A DNA stretch of 64,000 nucleotides. Origin: Bacteriovoracaceae bacterium (GTDB lineage: Bacteria > Bdellovibrionota > Bacteriovoracia > Bacteriovoracales > Bacteriovoracaceae). Position numbers and translations under genes: made by a program. The stretch covers positions 1 to 64,000 of the forward strand of contig JAGLPP010000071.1 in assembly GCA_023137315.1 (NCBI GenBank), read 5' to 3'. The notes below the pieces were generated by a model. That model did no database searches. It saw only the letters and a program-made list of their open reading frames with translations, and was not told where the DNA came from. Shown one piece after another: positions 1-64,000 of the stretch; position 1 is the first letter of the stretch, and each line of letters starts with the position of its first letter.

Positions 1-51
1 AAAGTAGCAAAGAAGAAAGTTGCCAAGAAAAAAGTAGCTAAGAAAAAGTAA
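1..51 (+). CDS. 3' end of a lysine/alanine-rich (histone H1-like) protein, partial
   Basis: The window opens inside a reading frame made of three repeats of K-V-A-K-K-K, ending in TAA at 49-51 just before a strong terminator. Such lysine/alanine/valine tails are typical of bacterial histone H1-like or other basic nucleic-acid-binding proteins. Only 16 residues are visible, so the domain in front of the tail, and hence the function, cannot be told. The repeat periodicity and the terminator directly after the stop show that this is a genuine gene end. Confidence 0.7.
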   Translation, partial: KVAKKKVAKKKVAKKK

Positions 52-80
52 TTTTTAAAGTTAGATTTAACTTAAAAAAA

Positions 81-113
81 AACGGCTTCAACGGATTGAA
101 GCCGTTTTTTTTT
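81..113 (+). terminator. Rho-independent terminator
   Basis: An 11-bp perfect stem (81-91 pairing with 96-106) closes a four-base loop (CGGA) and is followed by an uninterrupted T run to 113. A-rich bases before the stem can extend the pairing. It ends transcription of the lysine-rich gene and isolates it from miaB. Confidence 0.93.
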
Positions 114-208
114 GTCCTTTTTCCAGTGTACGGTCACAACTTTACAAAAATGCCCTTCTTTGATAAGTTCCGCACAGCCAAATTACAGGTTCCCGGGAGG
201 GCCGGAAA

Positions 209-1585
209 GTGAAGAATGTCTGTTGCAGTGAGTTTGCGCCACGCAAGGTCTGGATGAAGACTTTTGGATGTCAGATGAATTATCATGACTCTGAAAGAAT
301 TCTTTATCATCTGGATAAATTAAATTTTACATTGGTCAAAAGTAGGGAAGAGGCTGATCTGGTTATTTTTAACACTTGTGCAATCAGGGAGCTGGCTAAC
401 AATAAATTCTACTCTCAATTGGGAGAGTTCAAAAAAATAAAATTAAAAAGACCTGATCTGATTATCGGAATTTGTGGATGTGTTTCACAGATAGAAGGTG
501 CTGCTCTTATAAAAAAATTCAAACATCTGGATTTCGCTTTTGGAACGGATTGTATTGACAGGCTTCCTGAAATGATTTGTCGTATTGATGGAGGAGAGCG
601 TGGTTTTCATATCAATTCGTGGGATCAAAGCGAAAATTATTCAATAGAAACTGAAATCACCCATAATTCACCACAGGCCTTCGTAAATATTACGAAAGGC
701 TGCAATAACTATTGTTCCTACTGCATAGTTCCCTATACCCGTGGAAGGGAAAAATCACGAAGTTTGGTTGAAGTGGTTGATGATGTACGGAATCTTGTTG
801 AAACCAGGGGAATTCAGGAAGTAACCCTTCTCGGACAGAATGTGAATTCTTTTGGCAGGGAAAACAGGGAGACTTTTCCAGAACTGCTTGCCAGGTTGAA
901 TGAGATTTCGGGTTTGTCGATTATCCGCTACGTGACAAGCCATCCACGTGATATGTCAGATGAACTGATCAAGGTCCATGGCGAACTTGAAAAACTTGCA
1001 GGCCATCTTCATCTTCCAGTGCAGTCCGGTTCCAATTCCGTATTGAAGAGGATGAATAGGGGGTATACAAGGGAATATTATTTGGATCTTCTTTTCAAAC
1101 TTCGACGTGCAAAAAAGGATATTGTTGTTTCGTCAGATATTATTGTTGGTTTTCCCAACGAAACGGAAGCGGAATTTCAAGATACTATGGATTTACTTGA
1201 GAAAGCGAAATTTGATTTTGTTTTTTCGTTTTGTTTTTCGCCAAGGAAGGGCACGAAGGCATTTCAAATGAAAGATACCCTTTCTAATGAAACCAGGTCA
1301 AACAGGCTTCAGGCCCTCCAGAAAAAACAACTTTTGATTCAAGGGAATATCAGAAAGCAACTTCAGGGCAGGACGATGAGGATTTTGGTTGATGGAGCAA
1401 ATCGTATGGATGGAGTTTTGAAATGGAAAGGAAGGACGGAGTGTAACAGGATTGTTCACTTTGAACCTGTGGGCCCAAACGATAATCTTCGCTGGCATTG
1501 GATTGATGTTGAAATTCTTTCATCCACGGCCTTGTCTGCACAAGGGAAACTTCTTTTTGATCACGGGCTTAATAAAAGTAAATAG
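209..1585 (+). CDS. miaB: tRNA-2-methylthio-N6-dimethylallyladenosine synthase MiaB
   Basis: Radical SAM methylthiotransferase that adds the 2-methylthio group to i6A37 of tRNAs. The three domains are in family order: an N-terminal MTTase domain with its cluster cysteines (in KTFGCQMN, FNTCAIRE and GICGCVSQ), a radical SAM core with CxxxCxxC at C165, C169 and C172 (GCNNYCSYC), and a C-terminal TRAM RNA-binding domain from about residue 385. The length, 458 aa, is normal for MiaB. The start is GTG at 209, preceded by a purine-rich GGGAGG at about 195-200. It stands alone on its strand after a terminator. MiaB is preferred over the related MtaB/RimO because of the CQMN and VTKGCNN-like motifs. 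Confidence 0.96.
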   Translation: MKNVCCSEFAPRKVWMKTFGCQMNYHDSERILYHLDKLNFTLVKSREEADLVIFNTCAIRELANNKFYSQLGEFKKIKLKRPDLIIGICGCVSQIEGAALIKKFKHLDFAFGTDCIDRLPEMICRIDGGERGFHINSWDQSENYSIETEITHNSPQAFVNITKGCNNYCSYCIVPYTRGREKSRSLVEVVDDVRNLVETRGIQEVTLLGQNVNSFGRENRETFPELLARLNEISGLSIIRYVTSHPRDMSDELIKVHGELEKLAGHLHLPVQSGSNSVLKRMNRGYTREYYLDLLFKLRRAKKDIVVSSDIIVGFPNETEAEFQDTMDLLEKAKFDFVFSFCFSPRKGTKAFQMKDTLSNETRSNRLQALQKKQLLIQGNIRKQLQGRTMRILVDGANRMDGVLKWKGRTECNRIVHFEPVGPNDNLRWHWIDVEILSSTALSAQGKLLFDHGLNKSK

Positions 1586-1665
1586 TTAGCTGTTTATTCT
1601 ATCCTTTATATACCTATTTTTTTTCCCACTATTTTTTGAGTGCCTTGTCGCAGTACAATGAGGAT

Positions 1666-2295
1666 ATGAAGTGGTTTCTAATTATGCTGCTATTGTTTTC
1701 CATGCCGCAAGTATACGGAAAGAGTCGAAGGCGAGTTGTTAATGAGCTTGGTTTTGATTTCAACTATTCCAAACAGGTTTATGGTTCCGTAAGACAGAAT
1801 TCTGTTCGTAAAAGGACATATTCCGGATCGTATGCGCTCTATTTTCTTTCTACAACGGCACTGGAGTTGAATTATTCTTATGGTGAAGAGGTCACTACTG
1901 AAAACCATGATCTTCAAATTGAAGATACCGATTACTCAATTATAGGGTTTCAAAATGTGGTGGAAAGTGAAGTTTTTGGAATAGGTATACGCCAGGCATT
2001 TGCAGGTCCTAAATCAAGATTAAAACCCATGATCTCCCTTGGTTATGCCAAGCAGTTCATCAAGGACAAAAGTACGATTACGCTTAGGAATAATACAAAT
2101 GGTGCGGTAACAACGGTAAATAATGGTTCATCTCAAAAAAGAACTGATTCAGTTTTCGGATCTTTCGCCTTACAATTTAGATTGATGGGGTCGTTTTTCC
2201 TGAAGGGATCGGTTAAAACTGTTTTTCCGGCCTTTAAAACGAATCTCGCCAAGGACTATCTGACTTATTCGGCCGGTTTTTCATGGATGTTTTAA
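1666..2295 (+). CDS. Predicted outer-membrane beta-barrel protein
   Basis: A 209-aa protein with a clear signal peptide (MKWFLIMLLLFSMPQVYG, cleaved before KSRRR). It is followed by alternating hydrophobic/polar strands and ends in an aromatic residue (GFSWMF), the usual C-terminal signal of outer-membrane barrels. The frame is open from a TTG at 1636, but the ATG at 1666 is preferred because it starts the signal peptide and has TGAGGA just upstream. It overlaps the next lipoprotein gene by 13 bases, so the two are probably translated together. The size suggests an 8-stranded OmpA/OmpW-like barrel; the exact family is not recognised. Confidence 0.7.
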   Translation: MKWFLIMLLLFSMPQVYGKSRRRVVNELGFDFNYSKQVYGSVRQNSVRKRTYSGSYALYFLSTTALELNYSYGEEVTTENHDLQIEDTDYSIIGFQNVVESEVFGIGIRQAFAGPKSRLKPMISLGYAKQFIKDKSTITLRNNTNGAVTTVNNGSSQKRTDSVFGSFALQFRLMGSFFLKGSVKTVFPAFKTNLAKDYLTYSAGFSWMF

Positions 2296-3356
2296 GAATT
2301 TCGATTTTTCTCAGTCTTTTTATTTTAAGTTCATGTGCCAAATTCCAGTATCTCGTGGAGCAGGGGGTTGGGCAGATGAAACTTCTGACAAAAGCCAGAC
2401 CTAATAAGGAGGTCTTGAAAGATGTCAAAATTTCCGGGGAGTCCAAGAAAAAAATACGAAAAGTTGAATTATATAAAAAATACTTCTTTGAATATTTCCA
2501 GAAACCATCGGGAAAAATATATTCCAGCACAACTTTTTTGGATACGAATGAGGTCAGTTTTTTGGTGATTGTTTCCAGTCCGCTTCAAGTGAAGGCATTG
2601 GAGGAATACTTTCCAATTGTCGGCAGTTTTCCATATCTTGGATTTTTCCATAAAAAAAGCGCAAAAAAATATGCAAAGAGGAAGGAGGATGATGGAAATG
2701 TAACCTGGATCAGGCCTGTTTATGCCTATTCGACACTGAATTATTTTACAGATCCAATCTTGAGTTCATTTTTTCATTATAGTGACTACAAGCTTGCAGA
2801 ATTAATTTTTCACGAGCTGCTTCATACAGTTTTGTTTATTAATGGTGAAGTTGATCTTAGCGAAGCACTTGCTCAATATTTCGGACGAAAAATGGCCATT
2901 GAGTATTTCAAATTCGAGGGGGAGGCCAAAAGGAAAAAGCTGAGAGAGAATCGTGCAAAGATGGAAATTCAAAAATTGCTTGTATCACTTGTTGCGGATT
3001 TAAACGGGATTTACAAATTAAAGAATGTAAAAAAAAGGGCCGACGCCGAGGCCGTTCTGGATGATTTTTTGAAAAAGAGGTTTTATCCTTCCATTGAAAG
3101 GAAATGTTCTGAATATGGAATATCAGGCAAAAAGTGTTTTCCATTAAAAAGAAGGTGGAACAACGCCTCTTTGGCAGCCTGGCTTACGTATGAAGGCAAG
3201 GTTGAAAAGCTTGCAAATTTGCACAAGAAGCTCGGAGTTGGCATGAATGGATTCCTGTACCATCTGGAAAAAAAATATGATGATTTCAAAAAACAGGATG
3301 TTAGCGGAACGTTTGAGAATTTTCTTTTTCAAACGGCCATTGCCGGGACGAAATAA
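2283..3356 (+). CDS. Putative lipoprotein aminopeptidase (COG4324-like)
   Basis: A 357-aa protein starting with a lipoprotein signal peptide whose lipobox is LSSC (Cys at about residue 18), so it should be lipid-anchored in the envelope. A zinc-metalloprotease HExxH motif, HELLH at about residues 177-181, is followed by a conserved Glu in DLSEALAQYFG. This arrangement is that of the predicted aminopeptidase family COG4324. The C-terminal half is Lys/Arg-rich and helical. It overlaps the barrel gene upstream and ends 2 bases before the GshB-like gene, making a tight three-gene run. Metal-binding residues look intact; the substrate is unknown. Confidence 0.7.
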   Translation: MDVLRISIFLSLFILSSCAKFQYLVEQGVGQMKLLTKARPNKEVLKDVKISGESKKKIRKVELYKKYFFEYFQKPSGKIYSSTTFLDTNEVSFLVIVSSPLQVKALEEYFPIVGSFPYLGFFHKKSAKKYAKRKEDDGNVTWIRPVYAYSTLNYFTDPILSSFFHYSDYKLAELIFHELLHTVLFINGEVDLSEALAQYFGRKMAIEYFKFEGEAKRKKLRENRAKMEIQKLLVSLVADLNGIYKLKNVKKRADAEAVLDDFLKKRFYPSIERKCSEYGISGKKCFPLKRRWNNASLAAWLTYEGKVEKLANLHKKLGVGMNGFLYHLEKKYDDFKKQDVSGTFENFLFQTAIAGTK

Positions 3357-3358
3357 AG

Positions 3359-4315
3359 ATGAACTCACCCAAACACATACTTCTTATTGATCAGCTAAAG
3401 AAGCTTGTCATAAAAAAGGATTCAAGTCTTATGCTTGCTTTAACCATGAAGCAACATGGGATGGAAACATGGCTTTTGTTTGAGGATGATTTTTATTGGC
3501 AAAATGGAAACGATCCACTTTCAATGAATCTTTGTTCATTCGACGGGAATTTCGAGGAAGACGGATGTCATATAGAAAATTTCACTGTAAATGCTCCCGA
3601 AAGAGTGAGATTTGATAGTGGTGATGTCGTTCATATGCGTATCGATCCCCCTTTTGATGCAAGATATCTTCGCTATCTTTGGATGCTTCGTGCCCTTAAA
3701 ACGAGGGGAATCAAGGTTATTAATGATCCTGATGGAATATTACTTCATAACGAAAAATTATATGCGTATGAGCAGACCCAGTCGTTGCCGACATTTATTG
3801 GAGCACATGAAACCGAATTTGAATGGTTTGTAAAAAAACTCGAAGATGACGGATATGAACATATTATTTTGAAACCACTCGATCTTTATCAGGGAATAGG
3901 TGTGGAAAAGGTGAATACAGGGATTGCAATAGATGCCTTTTCCAAAAAAGTCCATGAACTTCGAGGGCCTGTGATTGCACAGCCCTATTGCAGCAAGGTG
4001 GAGGATGGTGAGATCAGAAGTATTTTTTGGGATGGAGTGGAGCTCGGTAATATTTTAAAGGTGCCGCCAAAGGGGGAATATCTGTCCAATATTGCCCGTG
4101 GTGCAAGCTATAACGCTGTTAAGCTCACTAAAAAACAAAAAAGCATGTGCGAAAAGATTTGTAAAAACCTAATTAGGTACGGCGTTTCGTTGGTGGCATT
4201 TGATATTCTTGATGAATATATTTCCGAGGTGAACATCACCTGTCCGGGTCTGTTGGTGGAAGTTTCCAGTGCCACTGGTGATAATCTTGCAAAAAGGATT
4301 ATTGAACTTCTTTAA
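3359..4315 (+). CDS. gshB: Glutathione synthetase-like ATP-grasp ligase
   Basis: At 318 aa it has the length of bacterial glutathione synthetases. The N-terminal domain carries a family-like segment with RIDPPFDARYL (GshB: K.DPPFD..Y.), then INDPDGI (GshB: NNPQGL/V), an ATP-grasp segment IILKPLDLYQGIGV, and a C-terminal EVNITCPGLLVEV matching the GshB E-[IV]-N-[VI]-T-[SC]-P motif. The expected reaction is ATP-dependent joining of gamma-glutamylcysteine and glycine in the cytoplasm. No gshA is visible in the window, so a related ligase activity is possible. The gene follows the aminopeptidase by 2 bases and its stop overlaps the convergent lipoprotein gene by 4 bases. Confidence 0.83.
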   Translation: MNSPKHILLIDQLKKLVIKKDSSLMLALTMKQHGMETWLLFEDDFYWQNGNDPLSMNLCSFDGNFEEDGCHIENFTVNAPERVRFDSGDVVHMRIDPPFDARYLRYLWMLRALKTRGIKVINDPDGILLHNEKLYAYEQTQSLPTFIGAHETEFEWFVKKLEDDGYEHIILKPLDLYQGIGVEKVNTGIAIDAFSKKVHELRGPVIAQPYCSKVEDGEIRSIFWDGVELGNILKVPPKGEYLSNIARGASYNAVKLTKKQKSMCEKICKNLIRYGVSLVAFDILDEYISEVNITCPGLLVEVSSATGDNLAKRIIELL

Positions 4316-4968
4316 AATGGATCGGTGTAGTCTGTTGCAAGCTCAACTGACATTGAATAGCACTCCGTATGTGGTACAGTCCACTGCGGACAGACATCCG
4401 GATGGTCATGATCGGGATGATCTCTCACGCATCCGCCATCGGATTGAATAGGATCAACTATTTCGATGACATAATGACCGGTTGTCTGTGGAAAATCCGC
4501 AAGATCGCCAAAACGTAGCACCTCGGAATAACCTGTTTCCGGATTGGTTTTAAAGGACATCTCCTTATAGTTACTTGAACCGCTGGCCCTGATTCTCACT
4601 CTTCCCATAAGAAATGTGTAGGGGTAGGTTATGTACTGGCAGTTTACATTAAATTTATCAAATGTTCCCTGGGCGGGGCCCGGTTCCTTTTTTACGCGGA
4701 CATCGAATCTGATATCGGTAACCATTACGGAGCTTGGAACGCCTTCATTTTCCGTTGACCAGATAATTGAACTTGGAGGATAACCGTGTGCCACAAATGC
4801 AGAAAATGGAAATGGATTTCTTACTGCCGGAGTTGTTGTCGGTTGTGGATGAGTGTAAGCTATTGGTGCCGGAGTTTGTTCGGGATCTTGTACATTTCTG
4901 CTCGTGTCAACGCAACCCGACAGAATTAGTACGGTAATAATTATAGGAAGTGCTAAATTCAGTTTCAT
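4312..4968 (-). CDS. Secreted lipoprotein of unknown function
   Basis: A 218-aa protein with a textbook lipoprotein signal (MKLNLALPIIITVLILSGC), a Thr/Pro-rich linker (about residues 30-55), and a beta-rich domain with several Cys near the C-terminus. The terminal part carries a striking His/Asp cluster (RDHPDHDHPDVCP), a possible metal-binding patch. The ATG at 4968 is chosen over one at 4983 because GGAGG lies 5 bases upstream of it. It is transcribed towards gshB and its stop overlaps that gene by 4 bases. I do not recognise a family. Confidence 0.7.
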   Translation of the reverse strand: MKLNLALPIIITVLILSGCVDTSRNVQDPEQTPAPIAYTHPQPTTTPAVRNPFPFSAFVAHGYPPSSIIWSTENEGVPSSVMVTDIRFDVRVKKEPGPAQGTFDKFNVNCQYITYPYTFLMGRVRIRASGSSNYKEMSFKTNPETGYSEVLRFGDLADFPQTTGHYVIEIVDPIQSDGGCVRDHPDHDHPDVCPQWTVPHTECYSMSVELATDYTDPF

Positions 4969-5076
4969 TTTTCCTCCGTTCACTATACCTCTTTGATACC
5001 TATCGGTAGTTTTGGATTTTTTGTTAATTGGTTATAACACGTTGAAAATAGACTCATCGCGGCAGAAATACTCTTA

Positions 5077-5105
5077 TTGATTTAAAAATCAGCGCTTGCT
5101 AGAAT
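5077..5105 (+). promoter_or_regulatory. Predicted promoter of the sigma-like gene
   Basis: TTGATT (5077-5082), a 17-base spacer and TAGAAT (5100-5105), within TTGCTAGAAT. The same ten bases form the -10 region upstream of the sensor gene at 7008. Transcription would start near 5112, leaving only a few bases before the ATG at 5120, so a nearly leaderless mRNA would result. A second candidate further upstream, TTTGGA (5011) with TATAAC (5033-5038), would give a normal leader. Confidence 0.4.
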
Positions 5106-5119
5106 GATAAGGAGTGAAG

Positions 5120-5602
5120 ATGACTAAAAGCCTGGAAACATATCTTAAAAAAATTACAAAGGAACTGTTCAGTTTATCGCAGGTGATTTTGCCCGATGAT
5201 TTACAGTCCCAGCAGATTGTTGTGGATGCGGTTTGTGTCTACGTGATAAGGAAGAAAAATTTAATTGAGAAGATTGCGACTTCCTGTTCTGGAGACGAAA
5301 CGGCGATACTCCTGTTTGAAACCAGGAAATATCTTTACAGGGAAATATACAAACTGGCTAAAAAGCGCCAGGTACAATTGGGAAAATCAGTAAATTATGA
5401 AGGCGATAGTGATTTTGCCCCATTTTATTTATTGGATATTATCCAGAGAGTGGTGCTTTTTTTAAAACATAAAACAAATTTTGAATTGAATGATATTGCC
5501 GATATTCTCGATCTTAAGGAAATGGATGTGATTGTTGCGTTACAGACTGCGAGAAAAAAGCTTATTGGTAATATGGGAAAAAATTTGGAAACAGTGCTAT
5601 AA
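5120..5602 (+). CDS. Sigma-70-family-like (ECF-type) regulatory protein
   Basis: A 160-aa, mainly helical protein sized like an ECF sigma factor. The C-terminal region (about residues 100-155) looks like a sigma region 4 helix-turn-helix: it moves from LDIIQRVVLFLKHKTNFELNDIADILDL to VIVALQTARKKL, resembling the 'AEILGISEGTVKSRLHRARKKL' pattern of ECF proteins. Region 2 is poorly conserved. The next gene encodes a protein with a zinc anti-sigma motif, which strongly supports the role. The ATG at 5120 is chosen because AAGGAG lies 6-7 bases upstream; a GTG at 5114 sits too close. It could be a divergent sigma factor or a sigma-derived regulator. Confidence 0.6.
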   Translation: MTKSLETYLKKITKELFSLSQVILPDDLQSQQIVVDAVCVYVIRKKNLIEKIATSCSGDETAILLFETRKYLYREIYKLAKKRQVQLGKSVNYEGDSDFAPFYLLDIIQRVVLFLKHKTNFELNDIADILDLKEMDVIVALQTARKKLIGNMGKNLETVL

Positions 5603-5619
5603 AGGGGTGTTTGGGAGTT

Positions 5620-5994
5620 ATGGACGACACTTTTTCTGAGAAAGAAAAATCTATAAATAGAAATAAACCTGAAAGAAGGTTTTTGAAGAAAGAGAACTGT
5701 CTTCATTCGAGAAAATTGTTTGTTCTTTTGGACGGTAAGGAAGGTGATAAACAATTTGAATATCTGGAAAACCATCTTTATGAGTGTGCCGATTGTCAGA
5801 AGTATTACTCCAAGCTTATCAAGTTGAAAAATATCATTGATTCAGCGATCCCGGTTCCTAAAATAGACAGGAAAATTGCGGAGAACCTTTCCCTGGAAAT
5901 TTCAGAAATATTTGGACAGGTTCAAATAATGGCCGAAAAAAAGAAAAAATCCATCGGAATTTCCGGATTCATCAAAAATATTATTATGCCATAA
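5620..5994 (+). CDS. Putative zinc-finger anti-sigma factor (ZAS-like)
   Basis: A 124-aa protein with the motif H-x3-C-x2-C (HLYECADC) preceded by a Cys/His (CLHSRK), the zinc-binding pattern of anti-sigma factors of the ZAS/RsrA type. No transmembrane segment is evident, although the end is hydrophobic (IGISGFIKNIIMP), so it is probably cytoplasmic. It lies 17 bases after the sigma-like gene, the usual sigma/anti-sigma order, and would bind and inhibit that protein. The start is uncertain: TTG at 5611 or ATG at 5620, both near AAAGGGG/GGGAG. Confidence 0.65.
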   Translation: MDDTFSEKEKSINRNKPERRFLKKENCLHSRKLFVLLDGKEGDKQFEYLENHLYECADCQKYYSKLIKLKNIIDSAIPVPKIDRKIAENLSLEISEIFGQVQIMAEKKKKSIGISGFIKNIIMP

Positions 5995-6001
5995 ATAATG
6001 A

Positions 6002-6850
6002 TCAACCCTGCCCTGTGTTTATTTTCAACTGGTAATAAATGTCGAACTCGTCTCTGTCTTCAACTATGGCACGTGGAGGGTTCGGAAGTCTTTTCATTGC
6101 CTTGAGTGTTTCTTCAAAAAGATCCTGAACATTGTCATCTGATGACCACCTTAAAATTTTTATAACGGTGATGTTGCCCTCTCTGTCAAAAGTGACTTTA
6201 CCAGTTAGATGGTGAACTTCCTGTTGAAGTGATTTTTTTAGTGTTGGTTTTTGCAGAATCATTTTATTGTAAGAGGAAATATAGGCCATAATATATGTTT
6301 CAAAGGTTCTTTTTTGAAAACTGTAAAATATTTTTTCCAATGAATTGAGTTCATCTTCTGATACTCCCTTTGTAGGGGTGAAGCGGATATTGAATCCTGT
6401 ATTTCTAAGGGCCGGAGTGTTTTCAGGTCCGACAGACAATTTTTTTAAAATCTTTTTTTTGTTAATGTTGCCTGTCCTGAAGGTTTTTAGTTGAACGGTT
6501 CTTTGTCTTTCGGTTTTTATTTCCTTTTCAATGGATGTCATGATTTTTTTACTTGTTTTACTGGACGCCCTCAACGCATCAAGTGAAAGTTTTGAAATAG
6601 TGGTTGCAACCCTTCCTTTTTTTAGCGGTATATTAAAATATTTGCTGCCGTCCTTGATACCTCTTTGTTTTAGTTCCATGAGGGTTTTTGCGGGGATTTG
6701 TTCAAGTTGAATTGTTTTTGGTTGTAGAAATGGTCTGAATTCTGAAAACGTGACAAATTTGCTCGTGAATAGAATCAACAATAGGACGAAAATATGTCCA
6801 ATTATTGAAAAAATGATAGGAATTGTGAGAGTGAATTTTTTCCCAAACAC
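6002..6850 (-). CDS. TonB-like energy-transducer protein
   Basis: A 282-aa protein with an N-terminal membrane anchor (about residues 8-30), a basic/helical periplasmic stretch, and a C-terminal TonB-type domain from about residue 190. The motif LTGKVTFDREGNITVIKILRWSSD, followed by LFEETLKAMKRLPNPP, is the usual TonB/TolA C-terminal pattern 'G.V.v.f.i...G.v..v.v..sSg...lD.aal.al....f.P.P'. It probably couples inner-membrane energy to an outer-membrane partner, but no exbB/exbD or receptor is nearby. The start is a GTG at 6850 with only a weak ribosome site. It is convergent with the anti-sigma gene and divergent from the sensor. Confidence 0.65.
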   Translation of the reverse strand: MFGKKFTLTIPIIFSIIGHIFVLLLILFTSKFVTFSEFRPFLQPKTIQLEQIPAKTLMELKQRGIKDGSKYFNIPLKKGRVATTISKLSLDALRASSKTSKKIMTSIEKEIKTERQRTVQLKTFRTGNINKKKILKKLSVGPENTPALRNTGFNIRFTPTKGVSEDELNSLEKIFYSFQKRTFETYIMAYISSYNKMILQKPTLKKSLQQEVHHLTGKVTFDREGNITVIKILRWSSDDNVQDLFEETLKAMKRLPNPPRAIVEDRDEFDIYYQLKINTGQG

Positions 6851-6921
6851 GTTTGATAGTGTATAATAAGAGCGGTTGCTTTTAAAGCTTGAAGTGATCA
6901 GGTGGCATTTTGGGTAAATTC

Positions 6922-6949
6922 TTGACTCTTGTGCTACATTTGCTAGAAT
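6922..6949 (+). promoter_or_regulatory. Strong predicted promoter of the membrane sensor gene
   Basis: TTGACT (6922-6927), a 16-base spacer and TAGAAT (6944-6949) with an extended -10 (TGC directly before it). Transcription should start near 6956, giving a leader of about 50 bases before the ATG at 7008. The -10 decamer TTGCTAGAAT is identical to the one before the sigma-like gene. Confidence 0.7.
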
Positions 6950-7007
6950 ATTTGCTGAGGTGCAGTGCCTCTCAGTCTCGAATAACCGAATTTCAAGAGG
7001 TTGGGTA

Positions 7008-8375
7008 ATGAGAGAAAAAATTACCAGGATGGTGAACTCAAAAAAAGGCCCGGCAGGCTTGCTTCTTCTTGCATGTCTTCTCGGGGCCGTTGTTATTATT
7101 TCCCAAAATTCATGGAAAATTGAAAAAACGAGTATTCTTACCGATGGCGTAGGGACTTGTTTTTCGCGGGTGGTGCAAACCCATACAGCGTACCTTCTTG
7201 GAGGTGGGGCATCGGTTTACATGTCAAAAGGATTCACGGACGGAACGGAAGAATGTTTTGCCGAAGCTGTCTGTAATCTTGAGGAAAATCTTGGAAAAAC
7301 CATGGCAGATGTTTCAAGGGAATTGAATTCATTGGCATCCAGTGTTCACTGGTTCCATGAAAAATTGAGTTCAGGTGATAATAAACTTCTAAGTGAGGTG
7401 GATTTCAGATCACGGCTGGGAATCAGATTTTCAAAAATCGAAGTGATGAGGGATCAGGTTGTCATGAAGCTTGATGAGTACCGTGAGAAACTATCAGGAA
7501 AATTGATTTCAACCAGTTATGTCCTTTATGCTTTAATGTTTCTCGTTCCGCTGTTGTTTATATTTGAATTTGTTGGAAATGAAATCAAAAGAAGAAAAAA
7601 CAGGATTTTGGACGCGAGAGCATTGGACGAGCTGGGACGCGATGATGTGGCCCTGATGGGAAATGTGGAAAGAATTATCAGTGAAGCACTTCATAAGAAT
7701 GATCTGGTTAATTGCAGTAAACTTTTTTCCAGTTTTCATTCGGATGTTCTGAGTGGAAAGATCAATAGCTTCATAACCAGACCGTATATTGAGAAGACTG
7801 TTTTTGAAGTTCCAGAGCGTGGAATAATTCCAACGCCTGATGTGGAAATTACGGAAACATCGGTTCAGGAACAAGCTACGATCAATGTTAATATTGACGA
7901 AGTATTGACCAGAATTATCGACAGTATGGCCGGCAGGTTGTTTACAAGAGGAATTATTCTTGATCTTCGGATTGAGGATAATATCTGGGTTAGAGGAACA
8001 AAAGACGGAGTGGAGCAGATATTTTTTCAATTACTGTCTTATCTTATTGGACTGGTTCCAGATAATGAATCGACCAGAAAGGTTATTGTAAGGTCGAAGA
8101 AGTGTGCGGATAGTATTGTAGTTGAATTTGTCGATACTGCGGTTGTTTTTCCAAAAGAGGTTCTGGAGGCGGATGCAGGCGATATTGATTGTTCTCTGGC
8201 GATTGGTTTGGAATTTCTAAGGGAATACGGCGGTGATATGGGGCTCTCCAATATTGATGGGGCAACAATAAGATTTACATTAAAACCTGGAACCAGGGAG
8301 AAGACTCTTGTTAATCTGAAAAAGGGAAGCAAGAAGGATATTCTCAGGGATTTTGCTGTTCAGAATAATAACTAA
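7008..8375 (+). CDS. Membrane sensor with degenerate histidine-kinase-like ATPase domain
   Basis: A 455-aa protein: TM1 at about residues 15-32, a periplasmic domain of about 130 residues, TM2 at about 166-190 (TSYVLYALMFLVPLLFIFEFV), then a cytoplasmic part. The C-terminal third resembles a HATPase_c domain, with an N-box-like helix (GVEQIFFQLLSYLIG), a VIVRSKKCADSIVVEFVDTA strand pair and a final AIGLEFLREYGGDMG / GATIRFTLKP. The typical H-box is not visible, and the N-box Asn and DxGxG are degenerate. It may therefore bind nucleotide poorly or act as a non-catalytic sensor. ATG 7008 follows GAGG and a good promoter; no response regulator is adjacent. Confidence 0.55.
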   Translation: MREKITRMVNSKKGPAGLLLLACLLGAVVIISQNSWKIEKTSILTDGVGTCFSRVVQTHTAYLLGGGASVYMSKGFTDGTEECFAEAVCNLEENLGKTMADVSRELNSLASSVHWFHEKLSSGDNKLLSEVDFRSRLGIRFSKIEVMRDQVVMKLDEYREKLSGKLISTSYVLYALMFLVPLLFIFEFVGNEIKRRKNRILDARALDELGRDDVALMGNVERIISEALHKNDLVNCSKLFSSFHSDVLSGKINSFITRPYIEKTVFEVPERGIIPTPDVEITETSVQEQATINVNIDEVLTRIIDSMAGRLFTRGIILDLRIEDNIWVRGTKDGVEQIFFQLLSYLIGLVPDNESTRKVIVRSKKCADSIVVEFVDTAVVFPKEVLEADAGDIDCSLAIGLEFLREYGGDMGLSNIDGATIRFTLKPGTREKTLVNLKKGSKKDILRDFAVQNNN

Positions 8376-10000
8376 AAAAATCGTTTCTTTTCAGATTTAT
8401 AGCTGTCATCCGGCAGAAGATTTATACGAAGATCATTGAAGGTTTTTTCACAAATATATGCCTTCATAATATTTTTATCGATCAAATCAAGTTTTGAAGA
8501 GTCATGCACAAAGAAGTTTTCGTAAAAGATTTCTCCAAGGAGATATCCAACCAGTTTTGCAGAAGATGAGAGATTTTTCAATGTATGTCCCCGAAACAGT
8601 TCATGAAGTGATTTGTTTTGATCGAGGATATCAATGGAAAGTTGAAGGTATGCTTTTTTCCTGTTTTCTGTTTTTGGTGAAGAGAGCTTTTGTTGTATGT
8701 CGATATAGAGATCGCATTTGCGGTATGGATTTATTATTTTTGAAGCAAAGTAGGCCATAAAATGGCGATAAAGAAAAAATATAAAACGGTGAGTTTGATT
8801 TTTATTGCTGATATTTTTTTCGTATTCGGGATCAATTTTTTTCAGATGAATGTGATGAACATGTATTCCTGCAAGGTAGGCAATTCTGTTGATGGAATAA
8901 TTTGAGCAGTAATAATCGCTACTAAACGGGATTTTAAAGTTTTTTCCACGTTTCACGAGCTTTTGATAGAAATTTACTACAGGTTTGTTGCCTATTTTTT
9001 TTAATTTATTAAGTGTGTATTCGAGCTTTGTATAGTCGTACAGATTGAAATCTTCGAGTTCATGCTCATCTATTTCAAGTTTCAATGTGTCCCTTATACG
9101 CTTTGAAAAATATAAAAAGGTTTCATTCGTGGTGCTTGAAAGTGTTTTTGAACCGGTTTCCATTATTGATTCATGAACGTCAAATTCAGGATCGTCCAAA
9201 AGATTTTCATACCAATAATTCATACTTTCATATTTAATCCACGGTGGGGAGCTTTGAAGGGAGAATTCTGATTCGGAAAAACATATGATTTGTCCCTTTT
9301 TATTTCCATCTTTATTTTGTTTCCAATAAACTTCATCAAGATTTTGATGAATTATTGTCTGACGAATTGATGTGCCGAGCATAATGGTAGTTTGAAGCGG
9401 CAGCTTGTCGGGAACGATATGATATTCCCCGAACAGAACCAACAGGATATCGCTTGAATGATTTTTCAAGTGGTTTGTAATAAGCCGTGATGCCATTTTA
9501 TCCCTTTGGGCCAAAGTTCCGTCTGAATTCAGGGCAATGACTTTGAGTGAATATTTCCGTGCGATATCGAAGAAAATTTTGTAATGATTCCATGGAAAAC
9601 GCCAGGATTCCCTGTAGTCCACTGATTCCAGAAATTCCACTTCGGATATTTTATTGTCCAGAAAATCGTCAATTATGTTCTGGTTTTGTTCATGAACAAA
9701 TTCCACCCCAAGTGTGAGTTTGTTATTCATTTTGACAAGTGCACGTAACAGGCGTTCAAGGTTTCTGCTGGCCTGGTCAAAAGTGTGAAAGTCGCCAAGA
9801 TAGACTATTTTTGAGATTTTAACAGCTTGAAGAAGTTTCGCCACGCTTGACGATTTGAATGGTCTTTTTGAGAATCTTATCTGATCCTTGCGATACTGTA
9901 GTAATTCATCAGAAAGCTCTCCCTCGTGGCTAAGGGCTTTTTTTTTCATGTGAGTATAAATATTCTTGTGAAGATTGATTAAATCAAGTTTACCGGTCAC
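8372..10000 (-). CDS. ChaN/TIKI-like domain protein
   Basis: A protein of about 542 aa whose first half carries the ChaN-type pattern: VYLGDFHTFDQASRNLERLL, then LTLGVEFVHEQNQ, DYRESWRFPWNHYKIFFDIA, LKVIALNSDG, and ILLVLFGEYHI. These correspond to the E-x-H / GxEM / GxxH motifs of the ChaN-TIKI-TraB/EreA-like superfamily (haem binding or metal-dependent hydrolases). The C-terminal 250 residues are unrelated to anything I recognise. GTG at 10000 is chosen because AGGGG lies 5 bases before it; the frame stays open to a GTG at 10063 without a good ribosome site. It overlaps the sensor gene by 4 bases, tail to tail. No signal peptide is seen. Confidence 0.55.
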   Translation of the reverse strand: MTGKLDLINLHKNIYTHMKKKALSHEGELSDELLQYRKDQIRFSKRPFKSSSVAKLLQAVKISKIVYLGDFHTFDQASRNLERLLRALVKMNNKLTLGVEFVHEQNQNIIDDFLDNKISEVEFLESVDYRESWRFPWNHYKIFFDIARKYSLKVIALNSDGTLAQRDKMASRLITNHLKNHSSDILLVLFGEYHIVPDKLPLQTTIMLGTSIRQTIIHQNLDEVYWKQNKDGNKKGQIICFSESEFSLQSSPPWIKYESMNYWYENLLDDPEFDVHESIMETGSKTLSSTTNETFLYFSKRIRDTLKLEIDEHELEDFNLYDYTKLEYTLNKLKKIGNKPVVNFYQKLVKRGKNFKIPFSSDYYCSNYSINRIAYLAGIHVHHIHLKKIDPEYEKNISNKNQTHRFIFFLYRHFMAYFASKIINPYRKCDLYIDIQQKLSSPKTENRKKAYLQLSIDILDQNKSLHELFRGHTLKNLSSSAKLVGYLLGEIFYENFFVHDSSKLDLIDKNIMKAYICEKTFNDLRINLLPDDSYKSEKKRFF

Positions 10001-10079
10001 CGAAACCCCTTCGCTTATAACTACTTGTATTATTGTATCCCTAAAAAGTATCTGACGCCACACTGGCCAAAGACAAAAT

Positions 10080-12932
10080 TTATTTGTCTTGGAAGGAAAT
10101 TTGTTCTGTGATGATTGAGGAAATCAGTTCGGTTGTTTTCTTATGTAGGTTGTTTATTGTCGATTTCATAAATCTGTAATTATTAATAACCGACTTAAGT
10201 TCTTCAATCCTTGGTATGCTTAGATGTTGAAGAATGGTTGAAATTGGAGTTCCGTGAGTGGAACTTAGAATAAAATGGATAAAATTCAGAATTTCCGGCT
10301 CGGAAAATATCTTCACAAGAACCTGTTCCTTGGACCATAATTCGATATATGGTGTTTCTGTGTTGTTTCGCAGGATACTTTCAGACATGGATTGTTTAAG
10401 TTTCTTTGGATTGGAAATATTGAAATCGATATAGATTTCAGGATTATTCGGGTAGATATTATGGGTTTCAAGTTTTAATACAGGTTCAAGAATGATTGGA
10501 TTTTGGTAATCCACATGATCTTTTGTATGGTCCTTGAAGTCTTCAATAATTTTCGAGATTGTATGCTTGAATGAGAGAAGTTTTGATGCCACATAAAATG
10601 GATATCTGCTTTTAAGAACCTCAATGGTATTTAGTGTGGTGTTGAAGACATTTTCGATGACTTCAGGATGACTGGCTTTGAGTTCTTCAGGTTTCATTTG
10701 AAAAATGGAAAGTTGCTTTGATTGTTCCCCGGGGATCATTGTTGGCAGTGAGAAAAATTTCGGTATAAGAAGAGTCTTAAGTTTTGACTTGATTTTAGTG
10801 AAACCGGTAAGAGAAAGCTGGATGATCTGTCGTCCGATCGGGGAATTAAAGAATTCCCTGAACAGATCAATATTGATATCCATTGTTTTTGGAATCAGAC
10901 CATAGTAATGAAAAAATGCTGTTCCGTATTCTTCGAGAGTTGCCTGAAAAGAGGATGATTGAATCATTTCAAGCTTTATTTGTAATGGGTCTGTTACGTT
11001 AACAATCAGTATGATTGGATACTTTTCCTCTTTTCTGAGGTTAACACCCAAAAAACCAGAGGTAAGACTGTCTTTATTTGAATCGACATGTCTACTATCA
11101 TTGATGTTTTCAATCTTGAAGAAATGATTGAAATATATGCAGGAACTAATGAGATTTTTAAAGAAACTCGGATGTGTAATGTGCCCTTGGTTATCGGACG
11201 ATGAGTGTAGTAATTTCCCATCAACAATTGCGTCCTGGTAGAATTCAAGAGATATGTTTTCAGAGAATTCCCGTTGGAAGATTGGAGGAGTTGAGTTGCT
11301 TTTGGTATTTATGAAAAATTTTTCGATTTCATGTGCGATAACGGAAAAATTATGAAAACTTGCCAGTTCACCATTAAAGCGAAAGGTGTGGCACACATCT
11401 TTTCTTGTTGAAGGTAAATATTCACAAAATTTGTTCAAGCCGTTTTTCTTTGTGGAGTTTGAATTTCTTCGCGTTAGAACGTACAGGTTGGATGGTATTT
11501 TACCTTTTCCTTTGAGATTTTCGAAATTAAAATTTGTAACTATTTTAAACTCTTCCAAAAGTTGTTTGATTTTTTCAGACTGACTTGGAACCAAGAGGTT
11601 TTGATTGGTCATCAATAACAGATATCCATAATCTTTTAGCGTCTTGAATTCGCTTTGAATTTTAGAGAGTACAAAGTGGTGGGGATTGGTTTTTGGGAGA
11701 TCTGTCAGGTTTAAAAATGTTCTATCATATAGTAGTTCAGTGTTTGTTTCTTCCTGGTTGGAAAACATTGTCATTTGCCCGTTCCACACGTCTTCTGCTG
11801 CAAGTTTGTATTTTTCCTTCATGACCTTGCAAATGAAATTTTGTGCTGGCATATTCTTTCGAATGGCAATTTGAACCATAAAGGTTAAAAACTGAAGTTC
11901 GTGACAAAGTTTTACGAAAGTTCCGTCGGTAAATTTGTTTCCGACGAAATTGGGACAAATCAGCTCACTCCAGAGGTTCCATTTTTCCTGAATATTTTGC
12001 TCTTGTGCCACCCAATGAGAGAGTGTGAGTGACGTGAGCCAGTTTCCTGTGAATTTACAGCTCAAAATGTCGGGTATGCTATTTTGTTTCAATGTTTTGG
12101 GATAGTTTTTGTTATTCAACCAATATGGGAGAAAAATAAAAAGTGTGTTTAGAAAAAGTCCAAAGTTTTTTTGTGAAAAAGTATGTGAATAATTCTGGTC
12201 CTTGAATTTGTCAGTCTGATTGTATGTACAAATTTTCATCATTTCCGTGATGGATATCAGATGGAAATTATGTGCAAGTTTGCTGATTTTATTCCTGTAT
12301 GGTTCGGATGGACGGTACCAGCTATATTGATTGACCTGGAGTGATTCACACATGAGTTCTGTGGAGCTGTTCTTTTTAAACTTTCTGTGGAAAAAAGAAT
12401 TTGGATTAAGCAGATCTTTTTCCTCGGGAGTTATGTCCAATGCTTCACAAAGTTTGACGATGAAACGTATTTTGAAAAGATAAATAATGACTGCACGAAA
12501 CGAATAAACAGTAATGAATTCCTTAAGGTATTCCTCGTATGGTGAGTTTTTGCAACGGATGTTCTTCCAAAATTCAAGATAATTTTCAGGAGTTCCGTTT
12601 TTTGAAGGATGGTCTTTCACATAGGAGGCAAATTCATTGAAAATAGCCAGTTTCAATGATCGGTTAAGTCCGTCCGCTGTTTGAAAGAGCTTTTGCGCAT
12701 CAGGTATGAGTTCATTGATAATGTTTTTTATATTAAGTGCTGATTTGGAGATGAGACTTTCACCCTTCCAACCAGATACCAGAAAATTTTCCAGTAGCAT
12801 ATTTTTCATATCGCAAGGGGGGTGGGGGGCCGTAGTCGTAGCTGTATCCGTTGATGTTTTACAGGACGTAATAGTATCGGACCCGCCAAGTATATCAAGC
12901 CATGAATTTAGCTTAAGGCCACTTTTGTTCAA
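10080..12932 (-). CDS. Large protein of unknown function with a methylase-like segment
   Basis: A 950-aa protein starting at TTG 12932, which has AGGGAAG 6 bases upstream. Most of it is not recognisable. One stretch (about residues 440-500) with YGYLLLMTNQNLLVPSQSE, KIKQLLEEFKIVTNF and KIPSNLYVLTRR resembles the end of N6-adenine DNA methylase domains (GGRLALVLP-N-GLL... IPTSIL.L), but no NPPY catalytic motif is seen. It may be a degenerate or structural relative. It lies upstream of the ChaN-like gene on the same strand with 79 bases between, so they may be cotranscribed. The family may be lineage-specific. Confidence 0.6.
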   Translation of the reverse strand: MNKSGLKLNSWLDILGGSDTITSCKTSTDTATTTAPHPPCDMKNMLLENFLVSGWKGESLISKSALNIKNIINELIPDAQKLFQTADGLNRSLKLAIFNEFASYVKDHPSKNGTPENYLEFWKNIRCKNSPYEEYLKEFITVYSFRAVIIYLFKIRFIVKLCEALDITPEEKDLLNPNSFFHRKFKKNSSTELMCESLQVNQYSWYRPSEPYRNKISKLAHNFHLISITEMMKICTYNQTDKFKDQNYSHTFSQKNFGLFLNTLFIFLPYWLNNKNYPKTLKQNSIPDILSCKFTGNWLTSLTLSHWVAQEQNIQEKWNLWSELICPNFVGNKFTDGTFVKLCHELQFLTFMVQIAIRKNMPAQNFICKVMKEKYKLAAEDVWNGQMTMFSNQEETNTELLYDRTFLNLTDLPKTNPHHFVLSKIQSEFKTLKDYGYLLLMTNQNLLVPSQSEKIKQLLEEFKIVTNFNFENLKGKGKIPSNLYVLTRRNSNSTKKNGLNKFCEYLPSTRKDVCHTFRFNGELASFHNFSVIAHEIEKFFINTKSNSTPPIFQREFSENISLEFYQDAIVDGKLLHSSSDNQGHITHPSFFKNLISSCIYFNHFFKIENINDSRHVDSNKDSLTSGFLGVNLRKEEKYPIILIVNVTDPLQIKLEMIQSSSFQATLEEYGTAFFHYYGLIPKTMDINIDLFREFFNSPIGRQIIQLSLTGFTKIKSKLKTLLIPKFFSLPTMIPGEQSKQLSIFQMKPEELKASHPEVIENVFNTTLNTIEVLKSRYPFYVASKLLSFKHTISKIIEDFKDHTKDHVDYQNPIILEPVLKLETHNIYPNNPEIYIDFNISNPKKLKQSMSESILRNNTETPYIELWSKEQVLVKIFSEPEILNFIHFILSSTHGTPISTILQHLSIPRIEELKSVINNYRFMKSTINNLHKKTTELISSIITEQISFQDK

Positions 12933-13211
12933 AAAATACTTCCCTAATGCGTGTTTGTAATCAAGATTCCCAAGACCGAAACTTTTACCTTGAAATTGGC
13001 GCGTTTGTCATTAAAAAATCCAATAATGTTAATGACGATCCTTGATGAAATAAAAAAAGTTTATCGAGGTTAGTGGTTGTAATGACGACAATTTTGCCTC
13101 CATGTTATTTAATCTAAAGAATTTCAATAAAAGTTCGATAGGCGACTTGAAGCGTATGCTCTTTTGTCTGTAAAAGAATTGACAAAATAAATTTTTTTTA
13201 AGGGGTACACC

Positions 13212-13832
13212 ATGGAAGAGAAGAAAAGTGGGCAAGCTGGAACAGACCAGAATTTCAACGATTCTGAACTTGAAGACATTATGAGTGAAATCGAGAGTTT
13301 GGAAAAAGAATTCGTTGAAGATGGTAGTGAGGAACATTCCGAAGACCTGAAAGTCGACTCCAGTGAGATCACGGAAAATGAATTGCAAGCAGATGTTGAT
13401 CAGGAGATGCAGGAGGGAGCGAAGGAAACTTTGCGAGAGGATGTTCAGTTCGAAGAAGTCCAGTTCGAAGAAGTTCAAGAGCCAACCGTGGAAAAGTCTG
13501 ATCCTGAAGCGACTGAAGTATTTGTTGATGATCCTGTCCAGGAAATTCAGGAGGAACCGACATCTACTGTTGTTGATAATGTGGTTCCGATCCAAAAGGA
13601 ACAACAGAAAGCGACACATTCAGTCCAGAGTGTATCTCATGATGCGCAAACCGAGATGAACTTTTCCGTTTCAGGTCAGATGAATCTGAAGCTTAATTTT
13701 ACAGTTGGCGGCCAGGAAATTCATTTGGTTGTTAATGAGCAGGAAGGGTTTGCGATAGAGCTTGGCCATGGAATCAGATTTTCGGTTCCATTGGATAGTG
13801 CTGGCACTGAAAAGGTTCGCAAGGCCGGTTGA
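13212..13832 (+). CDS. Acidic, low-complexity protein of unknown function
   Basis: A 206-aa protein, extremely rich in Glu/Asp/Gln over residues 1-135, with an in-frame tandem repeat of FEEVQ, then a compact beta-like C-terminal domain (about residues 140-200: MNLKLNFTVGGQEIHLVV and FAIELGHGIRFSVPL). ATG 13212 is supported by AAGGGG 8 bases upstream. It precedes rsmD by 22 bases and probably shares its mRNA. The acidic half should be disordered; the C-terminal domain may be the conserved functional part. No family recognised. Confidence 0.65.
   Translation: MEEKKSGQAGTDQNFNDSELEDIMSEIESLEKEFVEDGSEEHSEDLKVDSSEITENELQADVDQEMQEGAKETLREDVQFEEVQFEEVQEPTVEKSDPEATEVFVDDPVQEIQEEPTSTVVDNVVPIQKEQQKATHSVQSVSHDAQTEMNFSVSGQMNLKLNFTVGGQEIHLVVNEQEGFAIELGHGIRFSVPLDSAGTEKVRKAG
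13446..13475 (+). repeat. 15-bp in-frame tandem repeat
   Basis: Two consecutive copies of CAGTTCGAAGAAGTY (13446-13460 and 13461-13475), differing only in the last base, encode the duplicated FEEVQ unit of the acidic protein. It is a recent, slippage-type expansion and does not break the frame. Confidence 0.85.
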
Positions 13833-13854
13833 TAGCACTCTGTCAGGAGATTTT

Positions 13855-14451
13855 ATGTCTGTTATGATCCTTGGCGGCAAGGCTAAGGGGATGAATTTAG
13901 CAGTACCGGAAGGTGATTATATTCGTCCTACTTCAGTACTTCTTAGGAGGCGGGTATTTGATTCCTTTCAGGATATGAGCGGAAAGACGTTTATTGATAT
14001 TTGTTCAGGAACCGGGGCCATGGGCCTGGAGGCGGCATCGCGTGGTGCTGATTATAGTTTTTTTATTGAGTCTGATCACAAGGTAATCTCGATACTTCAA
14101 AAGAATCTGGAAAGTTATTTAAAAAGAGTAAAAAACAATAAAACCGCATTTTTTATAAAGACTTCTACCTTTGAAAGCTGGATTGAGCATTTTCATACAG
14201 AATATCGAAAATGGGATGAAGAGAAACAAAAAAATACAATTTTATTTTTCGATCCTCCCTATGAAATGCGGGAACTTTATATTCTTTTCACCAAGAAGAT
14301 TCTGGAGGGCGTGACATGGTTCAAGGGGCGTTCGTGGATCGAATCTGATCGTCAAAAGGGTTTGACGTTTTCAAGATGGGAAACATACGGGGATCGTGTG
14401 ATAAAATCCTTTGTTCAAGGTACAAGTTACATTGTCGTTATTGACTCCTGA
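13855..14451 (+). CDS. rsmD: 16S rRNA (guanine966-N2)-methyltransferase RsmD
   Basis: A 198-aa SAM-dependent methyltransferase. It starts with MILGGKAKGMNL (RsmD: MRIIGGk.kGr.L), has RPTSVLLRRRVFDSF (RPT...re.lFn.l), SAM motif I FIDICSGTGAMGLEAASRGA at about residues 46-66, and catalytic FFDPPYE, which matches the N/D-PPY motif. It methylates G966 of 16S rRNA. The start is ATG 13855 with AGGAG 5 bases upstream, although the frame is open from 13762. It lies directly before coaD, the common bacterial rsmD-coaD pairing. Confidence 0.95.
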   Translation: MSVMILGGKAKGMNLAVPEGDYIRPTSVLLRRRVFDSFQDMSGKTFIDICSGTGAMGLEAASRGADYSFFIESDHKVISILQKNLESYLKRVKNNKTAFFIKTSTFESWIEHFHTEYRKWDEEKQKNTILFFDPPYEMRELYILFTKKILEGVTWFKGRSWIESDRQKGLTFSRWETYGDRVIKSFVQGTSYIVVIDS

Positions 14452-14520
14452 TTCGCGTTTTTTATTTACTTTCTACCCTTCTTTCAGTACACAAAAAGAA
14501 ACTTGGAAAGGAGTGTGAAA

Positions 14521-15018
14521 GTGGCAGAGAAAAAAAGGGCCATTTATGCCGGAAGTTTTGATCCGTTTACAAATGGACACTATGATATTTTAAAACGTGC
14601 TCTTCGGATTTTTGATGAAGTGGTGATTCTTTTGGCCATATCTCCAACTAAAAAACCTCTTTTTTCCGGGAAGCAGAGGAAGGATATGCTCGACGAACTT
14701 TTCAAGGATAATCCAAATATAAAAGTTGAAACATGTAATGAACTTGTCGTTGATTATGCAAGAAGAAACAATATAAGTTGCCTTATAAGAGGCCTTCGTC
14801 CAACAGGTGATTTTGACAGCGAATCACAGATTGCTTCAATGAACTACCACCTTTTTCCGGATATTGAGACGGTCTTTTTGATGACCGGGGGAAAGTTTTA
14901 TTTCATTTCCTCAACAATGGTGAAAGAGGCATTTAAATGGGGTGGTGATATTTCCAAATTTGTTCCTGTTGTTGTTGAGAAATATCTGACACAACATAAA
15001 GGTGAGATATGTTCATAA
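14521..15018 (+). CDS. coaD: Phosphopantetheine adenylyltransferase CoaD
   Basis: A 165-aa protein that transfers AMP from ATP to 4'-phosphopantetheine in coenzyme A synthesis. Family signatures are present: AIYAGSFDPFTNGHYDI (nucleotidyltransferase [HT]xGH motif), LIRGLRPTGDFDSESQIASMN, and FISSTMVKEAFKWGGDISKFVP near the end. GTG 14521 is chosen with AAGGAG 8 bases upstream; the in-frame GTG at 14515 is too close to that site. It follows rsmD by about 70 bases and its last 10 bases overlap the aminotransferase gene, indicating translational coupling. Confidence 0.96.
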   Translation: MAEKKRAIYAGSFDPFTNGHYDILKRALRIFDEVVILLAISPTKKPLFSGKQRKDMLDELFKDNPNIKVETCNELVVDYARRNNISCLIRGLRPTGDFDSESQIASMNYHLFPDIETVFLMTGGKFYFISSTMVKEAFKWGGDISKFVPVVVEKYLTQHKGEICS

Positions 15019-16220
15019 GCAAAAGGGTGGCATCACTTACGGAAAGCGTGACTCTGAAACTTAACACCATGGCAAATCAACTGGCCACGGATGGAAAGGA
15101 GATTTTCAATCTGACTGCGGGGCAATTGCCTGAGAGTCCTCCTGATGATTTTATAGAAAATATAAGAGACTCAATATCGGATATCAAAAGTTTCCAATAT
15201 AGTCCCGTCGCCGGTTTTCCCGAGCTTGGAAAAAAAATCATGGACTATATTGCAACGACCAGAAATATTTCTTTTGATGGAGAATATGGTTGTTTGATCG
15301 GTAACGGTGGAAAGCATGTTCTCACCAACATTCTGGCCTGTCTGATTGATGAAAATGAGGAAGTCATTCTCATGAAACCCTATTGGATTTCCTACCCCCA
15401 GATGATCAGGATGTTCAGTGGAAAACCAGTTGAGGTGAATCCTGAAAAAGAGGGAGGGTTTATCCCCTCTGTTGCGGATATTGAAAGAAAAATCACCGAT
15501 AAAACCAGGGCAATAGTTGTTAACAGTCCAAGTAATCCGGCAGGAATTTGCTACAGTGATGAGTGGATGAAAAGTTTTGGCGAGTTGATGAAAAAACATC
15601 CGGAGTTGATGATTATCAGCGATGAAATTTATTTTGAACTTGCCTACAGGGAAAAAACTCCAAAATATTTCTACCAGTTTTATCCGGAGCTTTTGAAAAG
15701 AACGGCAATTGTTCACGGTATTTCCAAAAGTCTTGCTTCAACCGGTCTTAGAATTGGCTGGTGTGTGGCCCAAAAAGAACTTATAAAAAACATGGCAAAA
15801 CTCCAGGGGCAAACGAGTTCCGGTTCCAATTCGCTCATACAAAAGGCACTTAGCCGATACGATTTTTTTCAAATGAAAAACTTTCTCGCTCCAATGATGG
15901 AGCAGCTAAAAACCAATTCGGAAATTTTGAAAAAGGCCCTCGCTGAGGCATCGCTTGAAAGAGCATGGTATGAGACAGATTCAGCTTTTTATTTCATGTT
16001 GGATTTTTCAAAACTTCCAGTAATGGAGCGTTTTTGTACAAATAAAAAAGATGATGTGGATTATTCTTTTGAAATTTGTGAACAATTGATTGAGAAGACC
16101 GGGGTGGTTATTGTTCCCGGCACCGATTTTGGACTAAAGAATTTCGCCCGTATTTCAATGGTTTTAAAACCCGATCGTTTTGCTCTGGCGATAGAAAAGC
16201 TTATAAATTTTATCAAGTAG
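15009..16220 (+). CDS. PLP-dependent aminotransferase class I/II (AspC-like)
   Basis: A 403-aa fold-type I aminotransferase. Visible motifs are FNLTAGQLPESPP at the N-terminus, FQYSPVAGFPELGKKI, IGNGGKHVL (cofactor phosphate region), VVNSPSNPAGICYS (Asn/Pro substrate region), IISDEIYFEL (Asp to the pyridine N) and HGISKSLASTGLRIGW with the Schiff-base Lys. The length and motifs fit an aspartate/aromatic aminotransferase; the exact substrate cannot be read. It overlaps coaD by 10 bases. Two related 16-base sequences (TCCTCTTTATAGCGGTC-like) follow the stop at about 16230 and 16265. Confidence 0.88.
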   Translation: MFISKRVASLTESVTLKLNTMANQLATDGKEIFNLTAGQLPESPPDDFIENIRDSISDIKSFQYSPVAGFPELGKKIMDYIATTRNISFDGEYGCLIGNGGKHVLTNILACLIDENEEVILMKPYWISYPQMIRMFSGKPVEVNPEKEGGFIPSVADIERKITDKTRAIVVNSPSNPAGICYSDEWMKSFGELMKKHPELMIISDEIYFELAYREKTPKYFYQFYPELLKRTAIVHGISKSLASTGLRIGWCVAQKELIKNMAKLQGQTSSGSNSLIQKALSRYDFFQMKNFLAPMMEQLKTNSEILKKALAEASLERAWYETDSAFYFMLDFSKLPVMERFCTNKKDDVDYSFEICEQLIEKTGVVIVPGTDFGLKNFARISMVLKPDRFALAIEKLINFIK

Positions 16221-16319
16221 TTAAATGATCCTCTTTATAGCGGTCTTTTTTTCCATCTAATTTTTCCCTCTTATAACGGTCATACTTATAGTTGAGTGGG
16301 TTTATCCAAGGATAAGTTT

Positions 16320-17390
16320 ATGAGAAAGTATACCGCTATAACCATTATTTTTAATCTGTTTGTGTTCTCGGTTTTGCTTCTTGGTTGTGGTTCAAAATCC
16401 GACGACGATGTGGTCGAGGATGCGATTTTGCACGCCAATATTCTTCTTTCAAGTAGAAAATGTGACGAGGCAATTGAATGTCTTGAGCTGATCGGAAGGC
16501 GACAGAAAAATGCAATGTATCTGAAAACCCTGGCATCCGCTTACGCATGTAAGGCGGGATTCGACGAGCCGACCTTGTTTGCAACAGATTTTCCCAAGCT
16601 CACAACAAACATCGTTTGGGGCAGCTTCACAAATTTTACATCTTCTGCCGTTATTAAAAAGTCAAACGCAATTGCCATGAATAGCATGTTTGAGGCGATT
16701 GATATTCTGCTTTACGCCGGGGGAATTTTAAAGACAACAGAGCCAACATCGGATGAACGATCTAATTATTTTTTAGCATCGGATGCCCTGGATATAAATA
16801 TACAGCTTATGTATATGTCCATGGCGGCAATTGGTACGTTTGTCAGATATTACGGCAATGCCTCTGCCGGAGTGAAGGGGGGAGGAACCTACGGTAATAA
16901 CTGTTTTATAAATTACAAAAATGCCATTAATTTGAATACTCTCGGTGTTACAATTGAAGCATTTATAAACGCTAACCCATTTCCGGCAGGAAATGCATGT
17001 AATTCAAAACCGGATGATGACGGACATCCCGATCTGGAGGATTCCGATGGTGGTGATCTTAATAATAATCTTTCCGGTGATGCTGATATTGTTCAGCGCC
17101 TTTGCAAGGGAGTGGTTTTTTTAAACACCTTCAGACAGACCCTGGGCGAGGTTATTAGCAGCTTTACAGGAGATGATCTCGCCAATCTTTCGACTGTTCT
17201 GAGTACTGGTGGTAATGATGGTGTTAATGATAGGGCCGGTCAGATGCTTTTAGCTAAAAGCGGTATGGGTGATGTAAACACGATGTTGAGTTACACCAAC
17301 TGTGTGGCAGAAGCTGTGACTGATACTGCTTCAGGGTCCGATAATTTGCAGACTTATTATCTGTACATGTATGAATTTTTGTTTAAATGA
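16320..17390 (+). CDS. Lipoprotein with TPR-like N-terminus
   Basis: A 356-aa protein with a lipoprotein signal ending in VLLLGC. An alpha-helical repeat-like region follows (DAILHANILLSSRKCDEAIECLELI, then AMYLKTLASAYACKAGF), resembling one or two tetratricopeptide units. The rest is rich in Asn/Gly/Asp and has scattered Cys. ATG 16320 has AAGGA 7 bases upstream; a GTG at 16296 is less likely. Its stop overlaps the start of the barrel gene by 4 bases (ATGA), so the two products probably act together at the outer membrane. No named family. Confidence 0.7.
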   Translation: MRKYTAITIIFNLFVFSVLLLGCGSKSDDDVVEDAILHANILLSSRKCDEAIECLELIGRRQKNAMYLKTLASAYACKAGFDEPTLFATDFPKLTTNIVWGSFTNFTSSAVIKKSNAIAMNSMFEAIDILLYAGGILKTTEPTSDERSNYFLASDALDINIQLMYMSMAAIGTFVRYYGNASAGVKGGGTYGNNCFINYKNAINLNTLGVTIEAFINANPFPAGNACNSKPDDDGHPDLEDSDGGDLNNNLSGDADIVQRLCKGVVFLNTFRQTLGEVISSFTGDDLANLSTVLSTGGNDGVNDRAGQMLLAKSGMGDVNTMLSYTNCVAEAVTDTASGSDNLQTYYLYMYEFLFK

Positions 17391-18550
17391 TGCTTAAAAC
17401 GATTATTGTTTTCCTATTCATTTTTCTTTGTTGCCCGGTTTTGCCGGCAAAGGAAATCCATTATCTTGGAAGAAGCCCGCAGGCACTTCTTAGGGGCGAT
17501 GCTTTTACCGCACTTGCCGATGATGAATACACCCTGTTTTACAACCCCGGTGCTCTTGGATCACATCACGGTGTGAGTATTAGCACGTTCAACCCAGATA
17601 TCGGATTGACGAGTGTAATGGATCAGGAGGATCAGGACCGCTTCAAGGATTTTCCGGATAACGATGCGGCCAAGATTGCGGAAAGGGTCATGGGTTTTCC
17701 AATCTATCTTCATGCAGGTATTTTTCCATCAATTAAAATGGAGTCTTTCGGATTGTCCCTTTTTGCGTCACTCAGCAATAGCTTTATTTTAAGAAATGCC
17801 ATCCATCCGGTTCTTTCAATGGAATATCTTTATGATCGCGGTTTTGTCGCAGGTTACGCTCATAGTTTCGGTGATGGTGGGAAAAGGGTTTTTCGTCATC
17901 ACAAATGGCATCGGATTACAGGGCCTCGCACTTCAGTCGGTCTTGCTGTGAAACATATCAACAGAAGTGCATTGGTTGAAGATTTTGATTTTTTTGGTAC
18001 AAAAATCCTAAATGCCATTGCGAATCCAGACAATAATGATTTCTCCAAGATTCGCGATCAGCTTGGCTACGGCGAGGGTGAGGCTTGGGGTGTTGATGCT
18101 GGAACACAAATGATGTATGCAACTCAAAACAGCGATATTTCGATGGGATTTTCCATCATGGACATCGGCGATACACGATATAAACACAGGGGTGGAACCA
18201 AGAAGGTTCCCAAACAGGACATGCGTGTTAACTGGGGAACGGCATTCTCCCAGGATTTTGGTTTCTTTGATTATACATTCTCATTCGATCTTCATCCTTT
18301 GAGTGAGGATATCGATTTTGGAAGAAAAGTGCATTTGGGTTTTGATTTTGGGATTTTAAGCAGCCCGGGAATTCGTGTTCATGCAGGTTGGAATGCCGGA
18401 TATGTCAGCTATGGGGCGACAATTGATCTGTGGATATTCAGACTTACCGCAGGTTTTTATACTGTGGAGCTTGGTACCAAATACAAGGAGCAACCGGGAA
18501 AACGTGGCCTGATTTATCTGAGCTTGTTTAATTTTTCCTTTGAACCTTGA
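17387..18550 (+). CDS. Outer-membrane beta-barrel protein (PorV/UPF0164-like)
   Basis: A 387-aa protein with a signal peptide (cleaved after about residue 20, CPVLPA-KE). The mature start LGRSPQALLRGDAFTALADDEYTLFYNPGALG is the hallmark of the FadL/PorV/UPF0164 group ('G...A..gdA..A..dd..a..yNPAgL'). The remainder is beta-rich with aromatic-girdle patterns and ends in FNFSFEP. It should form a barrel in the outer membrane and is translationally coupled to the upstream lipoprotein. The transported substrate, if any, is unknown. Confidence 0.75.
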   Translation: MMLKTIIVFLFIFLCCPVLPAKEIHYLGRSPQALLRGDAFTALADDEYTLFYNPGALGSHHGVSISTFNPDIGLTSVMDQEDQDRFKDFPDNDAAKIAERVMGFPIYLHAGIFPSIKMESFGLSLFASLSNSFILRNAIHPVLSMEYLYDRGFVAGYAHSFGDGGKRVFRHHKWHRITGPRTSVGLAVKHINRSALVEDFDFFGTKILNAIANPDNNDFSKIRDQLGYGEGEAWGVDAGTQMMYATQNSDISMGFSIMDIGDTRYKHRGGTKKVPKQDMRVNWGTAFSQDFGFFDYTFSFDLHPLSEDIDFGRKVHLGFDFGILSSPGIRVHAGWNAGYVSYGATIDLWIFRLTAGFYTVELGTKYKEQPGKRGLIYLSLFNFSFEP

Positions 18551-18566
18551 TTCAGTAATGTATAAT
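18539..18566 (+). promoter_or_regulatory. Predicted promoter of the PIN-PhoH gene
   Basis: TTTGAA (18539-18544), a 16-base spacer and a perfect TATAAT (18561-18566). Transcription would start near 18573, ahead of the GGAGG at 18586-18590 and the TTG start at 18597. The -35 lies over the stop of the barrel gene. Confidence 0.5.
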
Positions 18567-18596
18567 TATACCTGCATGGAATAATGGAGGTTTTAA

Positions 18597-19907
18597 TTGG
18601 AAAAGTTTTTTGTTCTTGACACAAACGTTCTGTTATTTGATCCAACAGCTATTAACCGGTTTGGAAAAAATACGGTCTTTATTCCACTGATTGTTGTGGA
18701 GGAACTTGATCGTTTCAAAAAAGACCAGAGTGAAAATGGCCGTAACGCCAGGTACTTTTCCAGAATTGTTGATGATCTTAGAAGTCAGGGGCCGCTTTCC
18801 AAGGGAGTATCCCTCCAAAGTGGTGGCAGGCTTATTATCTCCGTTGATATGAAGCTCAAGGGTAAGTACGATAATGTTATTGATTTGAATATTCCCGATA
18901 ACAGGATTCTTTCATCAGCACTTGCCCTCAAGGAAACAGGCAAAAAAGTAACTCTTATCTCAAAAGATATCAATCTAAGATTGAAGGCCGATATTCTTGA
19001 GGTTCCGGCCGAGGATTACGGTCCGACAAATGTGACCATCGATAACCTCTATACAGGAAACAGGATTTATGAGGTTGATATTCAGAAATTAAAGAGCTTC
19101 GAAAAGGAAAGATTTCTGCCACTTTCTGAAAAGGAACATGAGGGAATAGGTCCGAACGAATATCTGATTGTCTGTGAAAAGGGAAATGATCGCCACAGAA
19201 TTTTGGGCAGATTTTCCTTGGATAAAAAGGGAATAGTCCCGCTTATTCCGATCAGGGAAGGTGTGTGGGGAATTTATCCCAAGAACACAGAGCAACAATT
19301 TGCTTTTGATGCTCTTTTGAATGATGAAGTGAAACTTGTAACACTTACCGGAAAGGCCGGAACTGGAAAGACGCTTCTTGCGATTGCGGCCGGTCTTGAA
19401 AAAACAATTAATGAAGAGGTTTTTCATCGTCTTTTGGTTTCCCGTCCGGTGCAGCCGATGGGAAAGGATTTGGGATATCTTCCAGGTGATGTTAATGAAA
19501 AACTGGCACCATGGATGCAGCCTATTTTTGATAATATGGATTTTCTTTTTGGACAACAGCGTGGATTGCATTCGTCCTGGGAGGAGCTTATCAACCAGGG
19601 ACTTCTTCATGTTGAACCTCTGACCTATATCAGGGGAAGAACAATACCAAACCAATATCTTATTATTGATGAAGCTCAGAATCTTTCACCACACGAGGTT
19701 AAAACAATCGTCACAAGGGCCGGAGATGGAACAAAAATTGTTTTAACAGGTGACTGTGAACAGATAGACAGCCCGTATCTTGATTCAGTTAATAATGGCC
19801 TTGCTTATTGTGTGGATTGTCTGAAGGGTGAAAAGCTTGCAGGTCACACCAATCTTAGAGTGGGAGAGAGGTCGGAACTTTCAGAAGTTGCCTCAAAACT
19901 GTTGTAG
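18597..19907 (+). CDS. PIN domain - PhoH ATPase fusion protein (PhoH2/YlaK type)
   Basis: A 436-aa two-domain protein. The N-terminal PIN nuclease domain starts FVLDTNVLLFDP, continues with VVEELDRFKKD and NRILSSAL, and has acidic residues in the expected places. The C-terminal PhoH domain has Walker A GKAGTGKT, LVSRPVQPMGKDLGYLPGD, Walker B LIIDEAQN and VLTGDCEQID. PIN-PhoH proteins couple RNA cleavage to helicase activity. The start is TTG 18597 with GGAGG 6 bases upstream. Its last 15 bases overlap the opposing small gene. Confidence 0.9.
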   Translation: MEKFFVLDTNVLLFDPTAINRFGKNTVFIPLIVVEELDRFKKDQSENGRNARYFSRIVDDLRSQGPLSKGVSLQSGGRLIISVDMKLKGKYDNVIDLNIPDNRILSSALALKETGKKVTLISKDINLRLKADILEVPAEDYGPTNVTIDNLYTGNRIYEVDIQKLKSFEKERFLPLSEKEHEGIGPNEYLIVCEKGNDRHRILGRFSLDKKGIVPLIPIREGVWGIYPKNTEQQFAFDALLNDEVKLVTLTGKAGTGKTLLAIAAGLEKTINEEVFHRLLVSRPVQPMGKDLGYLPGDVNEKLAPWMQPIFDNMDFLFGQQRGLHSSWEELINQGLLHVEPLTYIRGRTIPNQYLIIDEAQNLSPHEVKTIVTRAGDGTKIVLTGDCEQIDSPYLDSVNNGLAYCVDCLKGEKLAGHTNLRVGERSELSEVASKLL

Positions 19908-20198
19908 GTGGTCGCTTAAATTCAGGATATTATTTTCGACAATTTCGGATATTTTTTCGTTCCTTGGAGTGGAGCCAATTCGTAGTTCAAATTCTTTTAA
20001 GATAAGACGTGAGCGAAAAGTCAGCTCTTTGCTTATATTTCCTTTTCTCAGTTCTCTCATGACTTCATTTGATTCAGCAATTAATTCACTGAATGTGAGG
20101 ATCTCAAGATATTCCTTGAAACATTTCTCCTCTGCCGATCGATCGTACATGGTTTTATACCGGTCAAAGGAAATAATGTTGTTGTTTGTGTCGCTCAT
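19893..20198 (-). CDS. Small hypothetical helical protein
   Basis: A 101-aa, charged, mainly helical protein with no signal peptide or Cys pairs. It could be a small regulatory or adaptor protein; no family is recognised. It opposes PIN-PhoH and overlaps its end by 15 bases. A good promoter (TTGAAC-17-TAAATA) and a leader with an inverted repeat lie upstream, which argue for a real gene. The ribosome site before ATG 20198 is poor (GTGGATAAAC). Confidence 0.5.
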   Translation of the reverse strand: MSDTNNNIISFDRYKTMYDRSAEEKCFKEYLEILTFSELIAESNEVMRELRKGNISKELTFRSRLILKEFELRIGSTPRNEKISEIVENNILNLSDHLQQF

Positions 20199-20232
20199 TT
20201 TTTTGTTTATCCACGTTAAAAAAATTTATAAC

Positions 20233-20262
20233 TGATTACCCGGTACTGACCGTTTGTAATCA
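20233..20262 (-). promoter_or_regulatory. Nested inverted repeat in the leader of the small gene
   Basis: An outer 7-bp arm pair (TGATTAC at 20233-20239 with GTAATCA at 20256-20262) encloses an inner hairpin CGGT-actg-ACCG (20241-20252). It lies between the predicted transcription start (near 20270) and the ATG at 20198. It could be an RNA hairpin in the leader or an operator. There is no T tract, so it is not a standard terminator. Confidence 0.45.
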
Positions 20263-20276
20263 ACAACCCATGCGCA

Positions 20277-20305
20277 TATTTACTGAAGCATGTGCATATG
20301 TTCAA
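20277..20305 (-). promoter_or_regulatory. Predicted promoter of the small helical-protein gene
   Basis: Read on the minus strand: TTGAAC (20305-20300), a 17-base spacer and TAAATA (20282-20277). Transcription should start near 20270, giving a leader of about 70 bases. Confidence 0.45.
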
Positions 20306-20371
20306 GAATAAAAAAATAATACACAGTGTAAACGTGAAATTTTTACCACGTTTATGAGTGAGTGCAATGCG

Positions 20372-21130
20372 TCAGGTGTTGCAGGTTGTGTTTTTAACAG
20401 CCTTTTTTTTTAATTTTCTGTAGATGATGAATGCCACTATGAAAATGGTGAAAACACTAAAGATAATAATGTTTAATTTCTTTACATATTCAATCATGGA
20501 CGGGCCGATATGGTAGTAAAGGCTGAAAAAAGTGACGGATGATACGGTGCATGCAACCAAGTCAGATCCCATGAATTTTGGAATGGAGACTTTACTTACA
20601 CCGCAGGTTATAAAGATTCCGTTTCGAACACCAAATGGGATAAAACGTCCTACAATCAGGGCAATAATGCCGTATTTATGCATATAGTGTCGGATTTTTT
20701 CCGTTCTTCTTTGATCGAATAGTTTGATTAAAAAATGTTTAATGAAGATTTTCAATTCATGCAGAAAAATAATTGCGGCAATGAGCAAGTCTGCAAGTAT
20801 TTCCCCGATCAACGGATGATTTTGAAGTTTTTCCTTTATCTGCTGTCTTTTCTCCCAGTGTATTTGTTCTGGTGGGGAGAGTATCATTGGACCGAAAAAT
20901 CGCCCCATTGAATAGGCAATTATATCGCTGAGGTAGGCACCCATGAAAACTCCAGCAAATAGCACAATTGTGTGGTCAGGATATTTTGCTGCAAGATTGG
21001 CGGAAATAAAGAGCATGATATCTTCAGAAACCGGAAGGTTTAATCCTGCCAGTAGCAAAAGCCCAAAAATGATAAATGGTGCATATTGGACGTTTTGTTG
21101 AATATAAAGAGTGATTTGATCAAGTGTCAT
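20372..21130 (-). CDS. DedA-family inner-membrane protein
   Basis: A 252-aa polytopic membrane protein with about five hydrophobic segments. It shows DedA signatures: LNLPVSEDIMLFISANLAA, AGVFMGAYLSDIIAYSMGRFFG, and HKYGIIALIVGRFIPFGVRNGIFITCGV (DedA: F.kyG....v.RFiPg.R....l.aG). DedA proteins are half-transporter-like; some flip polyprenyl phosphates or phosphatidylethanolamine. The Arg of RFIPFGVR is present. A DedA flippase would fit the polyprenyl-dependent glycan genes further on, but no linkage is visible. It stands alone on the minus strand. Confidence 0.8.
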   Translation of the reverse strand: MTLDQITLYIQQNVQYAPFIIFGLLLLAGLNLPVSEDIMLFISANLAAKYPDHTIVLFAGVFMGAYLSDIIAYSMGRFFGPMILSPPEQIHWEKRQQIKEKLQNHPLIGEILADLLIAAIIFLHELKIFIKHFLIKLFDQRRTEKIRHYMHKYGIIALIVGRFIPFGVRNGIFITCGVSKVSIPKFMGSDLVACTVSSVTFFSLYYHIGPSMIEYVKKLNIIIFSVFTIFIVAFIIYRKLKKKAVKNTTCNT

Positions 21131-21267
21131 TTTTTATTTTGTCCCGAACCTTACAGTAGGTAAATTTCTTTTTATTAAGATATCAAAAGTCACATGGTAC
21201 CTAAAGTAATTCTTAGTATTTGACGAAAAGTTTAATACTTGAAATTGATAACCAAAAGGGAGTTTTG

Positions 21268-21882
21268 ATGAAGGAAATTATGAATTATATTCCTAATCCG
21301 ATTGTTATTGAGCAAACAGCGCGAGGAGAACGCCAATATGACATTTATTCAAGACTTCTTTTGGATAGAATTGTCTTTTTGGGTACTCAGATCAATGATG
21401 TTGTGGCCAATTTGATTGTGGCGCAGATGCTTTTTTTGGAGCAGGATGATGCGGAGGCACCAGTCAATTTTTATATAAATAGTCCTGGCGGAAGTGTTTA
21501 CGCTGGATTGGCAATTTATGACACAATGAATCTGATTACTTGTCCCGTATATACATATTGTGTGGGTTTGGCGGCGTCAATGGGGTCACTTCTTCTATGT
21601 GCCGGAACAGAAGGCTTTAGGCACGCTCTTCCACATAGTCGGATCATGCTTCATCAACCCATGGGTGGAGCTGGAGGACAGTGTTCAGATATTCGGATTC
21701 AGGCCAATGAAATCCTGGATTTAAAGGGTCAGCTAAACAATATTTATGCAAAACATAGTGGTAAGGCCCTTGCTGAGGTGTCCAAAATCACAGATAGGGA
21801 TAATTACATGTCGCCGACAGATGCAAAGAATTTTGGTCTCATTGATTCCATTCTTGAAAAAAAGAAACAAACTGACAGTTAG
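21268..21882 (+). CDS. clpP: ATP-dependent Clp protease proteolytic subunit ClpP
   Basis: A 204-aa serine peptidase that forms the proteolytic chamber used by ClpX/ClpA. The catalytic triad is visible: Ser104 in GLAASMGS, His129 in IMLHQPMGG, and Asp in the DRDNYMSP segment. The usual [25 protein letters not shown]-terminus and [17 protein letters not shown] are present. ATG 21268 has AAGGGAG 5 bases upstream; the frame is open from TTG 21220. It is followed by clpX 84 bases later and then lon. The short length without a propeptide is normal. Confidence 0.97.
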
Positions 21883-21912
21883 TGGATGAGACTTTGTTCT
21901 AAAGTGATATCT

Positions 21913-21941
21913 TTGACAGACCGATAAGAAATTGATTTTAT
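21913..21941 (+). promoter_or_regulatory. Predicted promoter of clpX
   Basis: A consensus TTGACA (21913-21918), a 17-base spacer and TTTTAT (21936-21941). It would let clpX be transcribed independently of clpP, with a start near 21948 and the ATG at 21967. Confidence 0.5.
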
Positions 21942-21966
21942 ACGTTTCTTAAAATAAGGATTAACA

Positions 21967-23283
21967 ATGGTGCGTGATAAAAATTTTGGAACGACTCTTC
22001 ATTGCAATTTTTGCGGAAAATCACAGAAAGAGGTCAGCAAACTTATTGCAGGGCCCGGAGTTTATATATGTGATGAGTGTGTGGAATTATGTAATGATAT
22101 TATTTTTGAAGATCAGTCGAAATCAACTTCGAAGGTTGCCTTGGACAAGGTTCCAAAGCCCTATGAAATCAAAGTTCATCTGGATCAATATGTTATCGGT
22201 CAGGAGCGTGCAAAGAAAATTATTTCAGTTGCTGTTCACAACCATTATAAAAGAATTTCGCATCAACAGTATGTCAATGGTAGAAAAAACAAGGTGGATG
22301 AGGTTGAACTTCAAAAGTCAAACATCCTTCTTGCCGGACCGACAGGTAGCGGGAAGACTCTTTTGGCACAATCTCTTGCAAAGTTTTTAAATGTTCCATT
22401 TGCCATTGCAGATGCGACTTCTCTGACAGAGGCAGGCTATGTTGGAGAGGATGTTGAAAATATTATTCTCTCTCTGTTACAAAACTGTGATTATGATATT
22501 GAAAGAGCGGAGAGGGGAATTATTTATATTGATGAAATTGATAAGGTTGCCCGTAAAACAGAGAATCCATCCATCACTCGTGATGTGTCTGGAGAAGGTG
22601 TCCAGCAAGCACTCTTGAAGATTGTAGAGGGAACGATTGCTTCTGTTCCTCCAAAGGGTGGAAGAAAACATCCACAACAGGAATTTTTACAGGTCAATAC
22701 ACGTAATATTCTTTTTGTTTGTGCAGGTGCATTTGGTGGTCTGGATAAGATTATCGAAAAAAGGCTTACCAAAAGACCAATGGGGTTGGTTTCAGAAAAG
22801 AAAACGGCCGAGAAATCAATCGTTGAAAAGCTTGGAGGAATTGAGCCTGAGGATCTTTACAGGTTTGGACTTATTCCTGAATTTGTCGGGAGACTTCCAG
22901 TAAATGCCATGCTCGAAGAACTTGATGAAGAGGCTTTGGTTCAAATTTTAACAAAGCCTAGAAACGCCATTACCAAACAATACTCAAAACTTTTTGAGTA
23001 TGATGGAATTGAGCTTGAATTTCATGAGGATGCTCTCATAGAGGTTGCTAAAATTGCCATTGAAAAGAAAACCGGGGCCAGGGGGCTTCGTGCAATTCTT
23101 GAACAGACAATGCTTGATGTGATGTATGATATTCCTTCCAACGAGAAGATTAACAAGGTTATTGTTACCTATGATTCTATTATTGGAAAAGGAAGGCCAT
23201 TGTTGCAAGAAGGTCCACGCAATATGCCACAGTCAGTAAAAGCAGATGTTAAGGAAAAAAATGGTATAGAAAATGCTTCGTAG
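21967..23283 (+). CDS. clpX: ATP-dependent Clp protease ATP-binding subunit ClpX
   Basis: A 438-aa AAA+ unfoldase. The N-terminal zinc-binding domain has CNFCGKS...CDECVELC. The AAA module contains Walker [13 protein letters not shown], Walker B-like [10 protein letters not shown], the pore loop GYVGED, sensor [11 protein letters not shown] and [14 protein letters not shown]. It unfolds substrates for ClpP. The ClpP-docking loop reads RPMGLVSE where E. coli has IGFGAE: an M-G-L version of the [LIVM]-G-[FL] tripeptide. The ATG at 21967 follows AAGGA. It is followed by a strong terminator. Confidence 0.97.
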
Positions 23284-23360
23284 CGTTTATTTGTGACCCT
23301 GTTATAACGCTTCAAGTAAAGAGTAACAGACTGAAAAGACAGAAAAAATATTTTAAATAA

Positions 23361-23397
23361 AAAAAGCTTAGGAAATAATCTCCTAGGCTTTTTTTTT
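23361..23397 (+). terminator. Rho-independent terminator after clpX
   Basis: A stem of about ten pairs (AAGCTTAGGA with TCCTAGGCTT, one G-U pair) closes around a short loop (AATAATC) and is followed by a run of nine T. It separates clpX from lon. Confidence 0.9.
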
Positions 23398-23424
23398 GAT
23401 CGAAGTCTGAATTTAAGTCATAAT
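23396..23424 (+). promoter_or_regulatory. Predicted promoter of lon
   Basis: TTGATC (23396-23401), a 17-base spacer and CATAAT (23419-23424), directly after the clpX terminator. It gives a leader of about 75 bases before the lon ATG at 23506. No CIRCE or similar heat-shock operator was seen. Confidence 0.5.
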
Positions 23425-23505
23425 TATATTAAAGGAACCTCTTGGAAAAGGATTTTCAGAATGAAGACCTTAAGGGTTCCGATCAGGCTTGGTACAGGAG
23501 GTTAC

Positions 23506-25917
23506 ATGCCGGATAACAAAGACACGATTTTCAAGCTCCCATTATTGCCACTTAGAGACGTTATTATTTTTCCACACATGGTTATTCCGCTGTTTGTTGG
23601 AAGGGAAAAGTCTATTGCTGCGTTGGAAGAGGCGGTAAAGAAAAACAATGAACTTTTTCTTGTTACCCAGAGGGATGCCAGTATCCTGAATCCTGAAAGC
23701 AAGGATGTTTACAATGTGGGAACAGTTGTAAATGTTATTCAGATGCTCCGTCTTCCGGATAACACTGTAAAGGTTCTTATCGAGGGAAAATTTCGTGCTA
23801 AAATTATGGAATTCGAGGACTCTGATCGCGGCTACATTGCGACAGTTGAACAATGTCAGTCGCAAATTTCAAGCGGTATAAACCTTGAGGCCGTAACAAG
23901 AAGTATCAAGAATACTTTTGAGCAATATGTGAAAATCAACAAGAGAATTCCACCGGAACTTCTCATGAGTATTTCATCCATAAATGATCCATCTCGTCTG
24001 GCAGACATAATCGTTGCCCATCTTGCAATGAAAATTGCGGAGAAACAGGAAATTCTCGAAGCTGTTGAGTTGGAGGATCGTCTTCATAAACTTCTTGAGA
24101 AAATGCAGGGAGAGATTGAGATTATCAATGTTGAAAAGAAGATTAGAAATCAGGTCAAGAGCCAGATGGAAAAATCACAGAAGGAATATTATTTGAATGA
24201 GCAGATGAATGCCATTCAGAAGGAGTTGGGACAGAAAGACGATGCCAGAAGTGAGATTCAGGAAATGGAAGACAAGCTGGCCGCCAAGTTGATGCCTGAA
24301 GAGGCACGTGAAAAAGTTAGAAAGGAGATTGGAAAGTTGAAGTCCATGTCGCCAATGTCTGCCGAGTCAGCCGTGGTGAGAAATTATGTGGATTGGATGG
24401 TCACTCTTCCATGGGATGAAGTTACAAAAGATGATAATTCGGTCAACCATTGCCGTGGAGTTCTTGACAGGGATCATTACGGTCTTAATGACGTAAAAGA
24501 CAGAATAGTGGAATATCTCGCAGTAAGAAATCTTCTTGAAGAAGGAGAAGGCAAGGGAACCATTCTTTGTCTGGTTGGTCCTCCCGGTGTTGGAAAAACA
24601 TCTGTTGGACGTTCTCTGGCCGAGGCACTTGGAAGAAATTTTGCGAGGATTTCTCTGGGTGGTGTAAGAGATGAAGCGGAAATCAGGGGGCATCGGAGAA
24701 CATATGTTGGTGCCATGCCTGGTAAGATTATAAATGCCATCAAGCGTGCGAAGTCATCAAATCCACTGATTCTTCTTGATGAAATTGATAAAATGTCCAG
24801 TGACTTCAGAGGAGATCCGGCCTCTGCAATGCTTGAAGTTTTAGACCCTGAACAAAATAAAAACTTTGTGGATCATTACATTGAGGTGGAATATGACCTC
24901 TCCAGGGTTATGTTCATTATGACGGCAAATGATATTCACAGAATTCCGTCCCCTCTCAAGGACAGGATGGAGATTATCACACTTCCAGGATATACGCCGT
25001 ACGAAAAGCTTCAGATTGGTAAGAACTATTTACTAAGAAAAGCTGTTTTGAACAATGGTCTTAAGAAATTTGGTTTTAAGATGAACGACAAGGCCATTAC
25101 CGGAATAATCAAGGGATATACAAAGGAAGCTGGTGTCAGGGAGTTGGAGCGGCTGATGAATACCGTCGCCAGAAAAATTGCCACTGATATCGTGACCAAG
25201 GAGATTGCCGAGGGCAGGGAATATAAGATTATTCCAAAGCATTTAAAGAAATATCTCGGGCCTTCCAAGTTTGAAGACAAGGATATTGAGGATGAGGCGC
25301 AAGTAGGTCTTGTTAATGGACTTGCATGGACATCTGTCGGAGGGGAGCTTCTTCATATTGAAGTTGTGACTTTTCCGGGAAAAGGAAATCTTTCCATAAC
25401 TGGAAAGCTTGGAGAGGTAATGCAGGAATCTGCCAAGGCAGCTCTTTCATATGTTCGTTCCATAAGCGATCGTCTTGGAGTGGATCCAAAATGGTATGCA
25501 GAGCATGACATTCACATTCATGTTCCTGAAGGTGCAACTCCGAAGGATGGACCAAGTGCCGGTGTTACAATAGTGACTGCGTTGACTTCTGCAATTACAG
25601 GACTCAAGGTTTATCCTGATGTGGCGATGACTGGAGAGGTTACTGTGAGAGGACGTGTTCTTCCAATTGGAGGTCTCAAGGAAAAACTTCTGGCCGCCAG
25701 GCAAGCGGGTGTGAAGACTGTTCTTATTCCAAAGAAGAATGTAAAAGACCTTATTGAAATTCCAGTGGAGATAAAATCAGGTATTGAAATTCATGCATGT
25801 TCTGATGCAGAGGAAGTTTTGAAGCATTCGCTCTGTCTTTCTCAATCGGAACAATTCATGAAGGTTGTCGGGCTAAAGGTACTCGATTCTGATGAGGATG
25901 TTGAGGTGGCAAACTAA
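23506..25917 (+). CDS. lon: ATP-dependent protease Lon
   Basis: An 803-aa LonA protease: an N-terminal substrate-binding domain (about residues 10-200) starting LPLLPLRDVIIFPHMVIPLFVGR, a coiled segment, and the AAA module with Walker A GPPGVGKTSVGRSLAEALGR and Walker B LILLDEIDKM. The protease domain has the Ser-Lys dyad at Ser684 (DGPSAG) and Lys727 (GGLKEKLLAA). It degrades misfolded and regulatory proteins. ATG 23506 is supported by a perfect AGGAGG 4 bases upstream; the frame is open from 23461. It ends immediately before the stop of the convergent gene. Confidence 0.97.
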   Translation: MPDNKDTIFKLPLLPLRDVIIFPHMVIPLFVGREKSIAALEEAVKKNNELFLVTQRDASILNPESKDVYNVGTVVNVIQMLRLPDNTVKVLIEGKFRAKIMEFEDSDRGYIATVEQCQSQISSGINLEAVTRSIKNTFEQYVKINKRIPPELLMSISSINDPSRLADIIVAHLAMKIAEKQEILEAVELEDRLHKLLEKMQGEIEIINVEKKIRNQVKSQMEKSQKEYYLNEQMNAIQKELGQKDDARSEIQEMEDKLAAKLMPEEAREKVRKEIGKLKSMSPMSAESAVVRNYVDWMVTLPWDEVTKDDNSVNHCRGVLDRDHYGLNDVKDRIVEYLAVRNLLEEGEGKGTILCLVGPPGVGKTSVGRSLAEALGRNFARISLGGVRDEAEIRGHRRTYVGAMPGKIINAIKRAKSSNPLILLDEIDKMSSDFRGDPASAMLEVLDPEQNKNFVDHYIEVEYDLSRVMFIMTANDIHRIPSPLKDRMEIITLPGYTPYEKLQIGKNYLLRKAVLNNGLKKFGFKMNDKAITGIIKGYTKEAGVRELERLMNTVARKIATDIVTKEIAEGREYKIIPKHLKKYLGPSKFEDKDIEDEAQVGLVNGLAWTSVGGELLHIEVVTFPGKGNLSITGKLGEVMQESAKAALSYVRSISDRLGVDPKWYAEHDIHIHVPEGATPKDGPSAGVTIVTALTSAITGLKVYPDVAMTGEVTVRGRVLPIGGLKEKLLAARQAGVKTVLIPKKNVKDLIEIPVEIKSGIEIHACSDAEEVLKHSLCLSQSEQFMKVVGLKVLDSDEDVEVAN

Positions 25918-26982
25918 TTACAGTGTTTTGTTTTGTGCCACAAAAAGTCCAAGGTCAGAGGCAAAGCTTTTCAAATTGGAATGAATTGAATTGAAGTGGA
26001 CGTCTGTTTTTTTAGCGGTGTTACTTTCTTTTGTGAATTTCAGTTTGTTAAAGACGGCGATTTTTGATTCTATCTCGTTTCTGATGGAGTGGTAATCTTC
26101 TGGAAATGAATCGGTAATTCGATATTTGTGATATACAGATTCAGATACAATGGTTACTTTGTCCGGAGTATCCTGATTGGTTTTTGAATTTCCGTCATAC
26201 CTAAACGGGAGAGCACCTCTTGATAACAGCCCATGAACAATAAAACTTCCAGAATAGAGAACTTTTGATTCGTTCAAATCAAGAAAGACTGTTCGTTTGA
26301 AGTTTCGATCTTCAATATCTTTCCAGTTGATATATTCTATTTTTGTTCCCAGTATCTTCACTAACTTCGCTACATATTTAAAAAAGTATCCATCATGGTC
26401 TTTGTAATTTGGGTTATAGCAAGAAAGACATTTTATGGACATATGTTCAAGCTTTTTCCCGTATTTTGCTTTTATTTCATTTAAAATCTCTTCCAGATAC
26501 CGTTCAGATGCCTGAAATTTGTCCATTACACCTGTTAATATTATTTCATCAGGATTATTACAAACTTCATTTGAATGGAAATTTAAATGGGTTGAATAGA
26601 TGGCGACTTGTTTTTTCCATTCTTTTGGAACGAAATAAGCCAAATCCCTGTTAATAATGAAAGTTGTTTTAATTGTTCCGGGGACAGGATGTAATCGAAA
26701 AAAATTCATCAGGGAGAAAGATCCATCCCTTATAAGTACAAAGGAAACAGAGTTTAGGAGGTCGACATCTTTCATGGACAAAAGAAATACGGTACGCAGT
26801 TTTGAATGGTAATGGTTTGTGTGTGGATTTATTCGATGCAATTCATCTTGAACTGATGATTTCATCATGTCCCATGGTTGCATGTTCCAAGGCCGTATGT
26901 TGCTACTCAATGATTTTTTTTCCTCTTTTTTTTCGAAAAGATATTTTTTAATTAGTTGGTGAATATTCTCTTTACTTCTCAT
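25918..26982 (-). CDS. Hypothetical protein coupled to a glycosyltransferase
   Basis: A 354-aa soluble protein of unrecognised family, first gene of the accessory island. It contains CLSCYNPN near the middle, a mixed alpha/beta composition and no signal peptide. The frame is open to 27141, but ATG 26982 is chosen: AGGAG lies 7 bases upstream and the gene then overlaps the preceding GT4 gene by only 11 bases, implying translational coupling. Its partner genes (GT4, carbamoyltransferase) suggest a role in the same glycan pathway. Confidence 0.65.
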   Translation of the reverse strand: MRSKENIHQLIKKYLFEKKEEKKSLSSNIRPWNMQPWDMMKSSVQDELHRINPHTNHYHSKLRTVFLLSMKDVDLLNSVSFVLIRDGSFSLMNFFRLHPVPGTIKTTFIINRDLAYFVPKEWKKQVAIYSTHLNFHSNEVCNNPDEIILTGVMDKFQASERYLEEILNEIKAKYGKKLEHMSIKCLSCYNPNYKDHDGYFFKYVAKLVKILGTKIEYINWKDIEDRNFKRTVFLDLNESKVLYSGSFIVHGLLSRGALPFRYDGNSKTNQDTPDKVTIVSESVYHKYRITDSFPEDYHSIRNEIESKIAVFNKLKFTKESNTAKKTDVHFNSIHSNLKSFASDLGLFVAQNKTL

Positions 26983-28291
26983 CTTGCCACTCCTGGTTGA
27001 AGTATGAAGAATAAATCTCTTTAAAAAGATGTGAAAATCCATTTTCTCCCTTGAAAGGTGCTTTTTTATTTGAAATATAAGCCGCATGAAGTTTTGCCAG
27101 AAGAGTGTTGAATGAATCAAAGTGTGGAGGAGTTTTTTCATGAAACTCTCTTAGCTTTATTGCAACTTTTTCAATTGAGAGTGAATTTGCAGCATGTTTC
27201 GCGTCTTGTTTTCTTTTTTCCTGATTGTACGAATTTTTTAATGTTGTAATCATCGCTTTTATGGCGAAACCGAAAATCGGAAGGATCATCTTATTTTGTA
27301 TATCTACAGGAATCAGTTTGCATGCGTTTTTATTAATTGTTTCAAAGGACGCATAACCGGCCCAATCCGAAAGAAGCAGTGGACATCCTGAACACATTGC
27401 CTCGGCTGGTGACATTCCAAAATCCTCGTCATTATGGGTGCTGAGACTTATAAAGCAGTCTGCGGCATTATAGATTTCTCTTAATTTCTCATTTTCCAGA
27501 TTCCCTGCATATTGAATATACTTGCTGTTTTTGTGGAGGATTTTATTTTCAAGTACGTTCGAAAAAGTGGTAAAAAAACTTCCGGGAAATCCACTTTCAC
27601 CGATATATGGTATTCCTATATCATCAACACCGCCGGCAATTATTAAATGTGATTTTCTGGAAATATTGTATTCCTGAAGAAAACCGAAGATCGAGATAAG
27701 CTGTAATACATTTTTTTGAATTGAAAGTCTTCCAGTATAGAGGAACATGAAATCATCCTTGCCGATCCCCAGCTCTTTTCTGATTTCCTCCCTATTGGTG
27801 GAATCAAAATAGAAGACATCATTATTTACAGGAAATGGCAGGTAGTGGATGCTTTTTTTGTTATCGTCGTCGGAATTGATAAAACTGCTAATGAGTTTAA
27901 CCTGTCTTTCGGAGGCACAAAAAAATGTTGTTTGCGCCTTTTGCAGTATGTGTTCAACTTCAAGCCAATCGGAGGGTTTAAGGGTAAAATCTCCATAAAC
28001 ATGAAAATAGAACTCTGGTCGGTTTTCGTCGTACAAAAGATCAAGAGATTTCAATAAAAATCCTGGATGCGGATGATGGTCAATAAAAACAATTTTTTCA
28101 GGGTGATAATCAAAAATTTCATTGGCAACTTGTCCAGTTTCATACTGATTCATACTGGTATCAGTGTGAAAAATCCGGATTTTGGAGTCTGGGAAAGCAA
28201 TTCTATACATCTGTTCCAGATTGGCAGTTATACTCTGACAACTAATCCATGATGATTTTTTTTTCTTGCGAATAATTGCAATAGAGTTCAT
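26972..28291 (-). CDS. GT4-family glycosyltransferase
   Basis: A 439-aa GT-B glycosyltransferase. The C-terminal nucleotide-sugar domain has FLYTGRLSIQKNVLQLI, YIQYAGNLENEKLREIYNAADCFISLS and the E-x7-E segment EDFGMSPAEAMCSGCPLLLSDWAGYAS, as in GT4 retaining enzymes. The N-terminal acceptor domain is less conserved (IVFIDHHPHPGFLL). It transfers sugars from a nucleotide donor in the cytoplasm. The ATG at 28291 has GGAG about 10 bases upstream. It lies 59 bases from the carbamoyltransferase on the same strand; its end overlaps the next gene. Confidence 0.85.
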   Translation of the reverse strand: MNSIAIIRKKKKSSWISCQSITANLEQMYRIAFPDSKIRIFHTDTSMNQYETGQVANEIFDYHPEKIVFIDHHPHPGFLLKSLDLLYDENRPEFYFHVYGDFTLKPSDWLEVEHILQKAQTTFFCASERQVKLISSFINSDDDNKKSIHYLPFPVNNDVFYFDSTNREEIRKELGIGKDDFMFLYTGRLSIQKNVLQLISIFGFLQEYNISRKSHLIIAGGVDDIGIPYIGESGFPGSFFTTFSNVLENKILHKNSKYIQYAGNLENEKLREIYNAADCFISLSTHNDEDFGMSPAEAMCSGCPLLLSDWAGYASFETINKNACKLIPVDIQNKMILPIFGFAIKAMITTLKNSYNQEKRKQDAKHAANSLSIEKVAIKLREFHEKTPPHFDSFNTLLAKLHAAYISNKKAPFKGENGFSHLFKEIYSSYFNQEWQDEK

Positions 28292-28350
28292 ATAAAATTA
28301 TCTCCGAAGGTCCAAATCATTTTTTCGTAATTCTACTGTAATAAGTTCGT

Positions 28351-30072
28351 TTAAGAAAGATTTTTGGCAACGATGTAGTTGCCAATTACCAAATTATCCA
28401 CGTTGCAGTGATCCAAAAAATTCCTGGCATCAACTATGTTTTCAACAATAGGTTCACCCATAACGTTCAAACTTGTGTTCAAAACAGCATACAATCCTGT
28501 TTTTTCCCCAACCTTTTTAATTAATGCGTGAAATAGTTTGTTTTGGCCAACGCTAACAACTTGTATTCTTGATGTTCCGTCAATATGGGTTACTTCCTTG
28601 AAGGTTTCTCTGAAGTTATCCCTGGTATCAACAGCAAAGGACATATAGGGATTTTGAAAATTTTTTGGGATATCAAAATATTCCCTGCATTTTTCCATGT
28701 TAACCGAGCAACCATATGGTCTGAAGTCTTCCCGGTATTTTACGTGTTGATTCAAATAATTTTTCAGATCATGTTTATCGACTCTTGCCAATATACTCCG
28801 GTTGCCAAGAGCGCGTGGACCAGCTTCACTTCTTCCTTGAAACCAGGCCAGAATTTTACCTTGTGCTATAAGTTCCGCTGAGTCCTCTGCAATATTATCG
28901 TGTTTTGTTATCCGGTACCCGTCAAAAGTTGTTTTAATTTGCAAATCGGATGGGACAGATGAACTCGCACCAAAATATCCATGCTGATTTTCATGGGGGG
29001 TAAGACGCCACGGATGATCACAATAATAGAGCGCTAGTGCCGCACCAATGCCGATACATTCATCACCGGGATTTGGAGGGACATAAATATTTTTAAAGAT
29101 GTTCTTTTTCAGAAGCCTCATATTACTGACGCAATTGAGGGCACATCCTCCGGTAATAATAAGATTTGTAATATTTGGAATGAGCTTCGTAATATCACTT
29201 CCCAATAGTATCAATTTTTCTTCGAATAGTTTTTGGATACTGGCAGCAATATCCTGATAGTGTTTCAAATGTGGGGATTCTTCCCATTCCTTTTTTGATT
29301 TTCCACTAAATGAATTGTTCCAATCGAGAGATTCCAATAATTCCATCGAATTGTTGTATTCACCAGGTGTTCCCAAACCGGCCAGTGCCATGACTTTTCC
29401 AGCGGCCCTCTTGGAGTTGAATATATATTCCGCTACTTTTTCATAACATGTTCCAAGTCCATCACTATACCAATGCTTTGGAAATTTCTTTGATTGAAAA
29501 AATTGTTGCCAGTGTTTTTTTATCGTAGTGAGTTTTCCATGTTCAAGAAGGTAGATTGAATATTCTTCATTTTTTTGAAGATTTGTATTGTTAACAAATT
29601 TTCTTTCAGGATGGTTTTCGGGAATATCCTCTCCATGGGAGCCGGCACCATCAATGACCAAAATTGCTGTTCTTTCAAATGGCGACATAAATTTTGCAAT
29701 CATGGCATGACAGTAATGGTGTGGAAGGAATTTAATATCCGTGTTCAATCCAGATGAGTACTGCTCAAGTTCCACGGCCTTGACATGCTCGAAAAATGGT
29801 ATTGCCCTGTTTAATTGTTTTTCCCTGAAAAGTGGGGTTTTTACGTCGCGGTTTTCGGCAATTTCCAGTTTTCCACTCTCATGTTTCCCGTAATACTCTT
29901 TCCACATTTTGAGTGCATGTTCCGGCCAGCTTCCGTCCGCTTTTTTTCTGGAATGACGCTCGGAAGACCATAATTCAAGAGACTGTCCATCATTATGTAG
30001 TACACATACAGACGAATTGAAGGTGGTTTTGCCTAGTCCTAAATAGTATTTTTTATCAGTAGAGTGATTCAT
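28351..30072 (-). CDS. Carbamoyltransferase (NodU/CmcH family)
   Basis: A 573-aa enzyme of the NodU/CmcH/TobZ family, which transfers a carbamoyl group from carbamoyl phosphate through carbamoyl-AMP to a sugar or antibiotic hydroxyl. Visible motifs are YYLGLGKTTFNSSVCVLHN at the start, LPHHYCHAMIAKFMSPF, ILVIDGAGSHGED (Kae1-like ATP site), LIITGGCALNCVSN, GDECIGIGAAL, and the C-terminal (YrdC-like) GRSEAGPRALGNRSILARV and VLNTSLNVMGEPIV. The frame is open to 30183, but ATG 30072 gives the family length and leaves a divergent promoter region. It would decorate the exported glycan. Confidence 0.9.
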   Translation of the reverse strand: MNHSTDKKYYLGLGKTTFNSSVCVLHNDGQSLELWSSERHSRKKADGSWPEHALKMWKEYYGKHESGKLEIAENRDVKTPLFREKQLNRAIPFFEHVKAVELEQYSSGLNTDIKFLPHHYCHAMIAKFMSPFERTAILVIDGAGSHGEDIPENHPERKFVNNTNLQKNEEYSIYLLEHGKLTTIKKHWQQFFQSKKFPKHWYSDGLGTCYEKVAEYIFNSKRAAGKVMALAGLGTPGEYNNSMELLESLDWNNSFSGKSKKEWEESPHLKHYQDIAASIQKLFEEKLILLGSDITKLIPNITNLIITGGCALNCVSNMRLLKKNIFKNIYVPPNPGDECIGIGAALALYYCDHPWRLTPHENQHGYFGASSSVPSDLQIKTTFDGYRITKHDNIAEDSAELIAQGKILAWFQGRSEAGPRALGNRSILARVDKHDLKNYLNQHVKYREDFRPYGCSVNMEKCREYFDIPKNFQNPYMSFAVDTRDNFRETFKEVTHIDGTSRIQVVSVGQNKLFHALIKKVGEKTGLYAVLNTSLNVMGEPIVENIVDARNFLDHCNVDNLVIGNYIVAKNLS

Positions 30073-30186
30073 TACATAGTTTTCACCCAGTGTACTGTGC
30101 GTCTGATGTTGTGTCATTATCATATTGAGTGTGGATGACTCAATGTGCAAGGCCATGTGTAAAAAAATTCTATAAAAATACAAATA

Positions 30187-31305
30187 ATGAAAACTTCTTT
30201 GAAAGTTCCTTTTCTAAGTCTTGCCATCAATGACGACTTAAAACGTCAAAAACTTCTTGATAGAATAGACAGTGTTCTCAGGCGCGGAATTCTTATCGAC
30301 GGCCCTGAAATAGTTGAACTTGAAGAAAAACTTAGGATTATTACCGGTAGACAACATGCGTTGGTATGCAGTTCAGGAACCGGGGCACTCTATCTTGGAT
30401 ACAGGTCATTGCCCATTCCTCCAAAATCAGAAATTCTTATGCCGGCATTGTCCTGGATATCCACCGCGCAGTCTTGCATCATGGCAGGGCATATTCCTAA
30501 ATTTGTTGATTGTAACGAAAATTATCAAATGGACGTGAAACAGCTGGCCGGACAAATTACAGAAAAAACGAAGGCCATTGTTGTTGTTAATCTTTGTGGA
30601 ATGATGAGTGATATTGATAATATTTTACAATTGTGTGAAAAACATAATTTGTATCTTATTGAGGACGGTTCCCAGTCCTTTGGAAACCGGATTGGAATGT
30701 TAATTTCCGGTGGAATTGGAACTGTATCATGTTCAAGCCTTGGTGCGATGAAGGCATTTTCCGGAATTTGTGAAGGTGGTGTTGTTACAACGAATGTGGA
30801 AGAAATAGATCGCTTAATTAGAAAGTTACGCTATGTTGGAATGGAAAATAAAAACAATTCAGCGCATATCAGTTTGAATTTCAGGATGGATACGGTCAAT
30901 GCAGGTTGTCTGTTGGAAGAGATTGATTGTGTAGAGGAAATTTCCGATGCCAGAATCTCCCTTGCCAATTTATATTACGAAAAGCTGTGCAATATTGCGA
31001 ATTATATTCCAAAACCAGTTATAACTGAAATTCCGTATAATTTCCCCTGTCGTTTTGAGAAAGACCGGGAGTTGGAGCAATTTCTTTTAAAAAAAGAAAT
31101 CGAAGTAAAAAGATTTTCAAGTCACTATATGCCAGGACATGATTCCATCGTCGATTATTGTTCCAGGCACAACTTGATTTTGCCGGTTTTTTCCTGTGAA
31201 AAACTTATTAGTGAAACCCTGCTTCTTCCTTTTCATCAGTGTATAACTGTAGAACAGGCAGATTATGTTTGTGACTCTATTTTTGATTTTTTTAAAAACC
31301 AGTAG
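30187..31305 (+). CDS. DegT/DnrJ/EryC1/StrS aminotransferase
   Basis: A 372-aa PLP-dependent sugar aminotransferase. It has VPFLSLAINDDL, GPEIVELEEKL, LVCSSGTGALYLGYRSL, ILMPALSWISTAQS, LIEDGSQSFG and the PLP lysine K189 in SLGAMKAFSGICEGGVV. Such enzymes make amino-deoxy nucleotide sugars from keto sugars. It starts the plus-strand operon running to the ABC exporter and is followed by the double glycosyltransferase after 12 bases. The C-terminus is about 20 residues shorter than in large family members, but the core is intact. Confidence 0.88.
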   Translation: MKTSLKVPFLSLAINDDLKRQKLLDRIDSVLRRGILIDGPEIVELEEKLRIITGRQHALVCSSGTGALYLGYRSLPIPPKSEILMPALSWISTAQSCIMAGHIPKFVDCNENYQMDVKQLAGQITEKTKAIVVVNLCGMMSDIDNILQLCEKHNLYLIEDGSQSFGNRIGMLISGGIGTVSCSSLGAMKAFSGICEGGVVTTNVEEIDRLIRKLRYVGMENKNNSAHISLNFRMDTVNAGCLLEEIDCVEEISDARISLANLYYEKLCNIANYIPKPVITEIPYNFPCRFEKDRELEQFLLKKEIEVKRFSSHYMPGHDSIVDYCSRHNLILPVFSCEKLISETLLLPFHQCITVEQADYVCDSIFDFFKNQ

Positions 31306-31317
31306 ATAGGAATGAAA

Positions 31318-34137
31318 ATGAATATTCTGGTGTTAACAACGAGGGAAAATTTTGTTTGGACAAGTATGCAGGAAATTATTCCAGGTATTGAGTCGTTGTG
31401 GTTGAATTTTGGAAAGCGAAATCATCAGGTGGAATGTCTTAATGTGGATGAACTTGATATTAAGCGTGATATGCCTAAATTTATACAAGCCGATATCATG
31501 GTTCTTACCGCCTTTAATTTGAATATTGTCCGCGCAGCTCAACTGGCAAGAAAAGTTTTGAATCTCGACAGTGTTTTTTATGTTTATTTGCATAATATGG
31601 CCACTATCTCGTGCTGGCCGTTTCATGAATGGGGAGCGTCGGATCTGTTTAACGAAAGGGATGTTTTTATTTCAACCTGTTCAAGGGATGCTGAGCTGAT
31701 AAAAAGAACTTACAAGGAACTTAATGTTCTTGTTCTGCCGTTTTATGTATCTGAGGAGGAAATAACAAGTGGAGAATGTAATAGTGATAGTCCATTTGTA
31801 TATATAGGTAGAATTTCAGAGCAAAAAAATCTACATACTTTGCTTGTTGCCTATTCGCTGTTTTTGCATAATTCAGAAAGCAGACCCAAGCTGATTATAT
31901 TTGGTAAAGAGGACAACCTGGGAAGTCCCAATATGGGAACGAAGGGGGACGGTTATCTTTCAAAGCTAAAGACGTTTGTATCCGAATTGAAAATAGTGGA
32001 TCAAGTGGAATTTCGTGGATTTGTTTCAAGGGACAAAATTTACAAGGAATTGGATGAACAGGATTATATATTTGTTTCAGCGAGTCTTCACTCCGACGAA
32101 AATTTTGGAATGGCGGCCCTTCGCTCATTATTGTCAGGCAAGAGATGTTTATTAAGTGATTGGGGTGGGCATTCCGATTATGTCCGGTATTTTGCTGAGA
32201 ATCTTCATCTTGTTCCAGTCCGAAAATCGGAAACCGGCCCTGTTCTTCATGTTGAGGAATTGATTCATGGAATGAATGTTATTACAGGGAAAAAGGCCAG
32301 CAAGGTAAAAACTCCTGAATATTACACACCGGATAAAATTTTAAACATTATTGAAGAGGATTTTAAGATCAGACGAAAGAACGCAAAGCTGGAGTTGACG
32401 GATCTGGCCTTGGAACTGTGGAAAAAGAGAAATTCCTTCAATGTTGGTTCCGATTGTGTTGACGAAAGTCCGTATCACAGGGGGACACGGATTTTTGATA
32501 ATTATAATGATAAAAACAGTCATATCTTTTTTCAGGCCTATGGAATGAAATCTGAATTTTTGTTTACTCCACGTGAGCGGGAGACTTATTTTTTGGTTCC
32601 ATGGGCAATGATTGAACAGGGAAATATTGTCATTTCAGATCCGCATAAGGGTAATTATTCTTTTAAAATTGGTCAGGGAAATTATTTGCTTAAAAGTTTT
32701 GGCGAAAAAAAGTGTTATGTCAGTTTGGATTTTATATCAAAGTTGGTTTCGCTCGGTGTTGCTTTAAAATGGGGGTTCGATATTGATATATCCAGGTTTG
32801 CAGGAGATCGTTGTCAGACAAGCATTGATATTTTGAAGGTGAAAGTTACAAATTTTTTTGAAGAGAATAAATTAAATCGTCCTTATTTTGCTGACGACCT
32901 TATGGAATTTGGCGGTAATAATGTTACAGAGGATGTGGTTTTGTTCGGTGGATATTTTCCAAGGTTTTTGGAGTCTGGAAACTGGCCGTTTGAAAACATA
33001 AGATTTTGGGTGATATGCCAAAGCATTAAAGAGGTTCTGACAGAGATCTTTAAAATACCGTCAAAGAGTGTATCCGTTATTCCAAGGGAAAAGCTCTTTT
33101 CTGTTAAATCGACAAAATTTCCAGATACATTGGACGGTCTTACGTTTGTTCATGCAGGCAGGATATCGGCGGTAAAAAATATTGAGTTGTTAATCTGGAC
33201 TGTTTATCAACTTCAAAAATCATACAATAAAAATGTGAAGCTTCAATTAATAGGTGCATTTGATGATAGTACACACGATTACTGGGGAGTTCCCGACAAT
33301 CATGATTATGAAAAACATGTTAAACATCTTATTGATGAATTGGACTGGAATGAAAAACCAATCTTGTGCAGGATGGTCGGCCATGATCAGTGGATAAAAT
33401 TGCTGGACAAGGATTCAGTTTTTGTAAGCTTGTCTTCATATCTTTCGGAGGATTTTGCGGTAAGTGTGGCACAGGCCATGGAGGCGGGATTTCCATGTAT
33501 ATTATCGGATTGGGGAGGGCATCGTGACACTGAGTCCGAACAGGTTTTAAAAATCCCCGCAAATTTAATAGTGCCCATCTTGAAACAGGTGTCGTTATAC
33601 AAGTTATCTGGATTGAAAATTGCAAAATGGATATTGGAAAACAGTCCTTGTCCTGAAAAAAAATTAAAGCAGAAAATGAGATTTCCGGAATCTTTAAGTA
33701 GATCCTCGTTGGACGGGATTCGTAGAACATTCGTGAAAAAATGGGGTGCAACATGTTTGCATGCGGCAAGGGGAAAGGGATGGATGTTCGCCGAAACCGA
33801 AAGTGGAAAACGGTTTTATGGTAAGCTGATTAGTGTTTTGGGAAATTTTAACGACGGGAAATATACAGTTCTGATTATAAAAGAGGGTATAAAGCATTTT
33901 ATGGATATTCCAGCTTCGGTGGAAAAATTTTTTGAAGATGAGAATTGCCCTTCCAATTACTTTATTCTAACAGTGACGGAGCTTGTCTCTAAAATTGGAA
34001 TAATAAAACTTCAAAATACATCGCAACTTGTTTTTACTTTCCCCAGGGAAAGAAATGAAAAGATTTATGAGTTTGCAGAAAATATACTTGGAAAAGGAAA
34101 TGTCAGTCAGCAACAACGATATATTAACGAGTCTTGA
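31318..34137 (+). CDS. Bifunctional protein with two GT4 glycosyltransferase modules
   Basis: A 939-aa protein built of two GT-B units. The first (about residues 1-380) shows FVYIGRISEQKNLHTLL, LIIFGKEDNLGSPN and SDENFGMAALRSLLSGKRCLLSDWGG. The second (about 540-800) shows VHAGRISAVKNIELLIWTVY, QLIGAFDD and EDFAVSVAQAMEAGFPCILSDWGG. The linker is about 160 residues. Each module keeps the acidic E-x7-E-like region, so the enzyme may add two sugars in succession. ATG 31318 is preferred (TAGGA 6 bases upstream) over 31312. The end overlaps the next radical SAM gene by 83 bases. Confidence 0.82.
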   Translation: MNILVLTTRENFVWTSMQEIIPGIESLWLNFGKRNHQVECLNVDELDIKRDMPKFIQADIMVLTAFNLNIVRAAQLARKVLNLDSVFYVYLHNMATISCWPFHEWGASDLFNERDVFISTCSRDAELIKRTYKELNVLVLPFYVSEEEITSGECNSDSPFVYIGRISEQKNLHTLLVAYSLFLHNSESRPKLIIFGKEDNLGSPNMGTKGDGYLSKLKTFVSELKIVDQVEFRGFVSRDKIYKELDEQDYIFVSASLHSDENFGMAALRSLLSGKRCLLSDWGGHSDYVRYFAENLHLVPVRKSETGPVLHVEELIHGMNVITGKKASKVKTPEYYTPDKILNIIEEDFKIRRKNAKLELTDLALELWKKRNSFNVGSDCVDESPYHRGTRIFDNYNDKNSHIFFQAYGMKSEFLFTPRERETYFLVPWAMIEQGNIVISDPHKGNYSFKIGQGNYLLKSFGEKKCYVSLDFISKLVSLGVALKWGFDIDISRFAGDRCQTSIDILKVKVTNFFEENKLNRPYFADDLMEFGGNNVTEDVVLFGGYFPRFLESGNWPFENIRFWVICQSIKEVLTEIFKIPSKSVSVIPREKLFSVKSTKFPDTLDGLTFVHAGRISAVKNIELLIWTVYQLQKSYNKNVKLQLIGAFDDSTHDYWGVPDNHDYEKHVKHLIDELDWNEKPILCRMVGHDQWIKLLDKDSVFVSLSSYLSEDFAVSVAQAMEAGFPCILSDWGGHRDTESEQVLKIPANLIVPILKQVSLYKLSGLKIAKWILENSPCPEKKLKQKMRFPESLSRSSLDGIRRTFVKKWGATCLHAARGKGWMFAETESGKRFYGKLISVLGNFNDGKYTVLIIKEGIKHFMDIPASVEKFFEDENCPSNYFILTVTELVSKIGIIKLQNTSQLVFTFPRERNEKIYEFAENILGKGNVSQQQRYINES

Positions 34138-34870
34138 AAGGGGAATCTTTTCGGAGATTGAATTTGAGATTAATCATAATTGCAACAGGGCCTGTGGTTA
34201 TTGTCCAAACCTTAAATACGAGCGTATGGAAAAAGGGGAAATGGCCCCGGAATTATTTGAAAAAATTATGATTCAACTCAGGGAGATTGGTTTTAAAGGC
34301 AGGGTTTCCTACCATTTTTATAATGAGCCGTTATTATGCAATAATTTGGATAAATTTATAAGGATGACCGGGGAATATCTTCCCGACTCAGTCAGCTATC
34401 TTTACAGTAATGGCACCCTGTTGACGAAAAAACGTTTTGTTCAACTTACACAAGCCGGTCTGGATAAATTCCATATTACAAAACATGAAAATGTTGGAGA
34501 AAATTACGTATTTGAAAAAGTGTACAATGGACTTCCGCAGGAACTGAAAAAGTTGGTGTTTTATGAGGATTTCAAGGATGTTGAATACAGTAACAGGGGA
34601 GGGCTTTTGCCAGATATAAAAAATGAATGGCCGGAGAACTTGCCTTGTTTTATACCTTTGCGCCTTGTGACGGTGACTCTTAAAGGCAATGTTCTTCCCT
34701 GCTATGAGGATTTTTTCCAGGTTTTAAGTATGGGAAATGTAAACGACGAGCATATTTTGGATATTTGGAATTCAAATAAATACAGGGAATTTCGGGAAAA
34801 TTTAAGACAAAAAGGTAACCGTAACAAGTATGATATATGTCGAAATTGCAATAATTTCAAAATAACGTAA
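34055..34870 (+). CDS. Radical SAM/SPASM-domain protein
   Basis: A 271-aa radical SAM enzyme with cluster motif CNRACGYC (EINHNCNRACGYCPN) and a short C-terminal SPASM-like part (LPCYEDFFQVLSMGNV... IWNSNKYREFRENL ... CRNCNNF). SPASM proteins use auxiliary Fe-S clusters, usually to modify peptides or sugars. ATG 34055 has AGGGA 5 bases upstream; it lies inside the end of the glycosyltransferase gene. A later ATG at 34100 has a poor ribosome site. It overlaps the next gene by one base and is clearly coupled to it. Confidence 0.75.
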   Translation: MKRFMSLQKIYLEKEMSVSNNDILTSLERGIFSEIEFEINHNCNRACGYCPNLKYERMEKGEMAPELFEKIMIQLREIGFKGRVSYHFYNEPLLCNNLDKFIRMTGEYLPDSVSYLYSNGTLLTKKRFVQLTQAGLDKFHITKHENVGENYVFEKVYNGLPQELKKLVFYEDFKDVEYSNRGGLLPDIKNEWPENLPCFIPLRLVTVTLKGNVLPCYEDFFQVLSMGNVNDEHILDIWNSNKYREFRENLRQKGNRNKYDICRNCNNFKIT

Positions 34871-36003
34871 TGATGAAAAAAAGTAATAAATATAAAATAG
34901 TTCAGGAGCTGGAAGCTGAACATATAAAAGCACGATATCGTGATCTGGGATTGCCTGAAAATTTTTGTCCTGTTCCGTTTACCACCATAATCGCCGAGCC
35001 TGATGGAAAAATTGGAAGCTGTCGCTTGAAAGGTTCCGGGTTTTCCATAGGAGATATTCGAGAGAAATCCATGGAGGAAATCTGGAATGATGAATTTATC
35101 AGAAAGTGGCGAAGGGAGTTTTTGACCGGTAAGGTTGAGATATGTGCCAGGGAAATCAAGCATAGAGGGTGCAATCTGTGCAGTGAGAACAACAAGTTGC
35201 TTGATTTCACGGATTTTAGCGAATTTCAGAAAAAACCCATCGTAAAATTTACGGCGAATTTTAACGGATTTTGCAATCTTCGTTGTCAGACTTGTCATAT
35301 TTGGCAAATGCCAAACGGACTCTACGATAAAATAAATTTTTGGGAAAAGGCGGAAAAGGATATTTTTCCGTACATAAGAGAGATTGATTTTCTCTCTGGT
35401 GAACCATTTTTACAGTCGGATACATTCAGACTTATAGATATGATTGTTCCAATGAATCCGGATTGCAGATGGTTATTCACCACTAATGCGCATTACAAGT
35501 TAGAAAATAAGCTGGAAGATTATTTGGACAGGTTGGTAATCAAGGGTATTATGATCAGTATTGATAGTTTTGAACCGGGAAATTTTTCAAAAATCCGCAA
35601 AAACGGTAATTTGGATCAGGTCTTGGAAACCACCTCTGCGATCAATAATTATCGAAATTCTAGAGAGAAAAGAGGTCTGGAGAGGTTTCCCATCCAGCTT
35701 GGATTTTTATTTCAGAAGGATAATTGGCATGAGCTTGGATCGGCACTTGATTATTGTGAAAAAATGAATTTCAGACCCCATATTCAATATTGTTATGAGC
35801 CCGTAGAGTATTCGGTTCTTGATTTTGATATTGAAAAACAAAAAGAGATACTTTATTGGTATCTGAATAATTTGAGTTGGGAGCATATTGAAATGGGGAT
35901 CAGGGCCATTACTCCAACCTTGTATAAGCTGGAAGAGATAGATCGCGCTGATTTTCTTATGAGATTGAGGAAGAAAAAACTCGCAGAGGCGAAAGATGAT
36001 TGA
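34870..36003 (+). CDS. Radical SAM protein with N-terminal twitch/SPASM-like domain
   Basis: A 377-aa protein in which the cysteine-rich auxiliary domain comes first. It begins with FCPVPFTTIIAEPDGKIGSC, then SIGDIREKSMEEIWNDEF and C-x2-C in GCNLCSEN (about residues 33-110). The radical SAM core follows with CNLRCQTCH (FNGFCNLRCQTCHIWQ) and EIDFLSGEPFL. This permuted order matches the 'N-terminal twitch' radical SAM type, also seen in the protein at 38988. It overlaps neighbours on both sides (1 and 8 bases). The substrate is unknown; a peptide or lipid-linked sugar is possible. Confidence 0.78.
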   Translation: MMKKSNKYKIVQELEAEHIKARYRDLGLPENFCPVPFTTIIAEPDGKIGSCRLKGSGFSIGDIREKSMEEIWNDEFIRKWRREFLTGKVEICAREIKHRGCNLCSENNKLLDFTDFSEFQKKPIVKFTANFNGFCNLRCQTCHIWQMPNGLYDKINFWEKAEKDIFPYIREIDFLSGEPFLQSDTFRLIDMIVPMNPDCRWLFTTNAHYKLENKLEDYLDRLVIKGIMISIDSFEPGNFSKIRKNGNLDQVLETTSAINNYRNSREKRGLERFPIQLGFLFQKDNWHELGSALDYCEKMNFRPHIQYCYEPVEYSVLDFDIEKQKEILYWYLNNLSWEHIEMGIRAITPTLYKLEEIDRADFLMRLRKKKLAEAKDD

Positions 36004-36373
36004 TTTTTCAAACGTTGATGAAATTACCTTTAATCAATTAAAGGAAGTGCTTGCGAAAAGGGGACGTTTGCCAATCAGGGTTGTGACCAGTTCAATGGAA
36101 CCTGTTATTATGGCAGGAGATACGCTGGAAGTTGTCAGCAAAACGGATGAGCTTAAAAAGTTTGATATAATTGTTTTTTGGAGAGACAGCAAACTTGTAG
36201 TACATTATATATGGGGAAAAAATTTTTTGCAGGGTGTGAGCTATACCACCCGTTCCCTGGAGATGCCCAACCACAACGAATTACCTGTGCCTGAGTGTAA
36301 TATTCTGGGATATGCGGATGGGGTGAATATTGGTTTTTGGACTCGTGTAAGGTTACAATTGTTTTATGGATAA
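35996..36373 (+). CDS. S24/S26-family-like peptidase fold protein
   Basis: A 125-aa protein with the signal-peptidase/LexA beta-fold signature: S33 in VVTSSMEPVIMAGDTLEV (S26: G.SM.P.l..GD), then FDIIVFWRDSKLVVHYIW and a C-terminal GYADGVN. The usual catalytic Lys segment is not obvious and there is no membrane anchor, so activity is uncertain. Similar small S24/S26 proteins occur in modified-peptide and export clusters. It overlaps the upstream radical SAM gene by 8 bases and the ABC permease gene by 8 bases, tying it to export. Confidence 0.65.
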   Translation: MIDFSNVDEITFNQLKEVLAKRGRLPIRVVTSSMEPVIMAGDTLEVVSKTDELKKFDIIVFWRDSKLVVHYIWGKNFLQGVSYTTRSLEMPNHNELPVPECNILGYADGVNIGFWTRVRLQLFYG

Positions 36374-37142
36374 TAATTTCAAGTATAAATTACTAATCAG
36401 ACAAATTTATGAATTGGCCAAGGCCAATATGAGATCACGATACAGAAAAACGATAGCGGGATTTTTGTGGGTCGTTTTAAACCCGATCATAATGTACTCT
36501 GTTCAATCATTCGTATTTCGAAAATTCTTAAAATTGGAGGTTCCCAACTACTCTCTTTTTCTATTGTGCGGTCTTTTACCATGGATATTTATAGTTATGA
36601 CTGCTGATATGGTGACGCCTATTTTGGATTTTTCAGGAGAACTTCTAAAAAGTTTCAAGATGAGTCCTGCCGTCCTGGTTTATGCCCAGGTATTGGATAA
36701 TTTTATAAATTTTATCTTTGCCTTTTTTCTGATTCTTATTCCAACATGGATCTTTTCAGATCAGACATTTTCCGGGGTGATTTTTCTTCCTGTGGCACTT
36801 GCGTTGCTTGTAGCAGGAGTTTCCAGTGCCTGCTGGTTATTGTCGGTAATGCAGGTATTTTTCAAGGATATACGATTTATAGTATCATTTTTAACCAGTA
36901 TTTTATTTTTTCTGACGCCTGTTTTTTACCCAGTGGAATTTGTCCCCGAAAAGTACAGGATATTTGTTGATTTTAATCCCATATATGCCATGATTGAACC
37001 ATTTCGATACTGTATTTATAATTATAATTTGGAGCTTCTATGTAAAAGTCTTCTTAGAAGCTTTGTTGTCTGTTGCATGATTTTTACGCTTGCTGTTGGT
37101 TTTTGGAAGAGGAAGAAAAATGAATTCTATCTCAGTCTCTGA
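36366..37142 (+). CDS. ABC-2 polysaccharide/glycolipid exporter permease (Wzm-like)
   Basis: A 258-aa inner-membrane protein with about six hydrophobic segments. The N-terminus has YELAKANMRSRYRKTIAGFLWVVLNPI, the classic Wzm/TagG/KpsM pattern ('l...dlk.ryr.s.lG..W.ll.Pl'), and a later ILFFLTPVFYPVEFVPEKYR loop. It would form the channel that exports a lipid-linked glycan with the ATPase encoded next. The overlap of 23 bases with the ATPase gene implies coupled translation. Confidence 0.9.
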   Translation: MDNNFKYKLLIRQIYELAKANMRSRYRKTIAGFLWVVLNPIIMYSVQSFVFRKFLKLEVPNYSLFLLCGLLPWIFIVMTADMVTPILDFSGELLKSFKMSPAVLVYAQVLDNFINFIFAFFLILIPTWIFSDQTFSGVIFLPVALALLVAGVSSACWLLSVMQVFFKDIRFIVSFLTSILFFLTPVFYPVEFVPEKYRIFVDFNPIYAMIEPFRYCIYNYNLELLCKSLLRSFVVCCMIFTLAVGFWKRKKNEFYLSL

Positions 37143-37893
37143 TACTGTTTTAAAGATTGAAAAATTAAATATTGTTTTCAATTCGTATGTTTACAGACGT
37201 GAAACAATCAGAGATCGCTTTGTTCGTGCCGTTGGCAGTCCGCTGAGTTCGTTAAGGAGTAATAAAAACCAGTTGCATGTTCTAAAGGATTTTAATCTTG
37301 AGGTCAAAAAAGGCGAGAGACTTGGAATACTCGGCCATAACGGTTCCGGGAAAACCACACTTTGCAGGTGTATTGCCGGAATGTTGATACCATCAACCGG
37401 ACGAATATCCGTAAACGGAACCCGTCGATCAATATTTAATACAACAATTGGGATTATTCCCGAACTTACTGGAAGGGAGAATGCTTATTTACTGTCAGTT
37501 TTGATGTTTCCTGAACTTGAAAATGATGAAAGGAACGATTTACTGGAGGAGGCATTGGAATTCAGTGAGCTTGGAGATTTTCTTGATACCCCGTATATGC
37601 ATTATAGTAAGGGAATGCAGGCAAGGCTTTGTTTGTCGGTAATTTCATCGAATGAATGTGATCTTCTTATCCTTGACGAGGTGTTCGACGGTGCCGATAT
37701 GTTTTTTCAGGAAAAAATTGCCAAAAGAGTTCTTAATTTGATTAAAAATTCAGGTGCTGTTGTTTTTGTTTCCCACAATCTTGAACAAATCAGAACGGCA
37801 TGCAATCAAGTTATGGTTATAGATGGTGGTAATGCATGGTTCAAGGGGGATGTCGAAGAGGGAATCAAGCTTTATACGTCAAGAGGTCATTAA
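37120..37893 (+). CDS. ABC exporter ATPase (Wzt-like)
   Basis: A 257-aa ATP-binding subunit: Walker A GHNGSGKTTL (about residues 72-81), signature YSKGMQARLCLSV, Walker B LLILDEVFDGAD and switch His in VSHNLEQI. The long N-terminal preamble before the Walker A (IEKLNIVFNSYVYRRETIRDRF) is typical of Wzt/TagH/KpsT proteins. There is no C-terminal carbohydrate-binding domain, so chain-length or cap recognition would lie elsewhere. ATG 37120 has GAGGA upstream. Its last 29 bases overlap the convergent nucleotidyltransferase-like gene. Confidence 0.9.
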   Translation: MNSISVSDTVLKIEKLNIVFNSYVYRRETIRDRFVRAVGSPLSSLRSNKNQLHVLKDFNLEVKKGERLGILGHNGSGKTTLCRCIAGMLIPSTGRISVNGTRRSIFNTTIGIIPELTGRENAYLLSVLMFPELENDERNDLLEEALEFSELGDFLDTPYMHYSKGMQARLCLSVISSNECDLLILDEVFDGADMFFQEKIAKRVLNLIKNSGAVVFVSHNLEQIRTACNQVMVIDGGNAWFKGDVEEGIKLYTSRGH

Positions 37894-38854
37894 ACGAAAA
37901 ATTTTCGCGATTTTTTATCAATACGTTAATACCTGACATAAGAGAATCTTTTTCGGGAAGATCGACCATCTCAAGCAGATCTCGAATTAAATTAAGATGA
38001 ATTAAAAGATTTGTAGGTCTTGGGTCAAGTTTACTTTGAGTATAAAGACCCCAGATTTCCCAGCGAATTTGTTCCTGTAACAATTCGGATTCATGAGTGG
38101 AAAGTCTGCCAATTGATTTCAGATCGTGCTTTAAGTTTTCATGACAGTAGGAAATCCCAATCCAGCGGAATGGATATATCAGGATAAAATTTCTTTTATT
38201 TTCGATTTTTCCGTATGGGACTTCAAGATTTTTATGAATTCTTGAATCCACAGAAAAAAGATTACGGATAAAATTTCCGGCATCAATTTCAATGCTGTTC
38301 AACTCTGTGATCAATACTTCAATAAGATTATCAAATGATAATGGGTGTGGAAATTTGATGTTTAACAGCGAAAGATGGTGGTTCCATTTTTTTATGCGAT
38401 AATCGGGGATTGTGCGAAGATTATTTTGGTCGGCTTCCAGATTCTTACATAAAAAAACGATTTTTTGATATATGTCTTTCTGTCGTAGCTTTGTGGAATG
38501 CAAATTTAACAGGTGTGGGTCCCGCAAAAACTCATAACGGTTGATGAATGGTATAAAATCTGTGGCATCGGTGTAAGAATACAAGTTGATTTCACCAAGG
38601 AAAGGAATGATTTTTTTTAATTTCGAGTAGCGTTTTACGACTTTGAATGGATTGAAGTCACCGTGAAAATAAAAAGTTAAATCGAGATCACTTAGAGCAC
38701 AGACGATATTTTTTAATCTAAGACTGTTTCGGCTCCAGATATTTACCGGAAATCTCCAATAGAAAATTTTAACAGCTATCAGGCCAATATGGTATGGGAT
38801 GGTTTGTATCCAATAAGGCAGTAAAGAGAGAAATCTATAAGGTTTTACTTTCAT
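37865..38854 (-). CDS. Degenerate nucleotidyltransferase-like protein
   Basis: A 329-aa protein with SLRLKNIVCALSDLDLTFYF near residues 43-62, which resembles the Pol-beta-type nucleotidyltransferase core (GS...G....SDiDL). The Gly-Ser start of the motif is replaced by NSLRL, but the S-D-L-D-L acidic pair is kept. The rest is helical and not recognised. It may be an active or degenerate nucleotidyltransferase. It is divergent from the cassette gene at 38988 with 133 bases between, and it overlaps the exporter ATPase gene tail to tail by 29 bases. Confidence 0.5.
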   Translation of the reverse strand: MKVKPYRFLSLLPYWIQTIPYHIGLIAVKIFYWRFPVNIWSRNSLRLKNIVCALSDLDLTFYFHGDFNPFKVVKRYSKLKKIIPFLGEINLYSYTDATDFIPFINRYEFLRDPHLLNLHSTKLRQKDIYQKIVFLCKNLEADQNNLRTIPDYRIKKWNHHLSLLNIKFPHPLSFDNLIEVLITELNSIEIDAGNFIRNLFSVDSRIHKNLEVPYGKIENKRNFILIYPFRWIGISYCHENLKHDLKSIGRLSTHESELLQEQIRWEIWGLYTQSKLDPRPTNLLIHLNLIRDLLEMVDLPEKDSLMSGINVLIKNRENFSFNDLLTYKA

Positions 38855-38987
38855 TAGGTTGTACTGTAGCGCATCCAGATGTTGTTTACCAGCAACAAAC
38901 GGATGGATATTTGCGAAGAAATTATTTTTCTCACGTTTATCCTTGTGCTATTCTTTTAAAACTACTTTTACCACAATTGGAAATCGC

Positions 38988-40379
38988 TTGGATTTGAATA
39001 GAAAAGAAAAAATAGAGAGAATTGAAAGAATTAACCATGTATCGTCATGCTTTTGTCTGGCTAAATGGTTACAGGTAACCGTTGATCTGGTTCATGGGAC
39101 AAATCATAGCTGTCATCATCCGGTAAGACAGAATATCCCGTTGGAAGGGTTGGAGGAAAATCCATCCAGTTTGCATAATACCAAATATAAAAAAATATTG
39201 CGACGACAGATGTTAAACGGACGACGGCCTGCAGAATGTAAATACTGTTGGCAGATCGAGGATGTAGTTGGTTACGAATGGTCTGATCGTATGATTAAAT
39301 CCCTGGACGAATGGGCCTTTCCATATTTGGATGAAATTATCAAGCTTCCGTGGGATGCAGATGTAACACCCACCTATGTTGAGGTCATGTTTGATAAAAT
39401 TTGTAACATGTCCTGTGGCTATTGTATTTCAGGAGTAAGCTCCAGCATTGAAAATGAGATGGAAAAATACGGGCCTTTCAAATTTGTGAAACCTTACAGA
39501 GCGGAAGAGGGGTGTGATTTTCCACTTGGCCTGTCACAAGATGAGGGGGAAAGACCTTACGTGCGTGCCTTTTGGAAATGGCTTCCAGATATTGCAAAAA
39601 AATTGCATGTTTTGCGGATTACCGGCGGTGAACCACTTCTTTCAAAAAATACCTTCAAGATTTTGGATTACTTTGATGAGAATCCTTCGGAGAATTTAAT
39701 ACTGGCCCTCAATACCAATCTCTGTGTAGATGATAAAATAATTGATAGGTTTATTGACAGGCTGAAGCCTATTCTTCAGCAGGGAAAAATTAAACAATTT
39801 GAGATTTATACCAGCGTGGATACATTTGGTGGACAGGCTGAATATATTCGCAAGGGTTTGAACTACCGTAAATTTGTGAATAATATTTGCAAATTCAAAG
39901 AGTCTTTTTCAGATGTATCTATCGTTATAAATGTTACCTACGGAATTTATTCAATTCCTTCGTTTAAGAAATTTCTTGAGGAAATTTATGAATTAAAGCA
40001 AAAATACGGCAGATTGGTGGTGGATATTTCGTATTTGAGCAGTCCGGAATATTTGCGTGCGAATATGGTAACAGAGGATTTTTATCCGACGGTCAGGGAA
40101 TGTCTGGACTATATGGAGAGTAAATTCTCACCGTCCGGCGATGATGGATTTTCCCGCTATGAAATTGATAAATTTACTCGTGTATATCTCTGGATTATCG
40201 CCAAGGCCCCTCCAGAAGAGCATAATTTTAACAGGGCCGGTTTTTACGCATTCGTTTCACAATTTGATAAGAGATATTATATGGAAGAAGGCCGTTTTAT
40301 AGAGGTTTTTCCAGAGTACCGAAAATTTATGGTTTACTGTAGGAAGGCTTTCTGGTTTATAAATAAATTAACAGCTTGA
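38988..40379 (+). CDS. N-terminal-twitch radical SAM peptide-modifying enzyme (predicted)
   Basis: A 463-aa protein with an N-terminal cysteine-rich domain (CFCLAKWLQVTVDLVHG, NHSCHHP, then C-x2-C in ECKYCWQIEDVVG), followed by the radical SAM core with CNMSCGYC (about residues 137-145) and LRITGGEPLLSKNTF. The layout equals that of the protein at 34870 and fits 'N-terminal twitch' radical SAM enzymes. A PqqD-like gene follows 13 bases later, and a small peptide gene after it. It is therefore predicted to modify that peptide. The start is uncertain: the frame is open from TTG 38859, with no ATG; TTG 38988 or 38994 are equally possible and leave room for a promoter. Confidence 0.8.
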   Translation: MDLNRKEKIERIERINHVSSCFCLAKWLQVTVDLVHGTNHSCHHPVRQNIPLEGLEENPSSLHNTKYKKILRRQMLNGRRPAECKYCWQIEDVVGYEWSDRMIKSLDEWAFPYLDEIIKLPWDADVTPTYVEVMFDKICNMSCGYCISGVSSSIENEMEKYGPFKFVKPYRAEEGCDFPLGLSQDEGERPYVRAFWKWLPDIAKKLHVLRITGGEPLLSKNTFKILDYFDENPSENLILALNTNLCVDDKIIDRFIDRLKPILQQGKIKQFEIYTSVDTFGGQAEYIRKGLNYRKFVNNICKFKESFSDVSIVINVTYGIYSIPSFKKFLEEIYELKQKYGRLVVDISYLSSPEYLRANMVTEDFYPTVRECLDYMESKFSPSGDDGFSRYEIDKFTRVYLWIIAKAPPEEHNFNRAGFYAFVSQFDKRYYMEEGRFIEVFPEYRKFMVYCRKAFWFINKLTA

Positions 40380-40392
40380 ATGGAGGATGGAT

Positions 40393-40686
40393 ATGACCGA
40401 CAAAAAATACGATAAGAGTACTATCTTTGAGAAACGGAATGATGTCGTTTCCAGGGCGAACAATGATGAGAATGTAACTGTTTTGATGAAAATGGATGAT
40501 TCATCCTCGTTTTATAAAATTGACGGGGTTGCACAGCATGTCTGGGGTTTGATAAATGAGCATAAATCAGTAGATGAAATGTTGCGAATTTTGGAGAGTA
40601 AATATGATGCCAGTGCTGAGAAAATCAGTGAGGATGTTCATAAATTTTTGCACAAGCTCCTTGATTTGAATATTATTGAATTTTGA
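40393..40686 (+). CDS. PqqD-like peptide-binding chaperone (RRE protein)
   Basis: A 97-aa winged-helix protein of the PqqD type: SSFYKIDGVAQHVWGLINE (PqqD: 'Y.Ln.tga.iw.l'), HKSVDEMLRILESKYDA and VHKFLHKLLDLNIIEF. PqqD-type domains are RiPP recognition elements that hold the precursor peptide for a radical SAM enzyme. ATG 40393 has GGAGG 6 bases upstream; the ATG at 40387 touches that site. It shares the start sequence MTDKK with the S74 protein that follows. It is the only PqqD homologue in the window, and lies between the radical SAM gene and the peptide gene. Confidence 0.85.
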   Translation: MTDKKYDKSTIFEKRNDVVSRANNDENVTVLMKMDDSSSFYKIDGVAQHVWGLINEHKSVDEMLRILESKYDASAEKISEDVHKFLHKLLDLNIIEF

Positions 40687-40712
40687 ACAAGTGGGTACGG
40701 CCGTGTTATAAC
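40683..40712 (+). promoter_or_regulatory. Predicted promoter of the S74 peptide gene
   Basis: TTGAAC (40683-40688), an 18-base spacer and TATAAC (40707-40712) with an extended -10 (TGT before it). The -35 overlaps the stop codon of the PqqD-like gene. Transcription would start near 40719, about 30 bases before the ATG at 40751, so the peptide gene can be transcribed independently and more strongly than its modifying enzymes. An imperfect inverted repeat (GTTATA...TATAAC) overlaps it and could be an operator. Confidence 0.55.
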
Positions 40713-40750
40713 TGGTCAATTATATAACATCTGAAATCATGAGGTTCATT

Positions 40751-41248
40751 ATGACCGATAAAAAACAGGCATATTATTTTGGTGGTATTGAGAAATGTGT
40801 GGATGATAAATCGAACTGTGATAAATCATTGAAGAAATATGATTTCGGTGGAATTGAGGAATATAATCTTCAGGAAATTGAAAAAGAGATTTTAAACGAC
40901 AGTATATATCTGGATGTATTTGCAGGATCGGATAAGCGGTTTAAAACGGATATAAGTCCGGTTTCGGACGGGTTGAAAAGTATTCTCAACTTGAACGCAT
41001 ATAAGTTTTCTTACAAGACTGAGGATTTTCCTGAAAACAATTTTGATTCCAGTGAACAAATTGGAGTTATGGCGCAGGATGTGGAGAAGGTTTTTCCGCA
41101 AGCGGTTAAAACTGATGATAATGGATATCGTTATGTAAATTATGCCATGCTTACACCGGGACTGATTGAAGCGGTAAAAGACCTTAATTCCATAGTGGTT
41201 CAGCAGGGAGAGCTGATTAAAAAACTTCAAGAACAACTCAAAAAGTAG
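40751..41248 (+). CDS. Candidate precursor peptide fused to a self-cleaving S74 chaperone domain
   Basis: A 165-aa protein. Residues 1-59 carry two copies of Y-x-F-G-G-I-E (Y8-E14 and Y30-E36) separated by a Lys/Asp segment with C16 and C23. Residues 60-150 form a Peptidase_S74 intramolecular chaperone domain: S60-D-K-R-F-K65 is the Ser/Lys dyad with the 5-residue spacing of phage endosialidases, followed by IGVMAQDVEKVFPQAV and YRYVNYAMLTPGLIEAVKDL. The last 20 residues are a short coiled coil. Autocleavage before S60 would free a 59-aa peptide. ATG 40751 has GAGG 6 bases upstream. Its end overlaps the GT2 gene by 11 bases, tail to tail. Confidence 0.75.
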   Translation: MTDKKQAYYFGGIEKCVDDKSNCDKSLKKYDFGGIEEYNLQEIEKEILNDSIYLDVFAGSDKRFKTDISPVSDGLKSILNLNAYKFSYKTEDFPENNFDSSEQIGVMAQDVEKVFPQAVKTDDNGYRYVNYAMLTPGLIEAVKDLNSIVVQQGELIKKLQEQLKK

Positions 41249-41948
41249 ATCCTGATATTCGTAATTGAAAAAATAATTTTAAGACGGTAAAAGTAACCCC
41301 TGAAATATTTTTTAGTGTGAAGGCCCTGGAGTTTCTGGAAGATTCAAATACATCAATAACGTCAATCTGGGTATAACTGTGATTTTTGAATAGTAACTTG
41401 AGAAGCATTTCGGCCTCAAATGCGTAGCTGTCGGCCTCAATTTGAATGGTTTGGTAAAGTGATTTTTTTAATAAAATTGAACCATTGTAATATTTTAGAT
41501 CCTTGGAAAAAAGAATATTAATGATTTTTGTGTAGAGCTTTGAAAGGATTTGTCTAATTAGTGGTCGATCGAAGGTATTGGCCTGACAGGAAATGACAAT
41601 GTCAGCTTTCCCTTTTTCAGCATAGATTTTTTTAAGCTGGTCACTTGTGGTGTCATTTTTTCCGTTAACACAAATAAGATAATTTCCTGTTGCTCTTTGA
41701 AAACCCTGTTTTGTGCAATGGCCTTTTCCTTTTGATTTTTTATTGTGTACGGGAATAATACGATTGTCACCGGCCGATAATGATTGAGCAATTTGATATG
41801 TTTTGTCCGTACTTCCATCATTAACGATAATAATTTCATATTCGTCCCAGCAATGGAGCGAATCTTTTAGTGTTTTGACCGTGTTGCTTAACTGGTCCTC
41901 TTCATTTAAAGCGGGTACAATTATTGAGATGGAGTTGTCATTGTCCAT
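41238..41948 (-). CDS. GT2-family glycosyltransferase with altered DxD motif
   Basis: A 236-aa GT-A glycosyltransferase resembling dolichyl/undecaprenyl-phosphate sugar transferases: ISIIVPALNEEDQLSNTVKTL, YEIIIVNDGSTDKTYQIAQSL, then GKGHCTKQGFQRATGNYLI. Where the metal-binding DxD should follow (aDaDl), the sequence reads ICVNGKNDTTSD, so the usual acidic pair is missing. It may have reduced or altered activity, or use another residue. A polyprenyl-phosphate sugar product would supply the GT-C-like membrane proteins nearby. Start ATG 41948 is divergent from the DegT gene. Confidence 0.8.
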   Translation of the reverse strand: MDNDNSISIIVPALNEEDQLSNTVKTLKDSLHCWDEYEIIIVNDGSTDKTYQIAQSLSAGDNRIIPVHNKKSKGKGHCTKQGFQRATGNYLICVNGKNDTTSDQLKKIYAEKGKADIVISCQANTFDRPLIRQILSKLYTKIINILFSKDLKYYNGSILLKKSLYQTIQIEADSYAFEAEMLLKLLFKNHSYTQIDVIDVFESSRNSRAFTLKNISGVTFTVLKLFFQLRISGSTF

Positions 41949-42004
41949 TTGTGAAATATAACAAAGAGAAGGACCTTAGGAAAGATTTATATGAATCTCA
42001 AGTC

Positions 42005-43318
42005 ATGAAGAAACTGGTATTTAAAATTCCACGTGCCATTTATTATATGGATTTTTTTGAACCCCTGAAATCATTATTTAAATGGTTTTCAGGAAAGGGA
42101 AAATCCGGACCAAAAGTACAGGAATTTGAAGAGGCCTTCAAGCAGCTTTTTGGTCATGAGCATTTGACAATAATGCCGCATGCAAGAGTGAGTTTATATT
42201 TTTGTCTTAAATCATATGAATATGATCTTGGTGATGAAGTTCTGATGACTCCGGTCAATTTGCCTGACATGGTTAACATGATTCGAATTTGTGGTCTTCG
42301 CGAAAGATATGTAGATATTAACAGACATGATTATTCCATTGATCTTGAGGATGCAAAAAACAAACTATCCACAAGAACCAAATTTCTGTTTGTTACGCAT
42401 CTTAACGGAATTGTTCCCGATATGGATGCTATTTTAAAATTTGCAGGTGATCATAACTTGATTCTTATCCAGGATTGTACCCAGAGCATTGATTGTCGTT
42501 ATAATGGAAAAAGGCTGGAGACATACAGTGAACTTAGTTTTATGGCCTTATGTGATTTGAAGGTAATTCATACGCATATGGGAGGAATGATTGTTTCTCA
42601 AAATAGCGAGAGATTAAAAAGAATCAAAAAAATTGCCGACGCTGAGCTTTTGCCACTTAGTCCCAAATATCTTTTCAGATTTGTTGCTGAGGATATGATT
42701 GCAAATATTCTTCTCAATCGTGTACTTTTCTCAATCATTATTTTTCCAATCATGCGGTTTTTGACGATCATGTTGGGGGCAAATAATATCCAGGGATTGA
42801 CCAGGGGAGATGGACTTAAAATAGGGAATATTATTATTTTAAAGTCCATTTTTGGAGGAGGAGGAAATCTTTTAAGAGAGAGTGTTCCGGATTACATGCT
42901 TTACAGATTTTCAACCTTGCAGGCTGAAATAGGTTTGAAGAGATTAAGGAAATTCAAGGAAATTGATCAAAAGAGAATTGAAAATTCAAAAAAATTTCAT
43001 GAATTTTTGGATATTGGTGATAAATATACAGCAAAATACGAGGATGATAGAACTCATGTCTATTGGAAATTTCCAATTATTGTCAAGGATTATGAACGGC
43101 TTCATGATCATCTCTGTCGGTTTGGGATTGATTCCGCCCGTTCAAACCTTCCCTGTCTTTCCACTCTTGAACACTTCAAGGGAGGTGATCAGACACCAAA
43201 TGCTGAATTTATGGTTAACTCGTCCTTGTATATTCCACTCCATTATTATTTGAATGATAAGGAAATATCTTTTATTGCAGGGAAGGTGACTGAATTTTTT
43301 TCAGACGGTTCTTTATGA
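42005..43318 (+). CDS. DegT-like aminotransferase with hydrophobic insert
   Basis: A 437-aa PLP enzyme of the DegT/StrS fold: GPKVQEFEEAFKQLFG, TIMPHARVSLYFCLKSY, VLMTPVNLPDMVNMI, LIQDCTQSID, and PLP-lysine position K186 in MALCDLKVIHTHMGGMIV. Between residues about 215 and 260 lies a long hydrophobic stretch (FVAEDMIANILLNRVLFSII, then FPIMRFLTIMLG) absent from soluble family members and suggesting membrane attachment. ATG 42005 is chosen (frame open from 41924). It lies 4 bases short of the next gene, which overlaps it. The protein at 45050 is a close architectural relative. Confidence 0.75.
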   Translation: MKKLVFKIPRAIYYMDFFEPLKSLFKWFSGKGKSGPKVQEFEEAFKQLFGHEHLTIMPHARVSLYFCLKSYEYDLGDEVLMTPVNLPDMVNMIRICGLRERYVDINRHDYSIDLEDAKNKLSTRTKFLFVTHLNGIVPDMDAILKFAGDHNLILIQDCTQSIDCRYNGKRLETYSELSFMALCDLKVIHTHMGGMIVSQNSERLKRIKKIADAELLPLSPKYLFRFVAEDMIANILLNRVLFSIIIFPIMRFLTIMLGANNIQGLTRGDGLKIGNIIILKSIFGGGGNLLRESVPDYMLYRFSTLQAEIGLKRLRKFKEIDQKRIENSKKFHEFLDIGDKYTAKYEDDRTHVYWKFPIIVKDYERLHDHLCRFGIDSARSNLPCLSTLEHFKGGDQTPNAEFMVNSSLYIPLHYYLNDKEISFIAGKVTEFFSDGSL

Positions 43319-45057
43319 AAAGAGACTTGTTTTATTTTATTATAATATTTGTTGTTTTTAGCCTTGCTGTAATAGTGGCCACAGGTTTCGATCCCGAGGT
43401 TTTGAAGGTTGATAAGGGATGTTATGGAAATAATACGGCCTCTGTTCTTGAAGACGGGGATCTCAATACAATTAATCAGGCACTTCCAAGGGATAGGTGG
43501 CTGGTTACAAAAACCTATAATCATCCTGATTTTCACGATCATGGGATAGCTACACTCTGGATTCCGTTTTTTGCTTATTGGAAGCTCCTTGAGGTGTTTG
43601 ATGTGGAACCAGGGGTGTATAAGTCCGAAAAATATGATGTAAGTCAGATTGTTGCAAATATTTTTTATGGAATGATATGTCTGGTTCTTATTTACAGATT
43701 CATGTTTTCATTTTTTGATGATAAGAGAAAAATACTGCTGTCAATTGGCACAGTATGTTTTGGAACATCATTTTACTGGTATTTTCTTTTTCATCCGGCA
43801 AATTCCGATATTACAATTACCATTCTTCCCGTCATCCTGGTAGGTCTGTATTTATATTTGCAAAATAGTGATAACAAATGGAAGTGGGGATTGTTCGGGC
43901 TGATTTTTGGATGTATGTCTATAATCAAGGTCAGCATGGTGTTTTATCTGTTGATATTGTTACATAATGTCGTCCTCTATTGGAGATACAATCCCTGGAA
44001 CACAGTTAAAGTCCGCTATCTGCCATTCGTATCTGGTTTTATTATATCGATCATACCTTTTTTGATTAATGAAAGAATAAAGTACGGCTTTTTTAATTAT
44101 GGCCATCTAAGCCTGTTTAACGAAAGCTATTATCTTTTGAAGGAGGTCGTTCTCGGGCCATCGGGTTATTTTTATGTTTCACCAATTTATTTTATTTTTC
44201 TCTGTTCTTTAATCATTTATCTCATTCGTCTTTGCAGGAATAAAAACAGTTTGAATACAGGGTTACACTCATTTTTTGCATTTTTGGGGATAGTCCTTGT
44301 GGTGAAAACACTTATTGAATCATTCACATTTGGTGGTAACGGCGGTCTTGGCGCCAGGCACTTTATAGTGGACACTTTTGTCTGTGTACTTTTTATACAT
44401 TTTGTTACAAAGAAACTGAAGTTTTATAAATTGTGGATTTTATATATTCCGGCAATCCTTTGGACGTTAATGGTATCCGTATGGTATTTTCATCATCTTC
44501 CAAATTCACCGGTTACGTGGGGTCAGAATTATATCGTCGATATGGATTTTTTCCGTCCGACAATTCTTTTGATGCTTGAGAGATTTTCGATTATCGTAGA
44601 TAACCTTGGATCATTATTATTCGCAGCTTTCAAGTATTCTCCGCTAATAGCTATTTCATCCTTTCTTGTTATCAAACTCTATAAAATGCCACGTAAAAAA
44701 GATCTTGAATACAAGGTCTTTAAGATTTTCGGGTTGTACATCTTTGGATGTTATCTTTTGATCACATGCCTCAATGTGGTTTTTAATTCTGAAAATGTGG
44801 AGCTGATGAAGCAGGACAATTTTTTTTCAAAAACAGTAGTTGCCGGCGGTGTGAACCTTTATTCCTATGATGAAAATGTTTCGTCCATGTTGCGAATGAG
44901 CCGTTATTTGTCGAAACGAGGTGATTTGGAAGGGGCAGAAAAAATTGAAAAAACAAAACAGAAGTATATCAAACAAATAATGGGGGAAATCCTTGTTGAC
45001 CCGGTTGGATTTAAAAAGAATCTTGAGAAGGAAATTTTAAGGCGTCCATTTAATTGA
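43315..45057 (+). CDS. Polytopic membrane protein, GT-C glycosyltransferase-like
   Basis: A 580-aa inner-membrane protein with about 10-11 hydrophobic segments. The first periplasmic loop (about residues 25-90) ends in NHPDFHDHGIATLWIPFFAYW, resembling the acidic/His first loop of GT-C enzymes (ArnT/PMT-like), which use polyprenyl-phosphate sugars. It overlaps the DegT gene by 4 bases (ATGA). The C-terminal 90 residues are soluble and contain EGAEKIEKTKQKYIKQIMG. A role in attaching a sugar to a lipid or protein at the periplasmic face is inference. Confidence 0.6.
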   Translation: MKRDLFYFIIIFVVFSLAVIVATGFDPEVLKVDKGCYGNNTASVLEDGDLNTINQALPRDRWLVTKTYNHPDFHDHGIATLWIPFFAYWKLLEVFDVEPGVYKSEKYDVSQIVANIFYGMICLVLIYRFMFSFFDDKRKILLSIGTVCFGTSFYWYFLFHPANSDITITILPVILVGLYLYLQNSDNKWKWGLFGLIFGCMSIIKVSMVFYLLILLHNVVLYWRYNPWNTVKVRYLPFVSGFIISIIPFLINERIKYGFFNYGHLSLFNESYYLLKEVVLGPSGYFYVSPIYFIFLCSLIIYLIRLCRNKNSLNTGLHSFFAFLGIVLVVKTLIESFTFGGNGGLGARHFIVDTFVCVLFIHFVTKKLKFYKLWILYIPAILWTLMVSVWYFHHLPNSPVTWGQNYIVDMDFFRPTILLMLERFSIIVDNLGSLLFAAFKYSPLIAISSFLVIKLYKMPRKKDLEYKVFKIFGLYIFGCYLLITCLNVVFNSENVELMKQDNFFSKTVVAGGVNLYSYDENVSSMLRMSRYLSKRGDLEGAEKIEKTKQKYIKQIMGEILVDPVGFKKNLEKEILRRPFN

Positions 45058-46342
45058 ATGTGCGTGAAAAGTAGCGGTTTAAAATTTCTGCGGCCCTTTT
45101 AATATCATGTTTTGAATTTTTATGATTAAGATCAATAAAAAAACAATTATTCTTGATAAATCGTGAGTCAGGAAGATCCTGATAATATCTGGAAAAAGCC
45201 TCTTCTTCGTTGCAAAGATTTAGTCCGTATCCGCCGGTATCAACACCCCTTCTTATTAAAAATAGTTGAAAGTGTTCAGGATCATCTACATATACCGGTA
45301 TCCTGAGCGCAAATTCAGTATCGTGGAAAAAAGATTTCGCAATATGAGGTTGAACCCTGTCGGTTATTGTATCCAGAAAAATATGTTTAAGCTGTTTTCT
45401 TTTTTTTACATTTTTATCCCAATTTGAAAAGCAGACAATTCCAAAATGGGCCATCCATGAATTAAAAAAGAAATAAAATTCTTCAGGGAAATTCTTTCTT
45501 AATACCGGGATATCATCGAAAAATACATCATCAGGATTGAATTTTGAAACCATATTGAGTTTGTGCAGATTTGAAAAACGCTCAGGGCTTAATATGGAAA
45601 TTAACAGAAGAAGCGGCCAGGTAAAAATTTTGAACACAACTTTTGATGTTAATATTTCAATTTTAATATTTTCGAAAATTTGTTTCAGAAAATATATTTT
45701 TTGTGGAGGATGAAGGCGGAAATTTTTGGATATATCTTTCATCTTATGCAGAAAATTGGGGTTGTTTACAGCGACGGCACCACCGAGAAGTGTTGAGATG
45801 TTTTTGCCTATTGAAAAGGAGATGATATTAAAATCTCCAAATGAGCCGACCTTTTGACTGCTAACGGAACATCCAATGATTTGCGATGTATCCTCAATAA
45901 GTATAAGTTCTTTCTGCTTGCAGTATTCTTTGATGTTGTTGATATCCGGGCAAAGTCCGCTGAGCCAGGTTACAAGGACAATATCATCTTTTTGATGATT
46001 TTTTTCCTTTAGCTTTTTCAAGCTGATTCCATGATTATCCGGATCCATGTCGACAAATACAGGATTATGTCCGGAGATAATTATTGCGTTTACTATATCC
46101 GGTATCGTAATGGGTGCCAGAAAAACGTTATGTTTACGCTCCAGTCCTAAACTTTTTAGAACGGCCAGAAGAGAGACCCTGCAAGTTGAAAACAAGAACA
46201 CATCATCAGCCTGAATGAACTTTTTTAATTTATCCTCAAATCTTGGCACATGACTGGTATTTTTCATTGAAGTGAAAATCAGTCGAAATAAAAAAATCAG
46301 AAGTTGATTAAACGGAATATAAAATCGGCCTCGAGCGAGCAT
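45050..46342 (-). CDS. DegT-like aminotransferase with hydrophobic insert (second copy)
   Basis: A 430-aa relative of the protein at 42005, with an N-terminal hydrophobic segment (FYIPFNQLLIFLFRLIF), DegT motifs (FLAPITIPDIVNAI, LILIEDTSQIIG) and the PLP lysine K180 in ISFSIGKNISTLLGGAVA. A second hydrophobic insert follows (ILTSKVVFKIFTWPLLLLIS). The pattern suggests a membrane-bound aminotransferase acting on lipid-linked or membrane-delivered sugars. ATG 46342 is preferred, with GGGG upstream; ATG 46354 is possible. It is convergent with the 43315 gene, with an 8-base overlap. Confidence 0.75.
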   Translation of the reverse strand: MLARGRFYIPFNQLLIFLFRLIFTSMKNTSHVPRFEDKLKKFIQADDVFLFSTCRVSLLAVLKSLGLERKHNVFLAPITIPDIVNAIIISGHNPVFVDMDPDNHGISLKKLKEKNHQKDDIVLVTWLSGLCPDINNIKEYCKQKELILIEDTSQIIGCSVSSQKVGSFGDFNIISFSIGKNISTLLGGAVAVNNPNFLHKMKDISKNFRLHPPQKIYFLKQIFENIKIEILTSKVVFKIFTWPLLLLISILSPERFSNLHKLNMVSKFNPDDVFFDDIPVLRKNFPEEFYFFFNSWMAHFGIVCFSNWDKNVKKRKQLKHIFLDTITDRVQPHIAKSFFHDTEFALRIPVYVDDPEHFQLFLIRRGVDTGGYGLNLCNEEEAFSRYYQDLPDSRFIKNNCFFIDLNHKNSKHDIKRAAEILNRYFSRTFN

Positions 46343-46406
46343 GTAAATCCCCATGGCATTATTTCATCACGTGTATTATAGTATAAATTGATTGCAGGTC
46401 AAATAT

Positions 46407-47414
46407 ATGAAACTGAATTTTATCCACTTATGCTTTAATCTTGTGCGAAAGATGAATCTGCCGCGCTCCCCAATAATCTGGAGCAGAATTTTGTTTTATT
46501 GGGTGGTGGTGAAACTTTCGTTTTTTTTAAAGACCATCAATTTGAGATTGCCGCCTTTAAATACACTTGTCTTTGTAACTTTGAGGTGCAATAAAGCGTG
46601 TTCTTTTTGTCATTATATTGATGGTCTTAATTGTGAGAATTCGGATGAATACGAAATGAATCTTGATACTTTTACAAGAATTCTTAATTCAAGGAAAATT
46701 TGTTCTGTGGGAAGAATTTGTTTTTATGGTGGGGAACCACTTTTAAACAGTGATATTTTTAAAATGATTGATCTGGCAAAATCAAGAAACTATATTACAT
46801 CAATTTTTACAAATGGATTGTTATTGGAAAAATACAAGGAGAAAATTCTTGAAGGAAATGTCGACTTTATCACAATATCCTATTATCAGGAGGATATTGA
46901 TAACATTTTTAATATTGTAAAGGAACTATCCCCTCATGTAGCAATTAATATCAGCTATATGGTGTCAGAGGGGCGTCTGGATGAATTACCCGTGGTATTT
47001 GAAAACTGTAATCTCATGGGTGTTGGAATGATTACGATTGAGAACTATTTGGAGAATGATCACCATAGTGAAATTCCGTTATGTGATCACTCTGAGCAAT
47101 TTTATTCAATGAAGAATGAGCTTACAATGAAGTATTCCGGGCATTATCTTATACGTTGGTCGGAACTTGCTTCAGATTGGAAGAAAAATCGTAAAATATC
47201 CTGTACCCATTTTTGGGATACGAGGGTAATTAATGCCAAGGGAGAACTGTTACCGTGCTGTCATTATCCTTTAAGTGAGTTTGATGACGGGGATGGTTTT
47301 TTAAATACGGATAAAATGAGATTTCTCAGAAAGTCTTTTAAGGATGGTAGACCGAACAGGCTATGTGAAAATTGTCATTTTCTTCAAAACTCAGAGTTGT
47401 GGTTTAAATTTTAA
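46407..47414 (+). CDS. Radical SAM/SPASM protein with hydrophobic N-terminal extension
   Basis: A 335-aa radical SAM enzyme. Residues 1-55 form a hydrophobic/amphipathic extension (ILFYWVVVKLSFFLKTINL) before the core, whose motif is CNKACSFCHY. FYGGEPLLNSDIFKMID follows. The C-terminus has a SPASM-like Cys set (CTHFWDTRVINAKGELLPCC, then CENCHFL). The extension suggests membrane attachment. ATG 46407 is chosen over TTG 46392. It is convergent with the next radical SAM gene (4-base overlap). The substrate is unknown. Confidence 0.8.
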   Translation: MKLNFIHLCFNLVRKMNLPRSPIIWSRILFYWVVVKLSFFLKTINLRLPPLNTLVFVTLRCNKACSFCHYIDGLNCENSDEYEMNLDTFTRILNSRKICSVGRICFYGGEPLLNSDIFKMIDLAKSRNYITSIFTNGLLLEKYKEKILEGNVDFITISYYQEDIDNIFNIVKELSPHVAINISYMVSEGRLDELPVVFENCNLMGVGMITIENYLENDHHSEIPLCDHSEQFYSMKNELTMKYSGHYLIRWSELASDWKKNRKISCTHFWDTRVINAKGELLPCCHYPLSEFDDGDGFLNTDKMRFLRKSFKDGRPNRLCENCHFLQNSELWFKF

Positions 47415-48451
47415 ATTTTATACAGGTCTTCTGATAAATTTTCACAATATCTGCAAACAGGGTCACATTCCGTGCCTTTTGAATTCATTTTTCTTCTAAG
47501 ATCAATATGAAATTTTCCATTCCAGGCATTGTCATCGAAAACGTTACCATGGATTGCCTCATTGGGGGCACGCATAAAGCAGGCACCAATGGCACCCTGA
47601 TTATCAAGGTGAACATAGTTTATTGGTTGGAGGCACTGTTTTTTTAGAATTTTTCGAGCTATTGGAAAAGGCCAGTCAATACGGATTTGATCCTTGTATT
47701 TTTTGTTGATGGCCGTTTTATAGCGGAAGAAATTTTTATCATCATCAAAAATGACCTTGTCCATATTTTCGCCGTAAGTTGGATAGAAATTGGACAAGCG
47801 AAGGTTGTTACATCCGATTTTCAGGCAGAATTCGATTGCCTTTTCAATCAGGGCCAAATCAGTTGCCTCAATAATTGTTTGTATCCAAAGGATGGATTTA
47901 TTCTTCATTGCGCTATAAACCAGTGCAACATCATTGTGGTTTGATTTATACAGGCTGAGTCCAAGAATATCCGGGGCAGTTTCCTGAAATTTTTCAAGTT
48001 TTGCCTCTTTGACAAGAGTTGCGTTTGTCACGACGGTTATAATTTTTTTTTGCGTTTTCATGAGTTCCAGTATCTTGAAAATATCTTTACATAAAAATGG
48101 CTCTCCACCGAGCAGACCGATTCTCAAGGCATTTTTGATAAATCCGGTTTCAGATAGTTTTTTGTAATCTTCGAGCGTAAGCTGGTATTTATATCCGTCG
48201 GGAGGGTTTAGATCATTTCCGATAAAACAGAACGGGCAATTGAGGTTACAGTTTTTGGTGGCATAAATAACAACATTGGCCGGTGTATGGGAGACAATCT
48301 CGTTTTTTAACAGACGGCATAATGTGTATTTAAAATAATTGATAAAAACCCGTAAATGTGGAGGTCTCATTACAAGTTTTAAAGCTGCACGAAAATATAT
48401 ATTAAATAACAGGTTCACGAATTTTCCCAAAATATACAAATATGATAGCAT
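47411..48451 (-). CDS. Radical SAM/SPASM protein with hydrophobic N-terminal extension
   Basis: A 346-aa radical SAM enzyme with core motif CNLNCPFC (ATKNCNLNCPFCFIGND), RIGLLGGEPFLCKDIFKI, and a SPASM-like C-terminus (CLQPINYVHLDNQGAIGACF, HGNVFDD, then CDPVCRYCENL). Residues 1-60 are amphipathic/hydrophobic, as in the neighbours at 46407 and 48461. The ATG at 48451 lies only 9 bases from the divergent gene's start at 48461, so both starts or their promoters must overlap. Its end overlaps the convergent gene by 4 bases. Confidence 0.8.
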   Translation of the reverse strand: MLSYLYILGKFVNLLFNIYFRAALKLVMRPPHLRVFINYFKYTLCRLLKNEIVSHTPANVVIYATKNCNLNCPFCFIGNDLNPPDGYKYQLTLEDYKKLSETGFIKNALRIGLLGGEPFLCKDIFKILELMKTQKKIITVVTNATLVKEAKLEKFQETAPDILGLSLYKSNHNDVALVYSAMKNKSILWIQTIIEATDLALIEKAIEFCLKIGCNNLRLSNFYPTYGENMDKVIFDDDKNFFRYKTAINKKYKDQIRIDWPFPIARKILKKQCLQPINYVHLDNQGAIGACFMRAPNEAIHGNVFDDNAWNGKFHIDLRRKMNSKGTECDPVCRYCENLSEDLYKI

Positions 48452-48460
48452 TGGTGCAGG

Positions 48461-49525
48461 ATGTTTAAAAGAAAAATGAGATACATATACTGGATCGTAT
48501 CCTTGATTTATTCAAGGATGGCAAGGCTTTGTTATTCTTTTGTAAGTCTGCCACCTCTTCGCATAAACATCATGCTTACCAAAAAATGCAACTCACGCTG
48601 TCATTTTTGTTACGTAAAAAATAGATTGAATACCACTGAATCCAATTCGTTAAGTGAGGAGGAATGGATAAAAATCATAGACAGAATACCAAAAAGTGCG
48701 GTTGTCGTAATCAGTGGAGGGGAGCCATTTCTTTCTCCTGTAATTTATCGCTTGATTGAGGAGCTTGATAGAAGGAAGATCATGGCATCTGTTACAACAA
48801 ACGGAACTGTGTTTTCCGAAAAGCAGCTTGAATTTTTAGTGGATAACAAGCTTACATATCTCATGTTTTCGGTGGATGGGATGAGGGATTACCACAATAA
48901 TGCGAGAGGGCACAAGGATGCTTTTCAAAAAATAATGAATTCAATTGAAGTTATTGAAAAAATTAAAAAAGAGAAAAATTCCCGATTTCCAATTCTGGCC
49001 TTCAAGGTTTGTATTCTTGAGGATAATTATGATGAGATACCAGAATTATTGAAATTGGCGGAGCAAAAAGTTTCTCATGTGGGTTTTTCATTACTTGTAA
49101 GCAATATTTTGCAAAATGGTTTTGTTCTTATTGATTCTTTGGTTGATCCGCTTCTTATGGAGGGAAATACACACTCTTATCCTGATGAATGTCTGGAAAA
49201 TATTAAATCAGCAATAGAGTATATCATGAATTTTAGTAAAACATCCGAGATGGAAATCGGCATAACACCAAAATCTTATTGTAAAAGGATTCTTGATCCT
49301 CGTTCCAATACCAGAATTAATAAATGTGCTCTTCCGTGGAGCGAGTTTTCCCTTTATTATGACGGAACTGTCACTCCATGCATAACATACAATTGTGGAA
49401 ATATCAGAAACATGGATTATGATGTAAACAAGGTTTTGAAAAGTCCGCGTTATAGAAAGTTTCTTACATACTATGAAAAAAATATGTCTGATGCCAGGCC
49501 ATGCGAAGCCTGTTGCCAGACATGA
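48461..49525 (+). CDS. Radical SAM/SPASM protein, copy A of a tandem duplication
   Basis: A 354-aa radical SAM protein with N-terminal amphipathic region (about residues 1-40), core motif CNSRCHFCYV, VVISGGEPFLSP and a SPASM-type C-terminus (CALPWSEFSLYYDGTVTPC, NCGNIRN, then ARPCEACCQT). It is about 85% identical, by eye, to the protein at 50044, and the bases before the start (TAGCATTGGT) are also shared. A recent gene duplication followed by divergence is implied. The start ATG 48461 has a poor ribosome site; ATG 48476 is an alternative. Confidence 0.82.
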   Translation: MFKRKMRYIYWIVSLIYSRMARLCYSFVSLPPLRINIMLTKKCNSRCHFCYVKNRLNTTESNSLSEEEWIKIIDRIPKSAVVVISGGEPFLSPVIYRLIEELDRRKIMASVTTNGTVFSEKQLEFLVDNKLTYLMFSVDGMRDYHNNARGHKDAFQKIMNSIEVIEKIKKEKNSRFPILAFKVCILEDNYDEIPELLKLAEQKVSHVGFSLLVSNILQNGFVLIDSLVDPLLMEGNTHSYPDECLENIKSAIEYIMNFSKTSEMEIGITPKSYCKRILDPRSNTRINKCALPWSEFSLYYDGTVTPCITYNCGNIRNMDYDVNKVLKSPRYRKFLTYYEKNMSDARPCEACCQT

Positions 49526-49528
49526 TTA

Positions 49529-49981
49529 TTACTTACGCAGGAATTTTACGATATTATTAACTTCCTTAAACAGTATTTTTCTGGATTCCGTTGGGATGGA
49601 ACAGAAACCTGCCAGAAGCATTTGAAAATTTTTTATTAAAAACGTTTTTGCCTGTGGAGTGCTGTACTTTGCCCTGGTAATGTTTCCATTAGTATCCTTT
49701 ATAAAATAAACAAGACCTACCCTGTCGATTGCAATTTTTTCGATACTGTTGTAATGATCCCATTCTAAAACTATTCGGGTGGTCTTTTTTTCCTTGAATA
49801 TGATATCGGTAGGTGTTTTTTCCGAGTAATATATTCGCCAGGATATTTTTTTATTGCTAATGGTGTACAAATCCCCACGTCTTAATTTAAATGTATAGGT
49901 ATCCGGGCAATTTGCAGTGGCAGCAGAATGAAATCCTTGCAGCAGAATAAACATGTAAAATACATAATTCCTTAATTTCAT
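49529..49981 (-). CDS. Small secreted protein between duplicated radical SAM genes
   Basis: A 150-aa protein with a signal peptide (MKLRNYVFYMFILLQGFHSA, cleavage near TAN-CPD). The mature part is beta-rich and basic (YTFKLRRGDLYTISNKKISW, VLEWDHYNSIEKIAIDRVG), without recognised motifs. It is antisense to its neighbours and lies between the two nearly identical radical SAM genes, suggesting that it was duplicated around or inserted there. ATG 49981 has AAGG 7 bases upstream; ATG 50008 gives an unlikely N-terminus. No family recognised. Confidence 0.6.
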   Translation of the reverse strand: MKLRNYVFYMFILLQGFHSAATANCPDTYTFKLRRGDLYTISNKKISWRIYYSEKTPTDIIFKEKKTTRIVLEWDHYNSIEKIAIDRVGLVYFIKDTNGNITRAKYSTPQAKTFLIKNFQMLLAGFCSIPTESRKILFKEVNNIVKFLRK

Positions 49982-50043
49982 GTGGTTGCCTTGATTCTTT
50001 TGATACAACTATACTATTATTAAGATTGTAGCATTGGTATTTG

Positions 50044-51108
50044 ATGTTAAAAAGAAAAATGAGATACATATACAGGATCATATCCCTGGTTTATTCCAGG
50101 ATGGCAAAGCTTTGTTATTCTTTTGTAAGCCTGCCTCCTCTTCGCATAAACATCATGCTTACCAAAAAATGCAACTCACACTGTCATTTTTGTTATGTAA
50201 AAGACAGATTGAATACCACTGAATCTGATTCGTTGAGTGAGGAGGAATGGGGAAAAATTATAGACAGAATACCTCGAGCTTCAGTTGTCGTAATAAGTGG
50301 AGGGGAGCCATTTCTTTCTCCCGTAATTTATCGCTTGATTGAGGAATTTAGCAGAAGGAAGATTATGGCATCTGTGACAACAAATGGAACCGTATTTTCC
50401 GAAAAGCAGCTTGAGCTTTTAGTGGACAACAAGCTTACATACCTCATGTTTTCGCTGGATGGGATGGGTGATTATCATAATAATACGAGAGGGCATAAGG
50501 ATGCCTTTCAAAAAGTAATGAATTCAATTGAAGTTATTGAAAAAATTAAAAAAGAGAAAAATTCCCGATTTCCAATCCTGGCCTTCAAGGTTTGTATTCT
50601 TGAGGATAACTACGATGAGATTCCGAAATTATTGAAGTTGGCGGAGCAAAAAGTTTCTCATGTAAGTTTTTCATTGCTGGTAAACAATGTTTTGCAACAT
50701 GGTTTTGTTTTTGTTGATTCTTTAGAGGATCCACTTCTTGTGGAGGGAAATACACATTCTTATTCTCGTGAATGTCTGGAAAATATCAAATCAGTGATTG
50801 AGTATATAATGAACTTCAAGAAAACATCAGACATTGAAATCAGTATATCTCCATCATCCTATTGTAAAAGTCTTCTTGATTCCAATTTTAGGGTAACACC
50901 GGGTAAATGTTCTATTCCATGGAGCGAATTTTCCCTTTATTATGACGGAACCGTTACCCCATGCATAACATACAATTGTGGAAATATCAGAAACATGGAT
51001 TATGATGTAAACAAGGTTTTAAAAAGTCCGCGTTATAGAAAGTTTCTTTCATACTACGAGAAGCAAATGCCTGGTGCCAGGCCATGTGAGGCCTGTATCC
51101 AGTCATGA
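50044..51108 (+). CDS. Radical SAM/SPASM protein, copy B of a tandem duplication
   Basis: A 354-aa close paralogue of the protein at 48461, with core CNSHCHFCYV, VVISGGEPFLSP and C-terminal CSIPWSEFSLYYDGTVTPC, NCGNIRN and ARPCEACIQS. Differences cluster in residues 200-290, the likely substrate-specific part, whereas the Cys and Gly motifs are unchanged. It overlaps the following B12-type radical SAM gene by 4 bases (ATGA). ATG 50044 is chosen; TTG 50041 is adjacent. Function is unknown, but the two copies probably act on related substrates. Confidence 0.82.
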   Translation: MLKRKMRYIYRIISLVYSRMAKLCYSFVSLPPLRINIMLTKKCNSHCHFCYVKDRLNTTESDSLSEEEWGKIIDRIPRASVVVISGGEPFLSPVIYRLIEEFSRRKIMASVTTNGTVFSEKQLELLVDNKLTYLMFSLDGMGDYHNNTRGHKDAFQKVMNSIEVIEKIKKEKNSRFPILAFKVCILEDNYDEIPKLLKLAEQKVSHVSFSLLVNNVLQHGFVFVDSLEDPLLVEGNTHSYSRECLENIKSVIEYIMNFKKTSDIEISISPSSYCKSLLDSNFRVTPGKCSIPWSEFSLYYDGTVTPCITYNCGNIRNMDYDVNKVLKSPRYRKFLSYYEKQMPGARPCEACIQS

Positions 51109-52526
51109 ATAATCCAATAACAAAAATAATCAATATGAGAGATTCTGTTGTTCTTTTAAATCCGCCAGGTAGCAAAAAATATTCGAGGGATTATTATTGC
51201 GGCCATGTGGTAAAGTCCAATTATTACTGGCCTCAAATTGATATTTTGGTTTTGAGTGGAATATGTGGAGTTGAATTTAATATTGTCGTGATTGATTCGA
51301 TTGTCGAGGGCCTTTCATGCGAGAAGGCCCTCGAACGGATTTTGAGGGCCGATCCTGTTGCTATAGTCTCACTTGCGTCTGGTGTTTCATGGGATGAGGA
51401 TATTGATTTTTTCAGAAAGATCAAGAAAAAAGCAAATTGTCCAATAATTATAACTGGAGATTATCCAAGGGGTGAATCGACCGGGGTTTTAAGGGAAAAT
51501 CCTGAGATTAATGCTGTTATTTTGGATTTTACAGATTGTGAAATAAACGAATTTATCAAGGGAACAAAAACCACCGATCTTAAAAATATTCATGTAAGAT
51601 CAGATAGCGTAAGGTCAAAAATCACGTTGACGGAAGGTTTCTCCTTTCCAATCCCAAGACATGAGCTTTTTCCGATAATGAAATACCATTATCCGTTTGC
51701 CATGTACCACCCGTTTTCGATGATAATGACCGACTATGGTTGTGCGTATGGATGTTCATATTGTTTTTATGAGAGGATCGGCAACAAAAAGAGGTCTTTG
51801 GATAATTTTGAAGAGGAACTTTTTTATTTAAAGAAATTAAATATCAAACAGCTAATTGTTCATGATTCCAGCTTCGCGTCCAATAAGAAACATGGACTTG
51901 AGGTATGTCGAATATTTAAAAAGTTTGATAATTACTTTTCATGGATTTGTGGAATGAGGGCGGATGATTTTTCTGAGGACATTATTCGGGAAATGTCCAG
52001 AACTGGTTGCATGGGTATAACCATCGGAGTTGAAACAAGTAATACCGGGTTACTCAAGAGCTTTAAAAAGAATCTTGACAGAGACATTGTGGTGAAGGCC
52101 TTTGCTCTCGCCAAAAAATATAATATAAAGACACTGGGACATTTTATAATCGGTCTTGAAGGTGAAACGGTTGAATCAATAAACAGGTTGATAGATTTTT
52201 CTGTTTTCTTAAATCCGGACTATGCGTCTTTTAATCTGGCAGCTCCGGTTTGGAATACATCGTTCCGTGAGCAATTATTACAATCAGGGCAATTCTCTTC
52301 TGAAAACATGCATGTTGATATTTCATGCAATTATCCTGTGTGGGATAATTCAAAAATTTCCAGGATTCAAATGGCAAGTCTGAAACGCAAGGCAATACGT
52401 TCGTTTTATTTGCGACCTGGTTATATATTAAGGCAATTAATAAATGTTAAGTCATTTTATCAACTTAAATCCCTTATAAGGGAGGGAATAGGCTTGATAA
52501 TTAATACCTGGATGAAAAATGAATAG
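51105..52526 (+). CDS. B12-binding-type radical SAM protein
   Basis: A 473-aa protein with an N-terminal cobalamin-binding-like domain (VVLLNPPGSKKYSR, then VDSIVEGLSCEKALERIL, VSLASGVSWDEDIDFF and CPIIITGD) and a radical SAM core with CAYGCSYCFYERIG (about residues 213-220), followed by GVETSNTGLLKSFKKN and HFIIGLEGETVES, typical of B12-dependent radical SAM methylases and related enzymes. The strict DxHxxG motif of B12-binding domains is not clear. It overlaps both neighbours (4 and 8 bases), so it is coupled to the copy-B radical SAM and the membrane protein. Confidence 0.8.
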   Translation: MNNPITKIINMRDSVVLLNPPGSKKYSRDYYCGHVVKSNYYWPQIDILVLSGICGVEFNIVVIDSIVEGLSCEKALERILRADPVAIVSLASGVSWDEDIDFFRKIKKKANCPIIITGDYPRGESTGVLRENPEINAVILDFTDCEINEFIKGTKTTDLKNIHVRSDSVRSKITLTEGFSFPIPRHELFPIMKYHYPFAMYHPFSMIMTDYGCAYGCSYCFYERIGNKKRSLDNFEEELFYLKKLNIKQLIVHDSSFASNKKHGLEVCRIFKKFDNYFSWICGMRADDFSEDIIREMSRTGCMGITIGVETSNTGLLKSFKKNLDRDIVVKAFALAKKYNIKTLGHFIIGLEGETVESINRLIDFSVFLNPDYASFNLAAPVWNTSFREQLLQSGQFSSENMHVDISCNYPVWDNSKISRIQMASLKRKAIRSFYLRPGYILRQLINVKSFYQLKSLIREGIGLIINTWMKNE

Positions 52527-54306
52527 TAATTATAAGAAAAAATTAATATATTTTTTTGAATTGCTGGCCGTAATGTTTGTTTTTTGGCTTGCTGTCAGGA
52601 ATAGCTATGATCAGGAAAAGATATTTCAATTTTTCGACCAGGATTTTTTCCAGATATTGTCTGATTCGTTCAGAAAATTTCAAATTGGTATTGATGGAAA
52701 CATCCAATGCATAATGGATTTTATTGATTATGGTAATAATTACCATATATCATGGGGACCGTTTCCGGCGATTATATATGCCGCATTCGACATGCTATGG
52801 TCCTTCCTTTTTAATGGTTTGTTTCCAAAGGTGTTTTTGTTTTTGTGTATGGCATGTATCCATTCGCTGCTGATTTATAAAATCTCGTATATTGAATCAG
52901 GGGATCGTCCTTCCTCGATAATCTTTTTATCAATTTATCTATTTTCATTTCCAATGTATATTTTCCTCAATTCGGATGTTCAGACGGAACATATTTCGGC
53001 ATTGTATGGGGCAACACTTTTTTTAGGTGGTATCTACTGTTATCGCTTGTTTGAAAGGAATAGCAAAAGTATGGTTTTGTTCATTGCAGGAATGCTTCTT
53101 GGGTGCGCCATCCTGACAAGAATTAGTTATTGGCTTTATTCGTTTATATTCTCCCTGTTTTTTTTGTTTTCCAATAAATTGTGTATAAAACGGAAAATTA
53201 TTGTTTTGGCCCCAATCGTGACAAGTGTGTCCGCTTTTTTTATTTATAATTTTATCAGATTTGGCGAGGTGTTGAACTTTGGCGAAAGATACATGAAATA
53301 CCACGGTTCATGGGTGGAGGTCATTAATGACATGTATATTATACCACCGTCTTTTGTGAAATATTTTTTGCAGGCACAGGAGTTATTCAACGATTTTATG
53401 GGAGGATTGTTACATGTTCATTTGATAGATCATCCGTATCTTTACAATCTATATTTCCATGAAGGATTCAATTATTTTTCGGTAACCAGACCTCATTTTT
53501 TTGGGCTTTTAATTATTCCAGGTTTGTATATCTGGTTTAAAAAAGGGGATAAGTTTAAGTTGGTTGGATTTGCGGCAATTCTATTTGTACTTAATTTTTG
53601 GTTCTATCACATTCAAACTCTGAATTTTAGATCAATTATTCATTTCTGGCCTTTTCTTTTTGTGTTGTCAATGTGGGCACTTGTCAATCTTGTGCAGATG
53701 AAGTGTTTAAAATCTTCAAAATATGTTTTGCCAGTCCTGGCCTTAATTCTTTTGGCGTGGACAAAAGTTGACATGGATGATTTGAAAAAAAAGGATGTGG
53801 CACATAATTTGTCCGGCCCGATGACTTATCCTCACGAATATACGGCAATGACGTGTCATAAAACAGGGCCATATGCGAAACTTGATTGCAGTAAAATTCA
53901 TCCAATGATTGATTTTTTATCTCTGGAGAATCATGGGATGGAGTTTGATTATAATCGTCTTGGTTTATACAGAGAGAGCGAAAAAAATTGTCGTATGCTA
54001 TTTTTCTCAGGGGCAACCATGCAATTTGTGCAAAACAGGGAATGTGAAGTCGTTCTTGAGTTTTCGCTGGAAGAGAAGGCCCCGCAATGCCAAAATATAG
54101 ATATATATCTTTCTGGAAAAAATGTTGGGGCAATGAGTGAGAAAATGCCGGCAGTTTGTTACTATAATTTTTCAAATGATTTCCACACAAGAAGACAGGT
54201 TTATTTTTACATAAGGCCGATGAAATTATTAAAAGACAGGGTTGATAATCTTCGAGTGCAGACAATGAGTTATGCTTTTAAAAGTATGGCCGTTAATTGT
54301 CATTAA
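52519..54306 (+). CDS. Polytopic membrane protein, GT-C glycosyltransferase-like
   Basis: A 595-aa protein with about ten membrane segments in the first 420 residues, then a soluble C-terminal domain with several Cys (CHKTGPYAKLDCSKIHP, CRMLFFSGA). The first loop (about residues 27-80: NSYDQEKIFQFFDQDFFQIL and GNNYHISWGPFPAIIYA) resembles the acidic loop of GT-C enzymes. The protein lies in the radical SAM operon (8-base overlap) and may flip or transfer a lipid-linked sugar. A distant architectural relative is encoded at 43315. No specific family. Confidence 0.55.
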   Translation: MNSNYKKKLIYFFELLAVMFVFWLAVRNSYDQEKIFQFFDQDFFQILSDSFRKFQIGIDGNIQCIMDFIDYGNNYHISWGPFPAIIYAAFDMLWSFLFNGLFPKVFLFLCMACIHSLLIYKISYIESGDRPSSIIFLSIYLFSFPMYIFLNSDVQTEHISALYGATLFLGGIYCYRLFERNSKSMVLFIAGMLLGCAILTRISYWLYSFIFSLFFLFSNKLCIKRKIIVLAPIVTSVSAFFIYNFIRFGEVLNFGERYMKYHGSWVEVINDMYIIPPSFVKYFLQAQELFNDFMGGLLHVHLIDHPYLYNLYFHEGFNYFSVTRPHFFGLLIIPGLYIWFKKGDKFKLVGFAAILFVLNFWFYHIQTLNFRSIIHFWPFLFVLSMWALVNLVQMKCLKSSKYVLPVLALILLAWTKVDMDDLKKKDVAHNLSGPMTYPHEYTAMTCHKTGPYAKLDCSKIHPMIDFLSLENHGMEFDYNRLGLYRESEKNCRMLFFSGATMQFVQNRECEVVLEFSLEEKAPQCQNIDIYLSGKNVGAMSEKMPAVCYYNFSNDFHTRRQVYFYIRPMKLLKDRVDNLRVQTMSYAFKSMAVNCH

Positions 54307-54754
54307 TCCATGGTGCGAACTTAGCCTTGTTTTCCGGATAAGGCCCTTCCAGTGTTTCCAAAAAAAATACATCTTCATCCATGAGTACGGGGTGATGAAA
54401 AAATTGTGGATTGAAGCTTAAAATAAAATTATCGCTGGGGGACAGTACCTCTGTCCTTGTTTCATTTCCATTTTCGTCGTAGAAAACAACCTTCATGCTG
54501 CCTTTAATTATAAGATAGGTTTTTTTGGAAACGGGTTGTCGATGAGGAGGGATAACGGAATCCTTGCACATGAAAATAAGCATTTCATGTACCTTGTCAC
54601 GATCATCTCCATGGAGACAAATTCTCGATCTTTTCATTTTGTGATTTTGTGCAAGTTCCCTGAGTACGGAAATATTCTTGTCGTTTACGACAGCAATTTT
54701 ATCCTGGAAAACTAGTGTTGGACTCAATGTGCCTTTTTTTTGCAATAAATTCAT
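54293..54754 (-). CDS. WbuC-family cupin metalloprotein
   Basis: A 153-aa protein of the WbuC cupin family, common in O-antigen clusters. It shows RSRICLHGDDRDKVHEMLIF, VIPPHRQPVSKKTYLIIKG and MKVVFYDENG, matching the WbuC pattern RiClH...d..q.M..... PHrh..k.e....i.G. The metal-binding His residues are partly changed (PPHRQ). Its role is not established, but it strengthens the glycan-cluster reading of the island. ATG 54754 is chosen by family length; the frame is open to TTG 54793. Its end overlaps the membrane-protein gene by 14 bases. Confidence 0.82.
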   Translation of the reverse strand: MNLLQKKGTLSPTLVFQDKIAVVNDKNISVLRELAQNHKMKRSRICLHGDDRDKVHEMLIFMCKDSVIPPHRQPVSKKTYLIIKGSMKVVFYDENGNETRTEVLSPSDNFILSFNPQFFHHPVLMDEDVFFLETLEGPYPENKAKFAPWINDN

Positions 54755-54811
54755 ACGGTCAACTTGGTTTTTAAGAATGATTAATATGTGCAATAGTGTA
54801 TCATCAAGGTG

Positions 54812-56272
54812 ATGAATATTTTAATTTTTACGACAATTTTTTTTATATGCATCGGTTTTATGGAAGGATGCCGTTTTGCTGAAAACCGTTACGACTTGAG
54901 AAAGGTTGGGCGATTGTCTCCGGCAAGAAAGCAGGCATGGGGAACGTGCTGGAGTCATGGTGTGATGAGTTCAATTGAAAGCAATCTTATGACGACCGGG
55001 GTATGGTTGGAAAGTGGTGAAAAGGGAGAAGCTGATTTATCAGAATACCACATGGATAAATTCAACGGTTTTAACAGACAAGGTGAGACTGGCAATCGCC
55101 AGAAAGGCTGGTATTCCGGGCAGGGCCCGGATTTTTCCGGAAGTAATACAGATGATCTTTCTTCAGGGGTTGTGGTACATCTGGGAGGGGACTATCAAAT
55201 GGCTGCAGCCTGGCTTTCCAATTCTCTCGGAGCTGTTCAAGAACGTCTTACGCCAACAATTCTTTCGGATAACAACGGCCATGATCTTTTTGGTGATAAC
55301 GATCAGGAGGGAGTGCTTAAGAAGAATGGTTATACATATTTTTTTCCAAAGCATATTGAATGGCTGACTCGTAAAGGATCAGTTGTGGAGAAGCGAAATA
55401 AAATCAAAGAGGCAATAAAAAAGTTTGGAGCAGTTGCCTCAGGACAAAAAATGATCAACACACCAGTAGGATACACTTCTGATGGTGCGGAAATTCACGT
55501 CAATCTGAAGGAATCAAAATTGGATCACTCTATATCGTTGGTGGGGTGGGATGATAAATTCATCTTTAAAGGAATGACCGGAGCCTGGATTGTGAAGGAT
55601 AGTGATCACAAAAAAGAGTCAAGTCCGAAGAGGGAACATATCGGCCATTTTTATCTTATGTATGATGATATACATGCCGGAAAAGAACCAATGATGGGAG
55701 GTGTGGTTTTTCGTGATATCAGTATCCGGAAAAATATTGAAATATATTCACATTCCATGCATGGCTGGAGATATGAAACAGATGAAAATTTCTTTGAGGT
55801 GGCAAATCAATTCAAGGCTGTGGGAAATGAGAAACTAGTGGCAGTTGGCATCTATACTCTAAGGGAAAATACATCATTCAACGTGAGGATTTATAAAAAT
55901 TCAAAATTGGTATGGCAGCAAAACGGGAACGAAAAATTTCCAGGCTTCCATTATGTTCCGATCATGCAACCAATGAATCTTTCAAGAAATGATCAATTCA
56001 AGGTTGCCTTGAGCTATGACAATTCCGGTTATGCCTATGACGCATCATTTGAGATGGAGCTTCTTCTTGGTAAACTTCCACCATGGGGATCGCCTGTAAT
56101 AGTTCATTCCAAGGCGCAAAAAGGTCAAAGCTTTTACAGAAAAAATTCTAAAGCACAGTGGGATGATTTTCACGGATATCTTTCACGGAAAAACAAACAG
56201 ACCGGTGTGCCACATGCCAGAAACAATAAAACTGCCAACTTTGCAATTAACGCCTATACCAGAGTGTTTTAA
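54812..56272 (+). CDS. Secreted papain-like cysteine protease (C1A type) with C-terminal beta domain
   Basis: A 486-aa protein with an N-terminal signal or membrane anchor (residues 1-18). The catalytic Cys is C46 in RKQAWGTCWSHGVMSSIESNL (papain QG.CGSCWAF...a.iE), then DLSEYHMDK, His239 in LDHSISLVGWD, and AWIVKDSDH where papain has WxxKNSWG: D263 replaces the catalytic Asn. The C-terminal 190 residues are beta-rich, similar to the lectin-like domain of bacterial C1A proteases. It is probably exported and acts on cell-surface or prey proteins. ATG 54812 or GTG 54809 are the only start options. Confidence 0.8.
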   Translation: MNILIFTTIFFICIGFMEGCRFAENRYDLRKVGRLSPARKQAWGTCWSHGVMSSIESNLMTTGVWLESGEKGEADLSEYHMDKFNGFNRQGETGNRQKGWYSGQGPDFSGSNTDDLSSGVVVHLGGDYQMAAAWLSNSLGAVQERLTPTILSDNNGHDLFGDNDQEGVLKKNGYTYFFPKHIEWLTRKGSVVEKRNKIKEAIKKFGAVASGQKMINTPVGYTSDGAEIHVNLKESKLDHSISLVGWDDKFIFKGMTGAWIVKDSDHKKESSPKREHIGHFYLMYDDIHAGKEPMMGGVVFRDISIRKNIEIYSHSMHGWRYETDENFFEVANQFKAVGNEKLVAVGIYTLRENTSFNVRIYKNSKLVWQQNGNEKFPGFHYVPIMQPMNLSRNDQFKVALSYDNSGYAYDASFEMELLLGKLPPWGSPVIVHSKAQKGQSFYRKNSKAQWDDFHGYLSRKNKQTGVPHARNNKTANFAINAYTRVF

Positions 56273-56304
56273 TTGTAAGCGGTAAGGCCATATCTTAATT
56301 AATA

Positions 56305-57396
56305 TCAAGACAGTTTATAAAATTTTGATTCATGAGGCTCAAGCGCAATCTTTATTTTTTTATTATCAATAGTCGTATCATTTTCCGCCCATAAATCCTT
56401 CATTTTAACTGTTGTATTTATACCCAATTCATCCAAGGTTATTTCCAGGTTTTGAGCATCATTTCTGGAATTAATAAATGCCATTGCCAAAGAGTTATTT
56501 CCAAGAGATCGGGTAAGAATATCAATTTCATTTTTTTGCATGATTTTTCTGCATGGGGAACATTTACAATCTTGATTTATCCTTATGACCTCCCTGTTTG
56601 TTAACAAGGTATAAGTTAATTCATCCAGTTTGGTTAAGTCGCAACCCAGGATTAATGGGGCACCTAAAATACTCCACAATGTTATATGAGTTCGTTGTTC
56701 GGTAGGCGTTAACTGCGTTGGTCTGATTTCCCCTCCCCAACCCAATTTGCCTATTACAAGCATATCTGGATCACACCAATGACCCGGCGATTTGAAATTT
56801 TGCCATTCCAATTGATAGAGACCTATGCCGTATACGCTTTCCCATGTATCAACAATATCGCCAGTTGTTCGCCACATATTGGCATTTTGGGCCCATACAG
56901 AAGCTTTTTCCATGGGGGCGGAATTTGAAAGGGAAAGGATCATATCATGTCCCGATTTGTCGATGGCCTTTCGAATGGTGGTCAAGTATATTTCATGTGG
57001 AGTGGATGGATCGGACATGTCCCAATCATATTTAAGAAAATCAAATCCCCATTTACAAAATTGCTCAACATCATTGGTTTCGTATCCCTTGCTTCCAGGA
57101 TAACCACCATAGGATTTTTCCCAAGGAGTGGAATAAATGCCTATTTTTAATCCAAGACTATGGATATAGGATACCAAATCATTCATATCAGGAAATTTGG
57201 AATTTCCCTGAAGCGAATTATGTTTTCCTGCTCTTTCTCCTTGCCAACCATCGTCAATATTAATGTAATTGAAACCATGATGATCAAGGCGTGATTCTTT
57301 TATGGCCCTTGCCTGTGTCCTGATAATTTCGTCAGAAATGGATGTAGCAAAACAATTCCAGCTACTCCATCCCATTGGTGGTTTTGAAAGTGTCAT
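56305..57396 (-). CDS. GH27 alpha-galactosidase without signal peptide
   Basis: A 363-aa protein beginning directly with the GH27 core: PPMGWSSWNCFATSISDE, YINIDDGWQGER, FPDMNDLVSYIHSLGLKIGIYSTP, nucleophile D124 in FLKYDWD and acid/base in SPGHWCDPDMLVIG (about residues 205-216). It should hydrolyse terminal alpha-galactosides. It lacks a signal peptide, so it is probably cytoplasmic. It sits next to a very AT-rich lipoprotein gene, with no clear link to the glycan island. GH27 is patchily distributed in bacteria, which suggests horizontal acquisition. Confidence 0.92.
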   Translation of the reverse strand: MTLSKPPMGWSSWNCFATSISDEIIRTQARAIKESRLDHHGFNYINIDDGWQGERAGKHNSLQGNSKFPDMNDLVSYIHSLGLKIGIYSTPWEKSYGGYPGSKGYETNDVEQFCKWGFDFLKYDWDMSDPSTPHEIYLTTIRKAIDKSGHDMILSLSNSAPMEKASVWAQNANMWRTTGDIVDTWESVYGIGLYQLEWQNFKSPGHWCDPDMLVIGKLGWGGEIRPTQLTPTEQRTHITLWSILGAPLILGCDLTKLDELTYTLLTNREVIRINQDCKCSPCRKIMQKNEIDILTRSLGNNSLAMAFINSRNDAQNLEITLDELGINTTVKMKDLWAENDTTIDNKKIKIALEPHESKFYKLS

Positions 57397-57553
57397 AATA
57401 ATTAACTTTTTTTATTTTTTCAATCTTTAGTTTGTAGAGATTACATGGTGTATTCAAAAATGTCACATTTTGTATTCATTTACGTTGCAGCTATTTGAGA
57501 ATCAAGGTAGGTATATAAAATGGATTATTTCTTTGTTTGAGATAAAAATTAAT

Positions 57554-58180
57554 ATGAAAATTTTTTTGATGCCTTTGATGTGGATATTTTTATTACTTTT
57601 ATTTTCATGTACTACAAAAGAAACAACTACTTCACAGACACTTTTTAAAATAATTGATTCACATATAAAAAAACACCCTAAAATGCAGGTTGAGGATGTT
57701 TATAAACTCATATATCAAGCAGCAATGGGTCCTGCACATTTCATAAAAACCAGGGAAGATAGTTATAAACGTCTTTTTAATGAAGTTAAAAATTTAAAAA
57801 AAACTTTTATTATTTCCTCGGAAGAATTATGTGAAGAAATATCTCCAATTGGAGAAGTTGTAAGAATCAATATTAGGCCTTTCATAAGGAAAGGAGGTAG
57901 TGTAACGTTACTCAATGATGAATTTTATTTATCCTCAAGAAAAATTAAAAAATCAAAAAAAAATCTAATCAAATATATCTCTCTAGTGGGGAAAATTCTG
58001 CCAAAAAAAGAATGGCCTTTTTCCAAAAAAAAATGGGAAATGCTTGTCAGTGATTTAAAGGTTCAAAATTATCCAGCGATTCATCATTCAAAGAGATACA
58101 GGAAATTATATTCCCCTTCTTACAGGGTTGTAATGGAGTGTCAAAAAATTAAAACTTCTCTTGATAAAAAACCAGATTAA
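57554..58180 (+). CDS. AT-rich lipoprotein of unknown function
   Basis: A 208-aa protein with a lipoprotein signal peptide (MKIFLMPLMWIFLLLLFSC). The mature part begins KETTTSQTLFK and has EDVYKLIYQAAMGPAHFIKTREDSYKRL, and further on RINIRPFIRKGGSVTLL. Similar 'DVYKL.YQ...GP.H' openings are familiar to me from proteins of Bacteroidetes, but I cannot name the family. The base composition is lower in GC than its neighbours. ATG 57554 is chosen because the signal peptide starts there; the frame is open from 57470. It is divergent from the GH27 gene, perhaps acquired with it. Confidence 0.65.
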   Translation: MKIFLMPLMWIFLLLLFSCTTKETTTSQTLFKIIDSHIKKHPKMQVEDVYKLIYQAAMGPAHFIKTREDSYKRLFNEVKNLKKTFIISSEELCEEISPIGEVVRINIRPFIRKGGSVTLLNDEFYLSSRKIKKSKKNLIKYISLVGKILPKKEWPFSKKKWEMLVSDLKVQNYPAIHHSKRYRKLYSPSYRVVMECQKIKTSLDKKPD

Positions 58181-58309
58181 GACAACGTATGAAAATCACA
58201 TTCAGTTAAAAAATATCTTTTCTCGGTGGATAGCGTTATTAAAAAGCACCTGGAACCCAAAATAGAAAGCTGGTAAAAATGCTGTTTAGATCGTAAAATC
58301 GATACGGCA

Positions 58310-60289
58310 ATGAAAATAATTATATTCCTTATATTCTTCCTCTCGGGCATGGTCTGTGCTGAAAGTTTTATAGTAGAGCAGGTGCGAGGTTCGGCGATCT
58401 TTAAAACACAGCAGAAAAAATCGATTTCATTAAAAAAGGGACTGGAAGTTGAAGGTGAGGGTGTCATCCAGACAGAAAAAAAGAGTTTTGTAAGGATAAA
58501 ACTACCACAAGGTCTAATAACTGTCGGGCCATCTAGCAAGGTTAAGGTAGGGGCGTCCCCAAATATTAAAGAGCCTTCGGTGCTGGAGCTTATGAGTGGA
58601 AAATTGCGTGGGCAAATTGAAAAATATGATATTAAGAAGCATAAGCTGTTTATTAAAACCCGTTCAGCATCTTCAGGTGTTCGAGGCACTGACTTTCTTT
58701 TAATTTATAATCCTGAAAATCACATTACCTCTAATCTTACATTTAAAGGGGAAGTGGATTTTTACAAAAAAAAGGATGAGAGAATTCTGGAATCGTTAAA
58801 GGAAGATTTGGATCAAAAAAATGGATATCGGGTTGATCGAAAGCAAACACTTGATATGGAGGATCAGCTTTATTCTGATAATGTTGTTCGAATTAAAGGA
58901 GGAAATTTCTCAGGTGCCTATCCAACATATGATTCACCTTTGCCTCCAACACGTATTTCACTAAATCAATTTAATGCATTAAAACGAAATGTGGCTATTG
59001 GAAAAAAGGGGAAAACAGGTAATATCCGATATGGCGTACGTGGTAAGAAAAAAAAGTATCAGCTAACCAACAAAAATTTAATTCCTGAACCAAAAGGAAA
59101 GGTCGATAAAAGTCTTTTAGCGCAGGTACCAAAAGTAAAATCGAGAGACCAGATAGTGCGACATGGAGGAATCCTGGACACTGAAACAGGCATGTATGTG
59201 ATGCCACCAAAGGGTTCAAAGTATAATGAGAAAACCGGATTATATGAAGTTCCCTCTGAGTACGGTGGAATTGATATGGGCAGTGGAACTTATGTTCCTC
59301 CTGAAAATGTGGAACTTGATCCAATCCTTGGATTTGTACGATTGAAAAATGGCAAAAGAAAGCAGGTGGATTCTTTTGGAAAATCAGTAACGAAACTTTT
59401 TAACAAGTACAAAGAGAAGTCACGAGTTGATCTTTATGCGGATGCTCGTTATTACTACTCCACTAAATCTTATGAAAATTATTATGGAGAACCTCGTTTT
59501 AACAGCGAAGCAGAAACAATGATTTTTGATTTTGCTGGAAGTATTGGCAGGCACCTTTATCATAATAAACGATACTTGCACTATTTAAAGGGTGAGATCA
59601 ATATGATTTGGCATAACCGCCAGGATGAATCGCGGGTACAGCGCAATGATCGTCTGGTGTTCCTTTTTGGTTATGAGTTTCACCGCAAACATCGAGTTTT
59701 TGGGAGAGAGGCGCGACTTATTTTTGATCTGGAATTTGAAACAGTTTATCAGGATTATCGAAATAGAAGTCAATGGGACTTTTATACGGAAAGTACTAAT
59801 TTCAACGTTTTTGAGAGATTTAAAACTTCAAGATATCATCAGGTTGAAGTTGGCTATGGCATTAGTGCCTTTCAAGGTTTTGAGGATCAAAACCACGGCA
59901 ATATTCACAAAATTCTATTTAATAATTTGGTGAAGACAAGCAAGTCCTGGTCATTTGGTCTGAATTATTTTTTCAGTCAGAGAGTGGAAAAGATGAATGA
60001 TAACGATCTTTATATTCATAATTTAGATTTCGTTATCAAACGCCACAATCTTTTTCGCAAAGCTGATATTGAACTTAAAACAGGCCATAACTTCTATGAT
60101 TCTAAAAGGAATTTTTTAATTGATAAAGGGGATACCCAGAAGTATATGCTTTCCTTGTTTCGCAGAAAGGGAGAGTACTTAAAGTTCCATATTTACTATC
60201 AATATCTCATAAACAAATCCAATGGCGGAACTGAGAATCGTGATTTTATCTCACATTTAGCCGGTGCCGGAATACGGTTTATTTTTTAG
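58310..60289 (+). CDS. FecR-domain protein with C-terminal outer-membrane barrel
   Basis: A 659-aa exported protein: signal peptide (about residues 1-18, cleavage after VCA), then a FecR-like domain (about 19-150: VRGSAIFKT, KKGLEVEGEGVIQTEKKSFVRI and SGVRGTDFLLIYN). A basic linker with GLYEVPSEYGG and GTYVPPENVELDP follows, then a beta-rich C-terminus from about residue 365 ending in AGAGIRFIF, typical of an outer-membrane barrel. FecR domains usually sense or bind polymeric ligands; here the domain may be a periplasmic part of the barrel. ATG 58310 has no good ribosome site. It is not linked to a sigma factor. Confidence 0.7.
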   Translation: MKIIIFLIFFLSGMVCAESFIVEQVRGSAIFKTQQKKSISLKKGLEVEGEGVIQTEKKSFVRIKLPQGLITVGPSSKVKVGASPNIKEPSVLELMSGKLRGQIEKYDIKKHKLFIKTRSASSGVRGTDFLLIYNPENHITSNLTFKGEVDFYKKKDERILESLKEDLDQKNGYRVDRKQTLDMEDQLYSDNVVRIKGGNFSGAYPTYDSPLPPTRISLNQFNALKRNVAIGKKGKTGNIRYGVRGKKKKYQLTNKNLIPEPKGKVDKSLLAQVPKVKSRDQIVRHGGILDTETGMYVMPPKGSKYNEKTGLYEVPSEYGGIDMGSGTYVPPENVELDPILGFVRLKNGKRKQVDSFGKSVTKLFNKYKEKSRVDLYADARYYYSTKSYENYYGEPRFNSEAETMIFDFAGSIGRHLYHNKRYLHYLKGEINMIWHNRQDESRVQRNDRLVFLFGYEFHRKHRVFGREARLIFDLEFETVYQDYRNRSQWDFYTESTNFNVFERFKTSRYHQVEVGYGISAFQGFEDQNHGNIHKILFNNLVKTSKSWSFGLNYFFSQRVEKMNDNDLYIHNLDFVIKRHNLFRKADIELKTGHNFYDSKRNFLIDKGDTQKYMLSLFRRKGEYLKFHIYYQYLINKSNGGTENRDFISHLAGAGIRFIF

Positions 60290-60396
60290 GGTGTAAAACT
60301 TACAGCATTTGTTTCTTTTTTTGTAATTGGTTCGTCAGATTATATCAAATAAATTATAGTTCCCCATTAATAAGATCAATAATCAGGAGGTTTAGT

Positions 60397-60768
60397 TTGA
60401 TAAGATTATCAATGAAGTTTGTATTTATTTTTATAATTTCACTTTCTGCTTTTGCCGGAGATATGTCTATTTTTTGTTTTGATGAGAATGAAGAAATATT
60501 CGAGGGAGGTTCTTATCAATGGACTGCTTTGGAGGATGGAAAATTTTTGGGTAAGGCCGCGGTCAGCTTAAAAGTTCCCAATGTAACCAATCCTGCATAT
60601 ACGGATACAATTACTGCGACAGTAATTAATGATGAAAATGGATACCATTACGAAATTATTATCTTCAACAATATGGAAGGTGGATTTCAAAAAATTATTC
60701 AGGATACAAAGCATTACTATGATCCAGTTAAAGTAAATAGCTTGATTTCATGTAATAGCTGGGATTAG
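60397..60768 (+). CDS. Small secreted protein of unknown function
   Basis: A 123-aa protein with a signal peptide (MIRLSMKFVFIFIISLSAFA, cleavage before GDMS) and one domain of about 100 residues with two Cys (in MSIFCFDENEE and LISCNSWD) that may form a disulfide linking the ends. The start is TTG 60397, with a perfect AGGAGG 6 bases upstream; this beats the in-frame ATG further on. No family recognised. It lies 107 bases after the FecR-domain gene. Confidence 0.6.
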   Translation: MIRLSMKFVFIFIISLSAFAGDMSIFCFDENEEIFEGGSYQWTALEDGKFLGKAAVSLKVPNVTNPAYTDTITATVINDENGYHYEIIIFNNMEGGFQKIIQDTKHYYDPVKVNSLISCNSWD

Positions 60769-60813
60769 TGTGGTGCTGATAAATTCAAAAAGAAAGGTCG
60801 CTCTTACTTAGGG

Positions 60814-60832
60814 GACCTTCTGCATGGCAAGC
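60814..60832 (+). repeat. 19-bp direct repeat, left copy
   Basis: GACCTTCTGCATGGCAAGC, repeated at 62195-62213 with a single C/T change at the third base. The two copies flank the ATPase gene at 60944-62185 at short distances (about 110 and 10 bases), like the edges of an inserted cassette. An inverted repeat (AAGGTC at 60794-60799 with GACCTT at 60814-60819) touches this copy. Confidence 0.85.
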
Positions 60833-60943
60833 AGCTAGCACGATTTTCGCAAGCTGTTGTAATCTAAGTGTTTTCTTAATGATTTCAATTTATTATATGA
60901 CATAGAACTTTACACCATCCCATTCTGCGCGTAACATGCAGAT

Positions 60944-62185
60944 ATGGACTATTTGAAAAGAAATCTTTCAAAAAAAGTAAAAGAGCTTTTAACAATGTTT
61001 CCGGTGGTTATTATTGTGGGTGCCAGACAATGTGGGAAAAGCACCCTGGCTAGAATGTGTGGAAAGGATTGGAAATATTATGATCTGGAGAACTACAGGG
61101 ATTATGAAAGAATTGATAGTGATCCAATTCTTTTTTTTGAAGAAAACACTGAAAAAGTAATTATTGATGAAGCTCAGAAATCCCCCAAACTCTTTGAAAT
61201 ATTAAGGGGGGTTGTAGATGGCGAGAGAAAGAAGAAGGGGAGATTTATCCTAACGGGGTCGGCAAGTTTTGAGCTTTTGAAAAACGTAAGTGAATCTCTT
61301 GCTGGAAGAGCAGCAGTTGTTGAGCTTGATCCTTTCAAGATAAACGAATTTGAGAATGTAGCTCTTTCGCGATTCTTTAGTATATTTGAAAATAAAATTT
61401 CAAAATCGAATATCGCTTATTTAAAGAAGATTCCCGTTCGTTTTAAGAACAATTTACTTAAAAAGTATTTTTTAGTTGGAGGATTTCCTGAGCCTGTTTT
61501 GGAGAAAAAGAAAGGATTTCATGCTAATTGGATGGAAAATTATTTCGATCAGTATATCAATCGAGACCTCCGTACATTTTATTCTAAATTGGATATTATC
61601 AAGTATCGAAGAGTTGTATCCATGTTGAGTACTTTGAGTGGCACAATCGTTAACAAGGCTGAGATTGCCAAGTCAGCTGAGATTGGTGAAAGAACAGTCA
61701 AAGATTATATGGATATTATATCAGGAACTTTTTTCTGGAGATCCTTGGAAGCATTTCGAACTCCCAAAATCAAAACAACACAAAAACTACCAAAAGGCCA
61801 TTTTTCTGATTCTGGCTTGGAACTGTTTTTGCAAAATATTCAAAGTAAAGAAGAGTTGGAAAGATGTCCTTATCTGGGAAGATATTTTGAGTCATTTGTT
61901 GCAGAAGAAATTATTCGAGGAATTAGGGCCACAAAGGCGGTTAATATTCAAATATATCATTTAAGAACCAAAGCTGGTGGTGAAATTGATTTAGTAGTGC
62001 AAGGATCATTTGGATTATTGCCTATTGAAATTAAATATGGCTCCAGTACAACGTCAAGGCAACTAACATTTTTGAAATCTTTTATTGAACTTCATAACCT
62101 TCCATATGGAGTTGTTATAAATAATTCGGACCGAGTAGAAATGATTACTGACAAAATTATCCAGATACCGGCTGGTGCTATTTAA
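60944..62185 (+). CDS. AAA ATPase with DUF4143 domain (COG1373-like)
   Basis: A 413-aa protein: an N-terminal P-loop AAA domain with Walker A VGARQCGKSTLARM (about residues 26-39), Walker B VIIDEAQKSP and sensor RFILTGSASF, then a C-terminal domain (about 190-400) with YFLVGGFPEPVLE, VNKAEIAKSAEIGERTVKDYM, a winged-helix-like part and the nuclease-like core GGEIDLVVQGSFGLLPIEIKYG. This matches the DUF4143 ATPase family. The E-I-D / I-E-I-K pair resembles a PD-(D/E)xK nuclease fold, so defence or mobile-element roles are possible. It is flanked by direct repeats. Confidence 0.88.
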   Translation: MDYLKRNLSKKVKELLTMFPVVIIVGARQCGKSTLARMCGKDWKYYDLENYRDYERIDSDPILFFEENTEKVIIDEAQKSPKLFEILRGVVDGERKKKGRFILTGSASFELLKNVSESLAGRAAVVELDPFKINEFENVALSRFFSIFENKISKSNIAYLKKIPVRFKNNLLKKYFLVGGFPEPVLEKKKGFHANWMENYFDQYINRDLRTFYSKLDIIKYRRVVSMLSTLSGTIVNKAEIAKSAEIGERTVKDYMDIISGTFFWRSLEAFRTPKIKTTQKLPKGHFSDSGLELFLQNIQSKEELERCPYLGRYFESFVAEEIIRGIRATKAVNIQIYHLRTKAGGEIDLVVQGSFGLLPIEIKYGSSTTSRQLTFLKSFIELHNLPYGVVINNSDRVEMITDKIIQIPAGAI

Positions 62186-62194
62186 ATAAAAAAT

Positions 62195-62213
62195 GATCTT
62201 CTGCATGGCAAGC
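62195..62213 (+). repeat. 19-bp direct repeat, right copy
   Basis: GATCTTCTGCATGGCAAGC, 10 bases after the stop of the DUF4143 ATPase gene. The match to the left copy at 60814-60832 is 18 of 19 bases. It could be a target-site-like or attachment-site remnant. Confidence 0.85.
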
Positions 62214-62261
62214 CAGTCTCTAAATCTTTTTGTTTATAAAAGGCTTATGTGAAATTAACAC

Positions 62262-63725
62262 TTATTTAAAGTTATTAGTAATCCAAATCAGCAGCTTGCG
62301 TAAAGGAATGGTCGTGTTTTCCATCATGGTTCCTACGCTATAGACGACAAATCCCATGGCAACACCAGGAGCAATTTCGTTGATGTGGTTATGCAATCCA
62401 AAGTATCTAAAACTCAAGGCAGTAATAAATGCAAAAATAACCATAAAAATTGCAACTCTTTCAGTAACCCTTTTCTTCATACAATAAAGAACTATTAAGG
62501 GCCCAAAGCAACATCCAAGGGTCGACCAGGACATGCAGATTAGATCATAGACACTTTGGGTACCAAATAGGGCAATTGTTAGAGCAGTTGCGGTAACTCC
62601 TAAAGTTGTCAACTTGGTGACGATGATTTTTTCTTTTTTATTGGGAAAAAGATCGCGAGTAATTGCAGCACAACAGCTTAGAATTTGCGAATCGGCTGTT
62701 GACATGGTGGCCGCAAAAAGTCCGGCCAAAACAACTCCAATAAGTATGGATGGAAGTAACTGATTAGCAAGTAGAGGTAAGGCTAGTTCAGAATCAAAGC
62801 TGCCAACTTCCGGTAATAATAACCGGGTCAGAAGACCAACCATAATGGTGATGGCGGAAAAGGCAGAGTACCACAAATAATAATATAAACGAACTTTGTT
62901 CATGTTTTTTGGATCGTCCACCATCATAAAACGAACCATTATGTGAGGTTGGCCGATAACACCAAAACCGGCAATAAACCAACCGGCAATAAACAGAATC
63001 CATCCCGCAGGACCTGCGAGTGCTGTATGTTTAGGCATTAGGCTGACAAAATTTGGGCCAATCATCTTCATTTGTACCCATGTTGCCTCTAGTCCACCGA
63101 GAACATAAATACTGGTAAAGCACAAAATGGTCATGGAGATAATCATAACGAAGGATTGGGCAGCATCAGTCCAGATAGAAGCACGTATTCCACCTGCCGT
63201 ACAATACAAGAAAACCATGATTGCACCTAGTATAGCGCCAATCTTATAGTCCCAGCCAAATAAAATATGGAGGGCCTTGGAACCAGCAGCAAATTGAGCT
63301 GCTGCATAAGTCCCAAGAAAGATCAATGTGATAACACCAACCAGTTTTCTCAGTTTGGTAAAATCAGTACCCTTTTGCCAGCGGGAAATAACTCCGCCAA
63401 AACTCATAACTTTTCTTTCTTCGGTAGCTTCACGAATGCGCCTGAAGGCGAAACCGGAACTTACAAAATCTCCAACAATAAATCCCAACATAATCCACAT
63501 GGAGCTTATTCCATATAGATATGTGTAACCTATCATACCGATAAACATATATCCGCTACAGCTAGTGGCAATTGCGGATAAGGCGGCAAGCCACGGTTTA
63601 ATATTTGAACCTGCAAGCAGGTAGTCGTGATTGTTGCCTTTGCTTTTAAGGGCCGAAAGAATACCAATACCCATAAAACATAATAAAAAAAACAAAAAAC
63701 TTGCGATTACGATAAGCGCCTCCAA
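62262..63725 (-). CDS. Sodium:solute symporter, PutP-like
   Basis: A 487-aa protein with about 12-13 membrane segments of the SSS family. It has PutP-type motifs: DYLLAGSNIKPWLAALSAIATSCSG, GDFVSSGFAFRRIRE, CTAGGIRASIWTDAAQS and GQPHIMVRFMMVDDP, the last nearly identical in pattern to E. coli PutP (GQPHIIVRFMA). It probably takes up proline or a related solute with Na+. The start is TTG 63725 without a ribosome site: GGAGG follows the TTG instead of preceding it, so the true start may be slightly different. No proline catabolic genes are nearby. Confidence 0.88.
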   Translation of the reverse strand: MEALIVIASFLFFLLCFMGIGILSALKSKGNNHDYLLAGSNIKPWLAALSAIATSCSGYMFIGMIGYTYLYGISSMWIMLGFIVGDFVSSGFAFRRIREATEERKVMSFGGVISRWQKGTDFTKLRKLVGVITLIFLGTYAAAQFAAGSKALHILFGWDYKIGAILGAIMVFLYCTAGGIRASIWTDAAQSFVMIISMTILCFTSIYVLGGLEATWVQMKMIGPNFVSLMPKHTALAGPAGWILFIAGWFIAGFGVIGQPHIMVRFMMVDDPKNMNKVRLYYYLWYSAFSAITIMVGLLTRLLLPEVGSFDSELALPLLANQLLPSILIGVVLAGLFAATMSTADSQILSCCAAITRDLFPNKKEKIIVTKLTTLGVTATALTIALFGTQSVYDLICMSWSTLGCCFGPLIVLYCMKKRVTERVAIFMVIFAFITALSFRYFGLHNHINEIAPGVAMGFVVYSVGTMMENTTIPLRKLLIWITNNFK

Positions 63726-63881
63726 TAAAAACTAAAATAATGCTTATTAATTAAATCTAAAAAGCGTTTAGCTGTGTGAATGTAAGAATGTATAAGTACT
63801 ATTATATGGATAAATGGATTATTTTCAAGCAAGTTGTAATATCTTTAGAGTCTTGTCCTTTTATATCGTCTATATCGTCGC

Positions 63882-64000
63882 ATGCGCGCATACAGAGTAG
63901 TTGACCAAAATACTGAAGACATAATCTCTGGGAAACAAGGTATCTTATATACGTTTAAAGCTTTTATGTTTAATGACCGAAAAGTTGTCAGTGGAACTTG
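63882..64000 (+). CDS. Possible 5' end of a gene running off the window
   Basis: An ATG at 63882 opens a frame of 39 codons to the window's end (MRAYRVVDQNTEDIISGKQG...). It has no evident ribosome site; the short direct repeat TATATCGTC lies just upstream (about 63861-63880). No family can be assigned from so little. The region 63726-63881 contains nothing else recognisable. Confidence 0.3.
   Translation, partial: MRAYRVVDQNTEDIISGKQGILYTFKAFMFNDRKVVSGT

Follow-up and report, generated by a model that had tools for sequence, protein, structure and literature searches.

The question raised by this locus is whether a radical SAM enzyme, a PqqD-type protein and a small protein with a Peptidase_S74 domain, encoded in succession on one strand, belong to one system, and whether the S74 protein is the substrate of that system as well as its own protease. 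In this study, the locus was analysed within the window, a stretch of 64,000 nucleotides from a Bacteriovoracaceae bacterium (contig JAGLPP010000071.1), and compared with its relatives in other genomes. Three genes in tandem, for an N-twitch radical SAM enzyme (TwiSAM), a PqqD protein and an S74 protein of 165 aa, had been read from the letters of the sequence, and profile matches confirmed them in this order at 38988-41248 (Table 1), with 13 bp between TwiSAM and PqqD and 64 bp between PqqD and the S74 gene. The TTG start of TwiSAM was inferred from homologues; a GAGG lies about 6 bases 5' of the S74 gene start, and an in-frame ATG at 40739 is a possible alternative start. TwiSAM reached 294 bits over its length against NF033640, 'twitch domain-containing radical SAM' (cut-off 170), its CxxxCxxC motif reads CNMSCGYC, and no solved relatives of it were found by sequence. 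The PF13884 match spans residues 60-120 of the S74 protein and takes in the whole domain (profile positions 1-58 of 58), and a single S74 gene was found in the source genome.

Table 1. Coordinates of the cluster genes and of the parts of the S74 protein in the window, with the basis of each assignment.
Feature	Position	Strand	Basis
P407, conserved protein	25918-27141	-	alignment; 20/30 loci
Glycosyltransferase GT4b	26972-28291	-	PF00534; 18/30 loci
Carbamoyltransferase	28351-30183	-	PF16861, PF02543; 17/30 loci
Double GT4 glycosyltransferase (GT4x2)	31312-34137	+	PF00534, two stretches; 18/30 loci
SPASM280, radical SAM/SPASM protein	34028-34870	+	PF13186, PF04055; 11/30 loci
Twi377, second N-twitch-type radical SAM	34870-36003	+	NF033640 80.7 bits, below cut-off 170; 16/30 loci
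S26, archaeal-type signal-peptidase-like protein, candidate leader peptidase	35996-36373	+	TIGR02228 E=8e-9, below its cut-off; alignment of 14
ABC-2 exporter membrane subunit, Wzm-like	36366-37142	+	PF01061; 17/30 loci
ABC exporter ATPase, Wzt-like	37090-37893	+	PF00005; 15/30 loci
P329, nucleotidyltransferase-like, invariant SDxD	37865-38854	-	alignment; 19/30 loci
TwiSAM, N-twitch radical SAM enzyme	38988-40379	+	NF033640 E=1.6e-87; orthologues at S74 loci; S74-genome-specific clade
PqqD-type RiPP recognition element, discrete, 97 aa	40393-40686	+	PF05402 E=1.3e-12; co-occurrence
S74 protein, 165 aa, proposed precursor with leader, core and self-cleaving follower	40751-41248	+	PF13884 E=5e-17; 30-sequence alignment
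Extra leader-motif copy YYFGGIE, residues 8-14, unique to the window protein	40772-40792	+	sequence; alignment
Leader YDFGGIEEYNLQEIEKE, residues 30-46, proposed PqqD-binding motif Y-x-F-G-x-[ILV]	40838-40888	+	conserved in 30 sequences; docked on PqqD in fusion model
Core NDSIYLDVFAG, residues 49-59	40895-40927	+	pairwise identity 0.85; absent from long S74 proteins
Peptidase_S74 domain, S60/K65 dyad, predicted cut 40927/40928	40928-41110	+	PF13884; AF2; Foldseek
C-terminal helix, residues 131-164, expected to form a trimeric coiled coil	41141-41242	+	AF2 helix; coiled-coil role by MyRF analogy
Outer cluster: GT2, two DegT aminotransferases, rSAM/SPASM proteins	41238-54793		kept in close relatives only

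Distribution of the S74 protein and its link to PqqD and TwiSAM

The short S74 protein was observed at 30 distinct loci, of which almost all belong to Bdellovibrionota: the window, 26 from the 84,980 species genomes scanned, and three that came up only in a separate genome search. The 26 loci of the scan fall in Halobacteriovorax, Bacteriovoracaceae, Bdellovibrio/Bdellovibrionales MAGs and a few broadly named MAGs. Among 97 related genomes the short type occurs in 12, the window's and 11 others (open frames of 147-170 aa, 44-61% identity), with at least 124 bits, against 75 bits or less for the remaining S74 matches, which are mostly long fibre-like frames. The S74 domain, described beforehand from phage tail spikes, is not restricted to phages: predatory bacteria of this phylum carry it on long adhesive fibres. 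A scan of a viral collection gave one weak match, to S74 only, phage tblastn gave no match covering 80%, and among the PHROGs matches listed, 24 of 25 begin only at about residue 51 and phrog_6921 at residue 38. A phage or prophage origin of the cassette was therefore rejected, no phage relative of the leader-core having been found.

Conserved co-occurrence in other genomes had been set beforehand as the first test of the cassette, and it was recovered by profile, by synteny, by fusion and in the TwiSAM clade; the association of the parts is almost certainly genuine. A PqqD of the same subfamily lies near the short S74 protein, or is fused to it, at 25 of the 30 loci within the DNA stretch covered; at L068 and L069 it was not found within that stretch, and L047 is at a contig end. 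In the 97 related genomes a close PqqD (E<=1e-9) accompanies 11 of the 12 short-S74 genomes and none of the 85 others (Fisher p=1.2e-13); at the looser threshold of E<=1e-3 the counts become 11/12 and 9/85. PqqD proteins of more distant kinds are widespread in the family, so that the co-occurrence claim is restricted to this PqqD subfamily. G041 has an S74 protein with no PqqD detected. Across 369 genomes of the phylum, the leader-core was found in 24 at E<=1e-6, and all 24 have PqqD. Moreover, PqqD, leader-core and S74 are fused as one protein at three loci of two families (L065, L066 and L067), the PqqD domain being a Pfam match in two of them and seen by alignment only in the third, and at L063 the PqqD and S74 genes share one frame split by a single TGA. 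That the S74 protein is the substrate bound by PqqD is very likely.

TwiSAM was detected at 18 of the 30 loci within the DNA stretch covered and is found farther off elsewhere, for example 43 kb away in G020. In the tree, 19 TwiSAMs of S74 genomes form one group with L098 (SH-aLRT 97), and L098 belongs to G014, itself an S74 genome with a split cluster. Two more divergent TwiSAM paralogues at S74 loci (L061 and L104) fall outside the group. Tandem N-twitch radical SAM paralogues without S74 or PqqD nearby were also noticed at L101 (G049:C41:65200-83100) and L102 (G063), L101 holding eight N-twitch radical SAM matches in 18 kb.

The surrounding glycan and export cluster

The proposal of a three-gene system holds in that the genes are linked, but the system is far larger, extending over about 25.9-54.8 kb of the window. 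In the ten genome regions compared, conservation begins at P407 (25918), with nothing upstream common to them, and fades after about 54.8 kb, beyond which essentially only the gene at 54809-56272 is common, with two relatives. This gene encodes a papain-family protease with a Lectin_like domain (PF18560) and is kept in the clusters of G002 and G048. The genes that recur among the loci are PqqD, P407, P329, TwiSAM, GT4b, GT4x2, Wzm, Wzt, carbamoyltransferase, Twi377 and S26, and gene order and strand vary widely between them. Twi377 adjoins S74 in several relatives, and the true start of SPASM280 probably lies downstream. The Ser/His pair of S26 is intact in 14 of 14 sequences, its PDB search giving only spurious short matches; P329 matched no Pfam family by profile and nothing significant in the PDB, and P407 had neither a Pfam nor a PDB match by profile.

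In G014 the cluster is split between C1 (about 421900-430000) and C2 (165000-184900), with carbamoyltransferase, GT4b, P407, TwiSAM, P329, S26, Wzm and Wzt in one place and S74, PqqD, Twi377 and SPASM280 in the other; the presence of both halves indicates that they were co-retained in evolution without adjacency. Again, a block of P329, P407, GT4b, Wzm, Wzt, S26 and a TwiSAM paralogue occurs at L118 (G056:C7, about 1339-9080) without S74 or PqqD nearby. It would be a sister system with a different peptide or none, and it follows that some of those enzymes may serve the glycan and not the peptide.

Proposed leader and core and predicted self-cleaving domain of the S74 protein

Alignment of the 30 sequences gave the consensus YxFGGIxEFNLEEIExEVLNDSVYLDVFAG, in which the V before YLDVFAG is variable (x), followed by SDxxFK. 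Mean pairwise identity is 0.85 over residues 49-59 and 0.73 over the leader-core (residues 30-59), compared with 0.42 for the S74 domain, so the 30 residues upstream of the domain are more conserved than the domain itself. Y53 and D55-G59 are invariant in the core; YLDVFAGS was among the two patterns of the genome scan, which is biased towards it, but the same residues are invariant in the 12 sequences retrieved without that pattern. In long S74 proteins of related genomes the sequence before the cut is unrelated and carries neither YLDVFAG nor the leader-core. YxFGGIE occurs twice in the window protein (residues 8-14 and 30-36; 40772-40792 and 40838-40858) and once in the other aligned sequences, the Tyr of the leader motif is missing in L067, and no convincing second leader copies with other cores were found in 59 genomes.

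The view of S74 as a built-in protease is supported by the SDxxxK dyad, which has Ser in 29 of 30 sequences, Cys in one (L056) and Lys (K65) in all 30; as the dyad is retained, the predicted G59/S60 cut seems to be under selection. L056 (9992-10414) reads VFAG/CDPLFK across the predicted cut, with Cys in place of the cleavage Ser and the Lys retained, a natural swap of the nucleophile. The AF2 model gave the S74 domain a pLDDT of about 90 or more, with low confidence for residues 1-59, and the closest solved fold to the domain is the MyRF ICA domain (7dc3, Foldseek E=7e-6).

For the other end of the peptide, the natural fusion L066 was cut after the core (146 residues) and modelled with AF2, giving a pLDDT of 85.8 and a pTM of 0.77, with 91 for the leader block and 53 for the last residues. 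Right after YEFGQ a leader strand (residues 122-126) lies beside the PqqD domain, and a helix then runs to residue 143. TbiB1 with its lasso leader (5v1u/5v1v) is the nearest fold to this model (TMt 0.85, the PqqD winged-helix fold), and TbiB1 (5v1u) is also the nearest solved sequence to the window PqqD. Of the 59 residues before the predicted cut, the N-terminal half resembles a leader that PqqD would bind. The sequence-only reading had the S74 domain replace the leader protease and release a mature 59-aa peptide. The first part does not stand, since the domain lies C-terminal to the peptide and would remove a follower; as for the second, the S26 protein with its intact Ser/His pair is a better candidate for leader removal, and the mature peptide probably has fewer than 59 aa.

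Proposed mechanism, alternatives and known systems

A short precursor with a conserved leader stands here next to a modifying enzyme and an RRE, the arrangement by which RiPP clusters are recognised. We consider it rather probable that the S74 protein is a RiPP-type precursor with a leader, a near-invariant core and a self-cleaving C-terminal follower. The mechanism that we infer would run as follows. The S74 protein would be the ribosomal precursor of a modified peptide; PqqD, as a separate protein or as a domain of the same chain in the fusions, would bind the leader YxFGGIxEFNLEEIE and hand the core VLNDSxYLDVFAG (residues 47-59) to TwiSAM for radical modification, and the second radical SAM enzyme and the glycosyltransferases would perhaps also act on the core. 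The follower would trimerise, and S60 with K65 would cut after G59, so that the freed core would end in Gly. Leader removal would fall to the S26 protein, and Wzm/Wzt would take the product to the cell surface, probably in glycosylated form. That this amounts to a new RiPP class, in which the precursor brings its own follower protease and a tail-spike-type trimeric chaperone, and in some lineages its own RRE, with a strongly conserved and probably glycosylated peptide of predatory bacteria as the product, is a tentative possibility that we would neither press nor dismiss; just as tentatively, one chain of RRE, leader, core and S74 could in such a class recognise, present and release its own core.

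The invariance of the core is unusual for a defensive peptide, which is a counterpoint to the RiPP reading, and it would be expected of a structural element. The S74 protein could accordingly be no precursor but a small scaffold or chaperone, trimeric and part of a surface-glycan system, with PqqD and the radical SAM enzyme acting on the glycan or tethering the scaffold, and with the leader as a docking tag; the core genes are mostly glycan genes (GT4, carbamoyltransferase, DegT, Wzm/Wzt), and TwiSAM, S26 and P329 are also found without S74. We consider this unlikely, given that the conserved stretch lies outside the S74 fold and is of low confidence by itself, that YLDVFAG is dispensable in long S74 fibres, and that PqqD-type domains bind peptides, with the fusions tethering PqqD to this one. 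The fixed Y53, D55 and F57 across distant genomes of the phylum, unlike most bacteriocins, would also suit a dedicated S74 protein that, like PqqA for PQQ, gives rise to a redox cofactor or another conserved small molecule and not to an exported peptide; with an exporter and glycosyltransferases in the same locus and no dependent oxidoreductase seen among the conserved genes, this is quite improbable.

Equally little credence is given to a shrunken prey-adhesion fibre, a vestige derived from the long S74 (MAT) fibres of predatory bacteria; the cluster would glycosylate it for display at the surface. The phylum and the autocleaving domain are the same (PMC10769870), but the S74 protein, which begins MTDKKQAYY, has by inspection no evident signal peptide and lacks an N-terminal beta domain and a fibre repeat; it is tied to PqqD and TwiSAM, and the leader-core is missing from long S74 proteins. 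Variable gene order and strand would fit chance neighbours in a gene-rich polysaccharide island, an exceedingly improbable explanation, as chance adjacency is ruled out by the fusions, the co-inheritance, the TwiSAM clade and the retention of the split G014 cluster. If the precursor reading is true, a self-cleaving follower would be added to the logic of peptide natural products, the compact PqqD-leader-core-S74 chain would be testable in one construct, one N-twitch radical SAM clade would gain a concrete candidate substrate, and a surface or secreted molecule, strongly conserved in predatory Bdellovibrionota, would be indicated.

The sequence-only reading knew of no RiPP system with this arrangement, and likewise no description of one, or of one with an S74 domain, was found in the open-licence literature. 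The grouping of an RRE, an archaeal-type signal peptidase and an NTP transferase within capsule loci is already known for RiPPs (PMC13381572), and the linear polyphosphorylated peptide (LPP) RiPPs of Bacillota (PMC13381572) share with the S74 cluster a discrete lasso-type RRE, an archaeal-type signal peptidase, an NTP-transferase-like protein, capsule loci and a Tyr-led leader motif. Unlike LPP, the S74 cluster has radical SAM enzymes, a proposed S74 follower and an invariant core, and no HprK kinase or MsbA-type transporter, which are LPP features, was found among the window proteins scanned. Lasso and LPP leaders follow [Y/W]xxPx[L/V/I/A/F] (PMC13381572), whereas the S74-protein leader YxFGx[I/L/V], alike by eye, has Gly where they have Pro, and the LPP leader YxxPxVLxHQxIxFETxxS differs from that of the S74 protein. 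At L122 (G045:C205, 6795-10897), S74 is absent and a PqqD gene lies beside Wzm/Wzt and a protein that by eye resembles an HprK-type kinase; this may be an LPP-like cluster in the phylum.

With the lasso RRE-leader pair (TbiB1 and the TbiA leader, 5v1u/5v1v) the S74 cluster shares the PqqD fold and a YxxPxL-like leader, docked in the model; no Asn-synthetase-like cyclase (macrolactam synthetase) or B2 peptidase, both lasso features, was found among the cluster proteins scanned. The PQQ system (PqqA, PqqD, PqqE) and other radical SAM RiPPs likewise combine a PqqD-type carrier and a radical SAM enzyme of the twitch/SPASM class, but the twitch domain of TwiSAM is N-terminal (NF033640) and the S74 cluster adds a proposed follower and glycan genes. 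S74 self-cleavage has been demonstrated in a Bdellovibrio fibre (PMC10769870), and the MAT fibres of Bdellovibrio, of the same phylum, have the same SDxxxK self-cleavage domain; they are, however, secreted proteins of about 1000 aa with an N-terminal beta domain of about 130 aa and without PqqD or radical SAM, compared with 165 aa for the window protein. The MyRF ICA domain (7dc3) has the closest S74 fold, a Ser/Lys dyad and trimer dependence, in a eukaryotic membrane transcription factor unlike the window protein. Bottromycin-type RiPPs (PMC10885120) share a C-terminal follower that needs removal, and while theirs is removed by a separate amidohydrolase, the S74 follower would cut itself.

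What the first reader, a model, noticed from the sequence alone, without database searches (positions are those of the whole stretch)
40772..40858. Duplicated Y-x-F-G-G-I-E motif in the released peptide
The 59 residues in front of the S74 dyad contain YYFGGIE (8-14) and YDFGGIE (30-36), separated by a hydrophilic stretch with two Cys (C16, C23). A repeated short aromatic motif in an otherwise unremarkable short peptide is what a radical SAM enzyme that modifies repeated cores would need. Tyr, Phe, Gly or Glu could each be the modified residue; this cannot be decided from sequence.
Basis: partly seen in the sequence, partly recalled or inferred. Interest (0 to 1): 0.8.

Follow-up and report, generated by a model that had tools for sequence, protein, structure and literature searches.

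The report
Leader tag on self-cutting peptide precursor
The repeated YxFGGIE motif looks like a docking tag that a PqqD-type helper protein would use to grip peptides meant for modifying enzymes; here the tag sits on a short protein fused to a phage-fibre self-cutting domain, an arrangement I have not found described.

Summary
Observation confirmed: YYFGGIE (40772-40792) and YDFGGIE (40838-40858) lie in one frame of a 165-169 aa Peptidase_S74 protein; YxFGGI twice is not chance (0.06 expected per window). The second copy opens a conserved stretch, YxFGGIxEFNLEEIExEVLNDSxYLDVFAG|SD, found once per genome in 31 of 388 relatives, each fused to S74. Only the window protein has two copies, so 'repeated cores' is not supported. 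The partners are: 30 of those 31 genomes carry the PqqD-like protein against 14 of 357 others, and 30 of 31 loci (window included) hold a radical SAM homologue. Three S74 homologues carry a PqqD-like domain fused in front; they are the only three with S or Q at motif position five. A [YF]xFG[G/E/Q/R][I/L/V] motif also starts some short ORFs near other PqqD genes, with unrelated C-termini, often without an rSAM nearby. It has the spacing of the lasso-leader motif YxxPxL. Best reading: an RRE-docking leader of a RiPP-like precursor whose S74 domain probably cuts itself off at DVFAG|S. Modified residue, product, RRE binding and cleavage are unshown.

The parts
40751..41248 (+). S74-fused precursor protein (165 aa; ORF opens at ATG 40739)
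   Evidence: Peptidase_S74 PF13884, E 5.3e-17
40772..40792 (+). first motif copy YYFGGIE, found only in the window protein among 31
40838..40858 (+). second motif copy YDFGGIE, the one conserved in homologues
40838..40927 (+). conserved segment YDFGGIEEYNLQEIEKEILNDSIYLDVFAG, proposed leader (part of it may be the modified region)
   Evidence: profile A2 (begins one residue after the Y, ends at SD): 31 of 388 genomes, one hit each, E <= 5.1e-17; Y and DVFAG invariant in 31 of 31
40928..41110 (+). Peptidase_S74 domain; S60 and K65 dyad, predicted cleavage before S60
   Evidence: dyad mapping from passages of PMC8326128
41111..41245 (+). rest of the S74 module with a C-terminal helix (trimerising coiled coil by analogy)
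   Evidence: one search aligns it to MyRF 7dc3 and tail fibre 6f45; the fold is low confidence
40387..40686 (+). PqqD-like protein (RRE), 99 aa
   Evidence: PF05402 E 1.4e-12; best NCBIfam match lasso_PqqD_Bac, 40 bits, below its cut-off of 80
38994..40379 (+). N-terminal-twitch radical SAM protein (start uncertain; ORF opens at 38859)
   Evidence: NF033640 294 bits, cut-off 170; CNMSCGYC
34870..36003 (+). radical SAM protein with N-terminal SPASM; homologue within 500 bp of the S74 gene in 11 of 31 loci
34028..34870 (+). radical SAM/SPASM protein (start uncertain)
35996..36373 (+). S24/S26-peptidase-like protein, below Pfam cut-off
   Evidence: ORFs that look similar by eye lie beside PqqD in L102, L105, L111
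36366..37142 (+). ABC-2 type permease
37090..37893 (+). ABC transporter ATPase (start uncertain)
37865..38854 (-). nucleotidyltransferase-like protein (weak)
   Evidence: invariant S-D-x-D in 17 aligned sequences and weak match to 1ylq, E 0.01
26972..28291 (-). GT4-type glycosyltransferase; homologues also near some non-S74 motif ORFs
25918..27141 (-). protein of unknown family beside that glycosyltransferase
   Evidence: no credible Pfam or PDB match; homologues

Best explanation
The protein is the precursor of a RiPP-like pathway. Its N-terminus carries a leader whose YxFGG[I/L] motif is the docking site for the PqqD-like RRE encoded just upstream. The RRE presents the peptide to the radical SAM enzyme(s) of the locus. 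The C-terminal S74 module, borrowed from fibre proteins, trimerises and cuts itself off before S60, freeing a peptide that ends ...YLDVFAG. The locus also encodes glycosyltransferases and an ABC exporter that may decorate and export the product. In the window the docking motif is doubled, which may add a second RRE site. Shown here: the motif, its conservation, its genomic link to PqqD and rSAM, natural PqqD fusions, and a like motif in ORFs with unrelated C-termini. Inferred: RRE binding, which residue is modified, self-cleavage, decoration and export.
For: (1) N-terminal profile A2: 31 of 388 genomes, one hit each, E 2.5e-21 to 5.1e-17, nothing weaker up to 0.01; all 31 printed sequences continue into S74. 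(2) PqqD by BLAST (E<=1e-5): 44 of 388 genomes; 30 of the 31 S74-peptide genomes (in three of them it is the fused domain) against 14 of 357 others (Fisher 6e-33, not corrected for phylogeny). N-twitch rSAM homologue (E<=1e-40): 30 of 31 against 62 of 357. (3) A homologue of a window rSAM gene in 30 of 31 S74 loci, and PqqD or one of three rSAMs within 200 bp in 25 of 31, the window counted in both. (4) Three S74 precursors have a PqqD-like domain in front (G205/L078, G261/L083, G292/L081); they are the only three of 31 with S or Q at motif position five (the others G 25, E 3), chance 1/4495 if independent, a grouping made after seeing the data. A fourth ORF joins PqqD to an FGGIKK segment and a Cys-rich tail (L108). 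(5) In 75 PqqD neighbourhoods away from the 31 S74 loci (796 kb), short ORFs with the S74-family pattern Y.FG[GESQ][ILV]: 5 against a mean of 0.5 in 20 shuffles (maximum 2); with [YF].FG[GESQR][ILV]: 11 against 4.05 (maximum 7); with a following K/E/T/Q: 9 against 0.95 (maximum 4). (6) The spacing Y(i), G(i+3), I/L(i+5) equals lasso YxxPxL (PMC10368454, passages); the window PqqD's best NCBIfam match is a lasso PqqD model, below its cut-off. RREs bind leaders as a beta-strand (PMC7470986, passages). (7) S60 is Ser in 30 and Cys in 1 of 31; K65 in 31 of 31, matching the MyRF S587/K592 and endoNF S911/K916 dyad, with cleavage just before the Ser (PMC8326128, passages).
Against: No biochemistry. 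G041 keeps the S74 peptide with no PqqD match and no N-twitch rSAM at E<=1e-40, though weaker rSAM homologues lie nearby. 68 of the 75 PqqD neighbourhoods show no ORF with the third pattern, and one or two hits per pattern look spurious (L119; L102; L128). The two wider patterns were drawn after seeing some of their hits. Only 3 of the 11 non-S74 loci with motif ORFs (L102, L165, L168) show an rSAM-like ORF in the fetched stretch (BLAST to window genes or CxxxCxxC), so the motif goes with PqqD more than with rSAM. Several motif ORFs lie 2-6 kb from PqqD. The whole segment up to the cut site, not only the motif, is conserved, so leader and product cannot be separated. The single-sequence fold is uninformative (mean pLDDT 53.9).
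Confidence: 0.6

Rival explanations
1. One reading: each YxFGGIE is a core unit whose Tyr, Phe, Gly or Glu is modified by the radical SAM enzyme.
For: Motif strongly conserved and beside rSAM genes; Tyr is a plausible rSAM target by analogy with PqqA (recalled).
Against: One copy in 30 of 31 homologues. A like motif also opens short ORFs near PqqD with unrelated C-termini, most of them without an rSAM in the fetched stretch. It departs from G/E at position five where PqqD is fused in cis. It has lasso-leader spacing.
Confidence: 0.12
2. No covalent modification: the S74 protein is a trimeric scaffold or protein primer of a surface-glycan locus, and the motif docks it to PqqD or a glycosyltransferase.
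For: The locus holds glycosyltransferases, a carbamoyltransferase, DegT-type aminotransferases and an ABC-2 exporter; homologues of the GT4-type gene also lie near 5 of 11 non-S74 loci with motif ORFs (L110, L149, L167, L168, L173).
Against: PqqD/RRE proteins are known to serve peptide modification (PMC7470986, passages); the near-obligate rSAM partner of the S74 type would be unexplained.
Confidence: 0.17
3. The segment is only what is left of a fibre stem, kept for S74 cleavage geometry; the neighbouring rSAM genes are coincidental.
For: YLDVFAG abuts the cut site and is nearly invariant; S74 fibres are common in the same phylum.
Against: The fibre S74 proteins printed show no such segment by eye; strong co-occurrence with PqqD; PqqD fusions.
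Confidence: 0.05

Closest known systems
RRE-dependent RiPPs (PqqD-like RRE plus leader plus modifying enzyme)
   Same: discrete PqqD-like protein beside precursor and rSAM; a leader-like motif with differing C-termini across loci; ABC exporter
   Different: precursor carries a C-terminal S74 chaperone-protease; no match above a curated NCBIfam or Pfam cut-off for the window N-terminus or for the nine short ORFs scanned
Lasso peptides (YxxPxL leader, B1 RRE)
   Same: motif spacing; best NCBIfam match of the PqqD is a lasso PqqD model (below cut-off)
   Different: no B2-type leader peptidase (PF13471) found in the 95%-complete genome; the only Asn-synthase match lies on another contig, C176
Peptidase_S74 fibres and MyRF ICA domain
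   Same: S74 domain with Ser/Lys dyad at +5
   Different: no fibre or beta-helix in front, only about 35-60 residues in the unfused members; no signal peptide evident by eye; partnered with PqqD and rSAM
PQQ and mycofactocin pathways (recalled)
   Same: PqqD-type chaperone with an rSAM acting on a highly conserved precursor; a glycosyltransferase is present in mycofactocin loci
   Different: different precursor; S74 fusion; twitch domain N-terminal in the rSAM

Membership tests
RRE-dependent RiPP | PqqD-like RRE encoded beside the precursor | tested here: met
   PF05402 E 1.4e-12, 64 bp upstream of ATG 40751; PqqD in 30 of 31 genomes
RRE-dependent RiPP | conserved leader motif with variable core across precursors | tested here: inconclusive
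   motif shared by ORFs with differing C-termini, but within the S74 type the whole segment is conserved
RRE-dependent RiPP | RRE binds leader; core is post-translationally modified; leader removed | not testable with these tools
   needs biochemistry
Peptidase_S74 | S74 domain with Ser/Lys dyad five residues apart | tested here: met
Peptidase_S74 | autoproteolysis and trimerisation | not testable with these tools
   inferred from MyRF and Bd3182 (passages)
Lasso peptide | B2-type leader peptidase and Asn-synthetase-like cyclase in the cluster | tested here: not met
   no PF13471 match in the genome; one PF00733 match, on contig C176, not on the window's contig
Lasso peptide | YxxPxL leader motif | tested here: not met
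   same spacing but G instead of P in 31 of 31
N_Twi_rSAM (NF033640) | score above the curated cut-off | tested here: met
   294 bits against 170

The most novel reading that the evidence does not exclude
A RiPP class whose precursors share a YxFGG[I/L] leader, found across much of this phylum with different cores. In its S74 subtype a fibre-derived chaperone-protease stands where the core would be and doubles as a built-in, trimer-gated leader peptidase cutting at the leader border (DVFAG|S), so that maturation is coupled to trimerisation.
Probability: 0.35. Interest if true: 0.85.

Novelty: new variant of a known kind. Interest (0 to 1): 0.66.

Why it matters
If right, it gives a searchable leader motif for an undescribed group of RRE-dependent peptides, a precursor architecture in which the release protease is part of the precursor, and a use of the fibre S74 domain outside adhesion. 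It also corrects the working model: MS/MS should look for modification downstream of the motif, not only on its Tyr or Phe.

Tried and rejected
Repeated-core idea: not supported on copy number. Origin by recent tandem duplication of DNA: only about 30 bp at 80%. tblastn of 58 N-terminal residues of homologue L051 against plasmids and phages: no match. Single-sequence AlphaFold2 model: too poor to use, no fold search made. Profile searches for the unknown proteins: 25918-27141 no credible match, 37865-38854 weak 1ylq match only. Lasso membership: tested, not met for this locus. Literature: one paper in the held open-licence library has both 'peptidase S74' and 'radical SAM', and its title is unrelated (listing). 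Searches were judged from their listings, which for 40, 59 and 71 show only part of the papers counted (20 of 156, 12 of 17, 10 of 21); none listed evidently describes this system.

Full report
OBSERVATION. The 169-aa ORF 40739-41248 (+) is a Peptidase_S74 protein. From ATG 40751 the two motifs are residues 8-14 and 30-36, exactly at the coordinates given, and 59 residues precede S60. The pattern for YxFGGI occurs twice in the window against a mean of 0.06 in 100 shuffles, none of which had two, and three times in the 3.15-Mb assembly. So the repeat is real and not a chance match, although at DNA level the likeness extends only about 30 bp.

HOMOLOGUES. BLAST of the window protein over 143 related genomes, the window's own included, found 64 with S74 matches. 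Eighteen genomes besides the window's own have short homologues that match from about residue 12-29 to near the C-terminus at 43-61% identity. A profile of 31 positions, from the residue after the motif Tyr to the S-D of the dyad (A2, 19 sequences), gave 31 of 388 genomes with one hit each, E from 2.5e-21 to 5.1e-17, and nothing between that and 0.01. All 31 continue into S74 (sequences printed). Over the 31: Y 30, F 30, G 31, position five G25/E3/Q2/S1, position six I25/L4/V2; the later Y, DVFAG and the D after the Ser are in all 31; the dyad Ser is Ser in 30 and Cys in one (L094); the dyad Lys is in 31. Two motif copies occur in the window protein only. The second copy is the conserved one.

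PARTNERS. PqqD (window protein as BLAST query, E<=1e-5) is in 44 of 388 genomes, an N-twitch rSAM homologue (E<=1e-40) in 92. Of the 31 S74-peptide genomes 30 have each (for PqqD, three of the 30 are the fused domain); G041 has neither. Outside them 14 and 62 of 357 do (Fisher 6e-33 and 7e-20, inflated by shared ancestry). In the 31 loci, the window being one, a homologue of one of the window's eight rSAM genes lies in 30; the exception, L098, is a 3.2-kb contig. PqqD is found by tblastn in 20, and PqqD or one of three rSAMs lies within 200 bp of the S74 gene in 25. Homologues of the ABC exporter genes, the GT4-type glycosyltransferase and the unknown protein 25918-27141 are each in 14-16 of the fetched stretches. 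Three homologues (G205, G261, G292) have a PqqD-like domain in front: G205 and G292 reach the PF05402 cut-off, G261 is by BLAST, E 1e-6, and by reading. These three are exactly the ones with S or Q at motif position five, and G261 has also lost Y and F. That is what one expects if the motif is a docking site that matters less once the RRE is tethered. The grouping was made after seeing the data, and two of the three share a family, so they may not be independent.

THE MOTIF IN OTHER ORFs. From that list and from the PqqD genomes without an S74 peptide I examined 75 PqqD neighbourhoods away from the 31 S74 loci (L100-L114, L118, L119-L177; 796 kb). This is a subset of the listed PqqD genes, taken mainly by rank; some come from genomes that also have an S74 peptide. 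Short ORFs (40-120 aa): with the pattern taken from the S74 family, 5 against a shuffled mean of 0.5 (maximum 2 in 20 shuffles); with the widened pattern, 11 against 4.05 (maximum 7); with a following K/E/T/Q, 9 in 7 loci against 0.95 (maximum 4). I judge the hits in L119, L102 (4842-) and L128 spurious. The credible ones: two tandem Cys-rich ORFs in L101; L110; L114; two tandem ORFs in L149 (YYFGGLKKKKIILPVYASPTGGT and YFFGRLKKKKIALPVYASPTVVGT); L168 (YYFGGIKPLS... then a Cys/Gly-rich tail); L173 (YFFGELKKIEL... then a Pro/Gly-rich tail). A profile built from these, a motif-less paralogue in L110 and five S74 members gave two further hits above the noise or near it, a PqqD fusion with FGGIKK and a Cys-rich end (L108, E 0.0027) and L153 (E 0.1); I also picked by eye L165 (E 2.4) and L167 (E 13) from noise-level hits, and L102 (13336-) from a looser text pattern. 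These last are suggestive only. L153 is notable: FQFGDLKKIA, then a Gly/Ser-rich spacer, then S74. Distances to the nearest PqqD run from 0.2 to 5.8 kb. Of the 11 non-S74 loci holding motif ORFs only 3 (L102, L165, L168) show an rSAM-like ORF in the fetched stretch, while 5 show a homologue of the window's GT4-type gene. So the motif goes with PqqD, and with rSAM mainly in the S74 type. A motif shared by ORFs whose C-termini are unrelated is the signature of a leader. Several also show a V[F/Y][A/S]-like end before the variable part, resembling YLDVFAG; this is my reading by eye.

RECOGNITION MODE. In lasso precursors the leader has a conserved YxxPxL motif (PMC10368454, passages read); here Y(i), G(i+3), I/L(i+5) keep that spacing. 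The window PqqD's best NCBIfam match is a lasso PqqD model, 40 bits against a cut-off of 80. RREs bind leaders as a beta-strand (PMC7470986, passages; PMC5067487, passages). This locus is not a lasso cluster by the tests made: no PF13471 match in the genome, and its only PF00733 match is on contig C176. That same contig holds the genome's second PqqD, about 21 kb away, beside a peptide ORF with YVKPQI; I did not settle what that one makes.

S74. In MyRF cleavage is P586|S587 with dyad S587/K592, equivalent to S911/K916 of endoNF (PMC8326128, passages). A Bdellovibrio S74 fibre is also self-processed, blocked by a Ser-to-Ala mutant (PMC10769870, passages). S60/K65 here have the same spacing, and the profile aligns to tail-fibre chains with S-D-x-R-x-K and to a MyRF chain that has Ala at the Ser position. 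Cleavage would free a peptide ending YLDVFAG. Whether the conserved stretch after the motif is leader, product or both cannot be decided from sequence. Its near-invariance argues against a diversifying toxin-like core and rather for a constant product or interface (inference).

VERDICT. Observation confirmed; linkage to PqqD and rSAM well supported; 'repeated modified core' not supported.

Noticed in passing
L119 (G000:C176:16000-28027), 6930-7414 -: The genome's second PqqD gene overlaps an 81-aa ORF with KYVKPQIKVVPLKLQELMFVAAC...; an rSAM (CNFKCIQC) and, by eye, an ABC transporter and an S26-like ORF lie nearby, and the genome's only Asn-synthase match is about 21 kb away on the same contig: a separate peptide cluster, perhaps lasso-like.
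   Followed up: partly
L094 8400 - (G165): An S74 homologue has Cys instead of the nucleophilic Ser (DVFAGCD), with the Lys kept; it could test whether a Cys variant of S74 cleaves.
   Followed up: no
L153 5181-5873 + (G112): Possible second S74 precursor type: leader-like FQFGDLKKIA, then a Gly/Ser-rich spacer, then S74.
   Followed up: partly
window 34028-52526: Eight radical SAM genes in about 18.5 kb (34028, 34870, 38859, 46392, 47411, 48461, 50041, 51105), among glycosyltransferase, DegT-aminotransferase and ABC genes.
   Followed up: partly
window 25918-28291 -: A protein family without a credible Pfam or PDB match sits beside a GT4-type glycosyltransferase in the window and in several related loci, including ones with non-S74 motif ORFs (L149, L173).
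   Followed up: partly
window 54809-56272 +: Papain-like (C1) peptidase with a Lectin_like domain at the edge of the cluster; homologues near the S74 gene in L047 and L050.
   Followed up: no
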